Origin: Thuidium tamariscinum
Taxonomy: Eukaryota > Streptophyta > Bryopsida > Hypnales > Thuidiaceae
Assembly: GCA_947034885.2 (NCBI GenBank)
Contig: OX344754.2
Coordinates: 21,470,501 to 21,534,500 of the forward strand
Length of the DNA: 64,000 bases
Reading direction: 5' to 3'
Under the pieces are notes generated by a model. That model searched no databases. It had not been told where the DNA came from and saw only the letters and a program-made list of their open reading frames with translations. This document shows, piece after piece, positions 1-64,000 of the stretch. Positions within the stretch are counted from its first letter, which is position 1. The number at the start of each line of letters is the position of its first letter. A program made the position numbers and the translations under genes.

Positions 1-58
1 TATTGTATCATATAGGTAGGTGACTTTTTTTTGTTTGGGCAAAGGTCAAAGTGATTAA

Positions 59-457
59 CTCCTAAAGGTCTATACACCATTTTTGGCAATATAGTGATTT
101 TGGATAGCTTATTTTGGATGGAATTTTTTTTTTCTTTAAAATTTTCACACAACATGTGTTTGAAGAGTAGCTTTAAGGTACAACAATTTTCATAACTTTT
201 GACTACATAGTTAAAAAGTTATTGAATAATATGTCATTTTCATCATTTGGTGAGCTACCCGGGTACATCATAAAACTTTTTTTAAATCCTTTTCTTAAGA
301 AATAAAAATTTGAAATTGATTTTTTAGATTTATATACACGTCAAAATCTTTGAATCATTCCAATTTGATTAATGAGATGAAAGTTATGAGAAGTTTTAGT
401 TTGTGGGTAGGTTTGAAGTCTATAGTATAGTATGATTATCATTTGAACCTTGAGGGA
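59..457 (+). mobile_element. TTAA-flanked non-autonomous element, short type A copy
   Basis: TTAA at 55-58 is followed by CTCCTAAAGGTC, and the other end reads GAGGGA then TTAA at 458-461. The inner sequence (a 'ggcaatatagtgattttgg' block near 87, a 'cataacttttgactac' block near 191) matches the left half of the longer copy at 5215-6300, so this looks like an internally deleted member. The ends are diverged and no coding capacity is visible. Confidence 0.5.
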
Positions 458-924
458 TTAAATGGTTTTTTTATACATCTACATCATTATCTTTTATATA
501 TGCTCTTTGGTCAAAGGTTGCATACTTATTAAATTTCTTTTCTTTGACGTTAGGTTACAATGTTTAGTGTTGTTCAAAATTTCTCTTCAATTCTACTACC
601 ACTATATAACATTTGGTAAGAAAACCACACTTAAAATTGGGTGTGGTTCTTTTGACTACCATTCTACATAATCTCTAAATGATTGCAATTTTTTTTTTCA
701 TATTGTGACTACAATTTTGAAATTTTTTGGGTATGTAAAATACCATTCAAAAGGTATTTTGAGAGTTTTTAAGGCACCAATTATTTTTTGGGTGACTCAA
801 CTAAATGCTTCCCTCTTCCAATCAAAGTTACTATGTAATATGAGTTTATTGATCTCTTCATTCATTACAAAAAATAAGTTAAAATGACTTTCAATGCAAT
901 TGAGATGTAATTCTTGAAATCATT

Positions 925-1345
925 GGTAGGCAATAATTCTTCCTTCCTACACTATAAAATCCTTCAAAATCTAACAAAAATGATAGGACATTTTGATAAT
1001 AGGTAATAATTATTCATGCCCACACAACAAATTTTTGCAAAATGTGACAATAATAGTAGGACAATTTGATAATAGGCAATAATTTTTCATATCCACACAA
1101 TAATTCCTTGCAAAATCTAACAAGAATTGTTTGACAATCTAACAGTAGGCAATAATTCTTCATATCCACACGATAATTCCTTGCAAAATCTAGCAAGAAT
1201 TGTATGAAAATCTAACAATAGGCAATAATTCTTCATGCTAACACAACAAATCCTTGCAAAACCTAACGAGAATGGTAGAACAGTTTGACACTAGGCAATA
1301 ATTCTTCATGCCTATACAACAAATCCTTGCAAAATGTATAGGAAT
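925..1345. repeat. 73-bp tandem repeat, about six copies
   Basis: The landmark GGCAATAATT (or GGTAATAATT) recurs at 929, 1002, 1075, 1148, 1221 and 1294, exactly 73 bp apart. Each unit also holds a 'ccttgcaaaatctaacaaga'-like segment. A diverged further unit may lie near 1424. The 60-codon open frame on the minus strand here is a by-product of the repeat. Confidence 0.85.
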
Positions 1346-1908
1346 GAAGGGACACTCTTAGTAGACTTCATGGCTCTTTTTCACATCTTTGATGCAAAAG
1401 GGATGGGAGTTCTTGACATCATGGGTAGATAATAATTCTTCATGACAACAAGACAAACCCTTTCAAAATCCCTTTTCTTGATGTTGATAGAGCATGGCAA
1501 GATTTTATAAATAAGCATACTTGACAATACAAGGACACCACTACACCCTATAGCTTGTGTACGTTTTTAATTTTACTCATGCCCAATTCACTTGAATTTA
1601 CAAGACATGTTATATCTTGCTTTAAAATCACTAAATGCTACTCTATATAATTTAAATTTTGAAATATTAGATAATCAAAGCCTACATACTTAGATCATTT
1701 TTCTTAAAATTCTAACAATTTGACGTTGTCATTGATTGCCCAATCTTCTAAAGAGACCAAAATAGGGTCCTTAGTCTTTTAGAAATTAAGGGAAATAGAG
1801 TTTTAAAGGGGGAGGAATTACTCATCATACACAATTGACTATTACCTTACCAAATGACATGGCAATGGTATTTTGATGAAAAATTTCGTGTTGAAATTAG
1901 GTACCAAT

Positions 1909-2183
1909 AAGGTAGGTACACCCAAAAGCGCCCTGTTTCTAAAAGCGCCATCTACAGTGTACATACATTTTCGAAATTAGTCATGTTCGCAAACTGTAGA
2001 TGGCGTTTTCTGAAATAGACTTTGATTGTTAATAACTTTTGCATACGGTATCCAAATCCTGCGTTCTTTGGTGCATTGGAACATGCTTTCACTTTCTCAC
2101 AAGACTGCATAAAAATTTGAACTTGCTAACAACAGGAACTAGGCGCAGTATGAAAAATTGGTGCTTTTGGGTGTACCTACCTT
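1909..2183. mobile_element. MITE with AAGGTAGGTACACCC terminal inverted repeats
   Basis: The left end AAGGTAGGTACACCCAAAAG is matched by its exact reverse complement at the right end (to 2183). A direct 3-bp duplication AAT lies on both sides (1906-1908 and 2184-2186). A second inverted pair, AAAGCGCCATCTACAGT near 1940 and ACTGTAGATGGCGTTT near 1992, folds inside the left half. Length is 275 bp and there is no coding capacity. The near-perfect ends suggest fairly recent movement. The superfamily is uncertain; a 3-bp AT-rich duplication fits PIF/Harbinger or CACTA. Confidence 0.85.
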
Positions 2184-2186
2184 AAT

Positions 2187-3706
2187 AGGATTTTAGACTT
2201 TGATAGTTGGGATGTAAAGGCCATTGGTTTGAGTTTGGGATCCAACGAAAGTATTAATTGAATTACAATCATAGGAAGGATTTGTTGTCACCAACAAGTG
2301 GGATGTGTGTCAACTTGGATTGGAGCCAATGAAAATGGATTGTTGACATCAAATGGTGATCTGGACATCAATTGGTTGGATGTAAGTACCAATGAATAGG
2401 ACATTAGAGGGTATTTGAGGTAAGTGAGGGCTATTTTAGGCATGTTTCTTTCATTGTTCCCAAAAGAGATTTTAAAAAATGTTTGGTTGGGCTATGAGGC
2501 TAGTAATTAATAATTAATTAATTGAGGGGGTCTGAAATTTCAAAAAAAAATTTGATGTGGTCGGATCTTATTACTACTATGTAGTTTCTTTGTTCCCTAT
2601 AGTTCAAAAATTTGCAGTCTTCTTTAGAATTGAATTTCATTCTAATGAAGTACCTAGGTGTCAATTGATGATATAGGCAATAATGTTTTGGAAATAGGTA
2701 GATTCATGTTTGATATGAGCAACAATAATTAAGTGTAGAATATGTACTCATGTACCAATCAATTGGTGCCTACTTTTATATTCTTTAATGTCCTGTATGT
2801 GTATATTATATATCATACAAAGTGCATGTATGGGACAATATGCAAACAAGGTAAATCCATATCTATTACATTAAATACCCATTGTCACACAATCTCTCAT
2901 GACCCATTGTCACAAATATAGTCATAATTTCATCCCCAATATTTCATCCTATCATTTTGAATGTTTTTCATTTGTTTTTGTAAGAATCCAATTGGTTGTA
3001 TCAGCTATAGGTATAGGTATATCTACATCTATATCTATATCTATATATTAAATTAAATTTTTTTTCATATTATATAGCCAATATATTGTTGATTACATCA
3101 AAATAAAATGTCAAAGAGATGGATGGACATAACTATTGAATTTCTTGTCAACTCTATTAGTTTGTAGAAGATACATGATCATATTTGTATTGTTGATTTC
3201 ATTTGCTTCCCACAATAAATTAAATCTCTTTTACATACCAATGCTATATTGTATGCTTGAAAATTCAATAAATGAATCCAAAAATCCAAACAAAAATTTG
3301 TAATCATTTTGACATTTGGTACTAAATTATGGTGGATATAAAAAACGCACTTGATTTCATATGTAAATGTTTTCCTTACTTTTGTTATAGTGATTAATAA
3401 ATTATTTAATTCTTCTTTATAAATATAATCCAAATTTTATTGTAACTTCTACTTTGTACACCTAATTCTATTATATTATCCTTCAATAGTGAAAAAATTA
3501 TATTAAGGTACAAATTATGAGAACTTAGTATAGAATTGAAGATAAAATTATTGATATTGGATCAAAAAGGGTCAACTATATGATTTCACTAGGCACATCT
3601 ATATGATTTTTATGCATGGAAAAAGGATCATTTATTAATTTTTAATCTTAAGACACAATCTTATATCATCATTGCAATATGGTACAAAATAATAAACAAG
3701 GCCATA
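2187..3706. other. AT-rich intergenic stretch, no gene seen
   Basis: No conserved frame, RNA gene or clear element was recognised. A short run of imperfect ATCTAT-type repeats lies at about 3010-3050. The 84-codon minus-strand frame at 3179-3433 is AT-rich and resembles no family I know. Confidence 0.6.
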
Positions 3707-3710
3707 TTAA

Positions 3711-4548
3711 CCCCTAAGCGCTCAAGCGACCATTTTCTGGTCGCTGCCTGACTTCGGGCAGAATTTTCGAGCAAAAAAAAAACTTTTTTCAAATTTTTTT
3801 TTTTTCAGTTTTGAAAAAATTGGGTTTTCTTTCAACATTGATATTCAAAACTAAGATCAGTACAGTCAAACAAAAGTTATAGCAAAAAAAAGGAGAAATA
3901 GTACAAAGTGTCTAAAATTGCTTAGTGTTGAAAAACTTACTATTTGGGGTAATTACTGATGCTCTCATTAGTAAATACTTTTTATTTTTTTACAAGTCAA
4001 TAAAAACCATAGTTTTGACCAATCAAAAAAAATTTCAAATCATAAAAATAGAAATTTTATTTTTGGTGAATTTTTGAAGTTATATCTTCAAAATTCATTT
4101 GAAGAGAATCTATAAATATTTTTTAAATTTTGATCATATGTATACTTTCTACTTTTTGTGCTTTTCATTATCTTCTTTGATGCTAACTTCAAAAAAGTTG
4201 TAAAGCTTATATTTTATAACACATTTGTATTTTGTCTTAATCCCTTGGGCTTTTAGAGGTTGAATATTTTGCATTTTTCTATAAATCAATAAAAAACACA
4301 ATTTTGACCAATCAAAAAAAATTTCAAATCCTGAAAATAGAAATTGTATTTTTGGTGAATTTTTGAAGTTATATCTTCAAAATTCATTTAAAAATAATCT
4401 AAAAACATTTTTTTTACTTTGACTGTATGGATACTTTCTACTTGTTGTGCTTTACATTATCTTCTTTGATACTAACTTCAGAAAAGTTTTAATTCTTATA
4501 TTTTATAGCACATTTGTGTTTTGTCCTAACCCCTTGGGCTTTTAGGGG
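3711..4548. mobile_element. TTAA-flanked element with internal direct duplication (type C)
   Basis: TTAA (3707-3710) precedes CCCCTAAGCGCTCAAG, and the right end reads CTTGGGCTTTTAGGGG followed by TTAA (4549-4552), so ends are inverted and the TTAA is repeated. Inside, a block of roughly 280 bp that starts with 'gtcaataaaaaccatagttt' near 3986 is repeated from about 4286. A decayed right end ('cccttgggcttttagaggtt', about 4242-4261) follows the first block. Length is 838 bp, non-coding. Confidence 0.7.
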
Positions 4549-4718
4549 TTAATGTCCAAATGGACAAGAATAGATTCTAAACCTAAGAAAAACAATGAGA
4601 AATAATATGATTTTACTTTCACCACCTAAAATGTCTTTTTTAAAGTTCTCTTGATCAAAATTCATATTGAATATTCTTTGATTTGTTTTTGTCAACAAAT
4701 AAATTATGAATTTCTTAA

Positions 4719-5210
4719 TCCCTAAATAGGACCAAGCTACAGGTTTTTTGGCAATATAGAGATTTTGGGCACTTCATTGGCTCACTATTAATGGAATTAT
4801 TTTTGAATCTTTGTAATTTTCACACAACATGTGCCTAAGGAGTAGCTTCAAGGGACAACAATTTTCATAACTTTTGACTACACGGTCAAAAAGTTATTGT
4901 ATAATATGTGATTTTCTTTATTAAAAGGTCAATTTGAGCACTTCAAAATACTTCTTCAAAATCACTTTTTGTAAAACAAAAATTTGAAATTGATTATTTG
5001 TGTATGTAGGTATAGATATAAATATAGAGAGAGAAAGTAAGATAGGAAGCTTTGTATCATTCAATTTTGATTGATGAAATAAAAATTATGAGGAGTTATA
5101 ATTTACAAGTAGTTACAAAATCTCTAAAGGTTTTTCTACCTACAAACTAAAAGTCCTCATTATTATTTTTTAAATGGAATGATTTGAAGCTTTCTACATA
5201 TATATAAATC
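4719..5210 (+). mobile_element. Left-end fragment of a type A TTAA element
   Basis: TTAA (4715-4718) and TCCCTAAATAGGACC are followed by the type A signature 'ggcaatatagagattttggg' and the 'cataacttttgactac' block. No matching right end precedes the next element's TTAA at 5211. From about 5150 the sequence is an inverted copy of the block at about 5050-5110, so the fragment is partly palindromic. Confidence 0.5.
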
Positions 5211-5214
5211 TTAA

Positions 5215-6300
5215 CCCCTAAAGGACCAAACTGCTTTTTTTGGCAATATAGTGATTTCGGGCAGCTCATTACAGATGGAGTTTTTGGTTTTTTTCCTTTG
5301 AAATATTTACACAATATGTGCCCGAGGAGTAGCTTTAAGGCCCAACAATTTTTATAACTTTTGACTACATAGTGAAAAAGTTATTGGTTCATATGTAATT
5401 TCTCTACTGGGCGAGCAACCCAGGCAGCAAAAAAGACTTCTTCAAAAATCACCTTTTTAAGAAATTAAAATTTTTAATTGGTTTCTTTGATTTTTATCTA
5501 AGTGGAAACCTGTGAATCATTCCATTTTGATTAATGAGTCAAAAGTTATGAGGATTTTTAGTTTGAGGTACTTTTGGTTAGTTATAGAATCTCTATACTA
5601 CAAAAAAAGTTTGAAATTATTTATTTAATTCAATTTTTAATATTTTTGAAAAAAAACTAAAACATTGGGTGAATATTGTTTAACACAACATTACAACCAT
5701 TGGGATTGTCTTCTTTTAATTCATTAAATAAATTGTTAATAATTTAGTATTTTGGCTCATTTTCTACTTCTTTCTACTTACTATTTTTTTCCTATATGTT
5801 GTACAATTTCAAATGTTCTGAAAATCTTCAATCATATAGCCAACTTTACTTGAAAAATGAATCTAAAGAGTTACAATCATTTTGGACCATTTTCCACACA
5901 ATTATTGATAAAAAAAATATTATTTGAAAATCTTAGAATGCTACTACTCCTATATTGCAAGACATAATTCTACTACTTGTAAAAAGAAGGTATGAAAGAC
6001 TTCACATCGCCTTTGAAATTTGAACACCCTCATGATCAAACATTATAGTCTTTTGAAGTGCAGCTGCCCTGATTTTCACAATGGTAAAAAAATGATTTTT
6101 GTTACTTCAAACACTAACATCTTGCAATCTACACGGCAGAAGTTGCTGAAATTTTTTCCACGTCTTCTTAAACCTGAATTCTAAAAGATCCTATAATTAC
6201 TTTTTTCCTAAAATGTTTTTTTCTAAAAATTTGATAGTTGTCTAAAAAATGATAGTTTTGAAGCGGTTTTGGTGAAAACATAGTCAAAAACCTTTTGGGA
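5215..6300 (+). mobile_element. TTAA-flanked element, type A, complete copy
   Basis: TTAA (5211-5214) plus CCCCTAAAGGACCA opens the element, and the far end reads ACCTTTTGGGA followed by TTAA (6301-6304). The inner sequence is closely matched by 63347-64000 in the same orientation. It is matched in reverse orientation by 13949-14881 and 19042-20571, which helps define both ends. Only about the first 10-12 bp are inverted between the ends. There is no open frame of note, so it is non-autonomous. Confidence 0.75.
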
Positions 6301-6304
6301 TTAA

Positions 6305-7036
6305 AGTAGAAAAAAAGTTTTCAGCACATTGTGGGGTTGGATTTTTAGACTTTGAACATTGTTAACTTAAAATTTTTGCACTACTGAGTTTTGAGCTTTA
6401 AATCTCTCTAGTGAAGAATAGAATTGAGAATCTAGGGGGAAAAAAGAAATCCAAAAGTACTTAATTTCATTCTTAAGAAAAACTATTAAGTAGAAGTAGG
6501 TACAAGATAAAAGGAAAATCTGAAATATTTATATCTTTTAGATAAAATTAAAGTGCACTACTTTGAATGGTGAGATTGTTCTAACAAGTGAACTAAGTGA
6601 TGCAAAAAAAGAATTCAAAAATTTGAAAAATTGCATTTAGAAATGAATCTTATAAGTTAATTTTTTTCAAATAGATGCTCTAATTGCCCGAAAAACAAGA
6701 ATGTTCATAACTTTTTGATAACAAATTGAAATAAAATGAATCAAAGCTTTCCACATAGACAAAAATATAATCTATAAGAAAGAAAAAAAAATTCAAAAAA
6801 AAAAAATTATAATTTTTTTTGTGTTGCCCAAATTCCCCCCTCTCCCTTGTTTTGACCTTATTTGGGCATAACTTTTGTTCCCAGGCACTGATTGAAAAAA
6901 AGTTTGTATCCCCATGAAGATATTCAAATTTTCTATTTCAAAAAAAAAATTCAAAAAATCAGGACAAAATTTAAAGTAAAAAGGTACATGCCCCAAATCC
7001 CATTTGTATCCCAAAGGGACAATGGTCTTTTAGGGG
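6305..7036 (+). mobile_element. Type B TTAA-associated unit adjoining the type A copy
   Basis: It starts at the TTAA that ends the preceding unit and closes with GGTCTTTTAGGGG plus TTAA (7037-7040). The block around 6340-6430 ('actttgaac', 'tttttgcactac') recurs at about 33820-33910 and 51630-51730. Read together, 5215-7036 is also bounded by good inverted ends (CCCCTAAAGGACCA against CCCCTAAAAGACCA). It could therefore be a single 1.8-kb composite or two abutting units. Confidence 0.6.
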
Positions 7037-7040
7037 TTAA

Positions 7041-8404
7041 CTTGCTTCTTTTGCTACACAGGCAAAAGTTAATTGTAATAGAGCTCAGAGTTGCTTTATT
7101 TCCATCCACTCGACTTCAACTTAATCTTTTTTCCTTCTAAAAATGACATCCTGCAGCACATCTGAGTTTTATCCGAGACCACGTTAGCATTTAGGGGACC
7201 AATGATGAGGTCTTTCCTGAGACTGACAAACGTGCAGACTTGGTCTTGTGCCCTGACATTTCACTAAAAGTGTTGCCCTTTTTCCAGCTTTCGGCATGAC
7301 CTCAGTTATGCATGCATGTTCAAATTCAAGCGCAGTTCAAATTCAAGCCTAGATTTAAAGATTGGAGCTGAACGGTGCCCATTGCCCAACTGCAACAAGC
7401 AACAATTGCCTTATGAGGCTGACAAACTTGGACAAGATGGACAGAAACAGCAGCATCCAGAGGCATAAATTAATGCCAAGGCAACAGCTTCAAGTACCAG
7501 CAGGTAGCAGCCACCAAATTCAACACTGACATGGAGAAGGTCGTTCACATATAATGCACAAGAGTGGGGTTGTTTGTGGATTTAGATGTCCCATAATTGC
7601 AAACGCGAAAGCTTGCTGAATGTTTCTTGTCTCCATTTCACACGCAACACTGAACTTCAGCTGCAGGCTCTACATTATTTACAATATTATGAAACTGACT
7701 CCCATCATAAACTTCATTAAATTTCGACGCAGAAAATGTAGACTCCAGTTCTATCTGACACCAACACCAGCACCGACTTCTACATCAAACGCATCTCTAA
7801 AGTCTGAACTCACTGATTTCACAATTTCCAGAGCAGGAGTGACTTCCATAGCATTTACAATATCAGATCTGCTGATATCAACCAAGCAAACCAAGTAATA
7901 ACATGTCCACAAAAATATATATATTTTTATATATACCCCAACAGGGGCCCTTCGAGGCGTTTCTCATCAACTCACCGCTTTCTTCGTAAGAAAACAGGAG
8001 GTCTGTAGAAAGCCTTCAATAAGGAAGAGAAAGGAGCTATACAACCGCTACAGTTTGTAAGTATGGGTGAGGTCCCTCAGGCCATCGAAGCATATACGTA
8101 AAAAAAGAAGCTAATAAACTGTATCATTCAGTTTGATGCCGCCACTGATCTACCAGGTCGGTGGTATGACACACGACACATGGCAGTCCGGGCGAAATTA
8201 AGAAGGGCATTTTAAAAAAACACAAAGAAAAGTAGAGAGTTTTTTCCCCTGATTTCTTTGAGGCTGCCAAAATTCAATTAGATATAAGTTCTCTTTTATC
8301 CTTTCTTACCTGACTGTACCCTTCCTTTCCCCCCCAAAAGACCTTGATGTCATCCGTATAATACAGCTCCATATTGACTGATTGCTTGCTTGCTTCGTAA
8401 TCGA
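7041..8404. other. Downstream flank of the LBD gene
   Basis: Base composition rises here compared with the repeat region to the left. This stretch probably includes the 3' untranslated region of the minus-strand LBD gene, whose stop is at 8405-8407. No protein family was recognised in either strand. The 92-codon plus-strand frame at 7620-7898 looks non-coding. Confidence 0.5.
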
Positions 8405-9751
8405 TCATGTCCACAAAGCCTCCCCCTTCTCCAAAGCTTTCATGGCTGGTTTGTAAAGCTGAAGCTCTGGTGACCGAGGCTGCATCGGAGTCGAAAGCTC
8501 AGAGGGTGGAGTGGCTTGGGGTGAGGATTTCAAGCTGGCAGCAGTGCTGGCGGATTGCTGCATCCGCATACACACAATCTCGGCGTTGGCGACGGCTAAT
8601 TGGTTTTGCAGGACGGCAATTTGTTGCTGCAGAGAGGAGATGGCACTCACGCAGCCGTACACCGGGTCTCGAACGCGCGCGTCGGCTTCGTAGACCATGG
8701 AGCTCACAGCGTCCCCTCGTTGATGCACGGACAGGTCCTGAGGTTAAAAATTGAATTTAATCAGTTTTTGCTCAGCACTCCAGAGTGGTGTACAACTCTG
8801 GACTAACCCACTTTTGTACCCTAACCACTGTAGCACAAACAGAAATCCAGAGCACTACAATATTGAAAAACTAGCCCACTTCTGAAGCAATGCCAGTCAT
8901 GTAATCAATTCTCTTAACAGACCATCAGGATACCAAAAAAAAACATCATTCGGCACAACCTGAGGCTAAACTAATAATCTACTTTGCATAGAAGATGAGC
9001 ATAACGGAGAGAGCTACTCGGTATTCGAAGCCGCAGATTAAGGAAGATTAGGTCTATAATAATTACACTATAAAAAAAAGAATAATAACACAATCCGCTG
9101 TATCTTTAAGGTAGATGTCACAATTCCACCTAGCTCCACCAAACTTCTATAATTTCACCAAGAAGCGTGCCATTCAAGAAAACAGCCCCAAGCTAAGATT
9201 TCGTTCGGGAAAATACGACTAGGTCTCATGTATGACTTGGTTAGACACCATTCTGACTCTGAAAATTCACTGCAATGTCCCTAAAATTTCAAGACTTACG
9301 GAACTACTCATGATGGGTTACATTTTCTCCTCGCAACAACCAGAAAATCCAAATTACTTTCTCAATCATCGGTTAGATTTCAGGATTCCAGTTCGCCATG
9401 CGACTGAGCTTTAGACAAGGTTATCGCAACCCTTGCATGGAAGAAAAGAATGCGCAAGAATGGAACCAAGAAAGAAAGAAAGAAAGAAAGGAAGGAAGGT
9501 TGGAAGGAAGGAAGGAAGGCAGGAAGCTTGCAAGCAAAGAGTCTCACTTGTAACATTTTGTTAACATTCGCGGCGCCGAACACTTTGTGCACGTTAGCGA
9601 ACTTCTGCGGCTCGTCCGGCGGGAAGTATGGCGCAAATACACAGTCGCGAGCACATCTTCGGCGAAGCAGCTTGCATGCAGCGCACGGCGACATTCCTGA
9701 CCCCATCTTGATAAACTTGGAGACTAATCCCACCAACCCGGCGTACTTCAC
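8405..9751 (-). CDS. LOB-domain (LBD/AS2-like) transcription factor, class I
   Basis: This is a plant-specific DNA-binding protein of the LATERAL ORGAN BOUNDARIES family, expected in the nucleus. Two exons are predicted: 9751-9548 and 8737-8405, with a GTGAGA donor and a CAG acceptor, giving about 178 residues. Residues 23-37 form the zinc-finger-like block CX2CX6CX3C (SPCAACKLLRRRCARDC). The GAS block follows (FAPYFPPDEPQKFANVHKVFGAANVNKMLQ in two parts around residues 39-68). Exon 2 begins DLSVHQRGDAVSSMVYEA and carries RVRDPVYGCV, then the leucine-zipper-like LX6LX3LX6 coil (LQQQIAVLQNQLAVANAEI), which marks class I. The intron sits at the position usual for class I members. The C-terminal 50 residues are Ser/Pro-rich and not conserved. 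The first Met is uncertain: Met1, Met16 or Met20 would all keep the domain, and the N-terminal MKYAG stretch is not typical. Which LBD subgroup it belongs to cannot be told by eye. Confidence 0.92.
9461..9530. repeat. GAAA/GGAA purine microsatellite in the LBD intron
   Basis: Runs of AAAGAAAG and GGAAGGAAGG fill this stretch on the plus strand. On the gene strand it is a pyrimidine tract starting roughly 20 bp after the 5' splice site. Long frames across it (Lys/Glu-rich on plus, Phe/Leu-rich on minus) are artefacts of the repeat. Confidence 0.85.
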
Positions 9752-11040
9752 AAAGAGCGCGGCAGACTTTTCTAAGAAGAAAAAACAAGAACAGGAAGTT
9801 GAACAATAAAAAAAAACTACTGCTGCCTTCGGGCACCCATTGTACTACCCATCGCAAGCAATCCACTATAATTTCGAAAAACGTCTCGTCGTCGCCGTGT
9901 CAAGAAGAACCATCTCGCCACTCCTCTATTCAAAACCTACAAATAATAAATTCCTCTTAATTTACAAAAACAATAACCCCCGCCCGGCCCAGAGTGGAGG
10001 ACACTTGGACTATTACCCCCCTGTCATGAAGCCATTGCGAAATTCTGAAGAAAATTTCAAAAGAGCGTTCCAGGAGAGTACTACACGAAAAACAATCCCC
10101 ACTCCCACCCACCAATCTCCCCAGAGTCAAAATAATACTCACAAATGATGACCCGATCAATAATGTCGCCCCACCGAATATCCTTCCCCCATCAAGCTAA
10201 CCCCACTCCCCAAAACGACCTTCCCCTTAAACCCCGAACGACAAAAAAGATTACAAACTTCTCGCAGCACCATTTTAATCGGAAAAGACGCAAATTAGAA
10301 ACCCACGACCCATTTCCTCTCTCGAATCAGAAATGAACGATCGCCAACAAACCCAACTCCCCAAACTCCGTCAACCTCACTCTTTCTCGATCCAATCGGG
10401 AACCAGTCGTCAGGAGAGCTTGCAGCACAAGAATTGGCGAGGGAGAGTCTGTAATTGAAACACCGAGACTGCGAGAGTGTGAGTCTGTGTGTGAGTGTGT
10501 GAGTGTGAGTGAGAGTGAGGGTGAGAGAGTGAGGAGTGGCCGGCAGGTCAACCAAGTGCAAGAGAAAAGTGGGAAGAGGCTTGAAGTGAATGCTTTTGAC
10601 GGAGCCGCAAATGAAATAGCGAGGAGGAGCCTGGAGAAGCGGAGAAGACAAGAACAAAAGGGATGTGATGAGAGAAAGAGTGAGGAGAAGGGGTTTGGCA
10701 ATTGTGGAAGAACTGAAGTGAAGAAGAAGAAGACGAGAGATCGTGGTACATGGGAAGAGTGAGTGCGGCCCGCGAACAAGATGTTCGAACAAGACGACGG
10801 CGACAGAGCTTTCGTTGTGCGCTTGAGTGGGAGTCTTCTTCTCCGAAATGGGCGTCGTTGACGAGATCGCCTGAGGGAGCGCCTTTTTTCACGCGGGGGG
10901 AGGTTTCCTCACTTCTTCTTAATCCTCCTCTTCCCTTTTATTTTTATCCACTTTTTTTAAAAAACTTTAGGCTTTCCACCTCCACCTCCGTCCCTTTCTT
11001 TTCCTCCCATTTTCTTTTAACATTATTGTCCTCCAAGGTA
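9752..11040 (-). promoter_or_regulatory. Upstream region and probable leader of the LBD gene
   Basis: This stretch is less AT-rich than the flanking desert. On the gene (minus) strand it is strongly pyrimidine-rich between about 10300 and 10900, including a (CA/CT)-type run opposite the GTGAGTGTGA repeats at about 10478-10535. Long overlapping minus-strand frames (150 and 165 codons) are Ser/Leu/Thr-rich with no recognisable domain, and fit a CT-rich leader or promoter rather than protein. No TATA box could be assigned with confidence. Confidence 0.45.
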
Positions 11041-12200
11041 TGTCCGAGTGGCCATGAGAATGGTTGTTGGCAAAGACTTTGTTGCCATAAACTATCATAT
11101 TCAAGTAGCAACTTTGATTGAAAGTATTCCTAAAAACAAATGATAAAATTTTCACGGGCTCAAACAATTATGTTGATCTGATAAATAATATCTTGCAATA
11201 GATTTCTAGTATTAGAATCTATCAAATCTTTTTTTTGAAAAAAAATAAATTGCATGATAGATAAGTGTTCAAGTTACTACTTACAGCAAAAAAATCATTT
11301 CTATGATTATTAGGACTTTATATTTGGCCAAGGTGAACTGGCCGCGTCTCCCAGCTATGTGAAAAAAAATTGAATTTTTATTTTACACACATGAAAAAAT
11401 TTGCAAAATTTGAATTCATATTTGCAATCAAAAGGCCCTAAATTATCTTGAAGGTGTATATTCTATGGACTATAAATTAAAACCAAATTAATTATAAGGG
11501 CTTTGTAGTTAAAAAAATTTGAAATTATTAGATCATATTTTACTTAATGTACCATTTTGGAGAAAATTTAATATCTTATTTTTTGTTTTTAGTTGTTTCT
11601 TTGTAAGTTTATTTTTATGAGTTCTTTCAACTATAAGGTTTTTTTAGTTTTGTATAGAACATCAATCTAAAAATTAATGTAAGTGTAGAGTATATGAAAA
11701 GACAATAAAGAATGCACATATTTGTTCTATTGGGATGGAAATTCCAACTTAGAGATATATTATGTGAAGACTATATACTTGATATATTACCAAGACACTA
11801 TTATAAATTTTTTAATTGAATGTTGAAACTAGAACAATTATCTTATCTATAAGGAAAATAGTTGCACCTTCAAGTTTCAAAAATCAACAAATTTCTTCAC
11901 AATTTATTAAAAATTAACAAACGGATATTACTTACATCAAGGTTTAAACTAGCTCCAACTTTACATTTGTCATTTGAATGGATCTAATGAATCAAGGATT
12001 CTCAAGAAAACAAAGACAGTATCCTTGAAAGTTCATAATTAGGTGTAACAAAAATTATGAAGAATGATAATCCTTGAAATAGAAATATAATAAAAAGTGA
12101 CATCAAGTTTCAACCATCCTTAGAAAAATATGAAGCTCAATCGAGAATCGCCGTTGTCTTTTGTTGTGGCAAGGAGTTCAAAAAAGAGAATGTTGCATTG
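11041..12200. other. AT-rich intergenic stretch, nothing recognised
   Basis: Simple AT-rich DNA with no conserved frame, inverted-repeat element or RNA gene that I can support. Confidence 0.5.
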
Positions 12201-12251
12201 AAAAGTTTCCCTCCCTATCTTTGATATTTTCACCATCTAGTTTTTATTCTA

Positions 12252-12990
12252 GAATGGCCTCATTCCTCTATCATTGAATGTTGTGGTGTTTATTGCCCTA
12301 CCTAACAATGGCCTTTTTCCTCTATCTTTGATGTCATGGCATTTATTTCCTTATGTTATAGTAGCCCTCTCCCTCTATCTATGGACATTGTAGCATTTAT
12401 TACACATGTACTAATTGACAATGGCCTTTCTCCTTTGTCCTTAGACGTTGTGGTGTTTTATTGCCCTACTTCAAAATGGCCTTTCTACTCTATCTTTAAA
12501 TGTTGTGGCATTTTATTGCCCTCCTTGAAATTGGCCTTTCCACTCTGTCCTTAGACCTTGTGGAGTTTTATTGCCCTCCTTGAAAATGGCCTTTCCACTC
12601 TATCCTTAGATGTTGTAGAGTTTTATTGCCCTCCTTGAAAATGGCCTTTCCACTCTATCCTTAGATGTTGTAGAGTTTTATTGCCCTCCTTGAAAATGGC
12701 CTTTTCACTCTATCCTTAGACGTTGTGGAGTTTTATTGCCCTACTTGAAAATGGCCTTTCCACTCTATCTTTAGACATTGTGGTGTTTTATTGCCCTACC
12801 TAACAATGGCCTTTCTTCTTTGCCCTAAAAAGTTATTTTGTTTTTTGCCCTATTTGACAATGAACTTTGTCTTTGGATGTTGCTACATTTATTGTTCCAT
12901 TTAGCAATGGCCTTTCTGCCTTATAAGGTGTGTCTTCTTATATCCTTGGATGTTGTGAATATTTAGTACCTTTCTAAAAGTTTATAAAGA
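12252..12990. repeat. 55-bp minisatellite, roughly ten or more units
   Basis: The block ATGGCCTTTCCACTCTATCC...TTTTATTGCCCTCCTTGAAA recurs, with the central copies starting at 12586, 12641 and 12696, exactly 55 bp apart. Outer units are more diverged. As 55 is not a multiple of three, the reading frame shifts from unit to unit, which argues against a repeat protein. Confidence 0.85.
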
Positions 12991-13944
12991 GTGCAAAACT
13001 CACTGAATATCTCTCAAAGTGTGCCATGTGACTTTCAAACTACTATATATCTATTCAAATCTAAGTCATTAATTATATAATTTTCTACTAAATATATATA
13101 ATTACTATTAGAGGTCAATAATTACCATTTCAATTGCTACAAGTGCTTCTACCTAAGTTTGATTTCTAATAATGTTTTACAATTATTGATCCTACTAAAA
13201 TTATAGAAATGTCATTTGAACAAATTGGTAATATAATATATAGTTTATATATCATGAAAGGACATTAAAAAACATAGCCAAAACTAAAAATAGTTGTATG
13301 GCTTTACATTTAGGGAGCTTTAATTGGGTAACTAACTTATGAAAATACCATTAAATGATGAAATACAATGGTTTCAATCATCTTGCCTAATTGAAAGGCA
13401 TACACTTCAATTACAAAATATTCAATGATTGATCAAAAGATGTTCAAAGAAATGTATGTTTGTCACATCTCAAAACAACTATAATCTAAAATTTGTCACT
13501 TAGATAATTTAAAATTATTGAAAATGAGATTATAAAAGTTGTGAAGATTACTAAATAATAATATATTAAATATTTTTCCCTTTCACAACATCTATACTAT
13601 CATATAACAATGGAAAAAAAAACTTCTATTTGATTTTATAACCTCATTATTAGATTTAGGACTCTCAATAATTTTAACAAGACACTAAAGATAGAAAGTA
13701 TTTGTTTCAAATGATTCAAATGGACAAATTGAGATAATGGAATATGCTTTTTTGTCCAATAAATTAATTTACTTGAATGTGATTGAGGTTAATGGTGTTA
13801 CTTTTTTTATTTATGTATTTGTTATCTACTTTTTACAAAATAGAAGGATTCTAACTATGAATTATAATTGCCTTGTCAATATGCACTTTGGAAGTTATTA
13901 TTATTTTTTGTTTATTGAAATTTCAATCATCAAAATGGTCACTT
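12991..13944. other. AT-rich intergenic stretch, nothing recognised
   Basis: No gene or element could be supported. The 72-codon frame at 13737-13955 runs into the next element and has no family resemblance. Confidence 0.5.
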
Positions 13945-13948
13945 TTAA

Positions 13949-14881
13949 TCCCTAAAGGTTTTTGACTATGTTTCCACCAAAATCACTCCACAACTATGAT
14001 TTCTAATACAAGTGCAATTTTTTTGAAAATAAACATTTTTTGACATATTTAATTTTAGGATCTTGTAGTTAGGTGGTTTGAAAAGATGTGGAAAAAACTT
14101 CAGAAATTTCCACCGTGTAGATTGCAAGATATTAACATTTGAACTAGCAAAAATCCTTTTTTTTATTCCTATGAAATCCCGGGCACTACTTTTCACAAGG
14201 TCACATTTGAATGAATAAATACTCAAAATGATGATTTTCCCTTGAATTCATTTTACAATTCAAATTGGCTATATGCTCAAAAAAATTTCAAATCATTTCG
14301 AATTGTACAATATATAGGAAAAAAATCGTAAGTAAAAAAAACTTGAAAATGCTTGAAAATACTAAGTTGTGAACAATTTATTTATAAAAATGAAAAATGA
14401 TAATCTTAATGGTGAAAATATTACAATAAAAAATCTTCATCCACTGCTTTAGTTTTTTTTCAAAAATTTCAAAAATTTAATTAAATAAAGAATTTCAAAC
14501 TTTTTTGTAGAGTAGAGATTCTATAACTACTCCAAACTACTCCAAACTAAAATTCCTCATAACTTTTGATTCATATATTGAAATGGAATGATTAAAATCT
14601 TTCCACATAGATAAAAATATGATAAAACAATTTCAAATTTTTATTTCTTAAAAAAAAAAAAAATTGCTGCCCGGGCTACCTACCATTCAAAGGAAACAAC
14701 ATATCATGCCAAAACTTTTTGACCATGTAGTCAAAAGTTATGAAAATTGATGGGCCTTAAAGCTACTTCTTGGACACATGTTTTGTGAAAATTTCAAAGA
14801 AAAAAAATAAAAACTCCATTCGTAGTGAGTTGCCCGAAATCACTATGTTGCCAAAAAAAATGCAATTTGGGGTTTTAGGGA
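13949..14881 (-). mobile_element. TTAA-flanked element, type A, reverse orientation
   Basis: TTAA (13945-13948) precedes TCCCTAAAGG, and GGTTTTAGGGA precedes TTAA (14882-14885). The content is the reverse complement of the type A copy at 5215-6300: 'tttttgactatgtttccacc' at the left matches that copy's right end, and 'aaatcactatgttgccaaaa' at the right matches its left end. Length is 933 bp, non-coding. Confidence 0.75.
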
Positions 14882-14885
14882 TTAA

Positions 14886-16205
14886 TATTGGGAACAATTA
14901 GTAAAATGAACAAAATTGATTTTAATTTCTACTTCAATGTAAAAGAATAAACCAACTCGATTATAATTTGAAGTTTATAAGGTATAATCACAATCTAAGT
15001 TCACTTTGTACTATTGAATTTATAGAGTGAAGCATCCATATCCATAGGATAATCTCATAAATAGGGGTTTGTACTCTACATTGTACTGATTTTTTTTCCA
15101 CAATGCAGTATTATGTATTAGAGTAAAATCTTTGAAAACTTAGGTTAAGATGTGGGAATTTAACTTTTAGTGCATTTTTTCACGAATGTTGGTATTTTAG
15201 GTACATTCTTTGTGCAATTCATATAAGTTCAATTTCTATAGGCCAAGGTAAATTTTCAATGTTTTAAAATCTTATACACATTTTGGCATTGTAACAAAAA
15301 AATTGGTATACTTAAGCAAACAAACACACAAACTTCTAATGATTCATGCATTCAAAAACTAAATGATCCTTGTTCAAATTTGAGTGCAATTTTTAAATAT
15401 CTACCTATAATTTTTAATCTAAACCCCAAAGGACAATAAAATTAGACTTTTGAAAGCTCTGGGTGGTCTACACAAAAGTCATTCTTATATGAGTGAAAGA
15501 AAAATTTCCTAAAAATGTAAAAATATATTAATTTTGTGAAAATATAATTTTTCTAATTGGATATCTACATCAAAGGTTATAGGGTTTAAAAATTTGGAGT
15601 CAATATGGACAATGTGCTAATAGAGAAGGCAATAGTCAAACCAATTATATATATTTTGAATATAATTTTGAATTCTTATATCCTACTTTATATATATATA
15701 TAAATAATATAGGTTGAAATTCTTTTTACACATTTTTACAATGGTAAAGAAAGATTGTTTATAGTTGCACAATATGTGAAAGCATTTCTTTTCTCAAAAT
15801 TCACTTGGGTAGATTACTTAGCGCATTTTCAAAACTAACAAATAATATAGGGTAACTACAAATCTGGGCCATTAAGTATTTTTATATCTAATTTATGGGC
15901 TATAAATTTGAAAGTATCCTATGTACAATACTACATTATTATATTGAGTATAAGTCTATACAGCCAACTGGGTATATTATGGTGGCCAGAGTAAACAACC
16001 AGCTAGATGTATTAATGGGGGCAGACTATTTTAGATGAAAATATGCGTAGTGGATGAAAATTCAAGGTCGAGTACTCGAGTACTCCGTGGTGCGGCTCAT
16101 TTTCAAACCCAAAAGCAAGTTGTAGAACCCAGAAAACTAAGTGTATAAATCTAACTACCTTAAATCAATTGAAGGGCTTGAAGTCCAAAACAATAGGGCT
16201 TGCAA
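14886..16205. other. AT-rich intergenic stretch with one decayed element end
   Basis: A possible decayed TTAA-element end (AAACCCCAAAGGACAATAAA, 15421-15440) is present but no partner end was found. A perfect 16-bp palindrome GAGTACTCGAGTACTC lies at 16070-16085. No gene was seen. Confidence 0.4.
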
Positions 16206-16510
16206 TAGGGTTTGGAAAAATAATGGAGTGTGAAAAAAATAGGATGTTTAAAAAAGTGGAGTTTTAAAAAAAAAAAAGGGGTTTAAGAAAAATGGGGTGT
16301 GAAATAAAAAAGAGTTTAAAAAAATTGGGGTGTGGAAAAAAATGGGGTGTTGAATAAAATGCGGTGTGAAAAAAGTGGGGTGTAAAAAGAATGGGGTGTG
16401 AGATAAAAAAAACAATGTTAAGAAAAATGGGGTGTGAAAAAAATTCATGTCTAAAATAAAAAAGCATGTGAAAAAAAATGGGGTGTGGAAAAGAATGGGG
16501 TGTGAGAAAT
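16206..16510. repeat. Imperfect short tandem repeat GGGGTGTGAAAAAAAT
   Basis: About fifteen imperfect units of 14-22 bp alternate G-rich GGGGTGTG with A-runs. The Phe/His-rich minus-strand frames here (95 and 67 codons, repeated 'HPIFF'-like words) are translations of the repeat and not a credible protein. Confidence 0.85.
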
Positions 16511-19037
16511 TTATATCTCTCATACTCTCGCTCATACTATAGGAAGTGACTTCAATACATAAAATAGGTTATGCAAAGAAAAGAAGAAATTTGGGTGATC
16601 TAGAGTCTTTATAATAAAAAACTTGGGTGTAGAAAAAAAATTTACACTCAGTATTGTCTTTTCAAGAGTATAAGGGTGCCTGAAGGGTGTAGGAAAAAAT
16701 AAAGATCATGTTCAATTTGTCCTCTAACACTTTTGATCTTCATTAGCTTTTGCATTCATTTTTTTCCTTATAAGGAATATAGCATACATTAATTTCAATG
16801 CCCAGGGGTAATATAAGTAATGATAGGGTGCACTAATATAGGTCATTTTGCCAAATTAGGTAATTATAGGGGCCTTTATATTTCCACCTAGGAGGTAAAT
16901 AGCCCCCTAAAAAATACCCTCTCGTCGCACGGGGGGGTATAGAATATACAAAGAGTGATCTACCCGAGAATTTCACTCATTGTCATTGTACTAAGAATGG
17001 CAATTTCAAGAACAATTTTAGTGAATCAAAGTGTATTTATCCTATTTTTAATTTCATAAATTGAAATCTAGGAATCTATTTAGTCAAATGGTTTGAGTTT
17101 TTTCCCAAAATTTCTATTGTATTCTAGTTCAATTTGCAAATTTCAAAGTTTGAAAATGCTTTTCTATTTCAAACATCCTCAATGTGCTAGAAAGTGGTAG
17201 TTTTTTGAAGTTTTTTTTTCAAAATTCAATAATATATATTTGTATTATACTACTATAGAATGTGTGGAAGAAAATTTGAAAACTTCAATGGCATGGATAA
17301 GAAGATTACAACCTTTGAAGTTTGAAGAAAAAAATTTCCTAAACTATTCGAAATATTACAACTAATAGACTTCAACTTCTATAAAAGTAAAATTTCTATA
17401 CTATAGTATTTAAAACAAATTGTATCTTATATCATGCAAGGTATATATCTACCAATTTTCAAAATTATAGAATGAGCTTTGCACATGCTCTCTAAAATTG
17501 CTTGAGCTACTTAAAAAGTATAGGGCAATATAACTTTTGATCTCTGCACCTAATCAAACAAACATTATATTCCTACTAAAGGAGTACATATTCATATCTT
17601 GTATCAAAATTTTGAGAATATCTAACCAAAAATTGACTTTGTAGGAATCTATCTAAAGTTTCTTGCGTATATTGATTGAATACTTGGTTCTATATAAGTT
17701 AATTTTCTTAGTACCATGTGTCTGCATTGATAACACCAATAAGCAATAGTAAAGCCTTCTTGCCATGACATTCCTTGACTTTCCTTCTCTAGACAAGATT
17801 TGTTGTGATTATTTAAAAATTTTGTGTTCCAACCTACTTCTTATGGGCTTAGACTTTAGTTGTCTAAAGTTTAAATCTTGAATTTCTTTTATTTATTGTA
17901 TGCTAATTTTGATGTGCAATGTGAAGAATATTAATGAAGTTCTAACTCCTCACCCCTAGCAAGATAGTAATATATATTTACTATATACCGGTAGTTTGCT
18001 ATGATCTATTGATGATACTCTTGTACCTCTATTATGAAAGACAATGAAACATGATAATTGTAAAATTTAGCTTATGATATATTTGCATTTGGTATTAAAA
18101 AGTATTGTTACTAAAGGATAATGTTTGCAATGTAAATCCGATTCAAAAGTAGGTCTAAATTAGTTACATGCATTGATTTTTGGAAAGTCACAAGCTCCTT
18201 ACCTTCAATTAAGTGTTTTGAATTTAATATTTAAGGTAGAAGTACCATTACTAAGTGGTTTCCCGTGAACAATGAATAGGGAATCTTATTTCCAACCAAG
18301 ATTGGAATGGATTTCCATTTTTCCTTGGAATGTGAGTCTTTGTACTTTTACAAGGTTTGTACCAATGACACAAAAGTAAACACAAAACTCGGAAGCAATG
18401 AATGGAAAAGTAATTATTGAATGATCATAATTGGATGACTCTAGATATTGGTCATAGGTCAAGCTTGACTTTTGCCTTTTAAAATTTTTAGTAATTTCTA
18501 TACAAGAGATAAAATTACCAATTTTTTTGCAATCCCCATCATTTTTGTCAATGCACCTCTAAAAATATTTGTTCTACCTTGCACTATTCTAAATCATGTC
18601 CAAATGTGCTTATTTAATTAATTACAGGTACTTCTATCTTACACTTGATGGATGTTAAAAACATGAATTTCAATGAGTTGATGTGGGAGTGTCATCTTTA
18701 CAATTAATTCATACATTATCAAGTTGTGTTGGGCAACTTATATTACCACTTCACCATTGCAAGACAAATTTGTGAGTGTGTGCTATGTAGTTATTAGTTG
18801 CCTATAAAATATTCCATTAAAGGAACTAGGGTTAATAAACATAAAATTGTTTTCTAATGAGACTGGGGCCCTTTCGCGTCTTTTCTTGAAAAAAAGCCTC
18901 TTATAATGAACAAAATTGTCTTATTGATTGCTCTTCACCCAAATCTAATTTTTGAACATAGTTTTTGTCATTAAATTATCTAAGTTATTTAAGGGAGTTT
19001 GATATTGGTAGCCTCTACTAAATTATCTAAGTTTTTG
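16511..19037. other. AT-rich intergenic stretch, no gene recognised
   Basis: No conserved frame or bounded element was recognised, apart from a segment at about 18400-18650 that is similar to about 47850-48085 and is listed separately. Confidence 0.5.
18400..18650. repeat. Dispersed repeat, copy 1 of 2 in window
   Basis: This shares a run of common words with 47850-48085 in the same orientation, including a 'gacattggctatgg'-like segment, a 'caatcc...tcattgcacctctaaaaatatt' segment and 'ttgcac...atcatgtc'. No ends or target duplication could be defined, so the element class is unknown. Confidence 0.45.
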
Positions 19038-19041
19038 GTAA

Positions 19042-20571
19042 CCCCTAAAGTTCTTTGATTATATTTTAACCCAAAACGCTCCAAAACTATCATTTCTAGT
19101 TCAAGTATCAAATTTTAGAAAAATAACATTTTTAACACATATAACCCTAAGATCTTGTAGTACATTGGTTTGAAAAAATGTTTAAGAAAATTTAAAAGCT
19201 TCTACCATGTAGAGTGCAAAATATTAGTATTTGAATTGACCAAAGTCTTGTTTTGGACCTTGCTAAAAATCAAGCAGCTGTACTTCACAAGCTCACATTC
19301 GTATGAAAAAATGTCCATGTTGTTGGCACTTCTTTGGATTCTTTCTTTGAGTCAAGTTGGCTACATGCTTGAAAAAATTTCAAATCATTTTGAGTTGTAC
19401 AACATATAGAAAAAAAATAGTAAGTAGAAAGAAGTAGGAAATGATTCAAAGCACTAAATTGTTGACAATTTAGTTATAGAATTTTTTTAAATGCCAATCC
19501 CAATGGATTGCTTGTATTGTTGTAATAAACAATCTGCATCCAATGTTCTTGTTGATTTTCAATTAGGTTTAAAATTGAGTTAATTAATGGATTTCAAAGT
19601 TTATTTGAGAATATAGAATCTATAATTACCTATTAAGAAAAACTCCTTAAAACTTTTTATTCATAAATCAAAACTAAATTAGTGAAATCTTTGTATATAT
19701 ACATAAATTAAAAAAACCAATCTCAACATTTTTTTCTACAAAACTTAGAGTTATATGTAAAGTCTCACTGAAAACTCTAATTTGTATCTTCAAAGAGGAA
19801 AGAGGGTACCAAACTTTCTAATCTTCCAAAAAGAAAAAAGAAAAATTTGGACCTTAATATGAGGCAACCAATGAGTGAGCACTACACATTCTAAGAATGT
19901 AGCCACCAATGTCCCCACTCATTAGAAGAAATCTAAGGGCATTACAGGGCCATTTCAGGTTTGTTCCTGAAACAACTCCCAATGCCGCTGGCTATTGTCA
20001 GGCCGCCTTTAATTAATTAAATAAATAAATAAATATTTAGGTCCTGAAATATGAAAATAAGTCAATTTAAAAAAAATTAATTATGTTGTAGGGTCGCGAC
20101 CACGTAGGATTTGAATTCATAGGGTAGAAACTACATTCCTACAGTCTGAGAACTCGCAATCTCCTAATGCCCTCAAATTTCATCTAATGCCACTTTCCAA
20201 CCCTTATACCAAAGCTCTTACCATGCCTAGCGTGGGCCATTATAGGGTCCCAACTCAATTAATGTGTGTCAAACTTGCTAAATAAGGTTACAGAAGTTAG
20301 GATCAGAATTTGAAAATCTCTAGTTCACTTTACAAATAAATCTATTGATTGCTTCAAATTTGTTTGGATTGCCCAAGTTGAAAAAGAAACAAAATATCAT
20401 GCAAAAACTTTTTAACTATACAGTCAAAAGTTACAAAAATTATTGAACCTTAAAGATATTCTTCATTTATATGTTTTGTGAAAGTTTCAAAGGAGTATAA
20501 TGAAATCTCTAGTCACAGATACTTGGCCAAAATTTCTATATTTCCAAAAATGACAATTTGGTCCTTAGGGG
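19042..20571 (-). mobile_element. TTAA-flanked element, type A, reverse, with a nested insertion
   Basis: GTAA (a one-base change from TTAA) at 19038-19041 precedes CCCCTAAAG, and GGTCCTTAGGGG precedes TTAA (20572-20575). Both ends match the reverse complement of the type A copy at 5215-6300. It is 1530 bp, about 440 bp longer than that copy. The excess is roughly the size of the foreign block at about 19860-20290, which contains a repeat of the second family described below. Confidence 0.7.
19937..20190. repeat. Second dispersed repeat family, copy 1 (nested)
   Basis: It begins with a 'gttcctgaaacaactccc' segment, includes a 'gtcgcgaccacg' segment, and ends near 'cagtctgagaactcgcaatc'. Related copies lie at about 21413, 33484, 34560 and 51078. 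It interrupts a type A TTAA element, so it inserted later. Confidence 0.55.
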
Positions 20572-21412
20572 TTAAATCTTGTTGGATGTTGAATGGTTCA
20601 AATTCAATATTCTCTTTTGTATGCAATTTTTTTTATTCTTGTGTAAATAAGCTTTGAATTTTCAAGGTGGTGAAATAAGTTGCATCCAAAATCAAACCTA
20701 GGCTCTCATGAATAAAGTTGAAATGTACAGTTTAGGCAAAAATATATATGGGTTTGATTTTGAACCAAGACATAGTTCAATATGTGCATTAACTTCACAT
20801 GATGCACTAAATAAACTTCTCAATTTTTGACATTAAAGTCAATCAAAAAATAAGATGTAATAAACTTAAAATATTTTGACATTCTTTCTGACACCAAAAT
20901 GCCAAAATAATGTCAAGTTCTTTTTTGAGGGATTTAGCATTAAAAAAAGTGTTGAAAATTTACACTATCAATAAGAGTGTCAAGAAGAGTGTTGAAAAAA
21001 ATGTGTTTGACTTGAAAATTCATACCTAATTTCAACTATCTTTTGTGATTATAGAACAAAGTGGTTAGGGTCCCTTCCACTTCTAGGACAAACACTTATC
21101 ATTGATGCAGAACCCACCTTCAATCCCAATCATTGATTTCTCATTTTGGGGGAGAAAAAAGGGCCACAAAGAGGAACAAGTCCCTCAGCACGCATTCAAC
21201 TAGGAAATTTGCAATGGTTGATCCTGGTAGTCCTTCTCCCACCAAAAAAAACCACCATTGGATATGGATATGGATACTCTAATATATATAGTATGATAAC
21301 AATGTAGAAGATACTTACAAATACAATCAAGGAATATACATATGAAAAATAATATATAAAAAAATATAATCCATCTCAATTGGTTCATGATATCCAATAA
21401 AAAAAATCATAA

Positions 21413-21740
21413 GAGGATTTCTAGGCCCTCAGAAGACTGTTTCAGGGGTGTTCCTTGAAACTGTTCCTATTGTTGCAAACCAGCCCCTTGTTGGTCTAAA
21501 TTTTTGAATTTTGAAAAAAAATTAAAATTTTTTCCCCAAAAACTTCAGATAGTATTAAAAAGCAAAAAAATGATTCAAAAAATATTAATTTAAAAAAAAA
21601 AATTTAATCAAAATTAATAAATAATTAGTATTTTTGATGTGGCTGTCACTCGACCACATTAACATTGCATTTCCAGCATTCCCAATGTGTTTCCAATGTT
21701 TGGGAACTCACAGTCTTGTAAACTAGCTAGAAATCTTCTT
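21413..21740. repeat. Second dispersed repeat family, copy 2
   Basis: The order of motifs is 'ggccctcagaagactgtttc', 'gttgcaaaccagcccc', an A-rich core, 'cactcgaccacatt' and 'gggaactcacagtc'. The same order is seen in the copies at 33484, 34560 and 51078. It is non-coding and of unknown class. Confidence 0.6.
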
Positions 21741-22508
21741 ATGACAAGAATGGATTGGGAGGACATGGATCCATCATGTTTGCAAGGATTGGAGGTAAGT
21801 AACTGAAAAATAAGTGTACATCTGAATGTGTAAATTTGTCTTTTGAATGAACTATCTACTCAGAAGACAAAACACCTTTTGTGGTCCGAAAAATATGAGA
21901 CAACTTAGGTTTGATGTAACTTCTTTTTGCCTATTTTCATAAAAATTTAAATAAAAAATATTTTGAGGGTTATACACCTCAAAATCAACAATAAAACAAT
22001 AAGATCAATAATGCAAGAAATGCTAAATAGTCGCTTCATCTCATACAAGTTACAAAAAGAATTCCAATTTCACATATGTTCTAAGACACTAAGAATTTCT
22101 ACCCATAGCTATGAGGTGAAGTGTTCAAATCCCATCACTTGTACATTAGTTGCATGAGCCATTTGGGCAAGCAGTTAGATAACTTGAATAGGACAAAAAT
22201 CCAAAATGGATAATTGGATATCTTGGGTTGATCATTCATGCAAACCTTCAAAATTTTTATTTTTTGGTTTATTGGCTACTTTTTACAACACTCTTTTTGA
22301 CACTTTTTTTGACAGATTTTCTAACTTGTAAAGTTTGAAACTTTTTCTTACTCTTTAGTATTGAAAATTGTTGAAAATGTCACTATTATTGGTTGGTGTC
22401 ACTACAAAGTGGATTTCACATTACATCTCTCATAAAATTATTAAACAATGACTCTACCTTTAATAAAATATTGAAGCAAGTATACTTCTAAAAGTTTTTA
22501 AGTGATTA

Positions 22509-22763
22509 CTCCTTCTATCCTAAAATGATAGGCCTCACAATTAAATTTTTTTTTTGAGCCAATTTCATTGATTATATTGTCAGAAAACATAATTTAGAAA
22601 GGTTCTAAATTTTATATCACTAGAATCAATGAAGAACATTGCTCACGTTCATTGAAACCTAAATAAAATTAACTACTATAAAGTCTGGATATGACCTATT
22701 CGAAACAACCTTAAAATAAAAATATGACATTCAAAGTAGACAATTATTTTGGAATGAAGGTAG
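22509..22763. mobile_element. Stowaway-like MITE (Tc1/mariner type)
   Basis: The left end CTCCTTCTATCCTAAAAT and the right end ATTTTGGAATGAAGGTAG are inverted, and TA lies on both sides (22507-22508 and 22764-22765). The ends match the well-known Stowaway consensus CTCCCTCCGTCCCAAAAT with several changes. Length is 255 bp with no coding capacity. Confidence 0.85.
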
Positions 22764-22765
22764 TA

Positions 22766-24000
22766 AATTTTAGCAAGCACATAAATTGAAAAGGATACAC
22801 CAACGTCAAGGGAGTGAAGAAATATGTCAATAAAGTATCTAAATTGAAAGAGCATTTAATCTAAGTTACAAATGATCTTCTGCATCAATTATTTTTTTCA
22901 TCACAAAATTACCTTTTCCTTAATCCTTAAAGGGTGGATTGGTGACAATGGAAATCATCCATTTTTCATACTATGTGAATGATTGGTTTAAGAGAATGCT
23001 AAAGTACTTATTAAAAGTCAAACTATTGTGAAAGGCCTCTCCTCATAGGACAAAATTTTGAAGATAAATAGTTGCACTTCTATCCTACATGGAGAGATTA
23101 TTTATCATTCATTTGCCAAAAAAAAATTGTAGTGTTGTTTGAAGGTTAAATTTTAAAGTGGAAAAAAAAACATAACTTGGTATTATCACTTAATAATGCT
23201 TTGTTGAATGCAATTCAACAAACTTGCCCACTTAACAATCTCAATTCTAAGCATGCCAATGTTTACATTAACACCTAAATGTCCAAGACTTTTTTTGAGC
23301 TTCTATGAATTTGTTCTAAATTGAACAAAAAGACAACATTTTGATAAGCTTTATCATTTAAAAAAAAATAACCGAACAAACTCAAAGTAGACATGTTAGA
23401 GATCACTTAGGAAAAAAAAACTTGAAATCTTTTGATCCTCTTTCATATGTCAAATCTAAAAAACTGTTCACCGAAAAAATGAGGTTTAAGGACCTAACAT
23501 GCATAATCCCAATCAATTTATGGATTCTCAAAATCTACTCTACATTTTTTTTAAATGGATTTCTAATGTATTTTTTTCTCCAAGATCTAGCTCATTTCCA
23601 AGAGCCCTCAACACTATAGAAAGTCAAGATTGCAATGAACACCCTTGCACAAATTCTTGAATAGAAAAGTCAAAATCAATCATTTTTTAAGATTGATGTA
23701 AAATACTAAAAATAGCAACTTGATTATGTGTTATTCAACTTCAAAGTTTTGCAAACACCATATTTTGGCAAAATATGGCCTTTTCAATGGTGAACTCCCA
23801 CAATCGAAGCGGCAACTGCAATTGTTCCATAGGATTGTGTTCTATCCTTCCATTTGCGTGATGACATTGTATTGAATTGAAGAGACAATTTACGTGATAC
23901 AGAAAAAATACTCCGATTGATAATTTCCAAATAGGTGAATTCATCACATTCATGTTCATATTTTTAATCATCTAAGCCCCACTTCTCTTGTGAAACTCTC
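22766..24000. other. AT-rich intergenic stretch, nothing recognised
   Basis: No gene or bounded element was supported. Confidence 0.5.
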
Positions 24001-25212
24001 AAGAAGAGGTTCTTGACAACCTTCACCCTTCCATATAGAAAGAGGGATATCCTTTTTGCTGGATTCCTGGCCAGACTACAAATTAAGATTTCAGCTACTG
24101 AATGCTTGACACGCTTGCTATTTGGTGGGAACCACCCTCACTCGCATTTCAAGGAATGCAAAGGGAACCTCCAGTGAGGAGCTACGAATGTTATGCCAGG
24201 AAAAAGCAGGAACAGGAAAATAGTGTCCAAATCTTGCACACGCACGAAACAAACCAGTCCAAAGAACCTTGGATAAACTGAACGCGTACTAAGTTACACA
24301 ACAACGAAAAGAGAAAAAAGAAAATACGCCACCAATGAGACACAAAAATCATACGAAACTCATCAGTAATCAAATAGAGCATTATTCGAAAAAGAAAACC
24401 ACAGGTTCACTACATTTATAAGCGAACTTGTGAGTGTAATTCATAAAACTTGTTTTGTACAACAGAAATTTAGCTATACAGAGAATCAGCAAGAATATTT
24501 AACACCACGCCAAAATTCATTCCGTGAAAAACTAAAGAGCTCAACATGTATGACCAAAGAAACTTTTCAAAGCTAACATAATGCCCCTCGGGGAACTCAC
24601 TACCAAGACTCTTCCCACGTTTCACATTTCTTACGCCAAAATTTGCTGCCAAAGAAGTCAAGCTTGCTTGACCTACTGTGGCTGGGCCCCCGAAAATTTC
24701 TTAACTTACTTTCTTCTTTTACGACGGAGTATAATCATACTATTCTTCCGGTAGCCTCAGTTTTCATCCACCTCAGACTCCTTGTCGGTCCAAATAAAAA
24801 CCACCTGCACTTGCCAGAAAACTTGAACTTGCACTACACTAGTAGGTGACCACAGTGCCGGGTTGAGGATGTAGTACTGAACTCCGAATGAACAGGATAT
24901 CGCATGGGTTCCTCAGACGATTCCGCATTGACCCTGTGTCACATAGGTTCCAAATAAAAAATATGAGGATTCAGAAAGCAGAGAGAACTGTAACCCACAA
25001 TTATGAAATTGAGTATATTAAGAAGTTGCAAGATAAAGCTACCGATCGAGAACAAACTATGGAAATATTGTAAGAAACAATAGCTAGGAAACAGAACCAA
25101 ATCCGACAAGCTACTATTTGAGGAGTGCGTTATAAATTGAGGAGCATGTATCAAGGAAAATTCATGTTGGTTTTCAGTTTTCTTCACATTATGTAAATTA
25201 GCACGAAGAAAC
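24001..25212. other. Downstream flank of the phosphatase gene
   Basis: Composition is less AT-rich than the preceding desert, which fits 3' untranslated or formerly genic DNA on the minus strand. Small frames (for example 63 codons at 24470-24661, minus) match no family I recognise. A GTAAGT word overlaps the phosphatase stop codon at 25213, so an alternative 3' exon in this region cannot be excluded. Confidence 0.4.
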
Positions 25213-28200
25213 TTACGTAAGAGATGAATCTATGTGGCATTTATGCAGCTGAAAAGCCGGAGTGACGCGAGTGCCACAACTACATTGGATGCCCGCCCAG
25301 TTGAAACTACCAAGCCTCGCCTCGCAGTTCAAGCATTGGAGCTTTCCTTCATACACGCCATCTTGCACTGTGCCATCCGAGAACGACATTTGAGAAAACA
25401 GCACATAATTCTGGGATTCATCAAAAGTTCAAAAGTTAAATTATTCTTTAAAATACTATTCGAGGAAAACGGGATAATTTTATTAAGATAACTTACTTAT
25501 ATAACTCTTAACCCTTAAGAGCCCGAAAGAGTTCTGTGCCTACAAGAGTCGAGAAAAGTCAACTAGGAAAGCAAAACAAAATGTAGCAATAGATTACAGA
25601 AATAATGTTCTACATTCTGATAGACGATAGAACGATAGAACGATAGAAACCAATGTTCTGAAAGTTAGTTTCATTTTCCATGAGGTTCCAATTTAACGTT
25701 CTATTCTTTGCTTGGGCATATCGGTATTAATTCAACAGTATTTCCTAACCAGTAACCAGAGCAGCAAATTTATGCCGCAAAAATCAGAGTAATACTTTAG
25801 ACACACAAGTCTAAACAGACAAAATAGACATACATTGGAGTAGCATACTCCCCAACAAAGATGTCATTCTCGTGGGTTTGACAAGTAGGAGAGGGGTACA
25901 TAAGAACCTAGCTACTTGCTGTGATTCCTCTCATTGACCCAAAAGTGAGATCTCAGCATCCACAATCGCATGCATATCATCCGTCTATGCCCAACAACTA
26001 TCTTGGACCTAGACCCGTTATGGAGTCCATATGGAGACTCAGACACACAGAAATACCACGTCGTATGCTGGTAAAATTCCCACTAGAAGTTTCAAGATAT
26101 TCTTAATCCAACACTGCTTCAAATTCGAATTGAACCACAATTTCCAACACTTCTTAATAAAATTATGCATTAAGAGCACTATTCATTAGATTCACCCCTA
26201 AATTTTGACTACAAAAAGGTCATTCCTCCCACTTCGAATGACTCTCTTGTGCGTCAATTTTTAGAATTTGGAGAGAATTTTCAATGTACATGTAGAAAGA
26301 ATATGTGCACTTCACTGTATTATTACCTGAACTCATCCACTGCATGGGCTCAACAAAAAGGGACGTGCATGCAGGGTCATCATCCTCGCCTCCCCAGCGC
26401 CGAGCACCCCGCCGTCTCCACCTGAAAGAGCTCTCACCAGACATGGAATCGTGAGGAATCACATTCTCCTGATAGGCTATCACTCGCTTGCACTTTTTGC
26501 AAGAGTAGCAGGCCTGTTGTGAAGAAGAAGACACCCCATCCTCTTCCTCAGACTTATTTGTGGTGACCACCCCCGGATCGGCAGCATAACGAGAGCTTTC
26601 GATCTTCTCCCCCCTCCCAAAGGCTTCGCCTGGATTGCAAACAATCCAATTAAATAATGCCTTACTCCATTCTAGCTAGTTGAAGCAAGAGAGAGAGAGA
26701 GAGAGAGAGTTCCTCCTTGCCTCTCTCTACTTGCCTACTAATACTTCTAGAGGGATGAGTAATAGCAAGTGCTTACCCAGATTCTCCAGATGAAATTTTT
26801 TGAATGAGCGGTTCCTTCGGTCCACCACGTAGCCCATTTCCTCGAATAACTGCAACTGCAACCATGGGTACGTTCATTCGTTTGCGTTAGAGATGCAATT
26901 AGGAACTTGGAGCCTGTTCTCGGTTGCCTATACCATGAAACTGTAGAGGACTACAACAAAACCGTTGTCCAATTATATACTTATGCTTTCTAGGAATACC
27001 CCCTAAATGTCAAAATGGTCAAAATATGACTACATGCATATCTAAAGAATATAGGAAGTTTCAAGGACGATATCAAAACCTACCAATAGAACGAAAAAAA
27101 TCATGTCCTACAATTTTCAATATAAATGTGTTTTGGATCGACTGTTTCCACAGCGAACCACAAGGAATAAGCCTGTAATAACAATTACCTGCTGCATAAA
27201 CCCATAGTTCGGGTATACTTTACTACTCACTTGCTGCAAGGATGCTAGTGCTCCTGCATATAAGAAAGAAAACACTCTCATCAAATTGCAGAAAGTAAAA
27301 AGACTAGGCAAAGAGAGAACATTTTCTTGCACAACTGCAAAATAAATCCAATAGTGTGAAACATGCTTCAGCTACTACCACAAATCAGACTATCAACGAA
27401 ACTGATAGATTACCCCAAGAATCATAGAAAATGTCCAAACTTGTGAATATCCAAAGCAAGAAACATTCAAAAACTTCGATTTCACCAAATTGGGGGGATA
27501 ATGTCCCTCATGTAACAAACATCACGATGCCAATAACTGAAAAAAGATAACAAGAGAAGAAAACACGGGAAGAAGCGAACCATCTACAGTGCATTGATCC
27601 AAGCGCATCAAGTAGGCAGTAATAACAGCCGCACTGCAGATTTCAACATCACAAATTTTAGACCATCTCTACTGATAAAATTGCGAAACCCAGACAGCAG
27701 CAAGATAGGGTGAATAAAAATTCAAGAGAAATGTTTCAAAACTCAGTATGCCGCAGTACAGCCAGCAAATCAATACTAAGGGAGACATGTTGAAAATCTC
27801 CATGGCCCACTCGTTGAAATCATAGGTCTCCAGTTGAAGAATAGAACCAAAAACAAAATTTAGACCACATGAAGTATTGGGTGCACAAATTAGAAATTAA
27901 CGATTGTCACTGCATGGAAGCAAAACTTTTGCTAAAACTTGTACCAAAAACTGCGCCAAAAATTGTACCAGAACTTGTGTTCTAAGAAACTATTGGGATG
28001 TACAGTCAACTGCTCTTGCCTGCGAGAGACGCCCGCCACGCAGTGCACCAGAATCTCGCCTTCGATGCGGCCTTTCTCGATAAACTCCAGGCAGGCCTCC
28101 AAATGATCCAACAAATTCTGGGATTCGATGTCTCGAATCGGTACAATTTTCCTCTCCAGCTTGTCGACCTCCACACTGGCGACATCGACGACTTCCAAGG

Positions 28201-28375
28201 GACTACAGTGCTCCTCCTCATCGCAGGCAGCAGCAGCAGGCTTCTTGTACTCCAGAGGGTCCATGTTGGGCGTGATGAGCGACAACATGTGCGTGACAGG
28301 AGGATTTGGCGACGTCAGAACCTCAGCCGCATCCTTAATATTGCCGATGTACAACCTGTCCCGCACTTTCTTCAT
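25213..28375 (-). CDS. Dual-specificity phosphatase, YVH1/DUSP12 type, with C-terminal zinc-binding domain
   Basis: Yvh1/DUSP12 proteins pair a dual-specificity phosphatase domain with a C-terminal zinc-binding region; the yeast member acts in late 60S ribosome maturation. Six exons are predicted on the minus strand: 28375-28020, 27633-27581, 27253-27189, 26855-26777, 26629-26327 and 25367-25213, giving 336 residues, close to the usual length (about 340 in human). The domain opens RDRLYIGNIKDA. Asp82 (VPIRD) is the probable general acid, and HCVAGVSRS (Cys112, Arg118) is the catalytic signature. The downstream helix AAVITAYLMR and ALASLQQVSSKVYPNYGFMQQ follow. The zinc domain has CYSCKKC, the family hallmark TSLFVEPMQWM, CLNCEARLGSFNWAGIQCSCG and VTPAFQLHK. 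All catalytic and zinc-ligand residues appear intact. Intron 1 uses a GC donor (AG/GCAAGAG). Phases agree at all junctions. The intron 2 donor (GTTCGC) is weak and deserves a cDNA check. Confidence 0.93.
26692..26712. repeat. GA microsatellite in phosphatase intron 4
   Basis: An uninterrupted GA run lies between exons 4 and 5 of the phosphatase gene (CT on the gene strand). Confidence 0.9.
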
Positions 28376-29290
28376 CTTCCAAGCTCTCTCTCCCTCTCTC
28401 TATACTACAATCCTTGGTTCTCTCAAGCTCCAATGGAGGTTTCACCTTGCAGTTCTATGGTTCTTGGTTTGAACCTTCACAGGTAAAAGCTAAAGGCAAA
28501 CATCGCTCAACACTGAGAACGCACCAGAGTCCAACAAAAAAATTAATTAGTTGCTTGAATTTAAATGCAAAGAAAAATCAAGAAGCGGAATCTTTCAGCG
28601 AAGCGATTTCGGCAGGAGAAAAAAGTTGCACAGACACAGAATTACTCAATTTTCTAAAGCAAAAGTCTGCCTCTGTTTTGCTATTCTCTACAAATCTTGG
28701 CCTCACCAGCAGTGTTACGCAAACCTTCACTAACAACAACAATTCGTTACGAATTCAAGGAAAGGTTCCCAAAAACTACGAAAAAAAAAATAGCAACGAT
28801 CAAGAGCTCCACTATCACTACGGCTTTGAACTCCTCCAATTCCTGCATATCTCCAAACTCACCAAAACGCAACCTGCATGAAAGCAAAAGTAACGAAAAT
28901 TTTCAGAGAAAAATGAACACCTCGGTAATCAAGTTTCGAAGATGAATTTTTTTGAAATCGTTGCAATTGCGAAACACGAATCAAAGGGATTCGAAGGAAT
29001 TTGGGAAGAGATGCGAGAAGGGAGATGAGAGAAAACGAGGCACGAATGCTGCCGCTTTGTATCCCTTGGGATCTAGGACCGTGGTTAGATTTGGGAAGAA
29101 CGTTGGTTTCAGGGGAGCGGTGAACGGAAGTTTAGGGGTAGGGCTTTGAGTCCCCAAATCTAACGACGGTCCTAGATCTCAGGACGTTGGTTTCGGAGGA
29201 GCAACCCCGGAAGTTTAGGGTCAATTTTCTATCAACCGTGACGTAAACGAAAGGCTGACACGTCAGTGGTGAACTGAGAGGGCTTTTTAT
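28376..29290 (-). promoter_or_regulatory. Upstream region of the phosphatase gene with a paired repeat
   Basis: A CT-rich tract lies immediately upstream of the start (minus strand, about 28380-28410 is GA-rich as read on that strand). Further upstream, an imperfect 28-bp inverted repeat occurs (29069-29096 against 29151-29178, core GATCTAGGACCG). It is combined with a direct repeat CGTTGGTTTC...CGGAAGTTTAGGG (29101 and 29184). No protein-coding gene is evident; the plus-strand frames of 82-155 codons are low-complexity. Confidence 0.4.
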
Positions 29291-29620
29291 TTATTCTACT
29301 GGATAATACTCCGTAACTCGTGGTGATTATTTATTAGTACTGTTAATCAACCATTGGTAGGGCTTTGCAATTTTGCATTGCTCTATCCAACCGTTGATGA
29401 TTGTGATTGTAGTGCAAGTAAGAGATATTGATTCTTATTTCTTAATTTTTTTTTCACAAATGCCAATGAAGGAAAAGATATTATAAATAAAAATTAATTA
29501 ATTCTTAAAAAATTTAAAATTAATTTTCAAAGATGTCACTACCATTGATGAAAGTTTTATATCTTAGTCTATGTAGACCCTCTTCAATGTAAATAACATT
29601 GATAAAAAAAATTTATTCTA

Positions 29621-30939
29621 TTAGAACATCTCTACCTATTCATAGGATATAGGGACAAGGAAATGGATTTTCCTGAGCCCTCCATGCATAACATTGTTAA
29701 GTGGCTTGATGACTTCTCCTTTGGTTGGAGGTATAATTCCTTCCAAGATACTTGGAGGAAAGTTTAGTTATAATGACACGAATCTCATTGGTTGGTGGGG
29801 GAGCTCGCTTGTCTAGGCTTTTAGTTGCAAGGCAGGAGGGGCTCTACTTTCGGAGGGAGCAAAAGGGACCCCTAGCGAAGGTGAATAATGTTATGTGTCC
29901 CAAGCTTCTCTTGGCTAGGGAGACACCCCAACCATTCCTACCCTAGCAAGTAACAACACAAGCAAAGAGTTGAATCACATGTTTTAATGCCATTGCTTTA
30001 AAATTGTTGGGGTTGTTGAGGTTGTTGAACTTGGGAATTAGAAAAAATACTATATTGAGATAAACTCAAAAGAAATTGTGAGCTTCAATTTGTTTGAGAA
30101 TTGAAGATCCCAAAAATGAACTTCTAGGTCCAAATCCACTTTTGAATCTACATCTAAACATTGGAAAACTATCTGATCTAAAAGTTTTAAATATTGAGTT
30201 AAAAAATGAATCCGACAAGTAATTTCTTAAAAACAATCATGTTGTAATTTACTCCAAAACAAGATGCTACATAACCTACATCACTAATCCAAATGGATTG
30301 AATGAAAGCTATGTAGACAAAAAAAAACAATCTATAAGATACTAATAAATTAATCATTCAAATACTAGAAGTTGTAAAAATTTAATTCAAAATAGATAGT
30401 TAAATATAGAAAGTGTGCTTGAAGTGTGTTTGAGGTAGACTTCAAGTACACCTCAAGTACATTTTTACTTTTTACATTAAATTTAGTTTAAAGTGGAAAA
30501 AAAACAAGCTATTGAAGTAGACTTCAAGCACACTTCAAATACAACTCAATTTTTTTCTCATGGAAGTTGAATTTTTTAAAAAGGAAAAAAAAATTGTGTT
30601 GGGTTGTGCTTGAAGTGTGCTTGAGGTCTACCTCAAACACACTTCAAGCACAACTCAAGCACAATTTTTGATTTTCTAATAGAATTGGAATTGGAAAAAG
30701 AAATTGTATTCAGTCGTACTTTAGTTGTGCTTTAGTTGTGTTTGAGAGTTGACATGTTATTAAACCCTCTTGGTCAATTTGCTTGCAAGGGACAGGGTCT
30801 TGTGGTTCCCAAAGAGTTTTTTGGTGTGACCGGCTTCATTTCCTCCCAAGGTGGGTCATCAGTGGCACGTATTTTGGGGGTCAAGCTGACCCTAGCGTGG
30901 GGTGGCCTCCTTTCTAGTGAATGGATGGAGATGCTCTTA
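29621..30939. mobile_element. 1.3-kb non-autonomous element with AGAGCATCTCCATCC-like ends
   Basis: The left end TTAGAACATCTCTACCTATT (29621) and the right end GGATGGAGATGCTCTTAT (to about 30940) are imperfect inverted repeats. The interior has GC-richer arms (29700-29940 and 30770-30920). At about 30410-30750 lies a cluster of back-to-back copies of the words 'gaagtgtgcttgag' and 'ctcaagcacacttc'. No transposase frame is present. The superfamily is unclear. Confidence 0.6.
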
Positions 30940-31580
30940 TTGTATTGATAATTTTCTTTGAATGCATACAACATTTTAGTTTTTATGCATTGGTTTATTC
31001 AATTAGATTGTGAAGTGATACAGGTTTAACAATGTCATACCATTCTAAATTACAACAAGTTGAAATGTTATTTTATAACAATGAACATCACAAAAAATAG
31101 GTAGTATTGATTTAAATGGGGTGACATTTATTTACAATATTTGTAGGATAATCAAATAGATGTTGGTTGAAATATTTGTATATTGTACAAGTTTTCACAA
31201 AATTAAAATCCTACAATGCCACTAATTTTGTAGGTTCTATGAATTTTTCATCTTTATTAATAGACAAATTAGTATATGGTAGTCTTGCAATAATACTCAT
31301 TTTGTACACTCACTAATGGAATAAATCAATGTAATGAGAATTCAAATGACAATTAAATTTATAGACATGTGAGAGGGATTTTATTGAATTTGCATATGTG
31401 TAGATTACAATAGGAAATAATAAAAAATATGACAAATTTATTGACTTTGCATATATATAGAAGTTTTGCAAAGATATTGTCTATTGTTTATATTGTTCTT
31501 TAAAGTACATATTAACATTGGAAATTGATAATCACTAAAGGAAAAGGCTCCTTAATTACTAATTTCATTTACTATGATCG

Positions 31581-32320
31581 TATATGGGTCGTTGCAAGAA
31601 ACACCGTGCAAAAAGCATAGCCTTCTCAAACGTAGTCTTTTTTTGGGAGTACTTTAAAATTAGAAAAAAAAGTTTTAAAAAAAGTGAAAAATATGTTTCA
31701 TGTATAAACCTTTAAGAAGAAGGTACCCTAGAAAGGAAAGGCATAGGAAAAATCTCTAAGTAGGAAATCCAGAAAAGTGCAAAATCTCATGAAAATTAGT
31801 ACTTCCACATTTTAATTTGTAAAAAATAGGAAGATCAATTTTAAGAAAAACTAAAAATTTCCCATTTGAGAAAAGTTGATTTTGATGAGATTTGACCAAA
31901 AGAACAATCTTAGAACCATCATCAATGTTCAAAAATTGCGTGCCACAGGAAAAAATTTGTACTCATGTGGAGGACATAGAAAATTAGATTTTTAGATTTT
32001 TATTTGGAATTTATAAGTTTTACACCTATGAAAATAGACCATGAAAGTTTCATCTTCAAATCATTAAATTTAGACACTGCGAACATAATGATAACCATAA
32101 ACGTAATTTTGTGACAGCTCAACAAAAATGTTTTTTAAATATAAAATGATTTTTTTTAATTTCTGAAAAATAAGGTATCTAATAAACTTCAAGTTAGGTA
32201 TTTTCAATAAAAAAATTCATGTTCATTGGACTTAATCTCCAAAAGTTATAGCGGAAAACAAAAAAATGGTTTGCGTTGTGACGCAAAATAGAACCGGTGT
32301 TTCTTGCAATGACCCATATA
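31581..32320. mobile_element. Element with TATGGGTCRTTGCAAGAAACACC inverted ends
   Basis: The left end TATATGGGTCGTTGCAAGAA (31581) is matched in inverse by the right end TTCTTGCAATGACCCATATA (to 32320), with one mismatch. TA or TAT may be the target duplication. It is about 740 bp and non-coding. A diverged relative spans 35200-36275. Confidence 0.8.
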
Positions 32321-32730
32321 TAATTAATTATTAGAAATATATTGATGTATAATTTTAAATCTAATGAATTTAATAAATACTTTTGTAGATAATGGTAAAT
32401 ACATATCCAAAATTGCACTATAGAATTGGATTGAATATCATTCAGAATGGCATGTTAGTATGTAGATCAACAAATGCCAATATTTTTTCTATTTTTGACA
32501 TTAGTTTTACTTGCAAAGAATTGAAAACATGAACTTCATATTCTCATATACAATAAAACTAAACATTCTTACAAACTACCTAGTTTACTTCAATGGGCTT
32601 TACAGAATTATATATTCTCATTAGATTTTAGCAAATTCATTTTTCCATCATTCTCAAATGTACAAAACCAATCATAGTCACGGTGAGAGCTCAAGTAGAA
32701 AAATCTAATTACAATCATGAAATATATAGT

Positions 32731-32940
32731 GAATTTCATTAAAATGGTGCTATTCTACAACTTTGATACTTTTTATAGTTTAAATCGTGTGGTCTCAAAT
32801 CTATATGAGCCCTAGATGTTTAAATTCTATACCCAACTTAGATTTCTGAAATTTATATCAGTGTTAGATGTCAATTGCATAGTTTAGACTACATAGTCTA
32901 AAAATAACATATAGAATATATCACCATTATAATGAAATTC
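32731..32940. mobile_element. MITE with GAATTTCATTAAAATG ends, copy 1
   Basis: GAATTTCATTAAAATGGTGC (32731) faces the inverse CACCATTATAATGAAATTC (to 32940). The interior carries repeated 'ctagatgtt...tagatttc' words. A longer relative with the same ends lies at 43309-43610. Confidence 0.7.
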
Positions 32941-33483
32941 ATTGTATATATATTTCTAAAATTTGTCTTAAGACACTTCAATATTGAACTTTCTATATAT
33001 CTAATTTATTTATTGTCATTGAATACTTAATGATTAGCCAACTAGGGGTTGGTCCAATTTCCATCATTGCATAATTATAAAACTATGTAATAAATGGCAA
33101 CTTAGGATGGTATTTTAATGATGACTTTCAAACACTAAGCTTAGTTGTCAAATGTGATTTATAAATCATATGCATGTGATTAGGTCAACTACTACACAAA
33201 CCAATATTTTTCAATAAAATCTTAAACCAAAAAGTTGACCTAAATTTTATTATTTATGGAATATTTGTAATCTATATTTTATTCATTCAAGCCATTTTAT
33301 TTATTTTATTCATTTTGTTTATTCAAATTTCTTTTAAAGACCTATATTTTGAACTTTAAATTTTAATTTTTGAAGTCAAATATATAAGTGCTACCCTTAG
33401 ACTATAGAATATATTTGCATACACAAAGTTCTAAAAATCTGTATTGAACAACTTTAAGAAAATAAAACATTAAATGTTTTTTC

Positions 33484-33760
33484 AAGCCTCTAGAAGATTG
33501 TTTCAAGGTTGTTTCCCAAAATTCTTCTCTATATTATGAACCAACCATGCTAATCTGAATTTTTGAATTAATTTTTTTTTAAAAATTGTTCATAAATATT
33601 CTTCTTTTTTAATTAAAAATGATTAAAAATAATAATAATAATATTATCTAATGTGATAGTTTCTTGACTACATCAAATTACTTAACTTATATGACAAAAA
33701 ATTTAGTGCACCAATACATTTCTACAATCCGAGAACTCACAATCAAACAAAGATCCCCCA
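33484..33760. repeat. Second dispersed repeat family, copy 3
   Basis: The motif order 'gcctctagaagattgtttc', 'gaaccaaccatgc', AT-rich core and 'gagaactcacaatc' matches the copies at 21413 and 51078. Confidence 0.5.
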
Positions 33761-33769
33761 AAATATCAA

Positions 33770-34476
33770 ATGCAAATTATTGGAATGACTTCAAGTTATT
33801 TTGAGATTGAATTATTTGACTTTGAACCTTCTTAACTTAAATTTTTTGCACTACTTAGTTTTGAGCTTTAAGTCTTTATGGTGCAAAATTCAATTGAGAG
33901 TCAAGGGAAAAAAATTGATTAAATTTTTTTAATAATTTTCATTCTTAAAAACATTGTCAATAATAAGTAGGTACATGATAGAAGGAAAGTCTAAATTATT
34001 AATATCTTTGAAATATAATTAAAACATAATAATCCCAATGGCAAGATTGTTTTACAATAGGAAAAATACTGCACCATTTGGAACTTATTTCTTAAATTTT
34101 TTTATAATTGCATATCCTACAAATTATTTTTTCAAGAAGATGCTTAGTTTGCCTAAAAAACAAGATTTTTCATAACTTTCATGTAACTTATTCAAAGGAA
34201 ATGAATCAAAGCTTTCCACAAAAGCAAAAATATAATTCATGAGAATTTTTATTTATTTTTAATTCAAATTTCTTTTGGATTTTTATTGCTTGGTCTCCTT
34301 TGTTTTAAGCATAATGAATATAATATTTGTTCCCAAGAACCAATTGTGAAAAAATTATACTCCCAAAAAGCTAATTAGTTTTTCTATCTTCAAAATTTTT
34401 TTAAAAAATCATGACAAAAATTGAAACTATATGTATTTGCCTAATATCCAATTTGTCCAATGGTCATTAGAGATTC
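33770..34476 (+). mobile_element. Type B TTAA-element relative, decayed
   Basis: The blocks 'actttgaaccttcttaac', 'tttttgcactact' and 'aatgaatcaaagctttccac' recur in the same order as in 6305-7036 and 51394-52299. The right end (caatggtcattagagattca) is a decayed form of CAATGGTCTTTTAGGGGTTAA. No intact TTAA boundary remains. Confidence 0.5.
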
Positions 34477-34559
34477 AAGTAGTGAAACACCCAAAAGCAA
34501 CCATGTTTCCATTTTTGCACCCTAGACTACCACTAAATGTGTCCCTAATTTTTGGTTAA

Positions 34560-34825
34560 CATCAAAGGGGATTTGAACCCTCAAACAGTTGTTTCCATTG
34601 TTGGTTTGAATTTCTTAATTTAAAAATATTTTTTTTCCATAAATTTAAAAATTATTATAATTTTTTTAATTGATTAAAAAAATTAATCATTTTAAAACTT
34701 AAATAAATCATATTTTTTTACCTGGCAATCTCTTGACTATGTTAGACTTTTAATCTTGCATGTTCCCACAGTCTATAAACTCAAGATAAATTGCTATCTT
34801 CCAATGACCTCAAATCCCATGTAAA
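34560..34825. repeat. Second dispersed repeat family, copy 4 (diverged)
   Basis: It shares a 'gtttccattgttggtttgaattt' segment, an AT-rich core, 'cttgactatgt' and a terminal 'cccacagtctataaactc' segment with the other copies, but is more diverged. Confidence 0.4.
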
Positions 34826-35199
34826 TGATGTACAAAGTATCTTTTAAATGCTTAAATTTGATTTATTGATCCATTTGAAGGACACATACTTAATTATAAT
34901 TTGATGGCTATTGATTTTTGCAAATTTCAACTTATGGTCCACCTACATGACAATTTTAGTGGTTTATAAAATTGACATTTGAAAAATTATAGAAATTGCA
35001 TACCACATTAAAAAATTATGTTTTTTTTATAATACAAAAATATTATTATAAATGAAAAACACCTCTAAATCTGATGAATTGCATATATTAATAGTTTTAG
35101 GTGTTTCCACTATACCTTAAGGTAGAGGCATTAAGGTTAAATACAATAATGCTAGTATATAAACTTGAAGGTGTAAGCATGTGAGCCTTGAGCATGTAT

Positions 35200-36275
35200 A
35201 TAAGGGTCATCGTAAGAAACATTGGCCATTTTGAGTAGGTTTTTTCAAAAATAGTTTGGAAAACACTATACCTATTAAATGTTGAATCCAATGCAAAAAA
35301 ACAAAAAATAAATTTCTAGATGTCTTGATTTTAATTCTATCCATTATTATTCAAAAAAATTTTTAATCAATTTATTTTTAAAATCAATTTTTTAAATTTA
35401 TCACACATTGAGATTTTGATTTTTTTACTACAAAATGTGGTCTAAATTCATTACTTTTAGTTGGAATTTTTGTGTTATCTTTATATAGTAGGTAGACATG
35501 TCCTTCAAAAAGGGCATTTAAAAGTATACTTCATATTATTTTATATTCTCTACATCCATATATCAAGTAGGCCTCCCTTGCATGTGCAATTCCAATTAAT
35601 TATAATGGTTTTGACCAATTTTTTTAGTCAAATCTCATCACCATCAAATCTTTACAAATGCAAAATTTTAAAATAACTTTTATTTCATTATTTTTTATTT
35701 ATTGTAAATTAAAATCTCAAGATATCCCTTTTCTAAATTCAAACTTCCATGTCCAGGAATATGTCACAAAAAATACATTCTTTGATGTTTTAATTTGCAA
35801 AAAATAGGAAGAACTATTTTCAAGCAAACTAAAAATTGTTCATTTATGAAGACTTAATGGTGATGAGATTTGACCAAAAAAATTAGCCATTTCTATCGTT
35901 TAGAAGCATGTGCGCAAGGAAGTCTACTTGTATGAATATGGAAGGCATAGAATAATGTATTTCTTGATGCCCTTTGATAAAAAAAAAGTGTCTACTTCTT
36001 ATAGAAATATACCACAAAAAATTTAGCTAAAAATAATCAATTTAGGCCACTTTTGGTAGTTAAAAACCCTAAATCGAAGAATGTGACAAATTAACAAAAT
36101 TTACTTCTAATTTTTTTTCTTAAATTTGAAAAAGAAAGATATAAGAACAATCAAGATAGCTAGAAATAGAATTTTTTTATCATTGAATTTATTATTCAAA
36201 GATTGTGGAAGATGACAAAAGAGCCACTCTCATTGTGACCAAAAAATGTTTTGTGTTTCTTGCAATGATCCATAA
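35200..36275. mobile_element. Diverged relative of the 31581-32320 element
   Basis: The left end AAGGGTCATCGTAAGAAACA (from about 35202) and the right end GTGTTTCTTGCAATGATCCA are inverted and resemble the ends of 31581-32320. Interior words such as 'tgatgagatttgaccaaaa' are shared with that element (about 31880 and 35850). It is about 1.08 kb, with no transposase seen. Confidence 0.65.
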
Positions 36276-36859
36276 GTAGATATACAACAACCATTGATGG
36301 TATTTATGATATAAACATCTGTAATTAAGGTATCTATAGTAGAGTTGCACTATAATTATAAAAAGTTTTTATACTACAAACACCTATACTATAGGTATGT
36401 AGTCTTTTAGGCTCACATAGCAGCAACCTTCAAATTAAACATCCTATTGTAGTCAAAATAAGGAGTTTGTTGTCATGCTGTTGCTTAAATTTCCAATTTT
36501 TTTCCTTTAAAGACAAGTGTGAGAAATATTTAGAACAACTGAAATTAGACTTTTTTGACAAAGTATGAATTTGTAATGAATTTTTGAAATGTTCAGTGCA
36601 TTATGGCCCAAAAGAATCTATAGACTACCTTATAATTAACAAAATTTAAATCCATAATGCTCATCTTATTACCTAAAGGAGTTACAATGAATTCTAATAT
36701 GCAAGGTCTTAAAAGTCATTTCTTACAATGAGTTCACACTCAAAAGTTGAAAGTTCCTAATGAAGTCACTAATCACTCCATTATTATTATGTGAGACATT
36801 CATTATGGCCCAAATCTCAGATATTGAAAAATCTTGTAATAGGGTCATTTCTTAGGTGT

Positions 36860-37012
36860 CACTAGAAGAAAAGAAAGTTGCAGTGAACAGAAAATGTGGG
36901 CCAAATTTTGTTGATGGCACGTTTGTAAATGCAGATTTTTTGTTTACAAACATGCTGTCAACAAAATCTGGCCCACATTTTTTGTTCACTACAACTTGTT
37001 TTTCTTCTAGTG
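36860..37012. mobile_element. CACTA-type hairpin MITE with TGT target duplication
   Basis: The 153-bp sequence is almost a full-length palindrome that begins CACTAGAAGAAAA and ends TTTTTCTTCTAGTG. TGT occurs directly before and after it, a 3-bp duplication as expected for CACTA elements. The 69-codon frame across it is a by-product. Confidence 0.85.
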
Positions 37013-38009
37013 TGTTGATTGTGGGATCAGTAGGTTGTAGTAGGCTATTCTACTTTAGTAGTTGATCATTTGAGCAATTTTAGAGTAGATGGTGACTTGT
37101 ATAGTATGAAGTGACGGAGATTTTTACATTTAGGAAGATAGGACATATGGAGATTGCAAAATTTTTGAAAATTTTATTCTCCAAATTAAAATTATTGTGA
37201 ATTTTGGGAGCTAAAAAGTGATTTTCAACTATACTCTATGTCTAGACTATTCCAATTTTGATCATTTGAAAATTTCTTTCCCTTTCCCTTTCTTTTATTT
37301 CCTTTCTAACTACTATGGGACATGTGATAAAACCTTACTAGTCTGAACTTTAGAACAACCCTCCAAAAAACATATTTCTATATCCAACCTTCATTGGAAA
37401 AATTACATCCTATTGGTTGGACATTGTTTGTGGTTGATAATTCCTGCTTCTACTTTATATGTATCTCTAGCTTTTCATCCACAACGAAATTGAGGGAAAT
37501 GCAAAAAACAATGTGATTTAGAATTGTATTCAACATGTATGTAGAGACACCAATTGCCAAGCACAACCAATATCCAAGATGCAAGGTGTGCTATTTCCAA
37601 CAGCTTTGAGTAGAATTCAGGCTTTGAGTAGAATTCAAGCTTTGCATGGCTTTTTTTGTCCTTTTTAGAGATGGAAACTTAAATTATAAGGTTTTGGCAC
37701 ATGTTCCAAAGTAGTCAGCAAAAAAATAGTAAGTAGTAAGTAGAAAGTAATTTTTGAATAATTTGAATTAGAAGACTGTAGAGATTGGCTATTAGTCAAG
37801 AATACTTTTTGGCTCCCAAAAATTTACAATAATTTCAATTTTGAAAATAAAACTCTCAAAATTTTGCAATTCCTACGTTTCCTATCTTCCTAGATGGAAA
37901 AAATTTCTACTACCTCATACTACTCACAATCGGCTTCAAAATTGCTTAAATGATTAGTTACTTGAGCCTCTACTTTATATGATTATAGTCATTGGTTGGA
38001 GACACCATA

Positions 38010-38232
38010 TAAAGTAGGTGAACCCAATACCAACCATTGATCTAATACCACTCAAATGTAAGACCCTAGTAAATTTTAGAATGAGAATCTATGACAAAAA
38101 TAGATGCCTTAACTTTATAATAGGTGAAGTTAAGGCATGTACTGCTGTCGTAGATTCTCATTTTAGAATCAATGATGGCTCTAGATTTGGGTGGTATTAT
38201 GTCAATGGTTGGTATTAGGTTTGCCTACTTTA
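38010..38232. mobile_element. Hairpin MITE with TAAAGTAGG ends
   Basis: TAAAGTAGGTGAACCCAATA at the left faces TTAGGTTTGCCTACTTTA at the right, and pairing continues inward through CCAACCATTGA/TCAATGGTTGG and GAGAATCTA/TAGATTCTC to a GCCTTAACTT/AAGTTAAGGC centre. Much of each roughly 100-bp arm pairs. Such transcripts can give small RNAs, but transcription is not shown here. Confidence 0.8.
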
Positions 38233-39550
38233 CTCTTGAACTTCAAAATCTTCTTTGGAATTTAGCAATACTTCAAACCTTGTTTTTTGGCATTGGAATT
38301 TTATTGTGTCCATTTGCCAATATGCTAAAAATACATACACCTATCAAATTCATCTAAAAGACTGCTAATTTTCTTAATGTGTCTAAACTAGATGCTTGTA
38401 TTGAAAAAATCTAGTTTAAGATCCTTCAATCCATAGCAAAATTTCAATGCACAAATTCTAGGAACATCCAAAATTGACCTAGGCTCGTGTGCTTGGAGGT
38501 GCTCTAAAGATAGTGTACTAATTTTGTATCATTTGAATTTTCAAAGGATCATGTATTTGAATATCTCTCTAACTAGAACTATTAGGTGGCTATAGACAAA
38601 ATCACACCCTACCTATTAAAAACTCCCATCATCACTTTGTGTAACATACATTTCAAAAATCAATATGTACCTACATTAATGAAATGACTCTCAAACTATT
38701 TACCAAAAAACACTTTGACCATTCATAGCTTTTGCATATAGGTCCAAATGTTGTGATCTTTGGTGCATTAAAGCCTCCTTCTAGTTGATGAAAAGTTTGA
38801 ATGGTCTAAGAATAATAATTAGGCACATTAGCAAACAATGATGGTTGGGAGTCCCGACCTAATTATAAGGTATTGGTAGATAAGAAAGCAAAATTTGTTA
38901 TTTTTGTTGACTTAGAGAGAAGATTGAGTAATTAAGGCCCATACACAAATGGAATTAGCTATCTAAGGGAGAAACACCAAATATGGCACCTACACCTTGC
39001 AATAGATCCTAGACTCATCCAAAATTGTCCCTAGACTATAGTGAATGTGTTTGCCAAATGTTTGATTGTAACTCGTTGATGGAATAAAAGGACACATTCC
39101 AAAATTTGGATGGCTTGCTAATGATTTTAGGAGCATTCAGATTTGGGGCATCTATTGAACAATTTCAGTGGTCTAGGGAGCTAATACTTAAAAAAATTAT
39201 AGAAATTACATACGACATCTGAAAAATCTATTTTTTTTTTAAATTCATGATTTTCACTCGCTAATACTAAAACAATATTATTTTTAGAAAAAACTGCCTC
39301 TAACTATGCTGAATTCCTTATTTGGACGGTTTTGGGTGCTTCCACCACAGAGAAGGGTTTACATTTTACATTTTACAACCTCCTCCAAAGGATCATTATC
39401 CCAAATTCCCAATCTGTAATAGGACCCAGTAGTCCAGTACTGTACAATTGGCTTAAATCATTGTATGCCCCTTGGCCAAGTAACGTACATGCAGAGCTCT
39501 CCGTCAGTCCGTCCTTACTCCATGCATTGGCAAGGCACGCAGCAAGTGAA
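38233..39550. other. AT-rich intergenic stretch, nothing recognised
   Basis: No gene or bounded element was supported. Confidence 0.5.
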
Positions 39551-40060
39551 ATGGAAGAAAATTAACCTTTTTTCCTTCATCTTTTCACTGCAGCTGTGAC
39601 TAGGAAAGGAAGAAATCACCTTTTTTTCCCATTATCTTTTCACTGCAGCTGTGACAAGGAATGGAAGAAAATCGATTTTTTTTTTCTTTATCTTTTCACA
39701 GCAGTTGTGACAATGAATGGAAGAAAATCGATTTTTTTCTCTTTATCTTCTTGCTGCAGTTGTGACAATGATTGAAAGAAAATCAGTTTTTTTTTCTTTA
39801 TCTTTTCACTGCAGTTGTGATAAGGAATGGAAGAAAATCAAATTTTCTTTTTCTTTATCTTTTCACCGCAGTTGTGACATGGAATGGAAGAAAATCAACC
39901 TTTTTTTTTCCTTTGTCTTTTCACTGCAGTTTTGACAAGTCCGAATGGAAGAAAATCAACCCTTTTTTTTCTTTATCTTTTCACTGCAGTTGTGGCAAGG
40001 AATGGAAGAAAATCAGTTCTTTTTCTTTATCTTTTCGCTGCAGTTGTGATAAGGAAATGC
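39551..40060. repeat. Tandem repeat of about 56 bp, nine or so units
   Basis: Each unit reads GGAATGGAAGAAAATC, a T-run, 'ctttatcttttcactgcag' and 'ttgtgaca'. Starts are seen at 39551, 39605, 39661, 39717 and 39771, a spacing of 54-56 bp. The Phe/Ser-rich plus-strand frames (72, 114 and 67 codons) come from reading the repeat and change frame between units. Confidence 0.85.
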
Positions 40061-40099
40061 ATGCCATGGATCAATGTCAATGTATGATAATATCATCAA

Positions 40100-42095
40100 T
40101 GTATGTAAGTGACTAAGTGGCTCACAGAAGTCTGGCGACTGTAGAAAAAGAAAAAAGTGAGAGCTTCGTCCAGGAACCTGGCGGGCGAGGTGTAGACCTG
40201 GGAGCCTCTTAGGCTCTTACTGGTGAACTCACTGCCATTCACATGTTTGCAATGATGGGTTTGATCATGTACCCTATCTGGGAATGTACGTGACAATGCT
40301 CCATGTGTCCCTGCCCCACTTGAATGTAGTGGCTAACCTTGCAAGAAATATTATGACTGGGGCATATATATGAACTTGGGTGGGTCCTGGGTGGGTTAGC
40401 ACGGAGAAATTAATGAGGGCTCCTGCAGTGTGTAGTGTTGCTATCTCAGTCTACACAGGTAGTGTCTCCACGTAACTTACCTCTCCGGGCTTCTGAAGAA
40501 CAAACCTCCCGATTAATTAGGCAATCTCCGCTGTGCATCGCAAACAACTTGAACTCTGTTGAAAAGATATTCCAAGTATCAAAACATTGCCAGGCCGTAC
40601 ATGTACATGTGATCCATGTGCCAGAGTAATGGCCATATTTTTACCTCCAAGGAGTTCTGTTGTTATTCAGGGGGGAGAGTTGGAAACGCTGCATTGATTC
40701 GCATGAGGAATTAGACTCTGCCTTCCCTGGACCCTGGCTACCCAACGTTTCAGTTAGGGTGAAGACGGGAAAAACTTCCGTCCGATCCATGTTTTGCAAA
40801 CTAAGATCGAAAAAGCCTCACTCAGGCACGATTCTCGAAAAGCAGAGTATTCTTTAGTTCGGATCACATAAATTCTTCTAGACTAAAAGATCTTTTACAG
40901 ACTGGGATCCGGCCGGCCGAAAGTTGCCGTCTGCCGGCCACACACACGCTGCCTTGTTGTTTACACTTCCACGTGAGCCACATCATGAGACGGACTCGAT
41001 CACAAAACCGTGCTAGTGGGTCCTTTTCTTGCACAACACACGCACTAGCTACGTACTCTCTTACCTTTCCATCACATCTGAAAACTGCGCAGAAGGGGAT
41101 ATATATTAATTAATTAATTGTGTGAGTTTTTTCTCCATCAGCTAGCCCCGGTGATCGATGATCGAGCGAGTGCTCTACATGGGTTTCGACTTTGCGTCCC
41201 GGCCGTCCTGTCAATGCCTTTCGCATTGCCAGGCTTCTTCTTCCACGCTAGCTAGATGGGACGTTCAAGTGACCAATCCGGTGCTAAGTATGAGAATTAG
41301 CTTTCGATGGCCGCCTTCATCAGCCAATTTAGTTTGGTCCACAAACTGAAATTACAGTGGTCCAGGGATCGAATCGAATGTTTGTGTTAGTACTTTCCCG
41401 CGCGCTAGTTAATTAGAGCTAGCCTGTGATGATCGTGGCTGGACAATCGATTCCTTTTGTGAACAGTTCGATCGATGTGGATTAATCGGATCGATCGATT
41501 CCAAATTCAATGCACTAGCTTACGCGGCTAGCTTCTAATCGATCGACGCGGTCGAGTTGGAATGGGATCGGGAATAAATGAGACGATTGGCCGGCCTTGG
41601 ATTCGATTCCTGCTACCAGCCTCGCCCACTGTAGAATGATTCATCCGAAGCTATATAGCATCTTTGGGATCTACTAAGCTAGTTCCAGTACGTGATCGGG
41701 AGGATCATGAAAATGTTTGTTTAATCACCACCTATCTATTACGACTTCGCTGCAGACCACACAATGATCCCATGCGTGCTTGACTCGGGTCCAAGTCGGT
41801 TGCCAAATCATTTCATTCCATCTTGTGTACGTGCCTGGTCTAGCTAAGCTAGCGAGCTTTCTGCGGGGCTTTCTGAAAGGTCAAAGACAGCGAGAGCCAA
41901 GAAGCTAGACAGTAAAATATATGTTATTTTCACCGTAAGTTGTGTATGCTGCTTGGGAATTGAAGCCCAAAGTCCCAAACTGATGAGACCGATGGATGCA
42001 CTGGAGTGCAGTGATATATAACGTTGTGCTACAGAATTGTACATAGGTCCGGAAAATAATTAATTGCTCTCCAGATTTGAACTCGTCCACAGTAC
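40100..42095. other. Less AT-rich island without recognisable gene
   Basis: Composition here resembles the gene-bearing regions, with many CTAGCTAG and GATCGATC words between about 41140 and 41560. Frames of 60-66 codons exist on both strands, but none carries a motif I know. Candidates are a non-coding RNA, a lost gene or a regulatory region; the sequence alone does not decide. Confidence 0.4.
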
Positions 42096-42103
42096 TTGAT
42101 TAA

Positions 42104-43055
42104 CCCCTAACCGTCCAAAAGTGTCCTCACACAGTCTAGCAGCCAACTTCAAAGTGCTGTAACTTTTGCATCTGATGTCAAAATTTAATAAAACTTGTTG
42201 TGAAAGTTGCGCATAGAAGTCTAGTTTCTATGGTAAAATTTTCAGATCAATCCAAGTCTTATTGAATTTTTGGCATCCAATCAAAACCTAAGTTTACCAA
42301 ACTGCATTCTAGGGCTGCAACTTCGGGGGCTTGTATCTTTTTCATTCAATGCTTGATTTCAATCAAATTTGTTGGGTTTTGTTTGCCTTGAAGTCTAGTT
42401 GTTGTGGTAAAATTTTCATGTCAATCCAAGTTGTTTTGAATGTTTGAGAGCAATTTGAAGTTCAAAATCCTATCATTTTTTGAGTGCAGTGAACTTTGGT
42501 GACTTATAACTTGTTTCTACATGGTTCATTTACAACAATTTTTGTTGAAAAAGTTGAATATATTACTCTACTTTTTGTGGTTCAAATTTCATATAAATCC
42601 AAGAATTAATGAGTGACTAAGAAGCAATTTAGTAAAGAGAGGTTCAACGATAGATGTGATTTTTTGCTACTTTTTTCACTGTTTTATAACACTTCAAAAC
42701 AATTTTGCAAACACAATGAGTCAATTTAATGATATTTTCGTTCACTAAAGTTTTTTTTTTCTTTTCGAATCATTTTGGAGTTTAAAGTTTAAATTCATTT
42801 GAGTAGTTTTTAGAAATCAAATTTCACCTCCAAATGTGTTTTTAAGAAAATTTCAGCATCTTTTTTGAAAACTTAAACATTATAATCTTTCAATCTATAC
42901 GATCAAATGACTCCAAATTTGATCTACAACATCTTTAACATGCACACTACAAGATTGTACGGTTCAGGTTTTTCATATATTACTCACATTTAGACTTATA
43001 ACACTTGAAAAGTAAAGTTATTTTTTGATATGGTTGGGGCTTGGGCAGTGAGGGA
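42104..43055. mobile_element. TTAA-flanked element, type D
   Basis: TTAA (42100-42103) precedes CCCCTAACCGTCCAAAAG, and GGGCAGTGAGGGA precedes TTAA (43056-43059). A second possible right end, CACTAAAGGG plus TTAA (43804-43807), lies downstream, so the element could extend to 43803 with the MITE at 43309 nested in it. Internal words such as 'tgtggtaaaattttca' near 42229 and 42405 are repeated. Confidence 0.55.
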
Positions 43056-43308
43056 TTAAACTGTTTATAGATACAAGTTAATTACTAGACCAGTATGCAC
43101 TAGTCTCTAGTGTTGCAAATAGCCTATGACACTGGTGCTAAATATGGTTTGCCACAATTGGATATAAATTTTACTAAATGCTTTGAAAATTGATCTTAAA
43201 TCTTTCAATTAATTTTTTCACACATGTAAGTAGTCATCTTTTACATTCATTATATATTTTTTGGTAATATTTCATGTGTAAAGGGTTGGCCAATTCAAGT
43301 TATATGGC

Positions 43309-43610
43309 GAATTTCATTAAAATGACAATATTCCTTATGCCATTTTTCAGATCACACGGTCTAAATTGAAAAATGACATCTAGGAAAAGTATAGATTTCA
43401 AACATCTAGGACACATGTAGATTTCTAAAATCTGTGATACATTTAGATTTCAGAGTGTACAATCTAAAACATCTTGGACAAGTAAAGATTTCAGACATCT
43501 ACAATACATATAGATTTCGAAAATCTATAACTATTTTAGATTTTAGACCACACAATCTAAGCTATCAAAAGTGTCAAACTAATGGAATACTGGCATTTTA
43601 ACGAAATTTC
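43309..43610. mobile_element. MITE with GAATTTCATTAAAATG ends, copy 2
   Basis: GAATTTCATTAAAATGACAA (43309) faces CATTTTAACGAAATTTC (to 43610), and the next inner words AATATTCC and GGAATACT also pair. The interior holds several copies of an 'acatctaggac...tagatttc' word in alternating form. The same ends define the copy at 32731-32940. Confidence 0.75.
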
Positions 43611-43839
43611 TCATTTATCAAGTTTGGACAAGGATAACTAATGCATTTTTGCACACATTTCCTTAAAATTGACTTTGTTAAGAGCGTACAAAGACACTCT
43701 AATTGAGTTGTTTTCTGGGTTTTTGAAATGAGATGTTCTATGAACTACAATAGACAAAAAGTCCAAAAATCAACCAAAAACTGGTCAACTGGTCACTAAA
43801 GGGTTAAACATCTGATGATTGATAGAATAGTTAGCTTAT

Positions 43840-44545
43840 AATAGGGGTAGTTACAGGGACTTCACGCTCCTGAGCTTCATAGGAGAATGGTGCGCTGGGG
43901 GACTTTGGTTGGCTTCTGCGACAGCCTATGTGAATGAATATTCTTATTTTTTCCTTGCTTCGTAGCCTTCGTTCTTTTGCTCTGGAGGTGAAGAATGGGA
44001 GCGAAGAACTCATTTGCGAGCGAAAGTTTCATCTCATGGCCTCAAGATTTCACTCCACCTCCGAGCCTTCCTCGATTTCACCATCGTCTCTTCCTCTGCG
44101 CCGCTTGCAATTGATTCTGCTGAATAAGCAAGTTACCGTCTTCTCAACCTTCACGAGGTTTCTTCTCAACCATTGCTAGGGATCGTCACAGCGACTTCAT
44201 TCTTCGGCCCTCTTGATTGGTTGCTGAAAACTTGGATTCTCCTGCGAAGTTCTGGTCCAAGGAGGCGCTGTGACTACCAGTAATAAGTAGCTTCCTCTGG
44301 ATTCCAATGGGAAGGTGCTCTTGGTTCAATGAATTTCTAATCTTGCAGTCAGATATTGAACGGGAAACTTTTCAATCTTTGGGTTCCGTAACAGAACTTG
44401 TTTAACTGAAGATGATCCCATTAGGGCTCCAAATCTGTACATCAAAGAGGGATCCTCAGACACTCTATAGCCTGAAATGCGGGCCTGAGGTGGAGGTGAA
44501 ATGCCATCACTCTGCATGCGCTGCTAATAGCAACTAAGGTAAGAG
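43840..44545. other. Short less AT-rich island, possible gene remnant
   Basis: Composition differs sharply from the flanks. Frames are short (81 codons on plus from 43934; 63 codons on minus, 44517-44326) and match no family I recognise. It may be a transcribed fragment captured by repeats, or the debris of a gene. Confidence 0.35.
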
Positions 44546-46150
44546 GCTCAAAAAGCGATAATTTAAGTGCTGATGTGCTTTTTTCATGTATTTTATGAGA
44601 TGGAAATATTTTTAGTTTTATTTTTCAGTTGAAGAGAAATAGATGAGAAATCTAACATGAGTCGTTTCATATTTTTTGAAGCATTATTGAATTAGTTATG
44701 AATTTTCAAACACAATCTGGTATAGTCCCTATTTGTGATCATAGGCCCTTGGAAACCCATCCACGCATAGTTTGAAAATAACCCAGGGCTTGTTCAAAAA
44801 CTACAATAGCACTGCAACATGTATAAAGCAATACAAATGGTTTCTAAAACTTTCCCTTCCTAAATTTGAAATGAATGCTTGTACTAATCATTATTTTAGA
44901 TTTTTCAATACTTGTAAGAAGGAAGTTGAACAACAAATTCTTACTTTGAATTAAATTAATAAATGCCTAGCTACTTAGTTAGAATTGAACCTAGTATGGC
45001 TCTTAAACCATCCATTGAAGAAGTAAACACAAATCTTCTTAAGGTCCATTGTAATCCACAGTTCATTTTCCCACAATTCAAGTGTCCAGATGGTTGAAAA
45101 TGCCGTTTAGTTTTAGAGCCCTCTCCTGTACATGTGAATGAATTTTTTTTTCTTAAAAAAAATTCAGAGATGAAATTTCATATTTTCTTGAAATTATGCT
45201 ACAAAAAAATTTAGATTGTTTTAGGTAGAAAATTCATGTACTAGAATTTTTTTGAAGAACCAATGAAGGAAAATTATATCAAATAGAAAATAATCACAAA
45301 ATTTAAACTGAAAATTTCACTTGTGTATACCAGCCTTTTTTTTTTTTAATTTTTAAGAAAGTGCCAAGATGGTGATTACTTCAAATTTGGTGAAGCATTG
45401 AATTTCTACATTCATCCGTGTTTTGGATAGTTAAAAAACACTTTTCCATCATATTCATATACTTTTCCATTGAAATTGGGTGACTTTGTCCATATTTTAA
45501 AGAGAACTGGAAATATCTGGTGAAAAAAGAATACTTTTATTTGGCGAAAAAAAGACATTTATTTTGAAATGGTGCAATTTGGCCCCATGGTGTATACTAC
45601 AGTGAAGAACATAATTATAGAGTAAATATAAGTTTTGTGTCATTCCACAATTAAGATTTAGTAGACATTAGTAATACACCCAAGGTTCAAATTGCAATAA
45701 AATATTCATTTGGGGGATTTCTTTTTCAAAATTCATATTGTACTAGATACTAAAATAGATGAACTTCATTTCATTAGTTGGGCTTAAACTCATAAATATC
45801 ATTCTTATTAGGAAATTTGAGATTTAGAACAAGGAGCAATAACTTCTTTCAATAAACTATAATAGTGTATGATTGTGATCTTTATTTTTTACTAATATAT
45901 CATGTTCCTATTAAAGACAAACATTGGCAAATTCAATTGCCAATTCTTCATAACCCACCATAAAAGGTCAAAAGAAAAATGTGGTTCATAAAAGAACACT
46001 CTAATTTCCATTCAACTCATTTGATTGCCATCCAAACCCTACAAATTGGAGTTCATTATGCTTCAAGGTTAAAAAGAAAATGGTGAGTATGTGCATATAA
46101 AATCAAATGGTGATATTTTATTGTAGATGGGGTAAATTAGCAAAGTATTA
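44546..46150. other. AT-rich intergenic stretch, nothing recognised
   Basis: No gene or bounded element was supported. Confidence 0.5.
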
Positions 46151-46159
46151 TATTATATA

Positions 46160-46545
46160 CTAGCTGTTACAGCCACTTCATGGTGCATAGTGTAACTATG
46201 CACCATGATTTCAAAAATGTTTTAAATTAAAAATTTTAATCCCCACCCGCTCTTATAATTTAGGAGGGTGGGATTGCAAACAATCAGTATGGAATAATTC
46301 CACATTGTTGTATGCATATCCCCAAGTATGCAGATACATATATGTGTATATAGTAGTATCATATCAATATTGGAATTGGTATCATATCTATATTTCATAT
46401 ATACATGTGACGGCTCTTGATTTTTTTAAGAAGGGGGGTGAGAATTTTTTTTGGAAATGAATCGGATGGCTCTTGATTTTCACAAGGGTGGTGTGGTGTG
46501 GAACGGGGAATTGACAGGCACTTCATGGTGCATAGGCATAGTATC
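46160..46545. repeat. Repeat block bounded by CACTTCATGGTGCATAG words
   Basis: The word CACTTCATGGTGCATAG occurs near 46175 and again near 46519 in direct orientation. The first is part of a 29-bp palindrome (46179-46207: 13-bp arms, 3-base loop). A 'ggctcttgatttt' word is repeated at about 46413 and 46466. The class is unknown. Confidence 0.5.
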
Positions 46546-46853
46546 ATACACCTATAATTGTTTTATAAGCTTATTAGTTTACTAATCTGAAGGCTATGGT
46601 AAAAAAACAAAACAATATGATTTGAAGAAATTCTATTCCTTAGAAGAATAGATTTATACTACGGCAAAGATTTATCAAATGGACAACTTCAAGCTTAGAT
46701 TAGAAAATGACATGGTTACCTATGTGCCAACATTTTTTGTAAAAAGAATTTTCTAGACGTCCGATTCTTTGGGTGGCCTCAACTTCTTAATAAAAAACTT
46801 TGCTTTTAGAGAACTTCAATTTCATTTATTGTCTTTTCATATTTCTCATTTAA

Positions 46854-47625
46854 TCCCTTAAATTATTTGTAAAATTTTTTAGAGTTTTTTGCCATGTAGA
46901 TTGCAAGAAAATTAGTACGTAAATGCTCAAAAGTCATTTTTTTACATTGCAAAAAAATAGGGAAGCTATACTTTAGAAGGTGACAATCATATGAAAAATA
47001 GTCCAAAATGGTTGTGCCTCTTTGGATTCATTGTTGAGGCCAAGTATGATACTTGTTTAAGAAATTCAAATTGCTTAGAATTGTACAACATATAGGAAAA
47101 AATAGTATATAAAAAAAAGTAGCAAATGATTTGAAATACAAAATTGTTAAGAATTTAATTGTGGAATTGAAAAATGCCAATCCAAATGGTTGGAATGTTG
47201 TAATAAAAAATTTACATCTTATAGGTTCATTTTTTCAAAAAATATTGAAAATTGAATAAAATAAAGGACTTCAAAATTTATTTTAGAGTAGAGAATCCAT
47301 AACTGCCCACAAACAGAAAAAATTCATAACTTTTGATTCATTGATCAAAATGGAATGATTCAAAGTTTTCCATGCATATATAATTTCAAATTTTTGTTTT
47401 TGGAAAAAGTAAATTTTTTCAATTTGCCTAAAACTACCTAGTTACAAAAAGAAATAACATATTAGGCCATAACTTTTTACTCAGATTTCCAAATGTCTTG
47501 ATTTTTAGTTCAGATGAAAGATATTCCTCATCTCCACCTTCTATTAAAATTTGAGACCAAAACATAAAAAACTCCAATTACACATATTTGCCCAAAATTG
47601 CTATGTTGCTATAGAAGCCTTGTAA
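46854..47625 (-). mobile_element. Type A TTAA element, reverse orientation, decayed
   Basis: TTAA (46850-46853) precedes TCCCTTAAAT. The interior contains 'gaattgtacaacatatagga', 'cataacttttgattcattg' and 'aaaattgctatgttgc' in the order expected for a reverse type A copy. The right end is diverged and its boundary is approximate. Confidence 0.5.
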
Positions 47626-47849
47626 TTGACTAACTTTTTTTAAATTTCATGTTAGGTACAACCACCTATAAATGATCACCTCACCATCTCTAACCTATAG
47701 ACCTCATATATTTCTAGTAAGGCTAGAACAAATTTCCAACCAAAGCTTAGAATGTGTTTTTCTTTTTCTTTTTCAAGGTTGGAACTAATAAGTTCATAAT
47801 ACATGGACAAACTACTGAACAAGAAAGTAGGAACTAATAAACATGAAAG

Positions 47850-48085
47850 GAGTTTTAAAATGATTGTAATTGAAAGAATCTAGACATTGGCTATGGGTTT
47901 GCATCACTTTTGGCCTTTCAAAATTCATAGTAATTTCAGTTCCTCCCATAAAATTACCTAATTTTTTGCAATCCTTGTCATTATTATCATTGCACCTCTA
48001 AAAATATTTTCTTTGCCTTGCACAACATCAAATCATGTCTAGAATATCTTAAATGATTGATTATGGGTGGTTCTACCTTAGCATT
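47850..48085. repeat. Dispersed repeat, copy 2 of 2 in window
   Basis: It is similar along its length to about 18400-18650. It overlaps the 3' part of a 97-codon minus-strand frame (48280-47987) that I do not recognise; the frame is not preserved in the other copy, so I do not call it a gene. Confidence 0.45.
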
Positions 48086-49170
48086 AGCTAACTTTTTGCC
48101 TTTGTTTCTTGGTGAAGATGCCATGTCGACTTCAATTTGTAGAATTGCAAACTTGCAATTGTTCAAAAGACTTCTCCGCTTGGTATTTACACTACAAATG
48201 GTCAAGACTTTTATGGAATAATTTAATTGTCTTTTCATTTTCTTCAACATCCTACTAGTTTCTTCAAATAACCATGTCATAGCTAAAATTTCTTCATTGA
48301 GTAATGCATGTTTCTACCATAGTATAAAACTTGACTAAAATTCTAAAAACAAAGATCGTGTTGTAAGGATAGAATGGAAGCTATTTTGTTGTAGGTCACA
48401 TAAAGTTTTTTTGTGTGCTTTTGATAGCATCAAATTTTTAACAATTGCAAAGCTAAGTGCTACAATAATTAATCTTCATTTGAGTCTCATCCAAAAAATT
48501 TACACAAGTCGATAAAAATATGAAGTAAAATTTAAAATCAATAGCAACATTTTGGCTCCAACGAGTAGTTGTTTTCAACAAACAATCTCTATATAAAGTT
48601 TGAAGATTTTAGCATTTCAAAATTATTTGCAAGGATAATTTTAACAAAGCATTTCTTTGGAATCAACAACATATTATAATATTGTCTTTATGTATTTTGA
48701 ATTATAATAAATAATGTCTCAATAGCCATTTGAATTAGAAGCTACATTGACGTTAGTGTTGTTTCAATAGGAAAACAATATCTAATCTATTGATATAGAC
48801 ATTGAAATTTTGAACTATAATTGTCTTGAACTTATATAAATAAAGACTATAGAATTGTAAATTCATAGTTTTTTTTAAGTCTTTTAGAAAAAGATTTGAA
48901 TTTTATTACTAGTTAGGGAAAGATTAGCAAGCTAGTTGCAATTCCTTCCTTTGTTGGCCAAAATTAAAATCAAATAAATTCATAATTAATAAATATGAGA
49001 ATTTCAACACCCTTAAAGGTACTTTAAAAAATCCTACAATAATGTATTTTGTTTATTAAGTACTTCTAAGCAAAAAGAAGATGCCATATCTAAATACAAT
49101 ACAAAAGTAGTATCGTTTCATCATAACCACTAGCTGATCTAGTAGACCAAATTGGCTAATAAAGAAACAA
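48086..49170. other. AT-rich intergenic stretch, nothing recognised
   Basis: No gene or bounded element was supported. Confidence 0.5.
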
Positions 49171-49333
49171 CACTAGTAGAAATTTGGGTTTGCCTCAACA
49201 AAATCTACTTGACGTGTTTGTTGAGGCAAACGCAAAAACTTCATTTTCTACGTTTTTCAACGCTGTTTTTGCATTTGCCTCAACAAACATGTCAAGTAGA
49301 TTTTGTTGAGGCAAATGCAAATTTCTACTAGTG
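49171..49333. mobile_element. CACTAGTAGAAA hairpin MITE
   Basis: The 163-bp sequence is a near-perfect palindrome from CACTAGTAGAAATTTG to CAAATTTCTACTAGTG, with TTTGCCTCAACAAAATCTAC and its inverse in the arms. Flanking bases CAA and CAG may be a decayed 3-bp duplication. The ends are of the CACTA type, as in the hairpin at 36860-37012, but the arm sequences differ. Confidence 0.85.
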
Positions 49334-49868
49334 CAGGACTGTTGAATTTTCATCAATTTTTATATTATTTTAAGTATGAACTTTGGATGTTTATATTCAT
49401 TGCTATCATTAGGGAATATTGGACTCTCCAAAGAACTGCCAACATTTAACAAGTTGGTCTATTTGGGGGTTTATTGAGCTACTAAGAAGTGGGAATCTTT
49501 GACAAAAACAAAGATCTACCTTGTGTGAATATTGGGGGTTCTAAGAAGTATATTTCTATTTTCTATTTTGTAATAGTCAAAAGAAAGTGCTTTAAAGGTG
49601 CTTTCAAATATAAAACAACACTTGTTACAACCATCCTCTATTTAGTTACTATTAATTGACAATCAATGCTATGACATTTGGAAGTTTGTGGAAGTGCAAA
49701 AATAGGTGAAAAGTTCCTCCTCAAGTAAAATAAATGCAATGCAAGGGGCCGTCCTAGCAACCCTATAGAGAGTATACAATTTTTCTATTGTCAAGTAATT
49801 AAAGTTTTTAGAATGCACCAAAGCAACCAATATAAAGGATAGAATAATAACAAACAAAAATATTGTAT
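49334..49868. other. AT-rich intergenic stretch, nothing recognised
   Basis: No gene or bounded element was supported. Confidence 0.45.
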
Positions 49869-49872
49869 TTAA

Positions 49873-50543
49873 ACCCTTATGTTCCTTAACTATGTTTTCA
49901 TCTAAAATGCTCCAAAACTACCATTTCTACTACAAGTATAATATTTTGGGATAATCAAATTTAAGAACATAAAACCATATGATCTTGTAGTATGCAAACT
50001 TGAGTACATGTAGAAATTTTTTAGAATTTTTCATTTCATTTTTTTGTATTTTTTCAAATCATTGCTTGAAAAATATCAAATCATTTCAAATTGTTCAACA
50101 TATAGGAAAAAAATAGTAATTAAGTAGAAATTAAATAAATAAAAATTCATTTCAAATACTAATTTGTTGAGAATTTAGTTATGGAATTGAAAAATTCCAA
50201 TTCCAGTGGTTTTAATGTTACAATAACAATCTACATCCTATGATTTATTTTTTTCAAAAAATTGAAAATTGAATAAAATAAAAGATTCATTGAAAAAAAT
50301 GGAATGATTCAAAATTTATATGTATATATATTGTGCCCAAATTGTCCATTTACCAAGAAAAGTAACATATTAGGCCATAACTTTTTACTCATATTTCCAA
50401 ATGTCTTGAATTTTAGTATTCATGAAACATAATCCTTGTCTTCACCTTTTAATAAAGTTTAGGCCTAAAACTTGAAAATCTATTTACACTTAACCGCCTA
50501 AAATTGCTACATTGCCAAATTTAACAAGATGGTCCTTTACGAG
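49873..50543 (-). mobile_element. Type A TTAA element, reverse orientation, short
   Basis: TTAA (49869-49872) precedes ACCCTTATGTTCC, and GGTCCTTTACGAG precedes TTAA (50544-50547). The interior has the reverse type A signatures 'ttttcatctaaaatgctcc' and 'ttgttcaacatataggaaaa'. Length is 671 bp, so internal parts are missing. Confidence 0.65.
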
Positions 50544-51077
50544 TTAAAGAAAGACTGTATGAATTGACATTTGACAAGCTATTATTTCAAATCATGCTAA
50601 CTATCTAATTAACTTTAGTGAAAGAAAATTTGCCAACGTTAAAAGTTCAACAATGCTATACATATCATTTTAGAAGTTGTAATACCAAGGCAATCCAAAA
50701 TCATTCATTCAAATCCAACAAAACATTCATTCAATTTTTGTGTAGTAGGTTACAATGGAGATGCCCTCTTCATTATTCATTCTTCAAAGTAAGGGACCCG
50801 CTTTTCAATATTTCATTGTCCTTATTTGGCCCTAAATTTTAAGGAATTTTTTTTTGAAGGACATTTAAAAGAAAGAAAGAAATCCAAGCACTTTAATATA
50901 AGTAGTTGGCATATAGTGTTTTTGTGTTTATAGTCTAAAATTGGGCTCTGAAAAGCTAGTTGAGTGACATCTAACTATGTATTTTTGTAGAAAAGGAGGT
51001 TTTATACTAATTAATTTTAATTTGAGATGTAAAGACAAACATGTTAAAAATTGTATAATTTAACCAATTAGAGGAGT

Positions 51078-51390
51078 TTTTGGGCTCGAAGAGATTGTTT
51101 CATAGCCGTTCCTATAAACAATTCTCAATGTTGCAAACCAATAGTAGTTGGGCTGAATATTCAAATTAAAAATTAAAGGGAATTTAAAGAAAAATATAAT
51201 TTTAATTTTTTTCTTCAAAACAATATTTTAAAATTATTTAATAATTATTTTAAATAAATAAATAAATAAAAGTTTTTGACATGGTAGTTGCTCGACCATG
51301 TCAGATTATTGATGCAATAGCATTCAGAACTTTCCCTCTATGTTCTTAGCATTTGAAAATTTGTAGTCTTCCAAAAGCTCAAATCTCTCC
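51078..51390. repeat. Second dispersed repeat family, copy 5
   Basis: It has 'gggctcgaagagattgtttc', 'gttgcaaaccaatagtag', an AT-rich core, an inverted pair GACATGGT/ACCATGTC around 'agttgctcg', and a terminal 'tagtcttccaaaagctc'. The order matches the copy at 21413. Confidence 0.6.
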
Positions 51391-51393
51391 TAG

Positions 51394-52299
51394 TGCCTAA
51401 AGGACCAAGGTCTTTATTTGAAAAAAAAACCCACTTAAAATTGCCATTTCAATAGTAAAGAGCAAAAAAAAGAAATTTAAAGGTTTTTTTTTGCCCATTT
51501 AACCATAGGATCTTACACCAAACTATTATGAGAATGTTTAGAAAAATTCTCAAATTTTTTTACTATATAGATGCAAGATATCTACATTTAAAGATTTCAA
51601 AAACAAGTTTTTTCAGTATAATGTGGAACTAAATTATTTGACTTTGAACCTCCTAAATTTAAATTTTTGCACTACAAAGTTTTGAGCTTCAAAATATTTA
51701 TAGAGGAAAATTGAGTTCAAAGTCTAGGACAAAAAAAATACTAAAGAACTTAATTTTTTTTTAAATTGTTAAATAGAAGTAGGTACAAGATAGAAGGAAA
51801 ATTTAAATGATTAATATCTCTAAGATGGAATTAAAATGCACTAATGCCAATGGTGGGATTGTTCTAACAAGAAAAATAAACCACATGAATTTTTTTTAAA
51901 TTATAAAAATTACGTTCAAAAATGAATTTTACAACTTATTTTTTCAAAAAGATGATCAAATTAAAAATAATTTTTTTCTAAAACTTCCTCAAAACATTTC
52001 CAAATGGAATGAATCAAAGCTTTCCATGTATATAAAAATATAATCTATGAGAAAAAGAATTTATTTTCTTAAAAACTCAAATATTATAAAACTTTGGCTT
52101 GCCCCTTCTTGCTGCTTTTGAGCTTATTTGGGCATAATTTTTGTTCTTACACATTGATTGAAAAAAAAAATTCCTATGAAATTAATTAGTTTTTCTATCT
52201 TCAAAAACAAGTTTCAAAAAATCAAGACAAACATTGAGACCATAGGTACGTGCTCGAAATCTCACTTATCCCGCAAAAGAACAATGGCCCTTTAGAGAT
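51394..52299 (+). mobile_element. Type B TTAA-element relative, decayed ends
   Basis: The left TGCCTAAAGGACCAAGG and the right CAATGGCCCTTTAGAGATT are decayed forms of the CCCCTAAAGGACC ends. Interior blocks match 6305-7036 in order. The flanking TTAA is no longer intact. Confidence 0.5.
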
Positions 52300-52614
52300 T
52301 TAGACAATTATAAAAGGGGGTGTCTTAAGCATAGGGTCAAAATAGAGGTGGTATAAAGAACATTTCTTGTTTGGGGATAATTTGTTTTTATCCAAAAGTA
52401 TTTAATTATATAGTAACAATAACATGCAAATATGGTAGTATATTTAATGGAAATATTATTAATATTAGGAAGCGTGTTTTTTATTGCCCAAGACCCTATT
52501 AAGGTGACATTATAGAGGCCTGACTGTATGGGTCTGATTTTTATCAAGTTTCTTGAATTGCATTGCCTCAGTATACTGAACTATATAGTACTAACTACTA
52601 AATCTACATGGCTA

Positions 52615-52879
52615 GAGCATCCCCACCAGGCTGTTCCCTTTCCCTATCCCTATCTAAGCTGGGGACGTCATATGGGGATGAGACCTCGCCGCTCCTCGCG
52701 AGTTCCCTAAATGAGCCTCTGGATAGGGAATTGGAGTAAAGTTTTACAGAAATCCTGTATAATTTAGAGACACAAGTTGTGTGGAAAGGTTGGTGCGGTG
52801 AGATTCCTGTATCTCTATCTGCATGTGAGGTCCTCTCCCTAAACTTTTAGGGATAGGGAACTCACTGGTGGGGATGCTC
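52615..52879. mobile_element. MITE with GAGCATCCCCACC ends upstream of RPAP3
   Basis: GAGCATCCCCACCAG at the left faces GGTGGGGATGCTC at the right, and TA lies on both sides (52613-52614 and 52880-52881). Internal words CTATCCCTATC and GGGATAGGGAA also pair. At 265 bp and non-coding, it lies about 360 bp upstream of the RPAP3 start codon, so it could add to that promoter. Confidence 0.8.
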
Positions 52880-53237
52880 TAATAAATAGTAGAACTATCC
52901 CCAACAAACTCTTTATTCACGGTGGTCTACATGACCCGACTTACTTTTCTTCTGCTGTACAGTAGGGCACGGCAACAGGGACGCCACTGAACGGAAGACG
53001 GCACGCTCATGAGGCGTCGACGGTAATAGGCTCGCCTCAAGTGACAGTTACTAGAGCTGCAGAGCAATTCGGTACTTTCAATCACGGTCGGTCTGTAGCG
53101 TAGAATTCACGACTTTGAATTATCATATTTCATTAATCGTGTGCCGATCTTGGATCAATTTTATCGAGGAGCTGAACATTTTGCACTTTCTGTACAATTT
53201 CGAAGGATTTTGCGGAATTCGAAGAAGTCGAGCAGCC

Positions 53238-56200
53238 ATGTCAATGGAAACGCAGATGCAGATCAGGGAGAACAGCACGGTAAGTGTTACGTTGAATTGA
53301 TTGGGGAGAGAAAACGTACTCTTGACTTGAATGGCTTTTGATTTCTGGTTCCACTGTCGTTTTGATGATATTTGGAGTCGAATCTTGTGTCCGAGCTGGT
53401 TTTTGGAACCGCAAATTAGGGTTTGCAACGGTCGTGGAAATTCTCGCAACCGATCGTGGTGAATGTTGCGGTGTGTTCGCTACGCCTTTAGTGTTATGTA
53501 ATGTATCTATTTTGACTGGAGAGCCGTGATTAGTTGCGTTGCGAGTAGGGCATGTACTCGTTTTTGCAAGAGTAGGTGCGGAAGTATGACACGTTGTTCA
53601 TTGTCATAATGATCTTTGGAGTTCAATATTGAGCTCTAGCTTGGGATACTTGGGCTTTGCGAGCTAAAATTAGGGTTTGTGATGTCAATGGGCATTATTG
53701 AGAATTTTCGCAAGCGATTGTGGTGAATGTAGCGCCATTGCTGGTATATCACCTTCCTGACTTGTGCGTGGTTTTAGGATCCTAATCAGCTAGGTGCTAT
53801 TACTGCATTTACTCTTTATTGCAAGAGGTGAGTATGACACTTGTAGTTCATTGTTGTATTGTTTTGTTTGCGGAAGTTCTAAGTTAGGTCTCCAATGATG
53901 AATCTCTGTGACTTTCTACCCCCTCTGTATCTGGGTCGTTTTAGTTTACTAGTCCGAAGCGAATTTAATTTTGCATTTTGGGTGTTTTTTAGATTTTATG
54001 CATTCGATCTCAAACATTTCCAGGGACCTTATTACAGTACCTTCTGCTAGCTCTTCAATCTCTTTGCTCGAATGTAAGACGCAAAGGGTTTAGACATTCA
54101 TGTCTAGTATTTACTGTTTCTGTGTAAATATATTGATGTTCAACTCTTCTCGGTTTTGCCTAGAATTTCTGTGACCTGTAACCATAGAGCCTTTATTCTC
54201 TCAAGGACTGTATGAGTGAACTGAGTCGGGGCTTATGCTCAATGGCTCATCTTTTGGTGGAAAAGCTCATGGTTCGTGCAGTCTGAAGTCGAGGGTTGGA
54301 ACGGTGTCCACCACAGGAGTCTCATGGGGCATACATGAGGATTTTCTTAACTCCTGATGTAATGGATTTTTTCGATTCTTCGTAGGCTCCTGTGGCTTTC
54401 GGTAATGAGCTCGAAACGCATTTCTTCTTCTCATGAGTGAAATTGTGCTGTTTGGATTGTTTTTCCTTTCCAGGAGCTAAACGAATTCCTGCAAGATCTT
54501 ACAGCCTGGGAGCATACTGTGAAGGACAAAGAGAAAAAACTTGTTGGCAGTGCTAAAAAGGTGAGAATATGCTTCCCTCATTCAAATATACAGTTTTGAT
54601 TATCTTTGAGGGTTTAAAGAGAGAACTACGATAGGAAGAATTGGTAAACAATCTTCTTGTGTGCATACCAAGTAATAGGAGATATTCTTTTTTTGACTAT
54701 GAATGGTTGCAGACAATTCCCGCTGTGCGAGGTCAAAAGGAGAGCTCTTTAGAAAAGAAGGGTGTCGTGAGTAATGACACAGAAAAAAAAATTCCCGAGA
54801 AAGAAGCAGCTGGTCATACTTACGACTATTTCAATGACAAATGGGACAAATTTGACGTGGTAAATATTGGCCTCTCATCTTTGCTGGATACTGTAATTTG
54901 GTTGCAGCATCCTTTCACTTTGAGAAGCTCGTTGCTGTAGGGACTTGACTTCGAATGCGTTCGTTTGAGAAACTCACATGGTTTGGGTACCGGTATGTTG
55001 TCTTAGGTTTGCTTTTTGCTTCCGAGTGTCCATCATCTGGTCTTTTTCGTTTAGACTTCTGTTGATGGTGAGCTGGGATACCTACTAGTGATTTTGAAAC
55101 TAGTCTTTGCAGTCTGATCAGTTGATTTTAAAGCATTACCACCTGTGCGAATTAGTTATCAGTTAATAATTGTCACCTGTTTTGTTACACCTCTCATTCA
55201 GTAGGACGCTGCTTTGGCTGAGGTGGATGAAGAGCCTCAAAAACCTTCTCCTAAAAAAGTGGCGCGGACTAGCAAAACCAAACCACCAGATGCTAAGGTT
55301 AAAGTGGAGGTGAAGCCCTCAAAGTCCACTGTGAGTGTGCCCGCAAGTAAATCCCATGGCGCTACCCGAGGCTCGAGCAGTGGATCCCTTGCAGGTTTTG
55401 GCAGCTTAACAAGTCCTTACGGGCTTGAAGAAGGGCCTGCCCCTGATGCTATGTCAGAAAAGGATCTTGTGGGTATTCATATCCCTGCCTAAAAATTTCC
55501 TGCTAGTGGTAAAAAAATTCTTCATTATCCTTTTTATTTCTGTCAGGTGCTTACCTGTTTTTCTTTTTCCCTTTTCTCAGGGTAATGAGTTTTTCAAGGA
55601 GGGTAAATACGTGAACGCAATTGAATGCTATTCACGGAGTATTGCCTTGCAACCAACCGCAGTGGCATTTGCAAATCGAGCTATGGCTTTACTCAAGATA
55701 AGAAGGTCACTCTTGCTGAAACGTTTTCTATTCATGACTGCTTAAACATAGTGAAAGTCTACTGTCAATTATTGTGTTTGAATAGGAAGGGTTCAATCCG
55801 CCGCGATTTTTCCAGAATTAAGGGTTTGTTGTGCTCCATCATACTGCTATTGCATTTAATAGTTTAGTATTTGGCATTTTTTTTTGAGAATTTCTTCGTT
55901 TTCTGTTTGACGTATGAGATATATTAGGATATTTTTTGCGCTTCTGAGGCTGCATGATCGTGTCCAGGCCTACGTTTTTCATGATACTGCACATCGTATT
56001 TAAATATCCTGCCTTCTTTCTAGGCTTTCTCTACGTCATTTTGATTTTATGTCTAGCCACATGTCGAGTTTATTGTTGTACTTATACTAGTTATCTAAGC
56101 AGTAATTACTACGCCTGAGATCGCTAACTTGTCCTCTTTCAAATCGTACTCTCTAACAAGGATTTTCGCATCAGATATGCAGACGCAGAAGTGAACTGTA

Positions 56201-59035
56201 CGGAGGCCATTTCATTGGATGATCGCTACATCAAAGCCTACTCCCGTAGGGGGACGGCACGCAAAGAGCTTCAAAAGTATTTTGCAGCCGTGGAAGGTGA
56301 GACCTCTTGATACCATAAACATCAGTAACTCTCGTTACGAGCCTGTAAAATTACAACTGTATTTGCCAGTGTTCGAATCATGACGTGGTAATGTCCATGT
56401 CTGCAGATTTTGAGTTTGCTTTGCGTTTGGAGCCTGAAAACAAGGAGCTTAAGAAGCAGTATGTCGAAGCGAAAGACATATACGAAAAGGTTTGTGAGAC
56501 ACAACCTAAGAAATCGAGGATATGTTGAATGTCATAATACGACTGTTATGGTGAAGTGGAACCCAGTTACTCGAGTTGTGGATTGAGCGTATTTCTGCAC
56601 CCATGAGACTATTCTATGTCCTATCGGTACATATTTGAAGTCCAGATGCCAAGAGATTTAATTTGACAGACTGCATGATTTGAAGTTGTCTGATGAGATT
56701 GTAAGTCATGTAAGAGGTCTATGGAAGTAACTGGGACATAGACATTAGTGGGAGTCTATATTCGATAAATGTGATTTTTATTTTATTTTTTGTGCCGAAA
56801 GGTGACTCGTATCTCAATCACTTTCTTTTACAGTTTGCTTCCAAGACAAAGCCTATGCAAAAGAAAGTTCCAGTATTGGTTGAAGAATTGTCATCTGCGA
56901 AGATACCATCTCGAACAATCAACTCCTTGGAACGTGGTGACTTGTCTTCTGCAAGACAACAAACAACAGACTCGAGTAGCAAGACAGCAGACAACAGTGG
57001 AGCAAGCTCAGTAAGAAAAGTGGATGAGAGTAAAACTTCTATTCTTTCAACTGAGACTGTTGGGGCCAGCTCAAGCCCCAGGAATCCCGAGAGTTCGTCC
57101 TTGAAAGCAGGAAATGTTCCTTCTGACCGCATCGTTACTGGGATCAGTGCAAGTGCATCTAGTCGGTCAGTCGCCTCCACCAGACCGCGCGCTACTCCTA
57201 CTGAAGCTGCCACTTCACAGGTGGCTTCAAGGGCACAGCCTAGAAGTTCAGATGGAAATTTGTCTGCTTCAGGAATGTTAGGTCGTTCGGTGGAGGCACC
57301 CTCTTCAACACAAGAGGTGAAAATTGCTGCAAGTGCGCGGCCTGAAAGCTCAGATGATATTTTGGCCTGGTCAAGAAAGTTGGACGCATCCCGGCCACCT
57401 TCGATGCAACCAACAAAGATCGAAGAACCCTCGAAACAAGTAAATGCTGCTATCTCTATTGTGATAACTCTCTGTGACTTCAACCTGTGACATGGCTGAT
57501 TTTTGAACGGTATCATCTCTGGTATCTATAGTACAGTTAGAAGACTTGAGTGTTGTTTATGTTCATCACAACGTTGGCAGAATGAGGTGTGGTACTTGAA
57601 CGCAAACACTCGATTTGGATACCTGCTAATCTTTTTGGAACAGAGTTCGGAGATGTTATGGGGCTTCACAGATGCAGCTTTTACGCCTGATCTGTAGCTT
57701 CAGTGACATGTTAACCTTCATTAGTTGCCGTGATGTATGACATTTTCATTGATGTGCAATCAATGAACCTTAATACTGTTCTCGTCTTGCTTGCGCCCAG
57801 GGCAAGAAGGTGGACAGCAAGTTGACTGCACAAGTGATAGCGCCTTCACAAGCTGTTGTAGATCGAGCGGCTATGAATGTTACAGCTGGATTGGCAAGGA
57901 ATATGATTGCACCTAAGACCTCTTATGAATTTGAGGCAACTTGGAAAGGTTTTGCCAATGACCGTCAGGCTCAATCTCGTCTTCTAAAGGTACATATTGT
58001 CGTCCCTCTCTGCATTGAGTGCCGTGAAATTGGCCATTTGTACTTATGAAGATAATCTGACGTTCTGGTGGTGTTTATTGCATTGGAACTGGTAGATCAT
58101 GGAGCCATCTTCACTGCCTAAAGTGTTCAAGGATTTATTGGGGGCGCCGTTGCTGATGGACATCATGAACAGTTTGCCATTGCTATTACCGTGAGATTTC
58201 TTCATTTCATCCATTGTTGCACGTCTTTTCTTGCCGCTCATAAAGTTCTAATTACATAATTACAGATTCTTTTATGTACAAAGCTTGATAGAATCTGTTT
58301 TCACAATCTTTTTGTTTAGAAGGTTTGACCTTGATTATAGTATTGTAGTTGAGCATTATAAGTTCCGTCAAGTGACAGAATACAAAATATTTTATCCGCA
58401 GACCTTAAGTGTCCGTATGGAACAATGATTCGTCTCACCAACTTAGGTGGGTTCCATTGAAACTCTCTCAATTTCGTAGGTCATTTGTTTTGCAGTGACG
58501 ACACAAGGTTAGTGCTGCGTGTATTAGAGAATCTGGTTAAAGTTGGTCGGTTCGACATGACAATCCTGTTTCTCACGGCCAAAGACAAAACGGGTCAGTT
58601 CCCCGTCCTGAAATTTAGCCTGTTTGTTTAGTTTGTGATTCTGAATATGAATCGCTTTTGCAGTGCCTTGGATTGTAGTTGTTTCAGTTACTGACTTAGA
58701 AGTAGGTGATCATACTGATAGCTATTCGGACCATGAATAGTTTTATACAGTAGAACCTCGATTCTCTTAAAAGCTATTGGTTGTATTTCTGAAGTGGAGC
58801 GATTCAGATTTGTTGCTATTTCTCTACGTTGGTGAGGGTGACTCTTCCACGCTCGTTAGCCTTAAATAGCGTCTCATTCCAATAGCGGTAATTGCTCAGT
58901 ATGTATTTGACCTCGAACCTGTCAACTTGTGATGCAGTCATGCGAAAGTTGTGGGAAGATATATTGGCGACTGAGGAGTTGTCTATCAATGAGGAGACCA
59001 AGCTTAATGCACTGCGATCCAAGTACAAATTATAG
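53238..59035 (+). CDS. RPAP3: RNA polymerase II-associated protein 3 homologue (RPAP3; R2TP TPR co-chaperone)
   Basis: RPAP3 links HSP90 to the R2TP complex (PIH1 and RUVBL1/2), which helps assemble RNA polymerases, snoRNPs and PIKK kinases. Twelve coding exons join in phase: 53238-53279, 54474-54560, 54713-54859, 55205-55468, 55581-55705, 56175-56296, 56407-56489, 56834-57439, 57801-57989, 58096-58190, 58496-58593 and 58938-59035, giving 651 residues (human 665). Residues 15-43 (ELNEFLQDLTAWEHTVKDKE) and 80-92 (YDYFNDKWDKFDV) are family landmarks. Residues about 177-290 form three TPRs (EKDLGNEFFKEGKY, ANRAMALLKIRRYADAEVNC, AYSRRGTARKEL), with Lys/Asn/Arg residues suited to bind the HSP90/HSP70 C-terminus. 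Residues 300-490 are a long Ser/Thr/Pro-rich linker in one 606-bp exon. From about 533 (PKTSYEFEATWKGF) to 645 is the RPAP3 C-terminal domain that contacts RUVBL. The start is chosen at the first ATG in frame (MSMETQMQIREN). A short extra exon near 55790 is possible but would interrupt the TPR. Confidence 0.92.
53280..54473 (+). other. RPAP3 intron 1 with tandem duplication and telo-box motifs
   Basis: This 1.2-kb first intron contains a diverged direct duplication. The segment with ATTAGGGTTTG at 53415 and 'cgatcgtggtgaatg' near 53450 recurs at 53669 and about 53705, an offset of 254 bp. A third partial unit ('gcaagag...tatgacac') recurs at 53567 and 53821. Two telo-box-like ATTAGGGTTTG words result. 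Confidence 0.65.
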
Positions 59036-59675
59036 TTGGTACAGCTAAGATGGTTGCAAATTCAATGTCACTGAACGCATTCGGTTGTTTTCCGTTTTGC
59101 GCCGGTGTGTTAGTGCCGAGGTTGCCAATGCTAAACATCTGCATTATTGACAATCAAAAGCTCTGGTGCTGAAGCACTTACATGCGATGAACTAAGAATC
59201 TGTTGGGATCTTGTGAGGCTATAGATTGCAAAACAACTTATGAGGTCCCCTACCTTATTTTTCTCCAACCATTTGTCACTTGTAGCGAGTATTTTGTATC
59301 GACTGCTTGGAAGATGCTATGGAATAACCCATTGTCCAGAATACATCTCTACATATTGAATTCCAAATAAACCTCATCAGATGCTCCACGTTTCCCCATA
59401 GCGGCAATAGCAATAAGAAATTCACATGAGCACAGAAATCAACGTCACCTGTTCACGATGTTCTCATTCAAGCCACAAGCTCAGAGACTACCAAATAGAA
59501 TGAAACTTCGAAAACCAATTGCAAGAGTTGAACCCAAAGGAGGTCTTCTGGCATGATTGTCTCGAAAGAAAAGTTATTCACATGAGAGCTAAACCCATCC
59601 AGAACGACTATTCTATAGTCCATAATGCCAAACTTGCCAACAGTCAAACATTCAGCGATCGACCATAACTCTGCT
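59036..59675. other. Convergent intergenic region between RPAP3 and PBD
   Basis: About 640 bp separate the two facing stop codons and must hold both 3' untranslated regions and polyadenylation sites. AATAAA lies at 59368-59373 on the plus strand. No other gene was seen. Confidence 0.5.
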
Positions 59676-61647
59676 CTAGCTTACAGACATGGGGGAGGCT
59701 ATGGGAGCTGCAGGGGGGCCCTGCTTGTCTTCTACGGTTCTCCTCCACAAAAGCTCCCGGGCACCATCCTTGTCCACGATCTTAATGACAAAGTTCGGGG
59801 GGGAGACCACAAGTCTGCTCCTCACTTCCTCAATACATTTATCAACCAGCTCCAAGGCCTTGTCCAGTGACATGTTCTTCTCGAAGTATCTGTCCATCAG
59901 TGAAAGCAGAAAGTACGCCCCTGCATCATATTCGATAGGCTCATATCAGCACAAAACAATGAGATTCATCCACAACAACCTCGGAGCTGTCATCTGCCAG
60001 GTATATGGGAGGTCAAAGTCTCCCACACGGAATAATCGCATAAGAAATTCACTCATTGATAAAAGAAAAATTTGATCTCAACAGATTTCTTGTACCCAAA
60101 GATCTCTCCACAACTTTTCATCGATCTCTCCAAACTCACGCTTTATATGTTGAAATGCTCTAACTAAGGCAAATAGTATCCTCCAATGTAGAGGACCATG
60201 TACCAGGATTGTGGATAACTCACCATAGCCCATTCCACCTTTTTCAAGCTTATGCAGGGTAGAGATATAGTCCAAGTAGTACAGTGATGGACCCTGGTCC
60301 TTATCCCACCCAGCCAGCATCATATTGACTTGGTAGGGGTTCTGAAAACACAAGGTATCAAAGAAAGGGTCATGCAGAGCAAATTGAAAGTCAGATAGGC
60401 CTACAGAAGCCCAGACATATCCAGGTTCATCCGCGTAACAAAGTCCATATGGGATATTATTAGTTATCTCCTGGCAATCAAATCCATTAGACAACACTAT
60501 ATGTTCAATATATACAACATGAACAATCAAGAGGTTCTCACAAAAGCAATAGCAAAGTCTCCAGCATCATCATCTTCCACTTTCCAGTTTTGATAAAGAA
60601 GCGAAATTCCTCATTCAATAGACTTCGTTGTTCATTCTTTATATCTCCGAAATCTTTCAGAATACCTAGTCAAACTGCATGTAAGAACACCGCCTAAGTA
60701 TACGAAATTCTCTTTCATTGTGCTTATCAGTATAAGGGTCACCGGTAGTAGCGAATTAGCAAAACAAAGACTTGATCCTTCCTCCGTTACACACTTCAGA
60801 CCTCTTTGAATCTGGAGAGACCTAACTGGCCTTCTTTACATACCTTTCGAAGGGCAGTGGCAAGCTCTCCGCGAGTGAAATTCGCAGCGGCCGACGTTGA
60901 AAGAGGAATCCCATTTCGGTACTGGTACAACAAAATATTCTTCTGGATATACTCCGAAAATTGCACTCTACACACACAATCACCAAACCCTAATGCCATC
61001 AAAAACCAACCTCAATCCCAACCCCGATGGAAGAAGCCCTAAATACAGAATCCCACAAAAGACGGATCAAATCCATAATCATCCAACACTACAACTCTGA
61101 TGCATTCGTCTGTCCACAATACCCCCAAACCCTAATTTTTGAAACGAGAAAACATTTGAGACCGAAATGCGAATTCAAAAACCACCAAACCTAAATCCTA
61201 GAAAACATTGGAGTACCAAGATGGGGAATTCAAGAAAGGGAGGTCGATGCGACACAAACAAACACCAAACCCTAACTCCATCAAAAACCAACAAATCCCA
61301 ACCCCGATGACAAAAGCCCTCGATCCAGAATCCGACATACGACGGATCAAAGCCACAATCATCCAACTCTCCAACTCTAATGCATCCGTCTACCCACAAT
61401 ACCCCACAAACCCTAATTTCTGAAACGAGAAAACATTTGAGTACCGAAATGGGGGATTCAGGAAAGGTAGTTCGGAATTCAAGGCTCACCTGTCGCCGCT
61501 CTCGCCAGTGACGCCCAGCAGCTTGTGCGAGTCGAGGATCATGATCTTGTCCTCGTTGGTCTTCTGCACCACGATGCTCTGCACTTGCGAGGTGTCGGCC
61601 ACCACGAGCGCAAACCCATCGCCCACCAGTCCGAAAATGCACTCCAT
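59676..61647 (-). CDS. PBD1: 20S proteasome subunit beta type-2 (beta4, plant PBD)
   Basis: This is a structural beta subunit of the 20S core particle in cytosol and nucleus. Four exons on the minus strand join in phase: 61647-61490, 60967-60844, 60341-60224 and 59920-59676, giving 214 residues (plant PBD proteins are about 200). The protein opens MECIFGLVGDGFALVVADTS. There is no propeptide and no catalytic Thr1, as is normal for this non-catalytic subunit. Other family words are KTNEDKIMILDSHKLLG, RVQFSEYIQKN, NGIPLSTSAAANFTRGELATALRK, NPYQVNMMLAGWDKDQGPSLYYLDYI, GYGAYFLLSLMDRYF and RLVVSPPNFVIKIVDKDGARE. The tail after RRTVEDKQ is short, Pro/Ala-rich and not conserved. All donors and acceptors are GT-AG. 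Other Met-starting frames in the introns read through splice sites and are not real exons. The gene faces RPAP3 tail to tail. PBD1 is used here as the plant family name; orthology to one Arabidopsis copy is not claimed. Confidence 0.95.
60975..61489 (-). repeat. 282-bp tandem duplication in PBD intron 1 with telo-boxes
   Basis: CACCAAACCC occurs at 60981 and 61263, and GAAACGAGAAAACATTTGAG at 61141 and 61422, so a unit of 281-282 bp is repeated nearly twice within intron 1. Each unit carries two AAACCCTAA words (near 60985, 61132, 61266 and 61408), read as TTAGGGTTT on the gene strand. These telo-box motifs are known in plant housekeeping and translation-gene leaders. Confidence 0.8.
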
Positions 61648-61915
61648 GATCGATCGAGGTTGAAAATTGCTTGCAGTGGACAATCGGCAAAACCCTGCAA
61701 CGGTGCAAATTGAGCAGCAAAGGAACAAATGTCTTCCGAAAACTTACAACAGGAGGCCGGGCTTGCTCTGTCTGTCTTGGGCAAGGACTTACCGTACGTC
61801 CCAAGAAATTCTGGGGTGGCGCCTCAACCTGCCCGACCAACGGAAGGAAAAAATAAACTCGAAGCTACCTCACCAACCGAAGGTCGGACGAAAAATACAA
61901 AAAATACAAAAACTT
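61648..61915 (-). promoter_or_regulatory. Upstream region of the PBD gene
   Basis: This is a GC-richer block ending sharply at about 61915, where AT-rich repeat DNA begins. It probably holds the leader and core promoter. Minus-strand frames reaching through it (221 and 81 codons) overlap exon 1 and are not supported as protein. Confidence 0.45.
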
Positions 61916-61979
61916 GATTTAAATAATTTAATTTTTAAATTAAACAATAATTTAATTTTTTTCTTTTTCTTTTTATAGA

Positions 61980-63060
61980 TTATAAATTTTTTTTCTATGT
62001 ATGAAAACTGAACTGATTCTTTCCATTTTGATTAGTATTTCAAAAATTATAGAGCTTCTTGTTTTGAAGGCAATCATAAAATTTTCTTAGAAAAATAACA
62101 CATTGGATCCATTTTTTCATTCCTAAAGTTCCAAGAGTTTCTTGGAGGATTATTGAAGGTTTTGACATGCACCTATGATTTTAATTTTTGGTTACATTAT
62201 TTTAAAACTTGTTCTGAAGATAGAAAAATTGACTAGCTTTTTGGAATATAAATTTTATTTCAATTAGTACCCAAAAGAAAAAAGTATGCCATAAGAAGCC
62301 CAAAATAGGCAAAGGAGAGTTATACATATATAAATTTTTTTTCTAAAAATGATTTCTTATAAATTATATTTTTGTATATATTGAAAAGCTTAGTTCATTC
62401 CATTTTGATAAGTAATGTGAAAGTTATGGAGGTTTTTGTTTGACAGGAATCTTAGCAAATTCTTGAGAAAATAATATATTAGATCCATTTATGAAATCAA
62501 TTTCAACAATTCAAAAAAAATTTGCTTTCTAGAAAATCTCAATAATAAAAATAGTGTCTTTCACATCCATCTTAGAGTTATTAATAATTTAGATCTTCCT
62601 TCTATCTCCCACTTTGACTTAACAATTATTTTTAAAAAAGAATAAAAACCATAAGTTTAAAAAAAAATCCATCTCAAATTTTCAATTCAATTCTTCAACA
62701 TAAAAAAAATTTAATCTACAATTTGCAAAACAAAACTTTTTAAATTAAGAGGATTCAAGGCCTGTTAATCTAGTTAGGCTTTGAGCAAAAAAAAACAATT
62801 TTCTTTACTTTAAACACATAATTCTCGTAATTGATATGGCAAAAAAATTTGAAATTTCTCCCAAACATTCTCATACTAGTCTAGTGCAAGCCCCTACATT
62901 TGAATATACCCAAAAAATTCTTGAATTTTCTATTGTTTGCATTGAAAATGACAAATTTGAGTGGTTTTGACTTAAAAAATGGCCTCGGAATTGTTGAAGT
63001 TATCTCAATTTTTACAATTTATTTTTGCACAAGATTTAGTTTTCAACTCTCACCAAACAC
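61980..63060 (-). repeat. Decayed TTAA-element-like sequence, reverse orientation
   Basis: Words such as 'attccattttgataagtaatg', 'aaagttatggagg' and 'cataagaagcccaaaataggc' resemble type B segments of 6650-6870, some inverted. No bounded ends were found, so limits are rough. Confidence 0.35.
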
Positions 63061-63346
63061 TACAGAATATTGATGGAAGCTTAGAGAACTACTCATTCTA
63101 ATTCAAACATCATTTCAATTAAGCAAATCACTTGAATTTCAACCCTCTCAATCTCCTTGATGATACTATCTCTTGAGAGAAAGTAATTTCAATTTATGAT
63201 TCATTTGGTAATTGATGTTGGTGACTAAGTCATGACTATAATCAAAGACATACATAGGAGCCCCCTAAACTTAGAATCTAGTAGAAATGAGTAGAAACTA
63301 TCAATAATAGGGCACAACATGCAAGATGGATAAGAAGTCAAATTAA

Positions 63347-64000
63347 CCCCTAAAGGACCAAATTGTGTTTTTTCGCAACATAGCAATTTGGGGCAGCTCC
63401 CTATAGATGAAGTTTTTCTTTTTTTTCTTTGAAGTTTTCATACAACATGTGTCCAAAGAGTAGCTTTGAGGCCCAACAATTTTCATGACTTTTGACTATA
63501 CGGTTAAAAAATTATGACATGATATGTTGTTTCCTTCATTCAGTGGACAATCCAAGCAACAAAAAAAACTTCTTTAAAAATTACTTTTTTAAGAAATTAA
63601 AATTTGAAATCATTCTTTTTAATTTTTATCTAAGTGGAAAGCTTTGAATCATTCCATTTTGATTCATGAGTCAAAAGTTATGAGGATTTTTAATTTGAGG
63701 TAGTTTGCAACTAGTTATAGAATCACTATACTATAAAAAAAAGTTTGAAATTCAATTTAATTCAATTTTTAATATTATTGGAAAAAAATAAAAATATTGG
63801 GTGTATATTGTTTAACACAACATTACAACCATTGGAATTGTCTTCTTTTAACTCTATAAATAAATTGTTAATAATTTAGTATTTTGGCTCATTTTCTACT
63901 TCTTTCTATTTACAATTTTTTTCCTATATGTTGTACAATTCCAAATGATCTGAAAATTTTCCAACATATAGCCAACTTCACTTGAAAAATGAATTTAAAG
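63347..64000 (+). mobile_element. Type A TTAA element, cut by the window end
   Basis: TTAA (63343-63346) precedes CCCCTAAAGGACCAAATTG. The sequence then follows 5215-5880 closely to the end of the window, including 'gttttcatacaacatgtgtc' and 'cctatatgttgtacaatt'. The right end lies outside the window. Confidence 0.75.

What the first reader, a model, noticed from the sequence alone, without database searches (positions are those of the whole stretch)
5211..7040. Family of TTAA-flanked miniature elements with CCCCTAAAGG ends: possible piggyBac-type MITEs in a plant
At least nine sites (59, 3711, 5215, 6305, 13949, 19042, 42104, 49873, 63347) show TTAA directly outside ends that start CCCCTAAAGG or a close variant, with an inverted copy and TTAA at the other side in most. 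Type A copies occur in both orientations and share both boundaries, so the ends are real and not chance. TTAA target duplication plus a short inverted end starting with CCC is the mark of piggyBac elements, which to my knowledge are rarely described from land plants. No transposase is in the window, so the assignment to piggyBac is inference from the ends only.
Basis: partly seen in the sequence, partly recalled or inferred. Interest (0 to 1): 0.72.

Follow-up and report, generated by a model that had tools for sequence, protein, structure and literature searches.

The report
piggyBac transposons and miniatures in moss
A moss genome is full of short non-coding jumping elements of the piggyBac family, best known from animals, and it also carries full-length elements that probably move them, one of which spread recently.

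Summary
The genome has 8,526 exact TTAACCCCTAAAGG sites (controls 0 and 2) and at least 116 strong piggyBac (PF13843) transposase matches. The eleven transposase loci that I joined all have TTAA + CCC-type ends. Miniature ends match those of particular full-length elements, flush and in the right orientation: type A matches T33 (7.1 kb, CCCCTAAAGG at both ends; E 6e-29, 4e-17), type C matches T18 (E 1e-23, 2e-51); the best reversed control has E 2. Eleven copies of another family are nearly identical over 3,984 bases and stop at TTAA. Two empty-site comparisons show one four-base site. LEAFY points to a moss.

Unexpectedly, miniature subfamilies only 64-84% identical keep 931-932 bp; indels per substitution are four to five times rarer on lineages than in single copies.

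I saw no report of native moss piggyBac transposases in my searches, but plant piggyBac entries exist: a MITE superfamily in angiosperms and a superfamily table that includes land plants.

The parts
5211..6304 (-). Type A miniature element incl. both TTAA; ends CCCCTAAAGGACCAAA and TCCCAAAAGGTTTTTGAC; 144 extra bases at 5902-6045. Strand +: model left end (3' end of the full-length partner) first.
   Evidence: nhmmer A profile 5211-5901 E 3.8e-156 and 6046-6304 E 4.8e-59; TTAA at both ends
6301..7040 (+). Type C miniature element lacking its left 194 bp; abuts the type A copy at one shared TTAA (6301-6304)
   Evidence: model 195-931, E 5.1e-138; the C copy L002 has an internal TTAA at the same place
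3707..4552 (+). Type B miniature element, 846 bp, with an internal 288-bp tandem duplication
   Evidence: 5' end 77% identical over 101 columns to the 5' end of T31; 98% identical over 813 bp to a copy beside T10 in L056; duplication
13945..14885 (+). Complete type A element, 941 bp, TTAA at both ends
   Evidence: nhmmer E 6e-196, model 1-932
19038..20575 (+). Type A element split by an insertion of about 600 bp (19744-20344); left flank GTAA, not TTAA
   Evidence: nhmmer 19039-19743 and 20345-20575
55..424 (-). Type A fragment with an intact TTAA-bounded end at 55
   Evidence: nhmmer model 568-933, E 1.8e-68
4716..5126 (-). Type A fragment
   Evidence: nhmmer E 5.2e-57
33811..34458 (+). Type C internal fragment
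   Evidence: nhmmer model 238-900, E 3.2e-85
42100..42238 (+). TTAACCCCTAACCG end of a further TTAA family; other end not resolved
   Evidence: 76% identical over 152 columns to an element end that lies beside T11 in L011
46866..47618 (+). Type A fragment
   Evidence: nhmmer model 143-911, E 9.7e-139
49869..50547 (+). Type A element with internal deletions, both ends recognisable
   Evidence: nhmmer three pieces, E 1.2e-30 to 2.2e-16
51396..52297 (+). Nearly complete type C element
   Evidence: nhmmer model 7-926, E 1.3e-131
62122..62988 (-). Type C element, ends eroded
   Evidence: nhmmer model 16-925, E 1e-84
63343..64000 (-). Type A element cut by the window end, exact TTAACCCCTAAAGG end
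   Evidence: nhmmer model 296-933, E 1.1e-139
44580..44710 (+). Paralogous empty site for the 7.9-kb transposase element T10: one TTAG where T10 has TTAA on both sides
   Evidence: 111 of 131 columns identical across the joined T10 flanks

Best explanation
The elements are non-autonomous miniature piggyBac transposons (MITEs) in a moss genome. They are mobilised in trans by full-length piggyBac elements of the same genome: type A by T33-like and type C by T18-like elements, type B perhaps by T31-like ones. A DDD transposase binds the CCC-type ends. Its C-terminal Cys-rich domain probably binds, as a dimer, the palindrome about 15-35 bp inside the 5' end. It cuts at TTAA and joins the element to a new TTAA, which is thereby duplicated. 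Shown: the transposases, the homologous ends, the TTAA boundaries, two empty-site comparisons, near-identical dispersed copies. Inferred: trans-mobilisation, the binding role of the palindrome, and present activity.
For: PF13843: 116 scored of 659 candidates, all 116 over the cut-off, best E 5.7e-80. The T33 frame hits solved piggyBat (1e-26) and piggyBac (1.8e-22) transposases. The three catalytic Asp and a KWWHR motif are present in 10 of 10 frames aligned (D268, D346 and D447 as the catalytic residues: PMC7351741, passages). All 11 joined elements carry a matching pair of CCC-type ends next to TTAA (the ends were sought with a TTAA+CCC-like pattern, so TTAA is given there). Type A matches T33 and type C matches T18 at both ends, flush. 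Eleven copies of the T20 family: ten differ from the eleventh at 1-2 of 3,984 positions, and all stop at TTAA before unrelated flanks. Empty sites. 5' palindromes: summed stems 82 against 55.4 +/- 3.7 in shuffles, 0 of 500 as high; 3' ends 44 against 43.6.
Against: No copy was shown to move. T33 and T18 are relatives, not proven helpers: the end regions match at about 63-71% identity. Type A's left end fits T18 (8.5e-16) almost as well as T33 (4.4e-17); its assignment rests mainly on the other end (6.3e-29 for T33, 1e-5 for T18). Type C carries the exact CCCCTAAAGG, but T18's own ends read CCCCTAAATG and CCCCTAAGTT. The central 327 (A) and 478 (C) bp match no full-length element that I joined. 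One junction search (T36) was inconclusive.
Confidence: 0.95

Rival explanations
1. The elements belong to another TTAA superfamily (Kolobok or Sola3), and the piggyBac transposases of the genome are a coincidence.
For: Kolobok and Sola3 also duplicate TTAA (recalled, not from a call). I did not search for their transposases.
Against: Ends of types A and C are homologous over 143-352 bp to the ends of piggyBac transposase elements T33 and T18; the best reversed control has E 2. T33 has the finding's exact 14-mer at both ends.
Confidence: 0.02
2. Tc1/mariner-like elements with TA duplication and a preference for TTAA: T-TA-[ACCC...GGGT]-TA-A reads the same as TTAA-[CCC...GGG]-TTAA.
For: The two readings give identical strings at filled and empty sites, so the empty sites alone cannot separate them.
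Against: The transposase between the ends is piggyBac, whose target is TTAA (PMC7351741, passages).
Confidence: 0.01
3. The miniatures are relics that no longer move; the family structure is old.
For: Window copies match the best fetched copies at about 64-82%, and many are truncated.
Against: Type C copies L064, L087 and L089 are 97-98% identical to each other, type A copies L066 and L069 98%, at different places and with intact ends. The T20 family has 11 near-identical copies, though that is another family.
Confidence: 0.1

Closest known systems
piggyBac (Trichoplusia ni) and piggyBat (Myotis)
   Same: DDD transposase (PDB 6x67 and 9c0f matches), Cys-rich C-terminal tail, TTAA target, palindromic internal repeat near an end (PMC7351741, passages); ends starting CCC (recalled for piggyBac).
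   Different: Host is a moss. Joined elements are 4.9-7.9 kb with stop-to-stop frames up to 1023 aa; T. ni piggyBac encodes 594 aa. The palindrome stands out at the 5' end only, whereas T. ni piggyBac has the repeat in both ends.
PiggyBac MITEs listed for angiosperms
   Same: Short elements assigned to piggyBac by ends and target duplication (PMC10004981, passage).
   Different: Here the assignment rests on transposase elements of the same genome with homologous ends, and the host is a moss.
Pokey and its MITEs mPok1 and mPok2 (Daphnia)
   Same: A piggyBac family (PMC3849761, abstract start) with autonomous and MITE groups in one genome (PMC4912750, abstract start).
   Different: Pokey inserts into a specific rDNA site as well as other places (same listing); the moss transposases are spread over contigs C1-C10, with no rDNA preference tested.
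Tourist and Stowaway MITEs of plants
   Same: High-copy miniature elements of plants.
   Different: TAA/TTA and TA duplications, PIF/Harbinger and Tc1/Mariner superfamilies (PMC10004981, passage).

Membership tests
piggyBac superfamily (full-length elements) | DDE_Tnp_1_7 transposase | tested here: met
   116 matches over the cut-off; T33 2.9e-79, T20 5.1e-79
piggyBac superfamily (full-length elements) | catalytic DDD triad | tested here: met
   all three Asp in 10 of 10 frames aligned; T33 aligned to piggyBac
piggyBac superfamily (full-length elements) | C-terminal Cys-rich domain | tested here: inconclusive
   Cys-rich tail visible by eye in 9 of 10 frames, T38's open frame stopping inside it; Pfam zf-Tnp_2 is far below its cut-off for T33 and unlisted for T20; fold not tested
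piggyBac superfamily (full-length elements) | inverted ends starting CCC | tested here: met
   11 of 11 joined elements, both ends; the ends were sought with a CCC-like pattern
piggyBac superfamily (full-length elements) | TTAA target site duplication | tested here: met
   identity of 11 T20 copies stops at TTAA (3' end only); T10 has an empty site with a single TTAG in the window
piggyBac superfamily (full-length elements) | seamless excision | not testable with these tools
   needs an excision assay or population data
piggyBac MITEs (types A and C) | ends homologous to a full-length piggyBac element of the same genome | tested here: met
   A with T33 and C with T18 at both ends
piggyBac MITEs (type B) | ends homologous to a full-length piggyBac element of the same genome | tested here: inconclusive
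   5' end matches T31, 101 columns, E 2.3e-14; the 3' ends agree by eye only over the first 23 or so bases
piggyBac MITEs | non-coding | tested here: met
   longest stop-to-stop stretch 54-111 codons in 7 copies
piggyBac MITEs | TTAA duplication | tested here: met
   18 of 18 paired copies, but by construction of the pattern; independent empty site for L071, 72 of 96 columns identical
Kolobok / Sola3 | their transposase between matching ends | not tested
   no search was made

The most novel reading that the evidence does not exclude
Types A and C are one ancient non-autonomous lineage that has co-diverged with its transposases (the T18 and T33 frames are 53% identical) while keeping its total length at 931-932 bp: only copies of that length have founded new subfamilies. 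Piggybac-type mobilisation in this moss would then measure the distance between the ends, through chromatin, looping or an internal factor. I know of no such length rule for DNA transposons of this size (recalled; not searched).
Probability: 0.35. Interest if true: 0.8.

Novelty: new member of a known kind. Interest (0 to 1): 0.6.

Why it matters
A 2022 review gives six TIR superfamilies for land plants, without piggyBac (PMC9033089, passages and table); other papers do list PiggyBac for plants (PMC4438587; PMC10004981), so the record is inconsistent. A moss with full-length piggyBac elements, one of them recently spread, and thousands of miniature copies of their kind would settle that native helpers exist in land plants. 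It also offers a native TTAA system for plant genetics, where the moth piggyBac is used today (PMC10905368, passages). The fixed length of the miniatures makes a mechanistic question testable: what decides which copies transpose.

Tried and rejected
Rejected: chance ends. Rejected: known structured RNA or coding content (no Rfam match in the window at the gathering threshold; short frames). The strong fold of L002 as single-stranded DNA (z -5.4, 0 of 20 shuffles) was not pursued; part of it comes from the inverted ends. Set aside: that the constant length is a coding-frame effect, since one-base indels persist over hundreds of bases before they are balanced. Possible artefacts of the length result: exact 14-mer ends select young copies; assembly errors in homopolymers would inflate private one-base indels. 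Counting in the list, events of 2 bases or more are 15 (terminal) and 6 (internal); I ran no test on that subset. Type A alone is not significant (p 0.07). The genome count of TTAACCCCTAAACG was never obtained. T36's junction gave no clear empty site: its best candidate passes the TTAA by only 3 bases. Of the 21 joined junctions compared with the sequence in hand, one search printed six rows that span the junction: L071 and T10, used here; a self-match of L065, a second, 65% T10 row and two 65-67% rows for W13945 that I judged too weak to use. Ten 3-kb stretches held one type A copy (955 of 30,000 bases), so the window (14.9%) is probably richer than average.

Full report
What was checked. The window lies in a 363-Mb assembly (G000:C6:21470501-21534500). 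TTAACCCCTAAAGG with up to 3 mismatches occurs 26 times in the window against 6.85 expected. The genome has 4286 + 4240 exact sites against 0 and 2 for the reversed pattern. Of the first 100 sites, the only ones listed, 18 neighbouring pairs within 1.5 kb face inwards against 0.8 expected, 2 face outwards and 1 points the same way. Profiles of types A and C cover 9,553 of 64,000 bases of the window and nothing in one shuffle or the reversal; of ten 3-kb stretches taken at 10 Mb of contigs C1-C10, one held a copy (955 of 30,000 bases).

Host. The window carries a LOB-domain frame (PF03195, 2.7e-20), a plant-specific family (recalled). The genome's LEAFY DNA-binding domain is closest to PDB 4bhk (358.5 bits; next best 277.4) and shares its Asp where the next two aligned chains have Gln. 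That 4bhk is Physcomitrella LEAFY, and that this Asp marks moss LEAFY, is recalled. The species is not known to me.

The transposase. PF13843 gives 116 scored matches out of 659 candidates, all 116 over the cut-off. I joined the surroundings of eleven. Each has a matching pair of CCC-type ends next to TTAA, 4.9 to 7.9 kb apart; the ends were sought with a TTAA+CCC-like pattern. The three catalytic Asp are present in the ten frames aligned, a Cys-rich tail by eye in nine. T33's frame matches piggyBat and piggyBac chains of the PDB (1e-26, 1.8e-22). No such frame is found in the window.

Linking miniatures and full-length elements. Profiles were built from 16 paired genome copies (5 type A, 11 type C; the two copies with large deletions left out). 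Type A matches T33: model 680-934 to its first 245 bp (6.3e-29) and model 1-352 to its last 350 bp (4.4e-17). Type C matches T18: its first 143 bp (1.2e-23) and last 309 bp (2.1e-51). These four matches reach the last base of both profile and element. Weaker hits: type A to T18 (8.5e-16 for the left end, almost as good as T33; 1e-5 for the right end), type C to T33 (1.8e-8, 1.9e-4), and both to T31's 3' end (A 3.3e-5, C 2.4e-13). The other eight elements have no hit below E 1; of the reversed controls one is listed, with E 2. T33 carries the exact TTAACCCCTAAAGG at both ends; T18 does not. Type B shares its 5' end with T31 (101 columns). The centres of A and C have no counterpart in the elements joined.

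Boundaries and empty sites. Eleven dispersed copies of the T20 family were compared: ten differ from the eleventh at 1-2 of 3,984 positions, and all end in GGGTTAA followed by unrelated sequence (3' end only). Neighbouring elements can share one TTAA (L022, L019), so TTAA belongs to the target. Two comparisons show the unoccupied state: the joined flanks of T10 align with window 44580-44710 (111 of 131 columns identical), which has a single TTAG there; the joined flanks of miniature L071 align with the next copy of a local repeat (72 of 96 columns), which has a single TTAA. A genome search with T36's junction was inconclusive. Such sites cannot separate a TTAA duplication from a TA duplication at TTAA; the transposase does.

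A site for the transposase tail. Fourteen 5' ends were looked at, some closely related (T20, T11, T13 and T09 share nearly the same site). In 11 of 14 the best imperfect palindrome is centred about 28 bases from the first T of the TTAA; in T33, T14 and T46 it lies elsewhere or is poor. Summed stem length is 82 against 55.4 +/- 3.7 in base shuffles (0 of 500 as high); eleven 3' ends give 44 against 43.6. In T. ni piggyBac a palindromic 19-bp repeat, present in both ends, binds a dimer of the Cys-rich domain (PMC7351741, passages). By analogy this is the likely binding site; the palindrome is kept in 3 of 4 type C subfamilies looked at (not L071), and not clearly in type A.

A length rule. The 18 inward pairs measure, TTAAs included, 704, 770, 915, 921, 925, 926, 929, 929, 930, 931 (four), 932 (four) and 939 bp. 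All 18 were fetched. They fall into seven groups at 85% identity, 64-84% identical between groups; six of the seven contain a 931- or 932-bp copy, the seventh is the 704-bp copy. By parsimony on 16 copies (704- and 770-bp copies left out), terminal branches have 34 indels for 543 substitutions, internal branches 10 for 787. Over four alignment settings the odds ratio is 4.3-4.9 with p 2.3e-6 to 7.7e-6; type C alone 4.9-5.2 with p 1.1e-3 to 1.9e-3; type A alone 3.2 with p 0.07. Copies thus change length after insertion, but copies with changed length have not founded lineages. Selection on length at the transposition step is the simplest reading; assembly errors and the bias towards young copies are the main alternatives. 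The T18 and T33 frames are 53% identical in the best local alignment (L018 and L033), so types A and C may have co-diverged with their partners.

Literature. A 2022 review gives six TIR superfamilies for plants: Tc1-Mariner, hAT, Sola, MuDR, PIF-Harbinger, CACTA; the string 'piggy' does not occur in it (PMC9033089, passages and table). Against that, a 2015 survey that includes 80 land-plant genomes lists PiggyBac among superfamilies found in all its groups (PMC4438587, passages), and a 2023 review lists PiggyBac among seven MITE superfamilies of angiosperms (PMC10004981, passage). Genome tables vary: 1230 pieces, 122 kb, in a fern (PMC6890710), one piece of 75 bp in a grass (PMC8319324), none in a legume (PMC9845207). 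My searches that paired piggyBac with mosses, bryophytes, Physcomitrella, Sphagnum or Marchantia showed me no report of a native moss piggyBac: in the moss paper whose hits I opened the word is 'piggybacking' (PMC10619864), and a Physcomitrella paper speaks only of the T. ni tool (PMC5505980). Most listed papers were not opened, and only openly licensed papers are held, so a report elsewhere is possible. The 2015 table lowered my interest score from 0.62 to 0.6.

Verdict. A known kind of element with full-length partners identified in a moss; the length rule is the part that would surprise a specialist and needs a genome-wide test.

Noticed in passing
C1:0-4.88 Mb copies L002, L063-L072, L083-L089: Miniature subfamilies 64-84% identical keep 931-932 bp; indels per substitution are four to five times rarer on internal than on terminal branches.
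   Followed up: partly
5' ends of T31, T20, T36, T11, T13, T18, T12, T38, T10, T09, T45 and type C right ends: Imperfect palindrome centred about 28 bases from the TTAA, at the 5' end only, with different sequence in the different clades.
   Followed up: partly
window 19744-20344 and L073 1947-2286: Two insertions inside type A copies share, by eye, ends like AGAGTTAT.TGTAAAGTC and CTTTACAAATAA.TCTA: perhaps another miniature transposon family.
   Followed up: no
window 3974-4550: Type B carries a 288-bp tandem duplication (88% identical); a 98% identical type B copy lies beside T10.
   Followed up: no
window 12289-12928, 39550-40081, 926-1338: Tandem arrays with units of about 55, 55 and 73 bp.
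   Followed up: no
L002 1501-2432: As single-stranded DNA this type C element folds better than its shuffles (z -5.4, 0 of 20).
   Followed up: no
window 9380-9844, 27932-28399, 60078-60566 (minus strand): Exon-like frames: LOB domain, dual-specificity phosphatase (below the Pfam cut-off), proteasome subunit.
   Followed up: no
C9:9824638, C1:35710485, C8:9874880, C1:42521344, C2:21540582: Five further SAM_LFY matches besides the LEAFY gene (6 matches in all).
   Followed up: no
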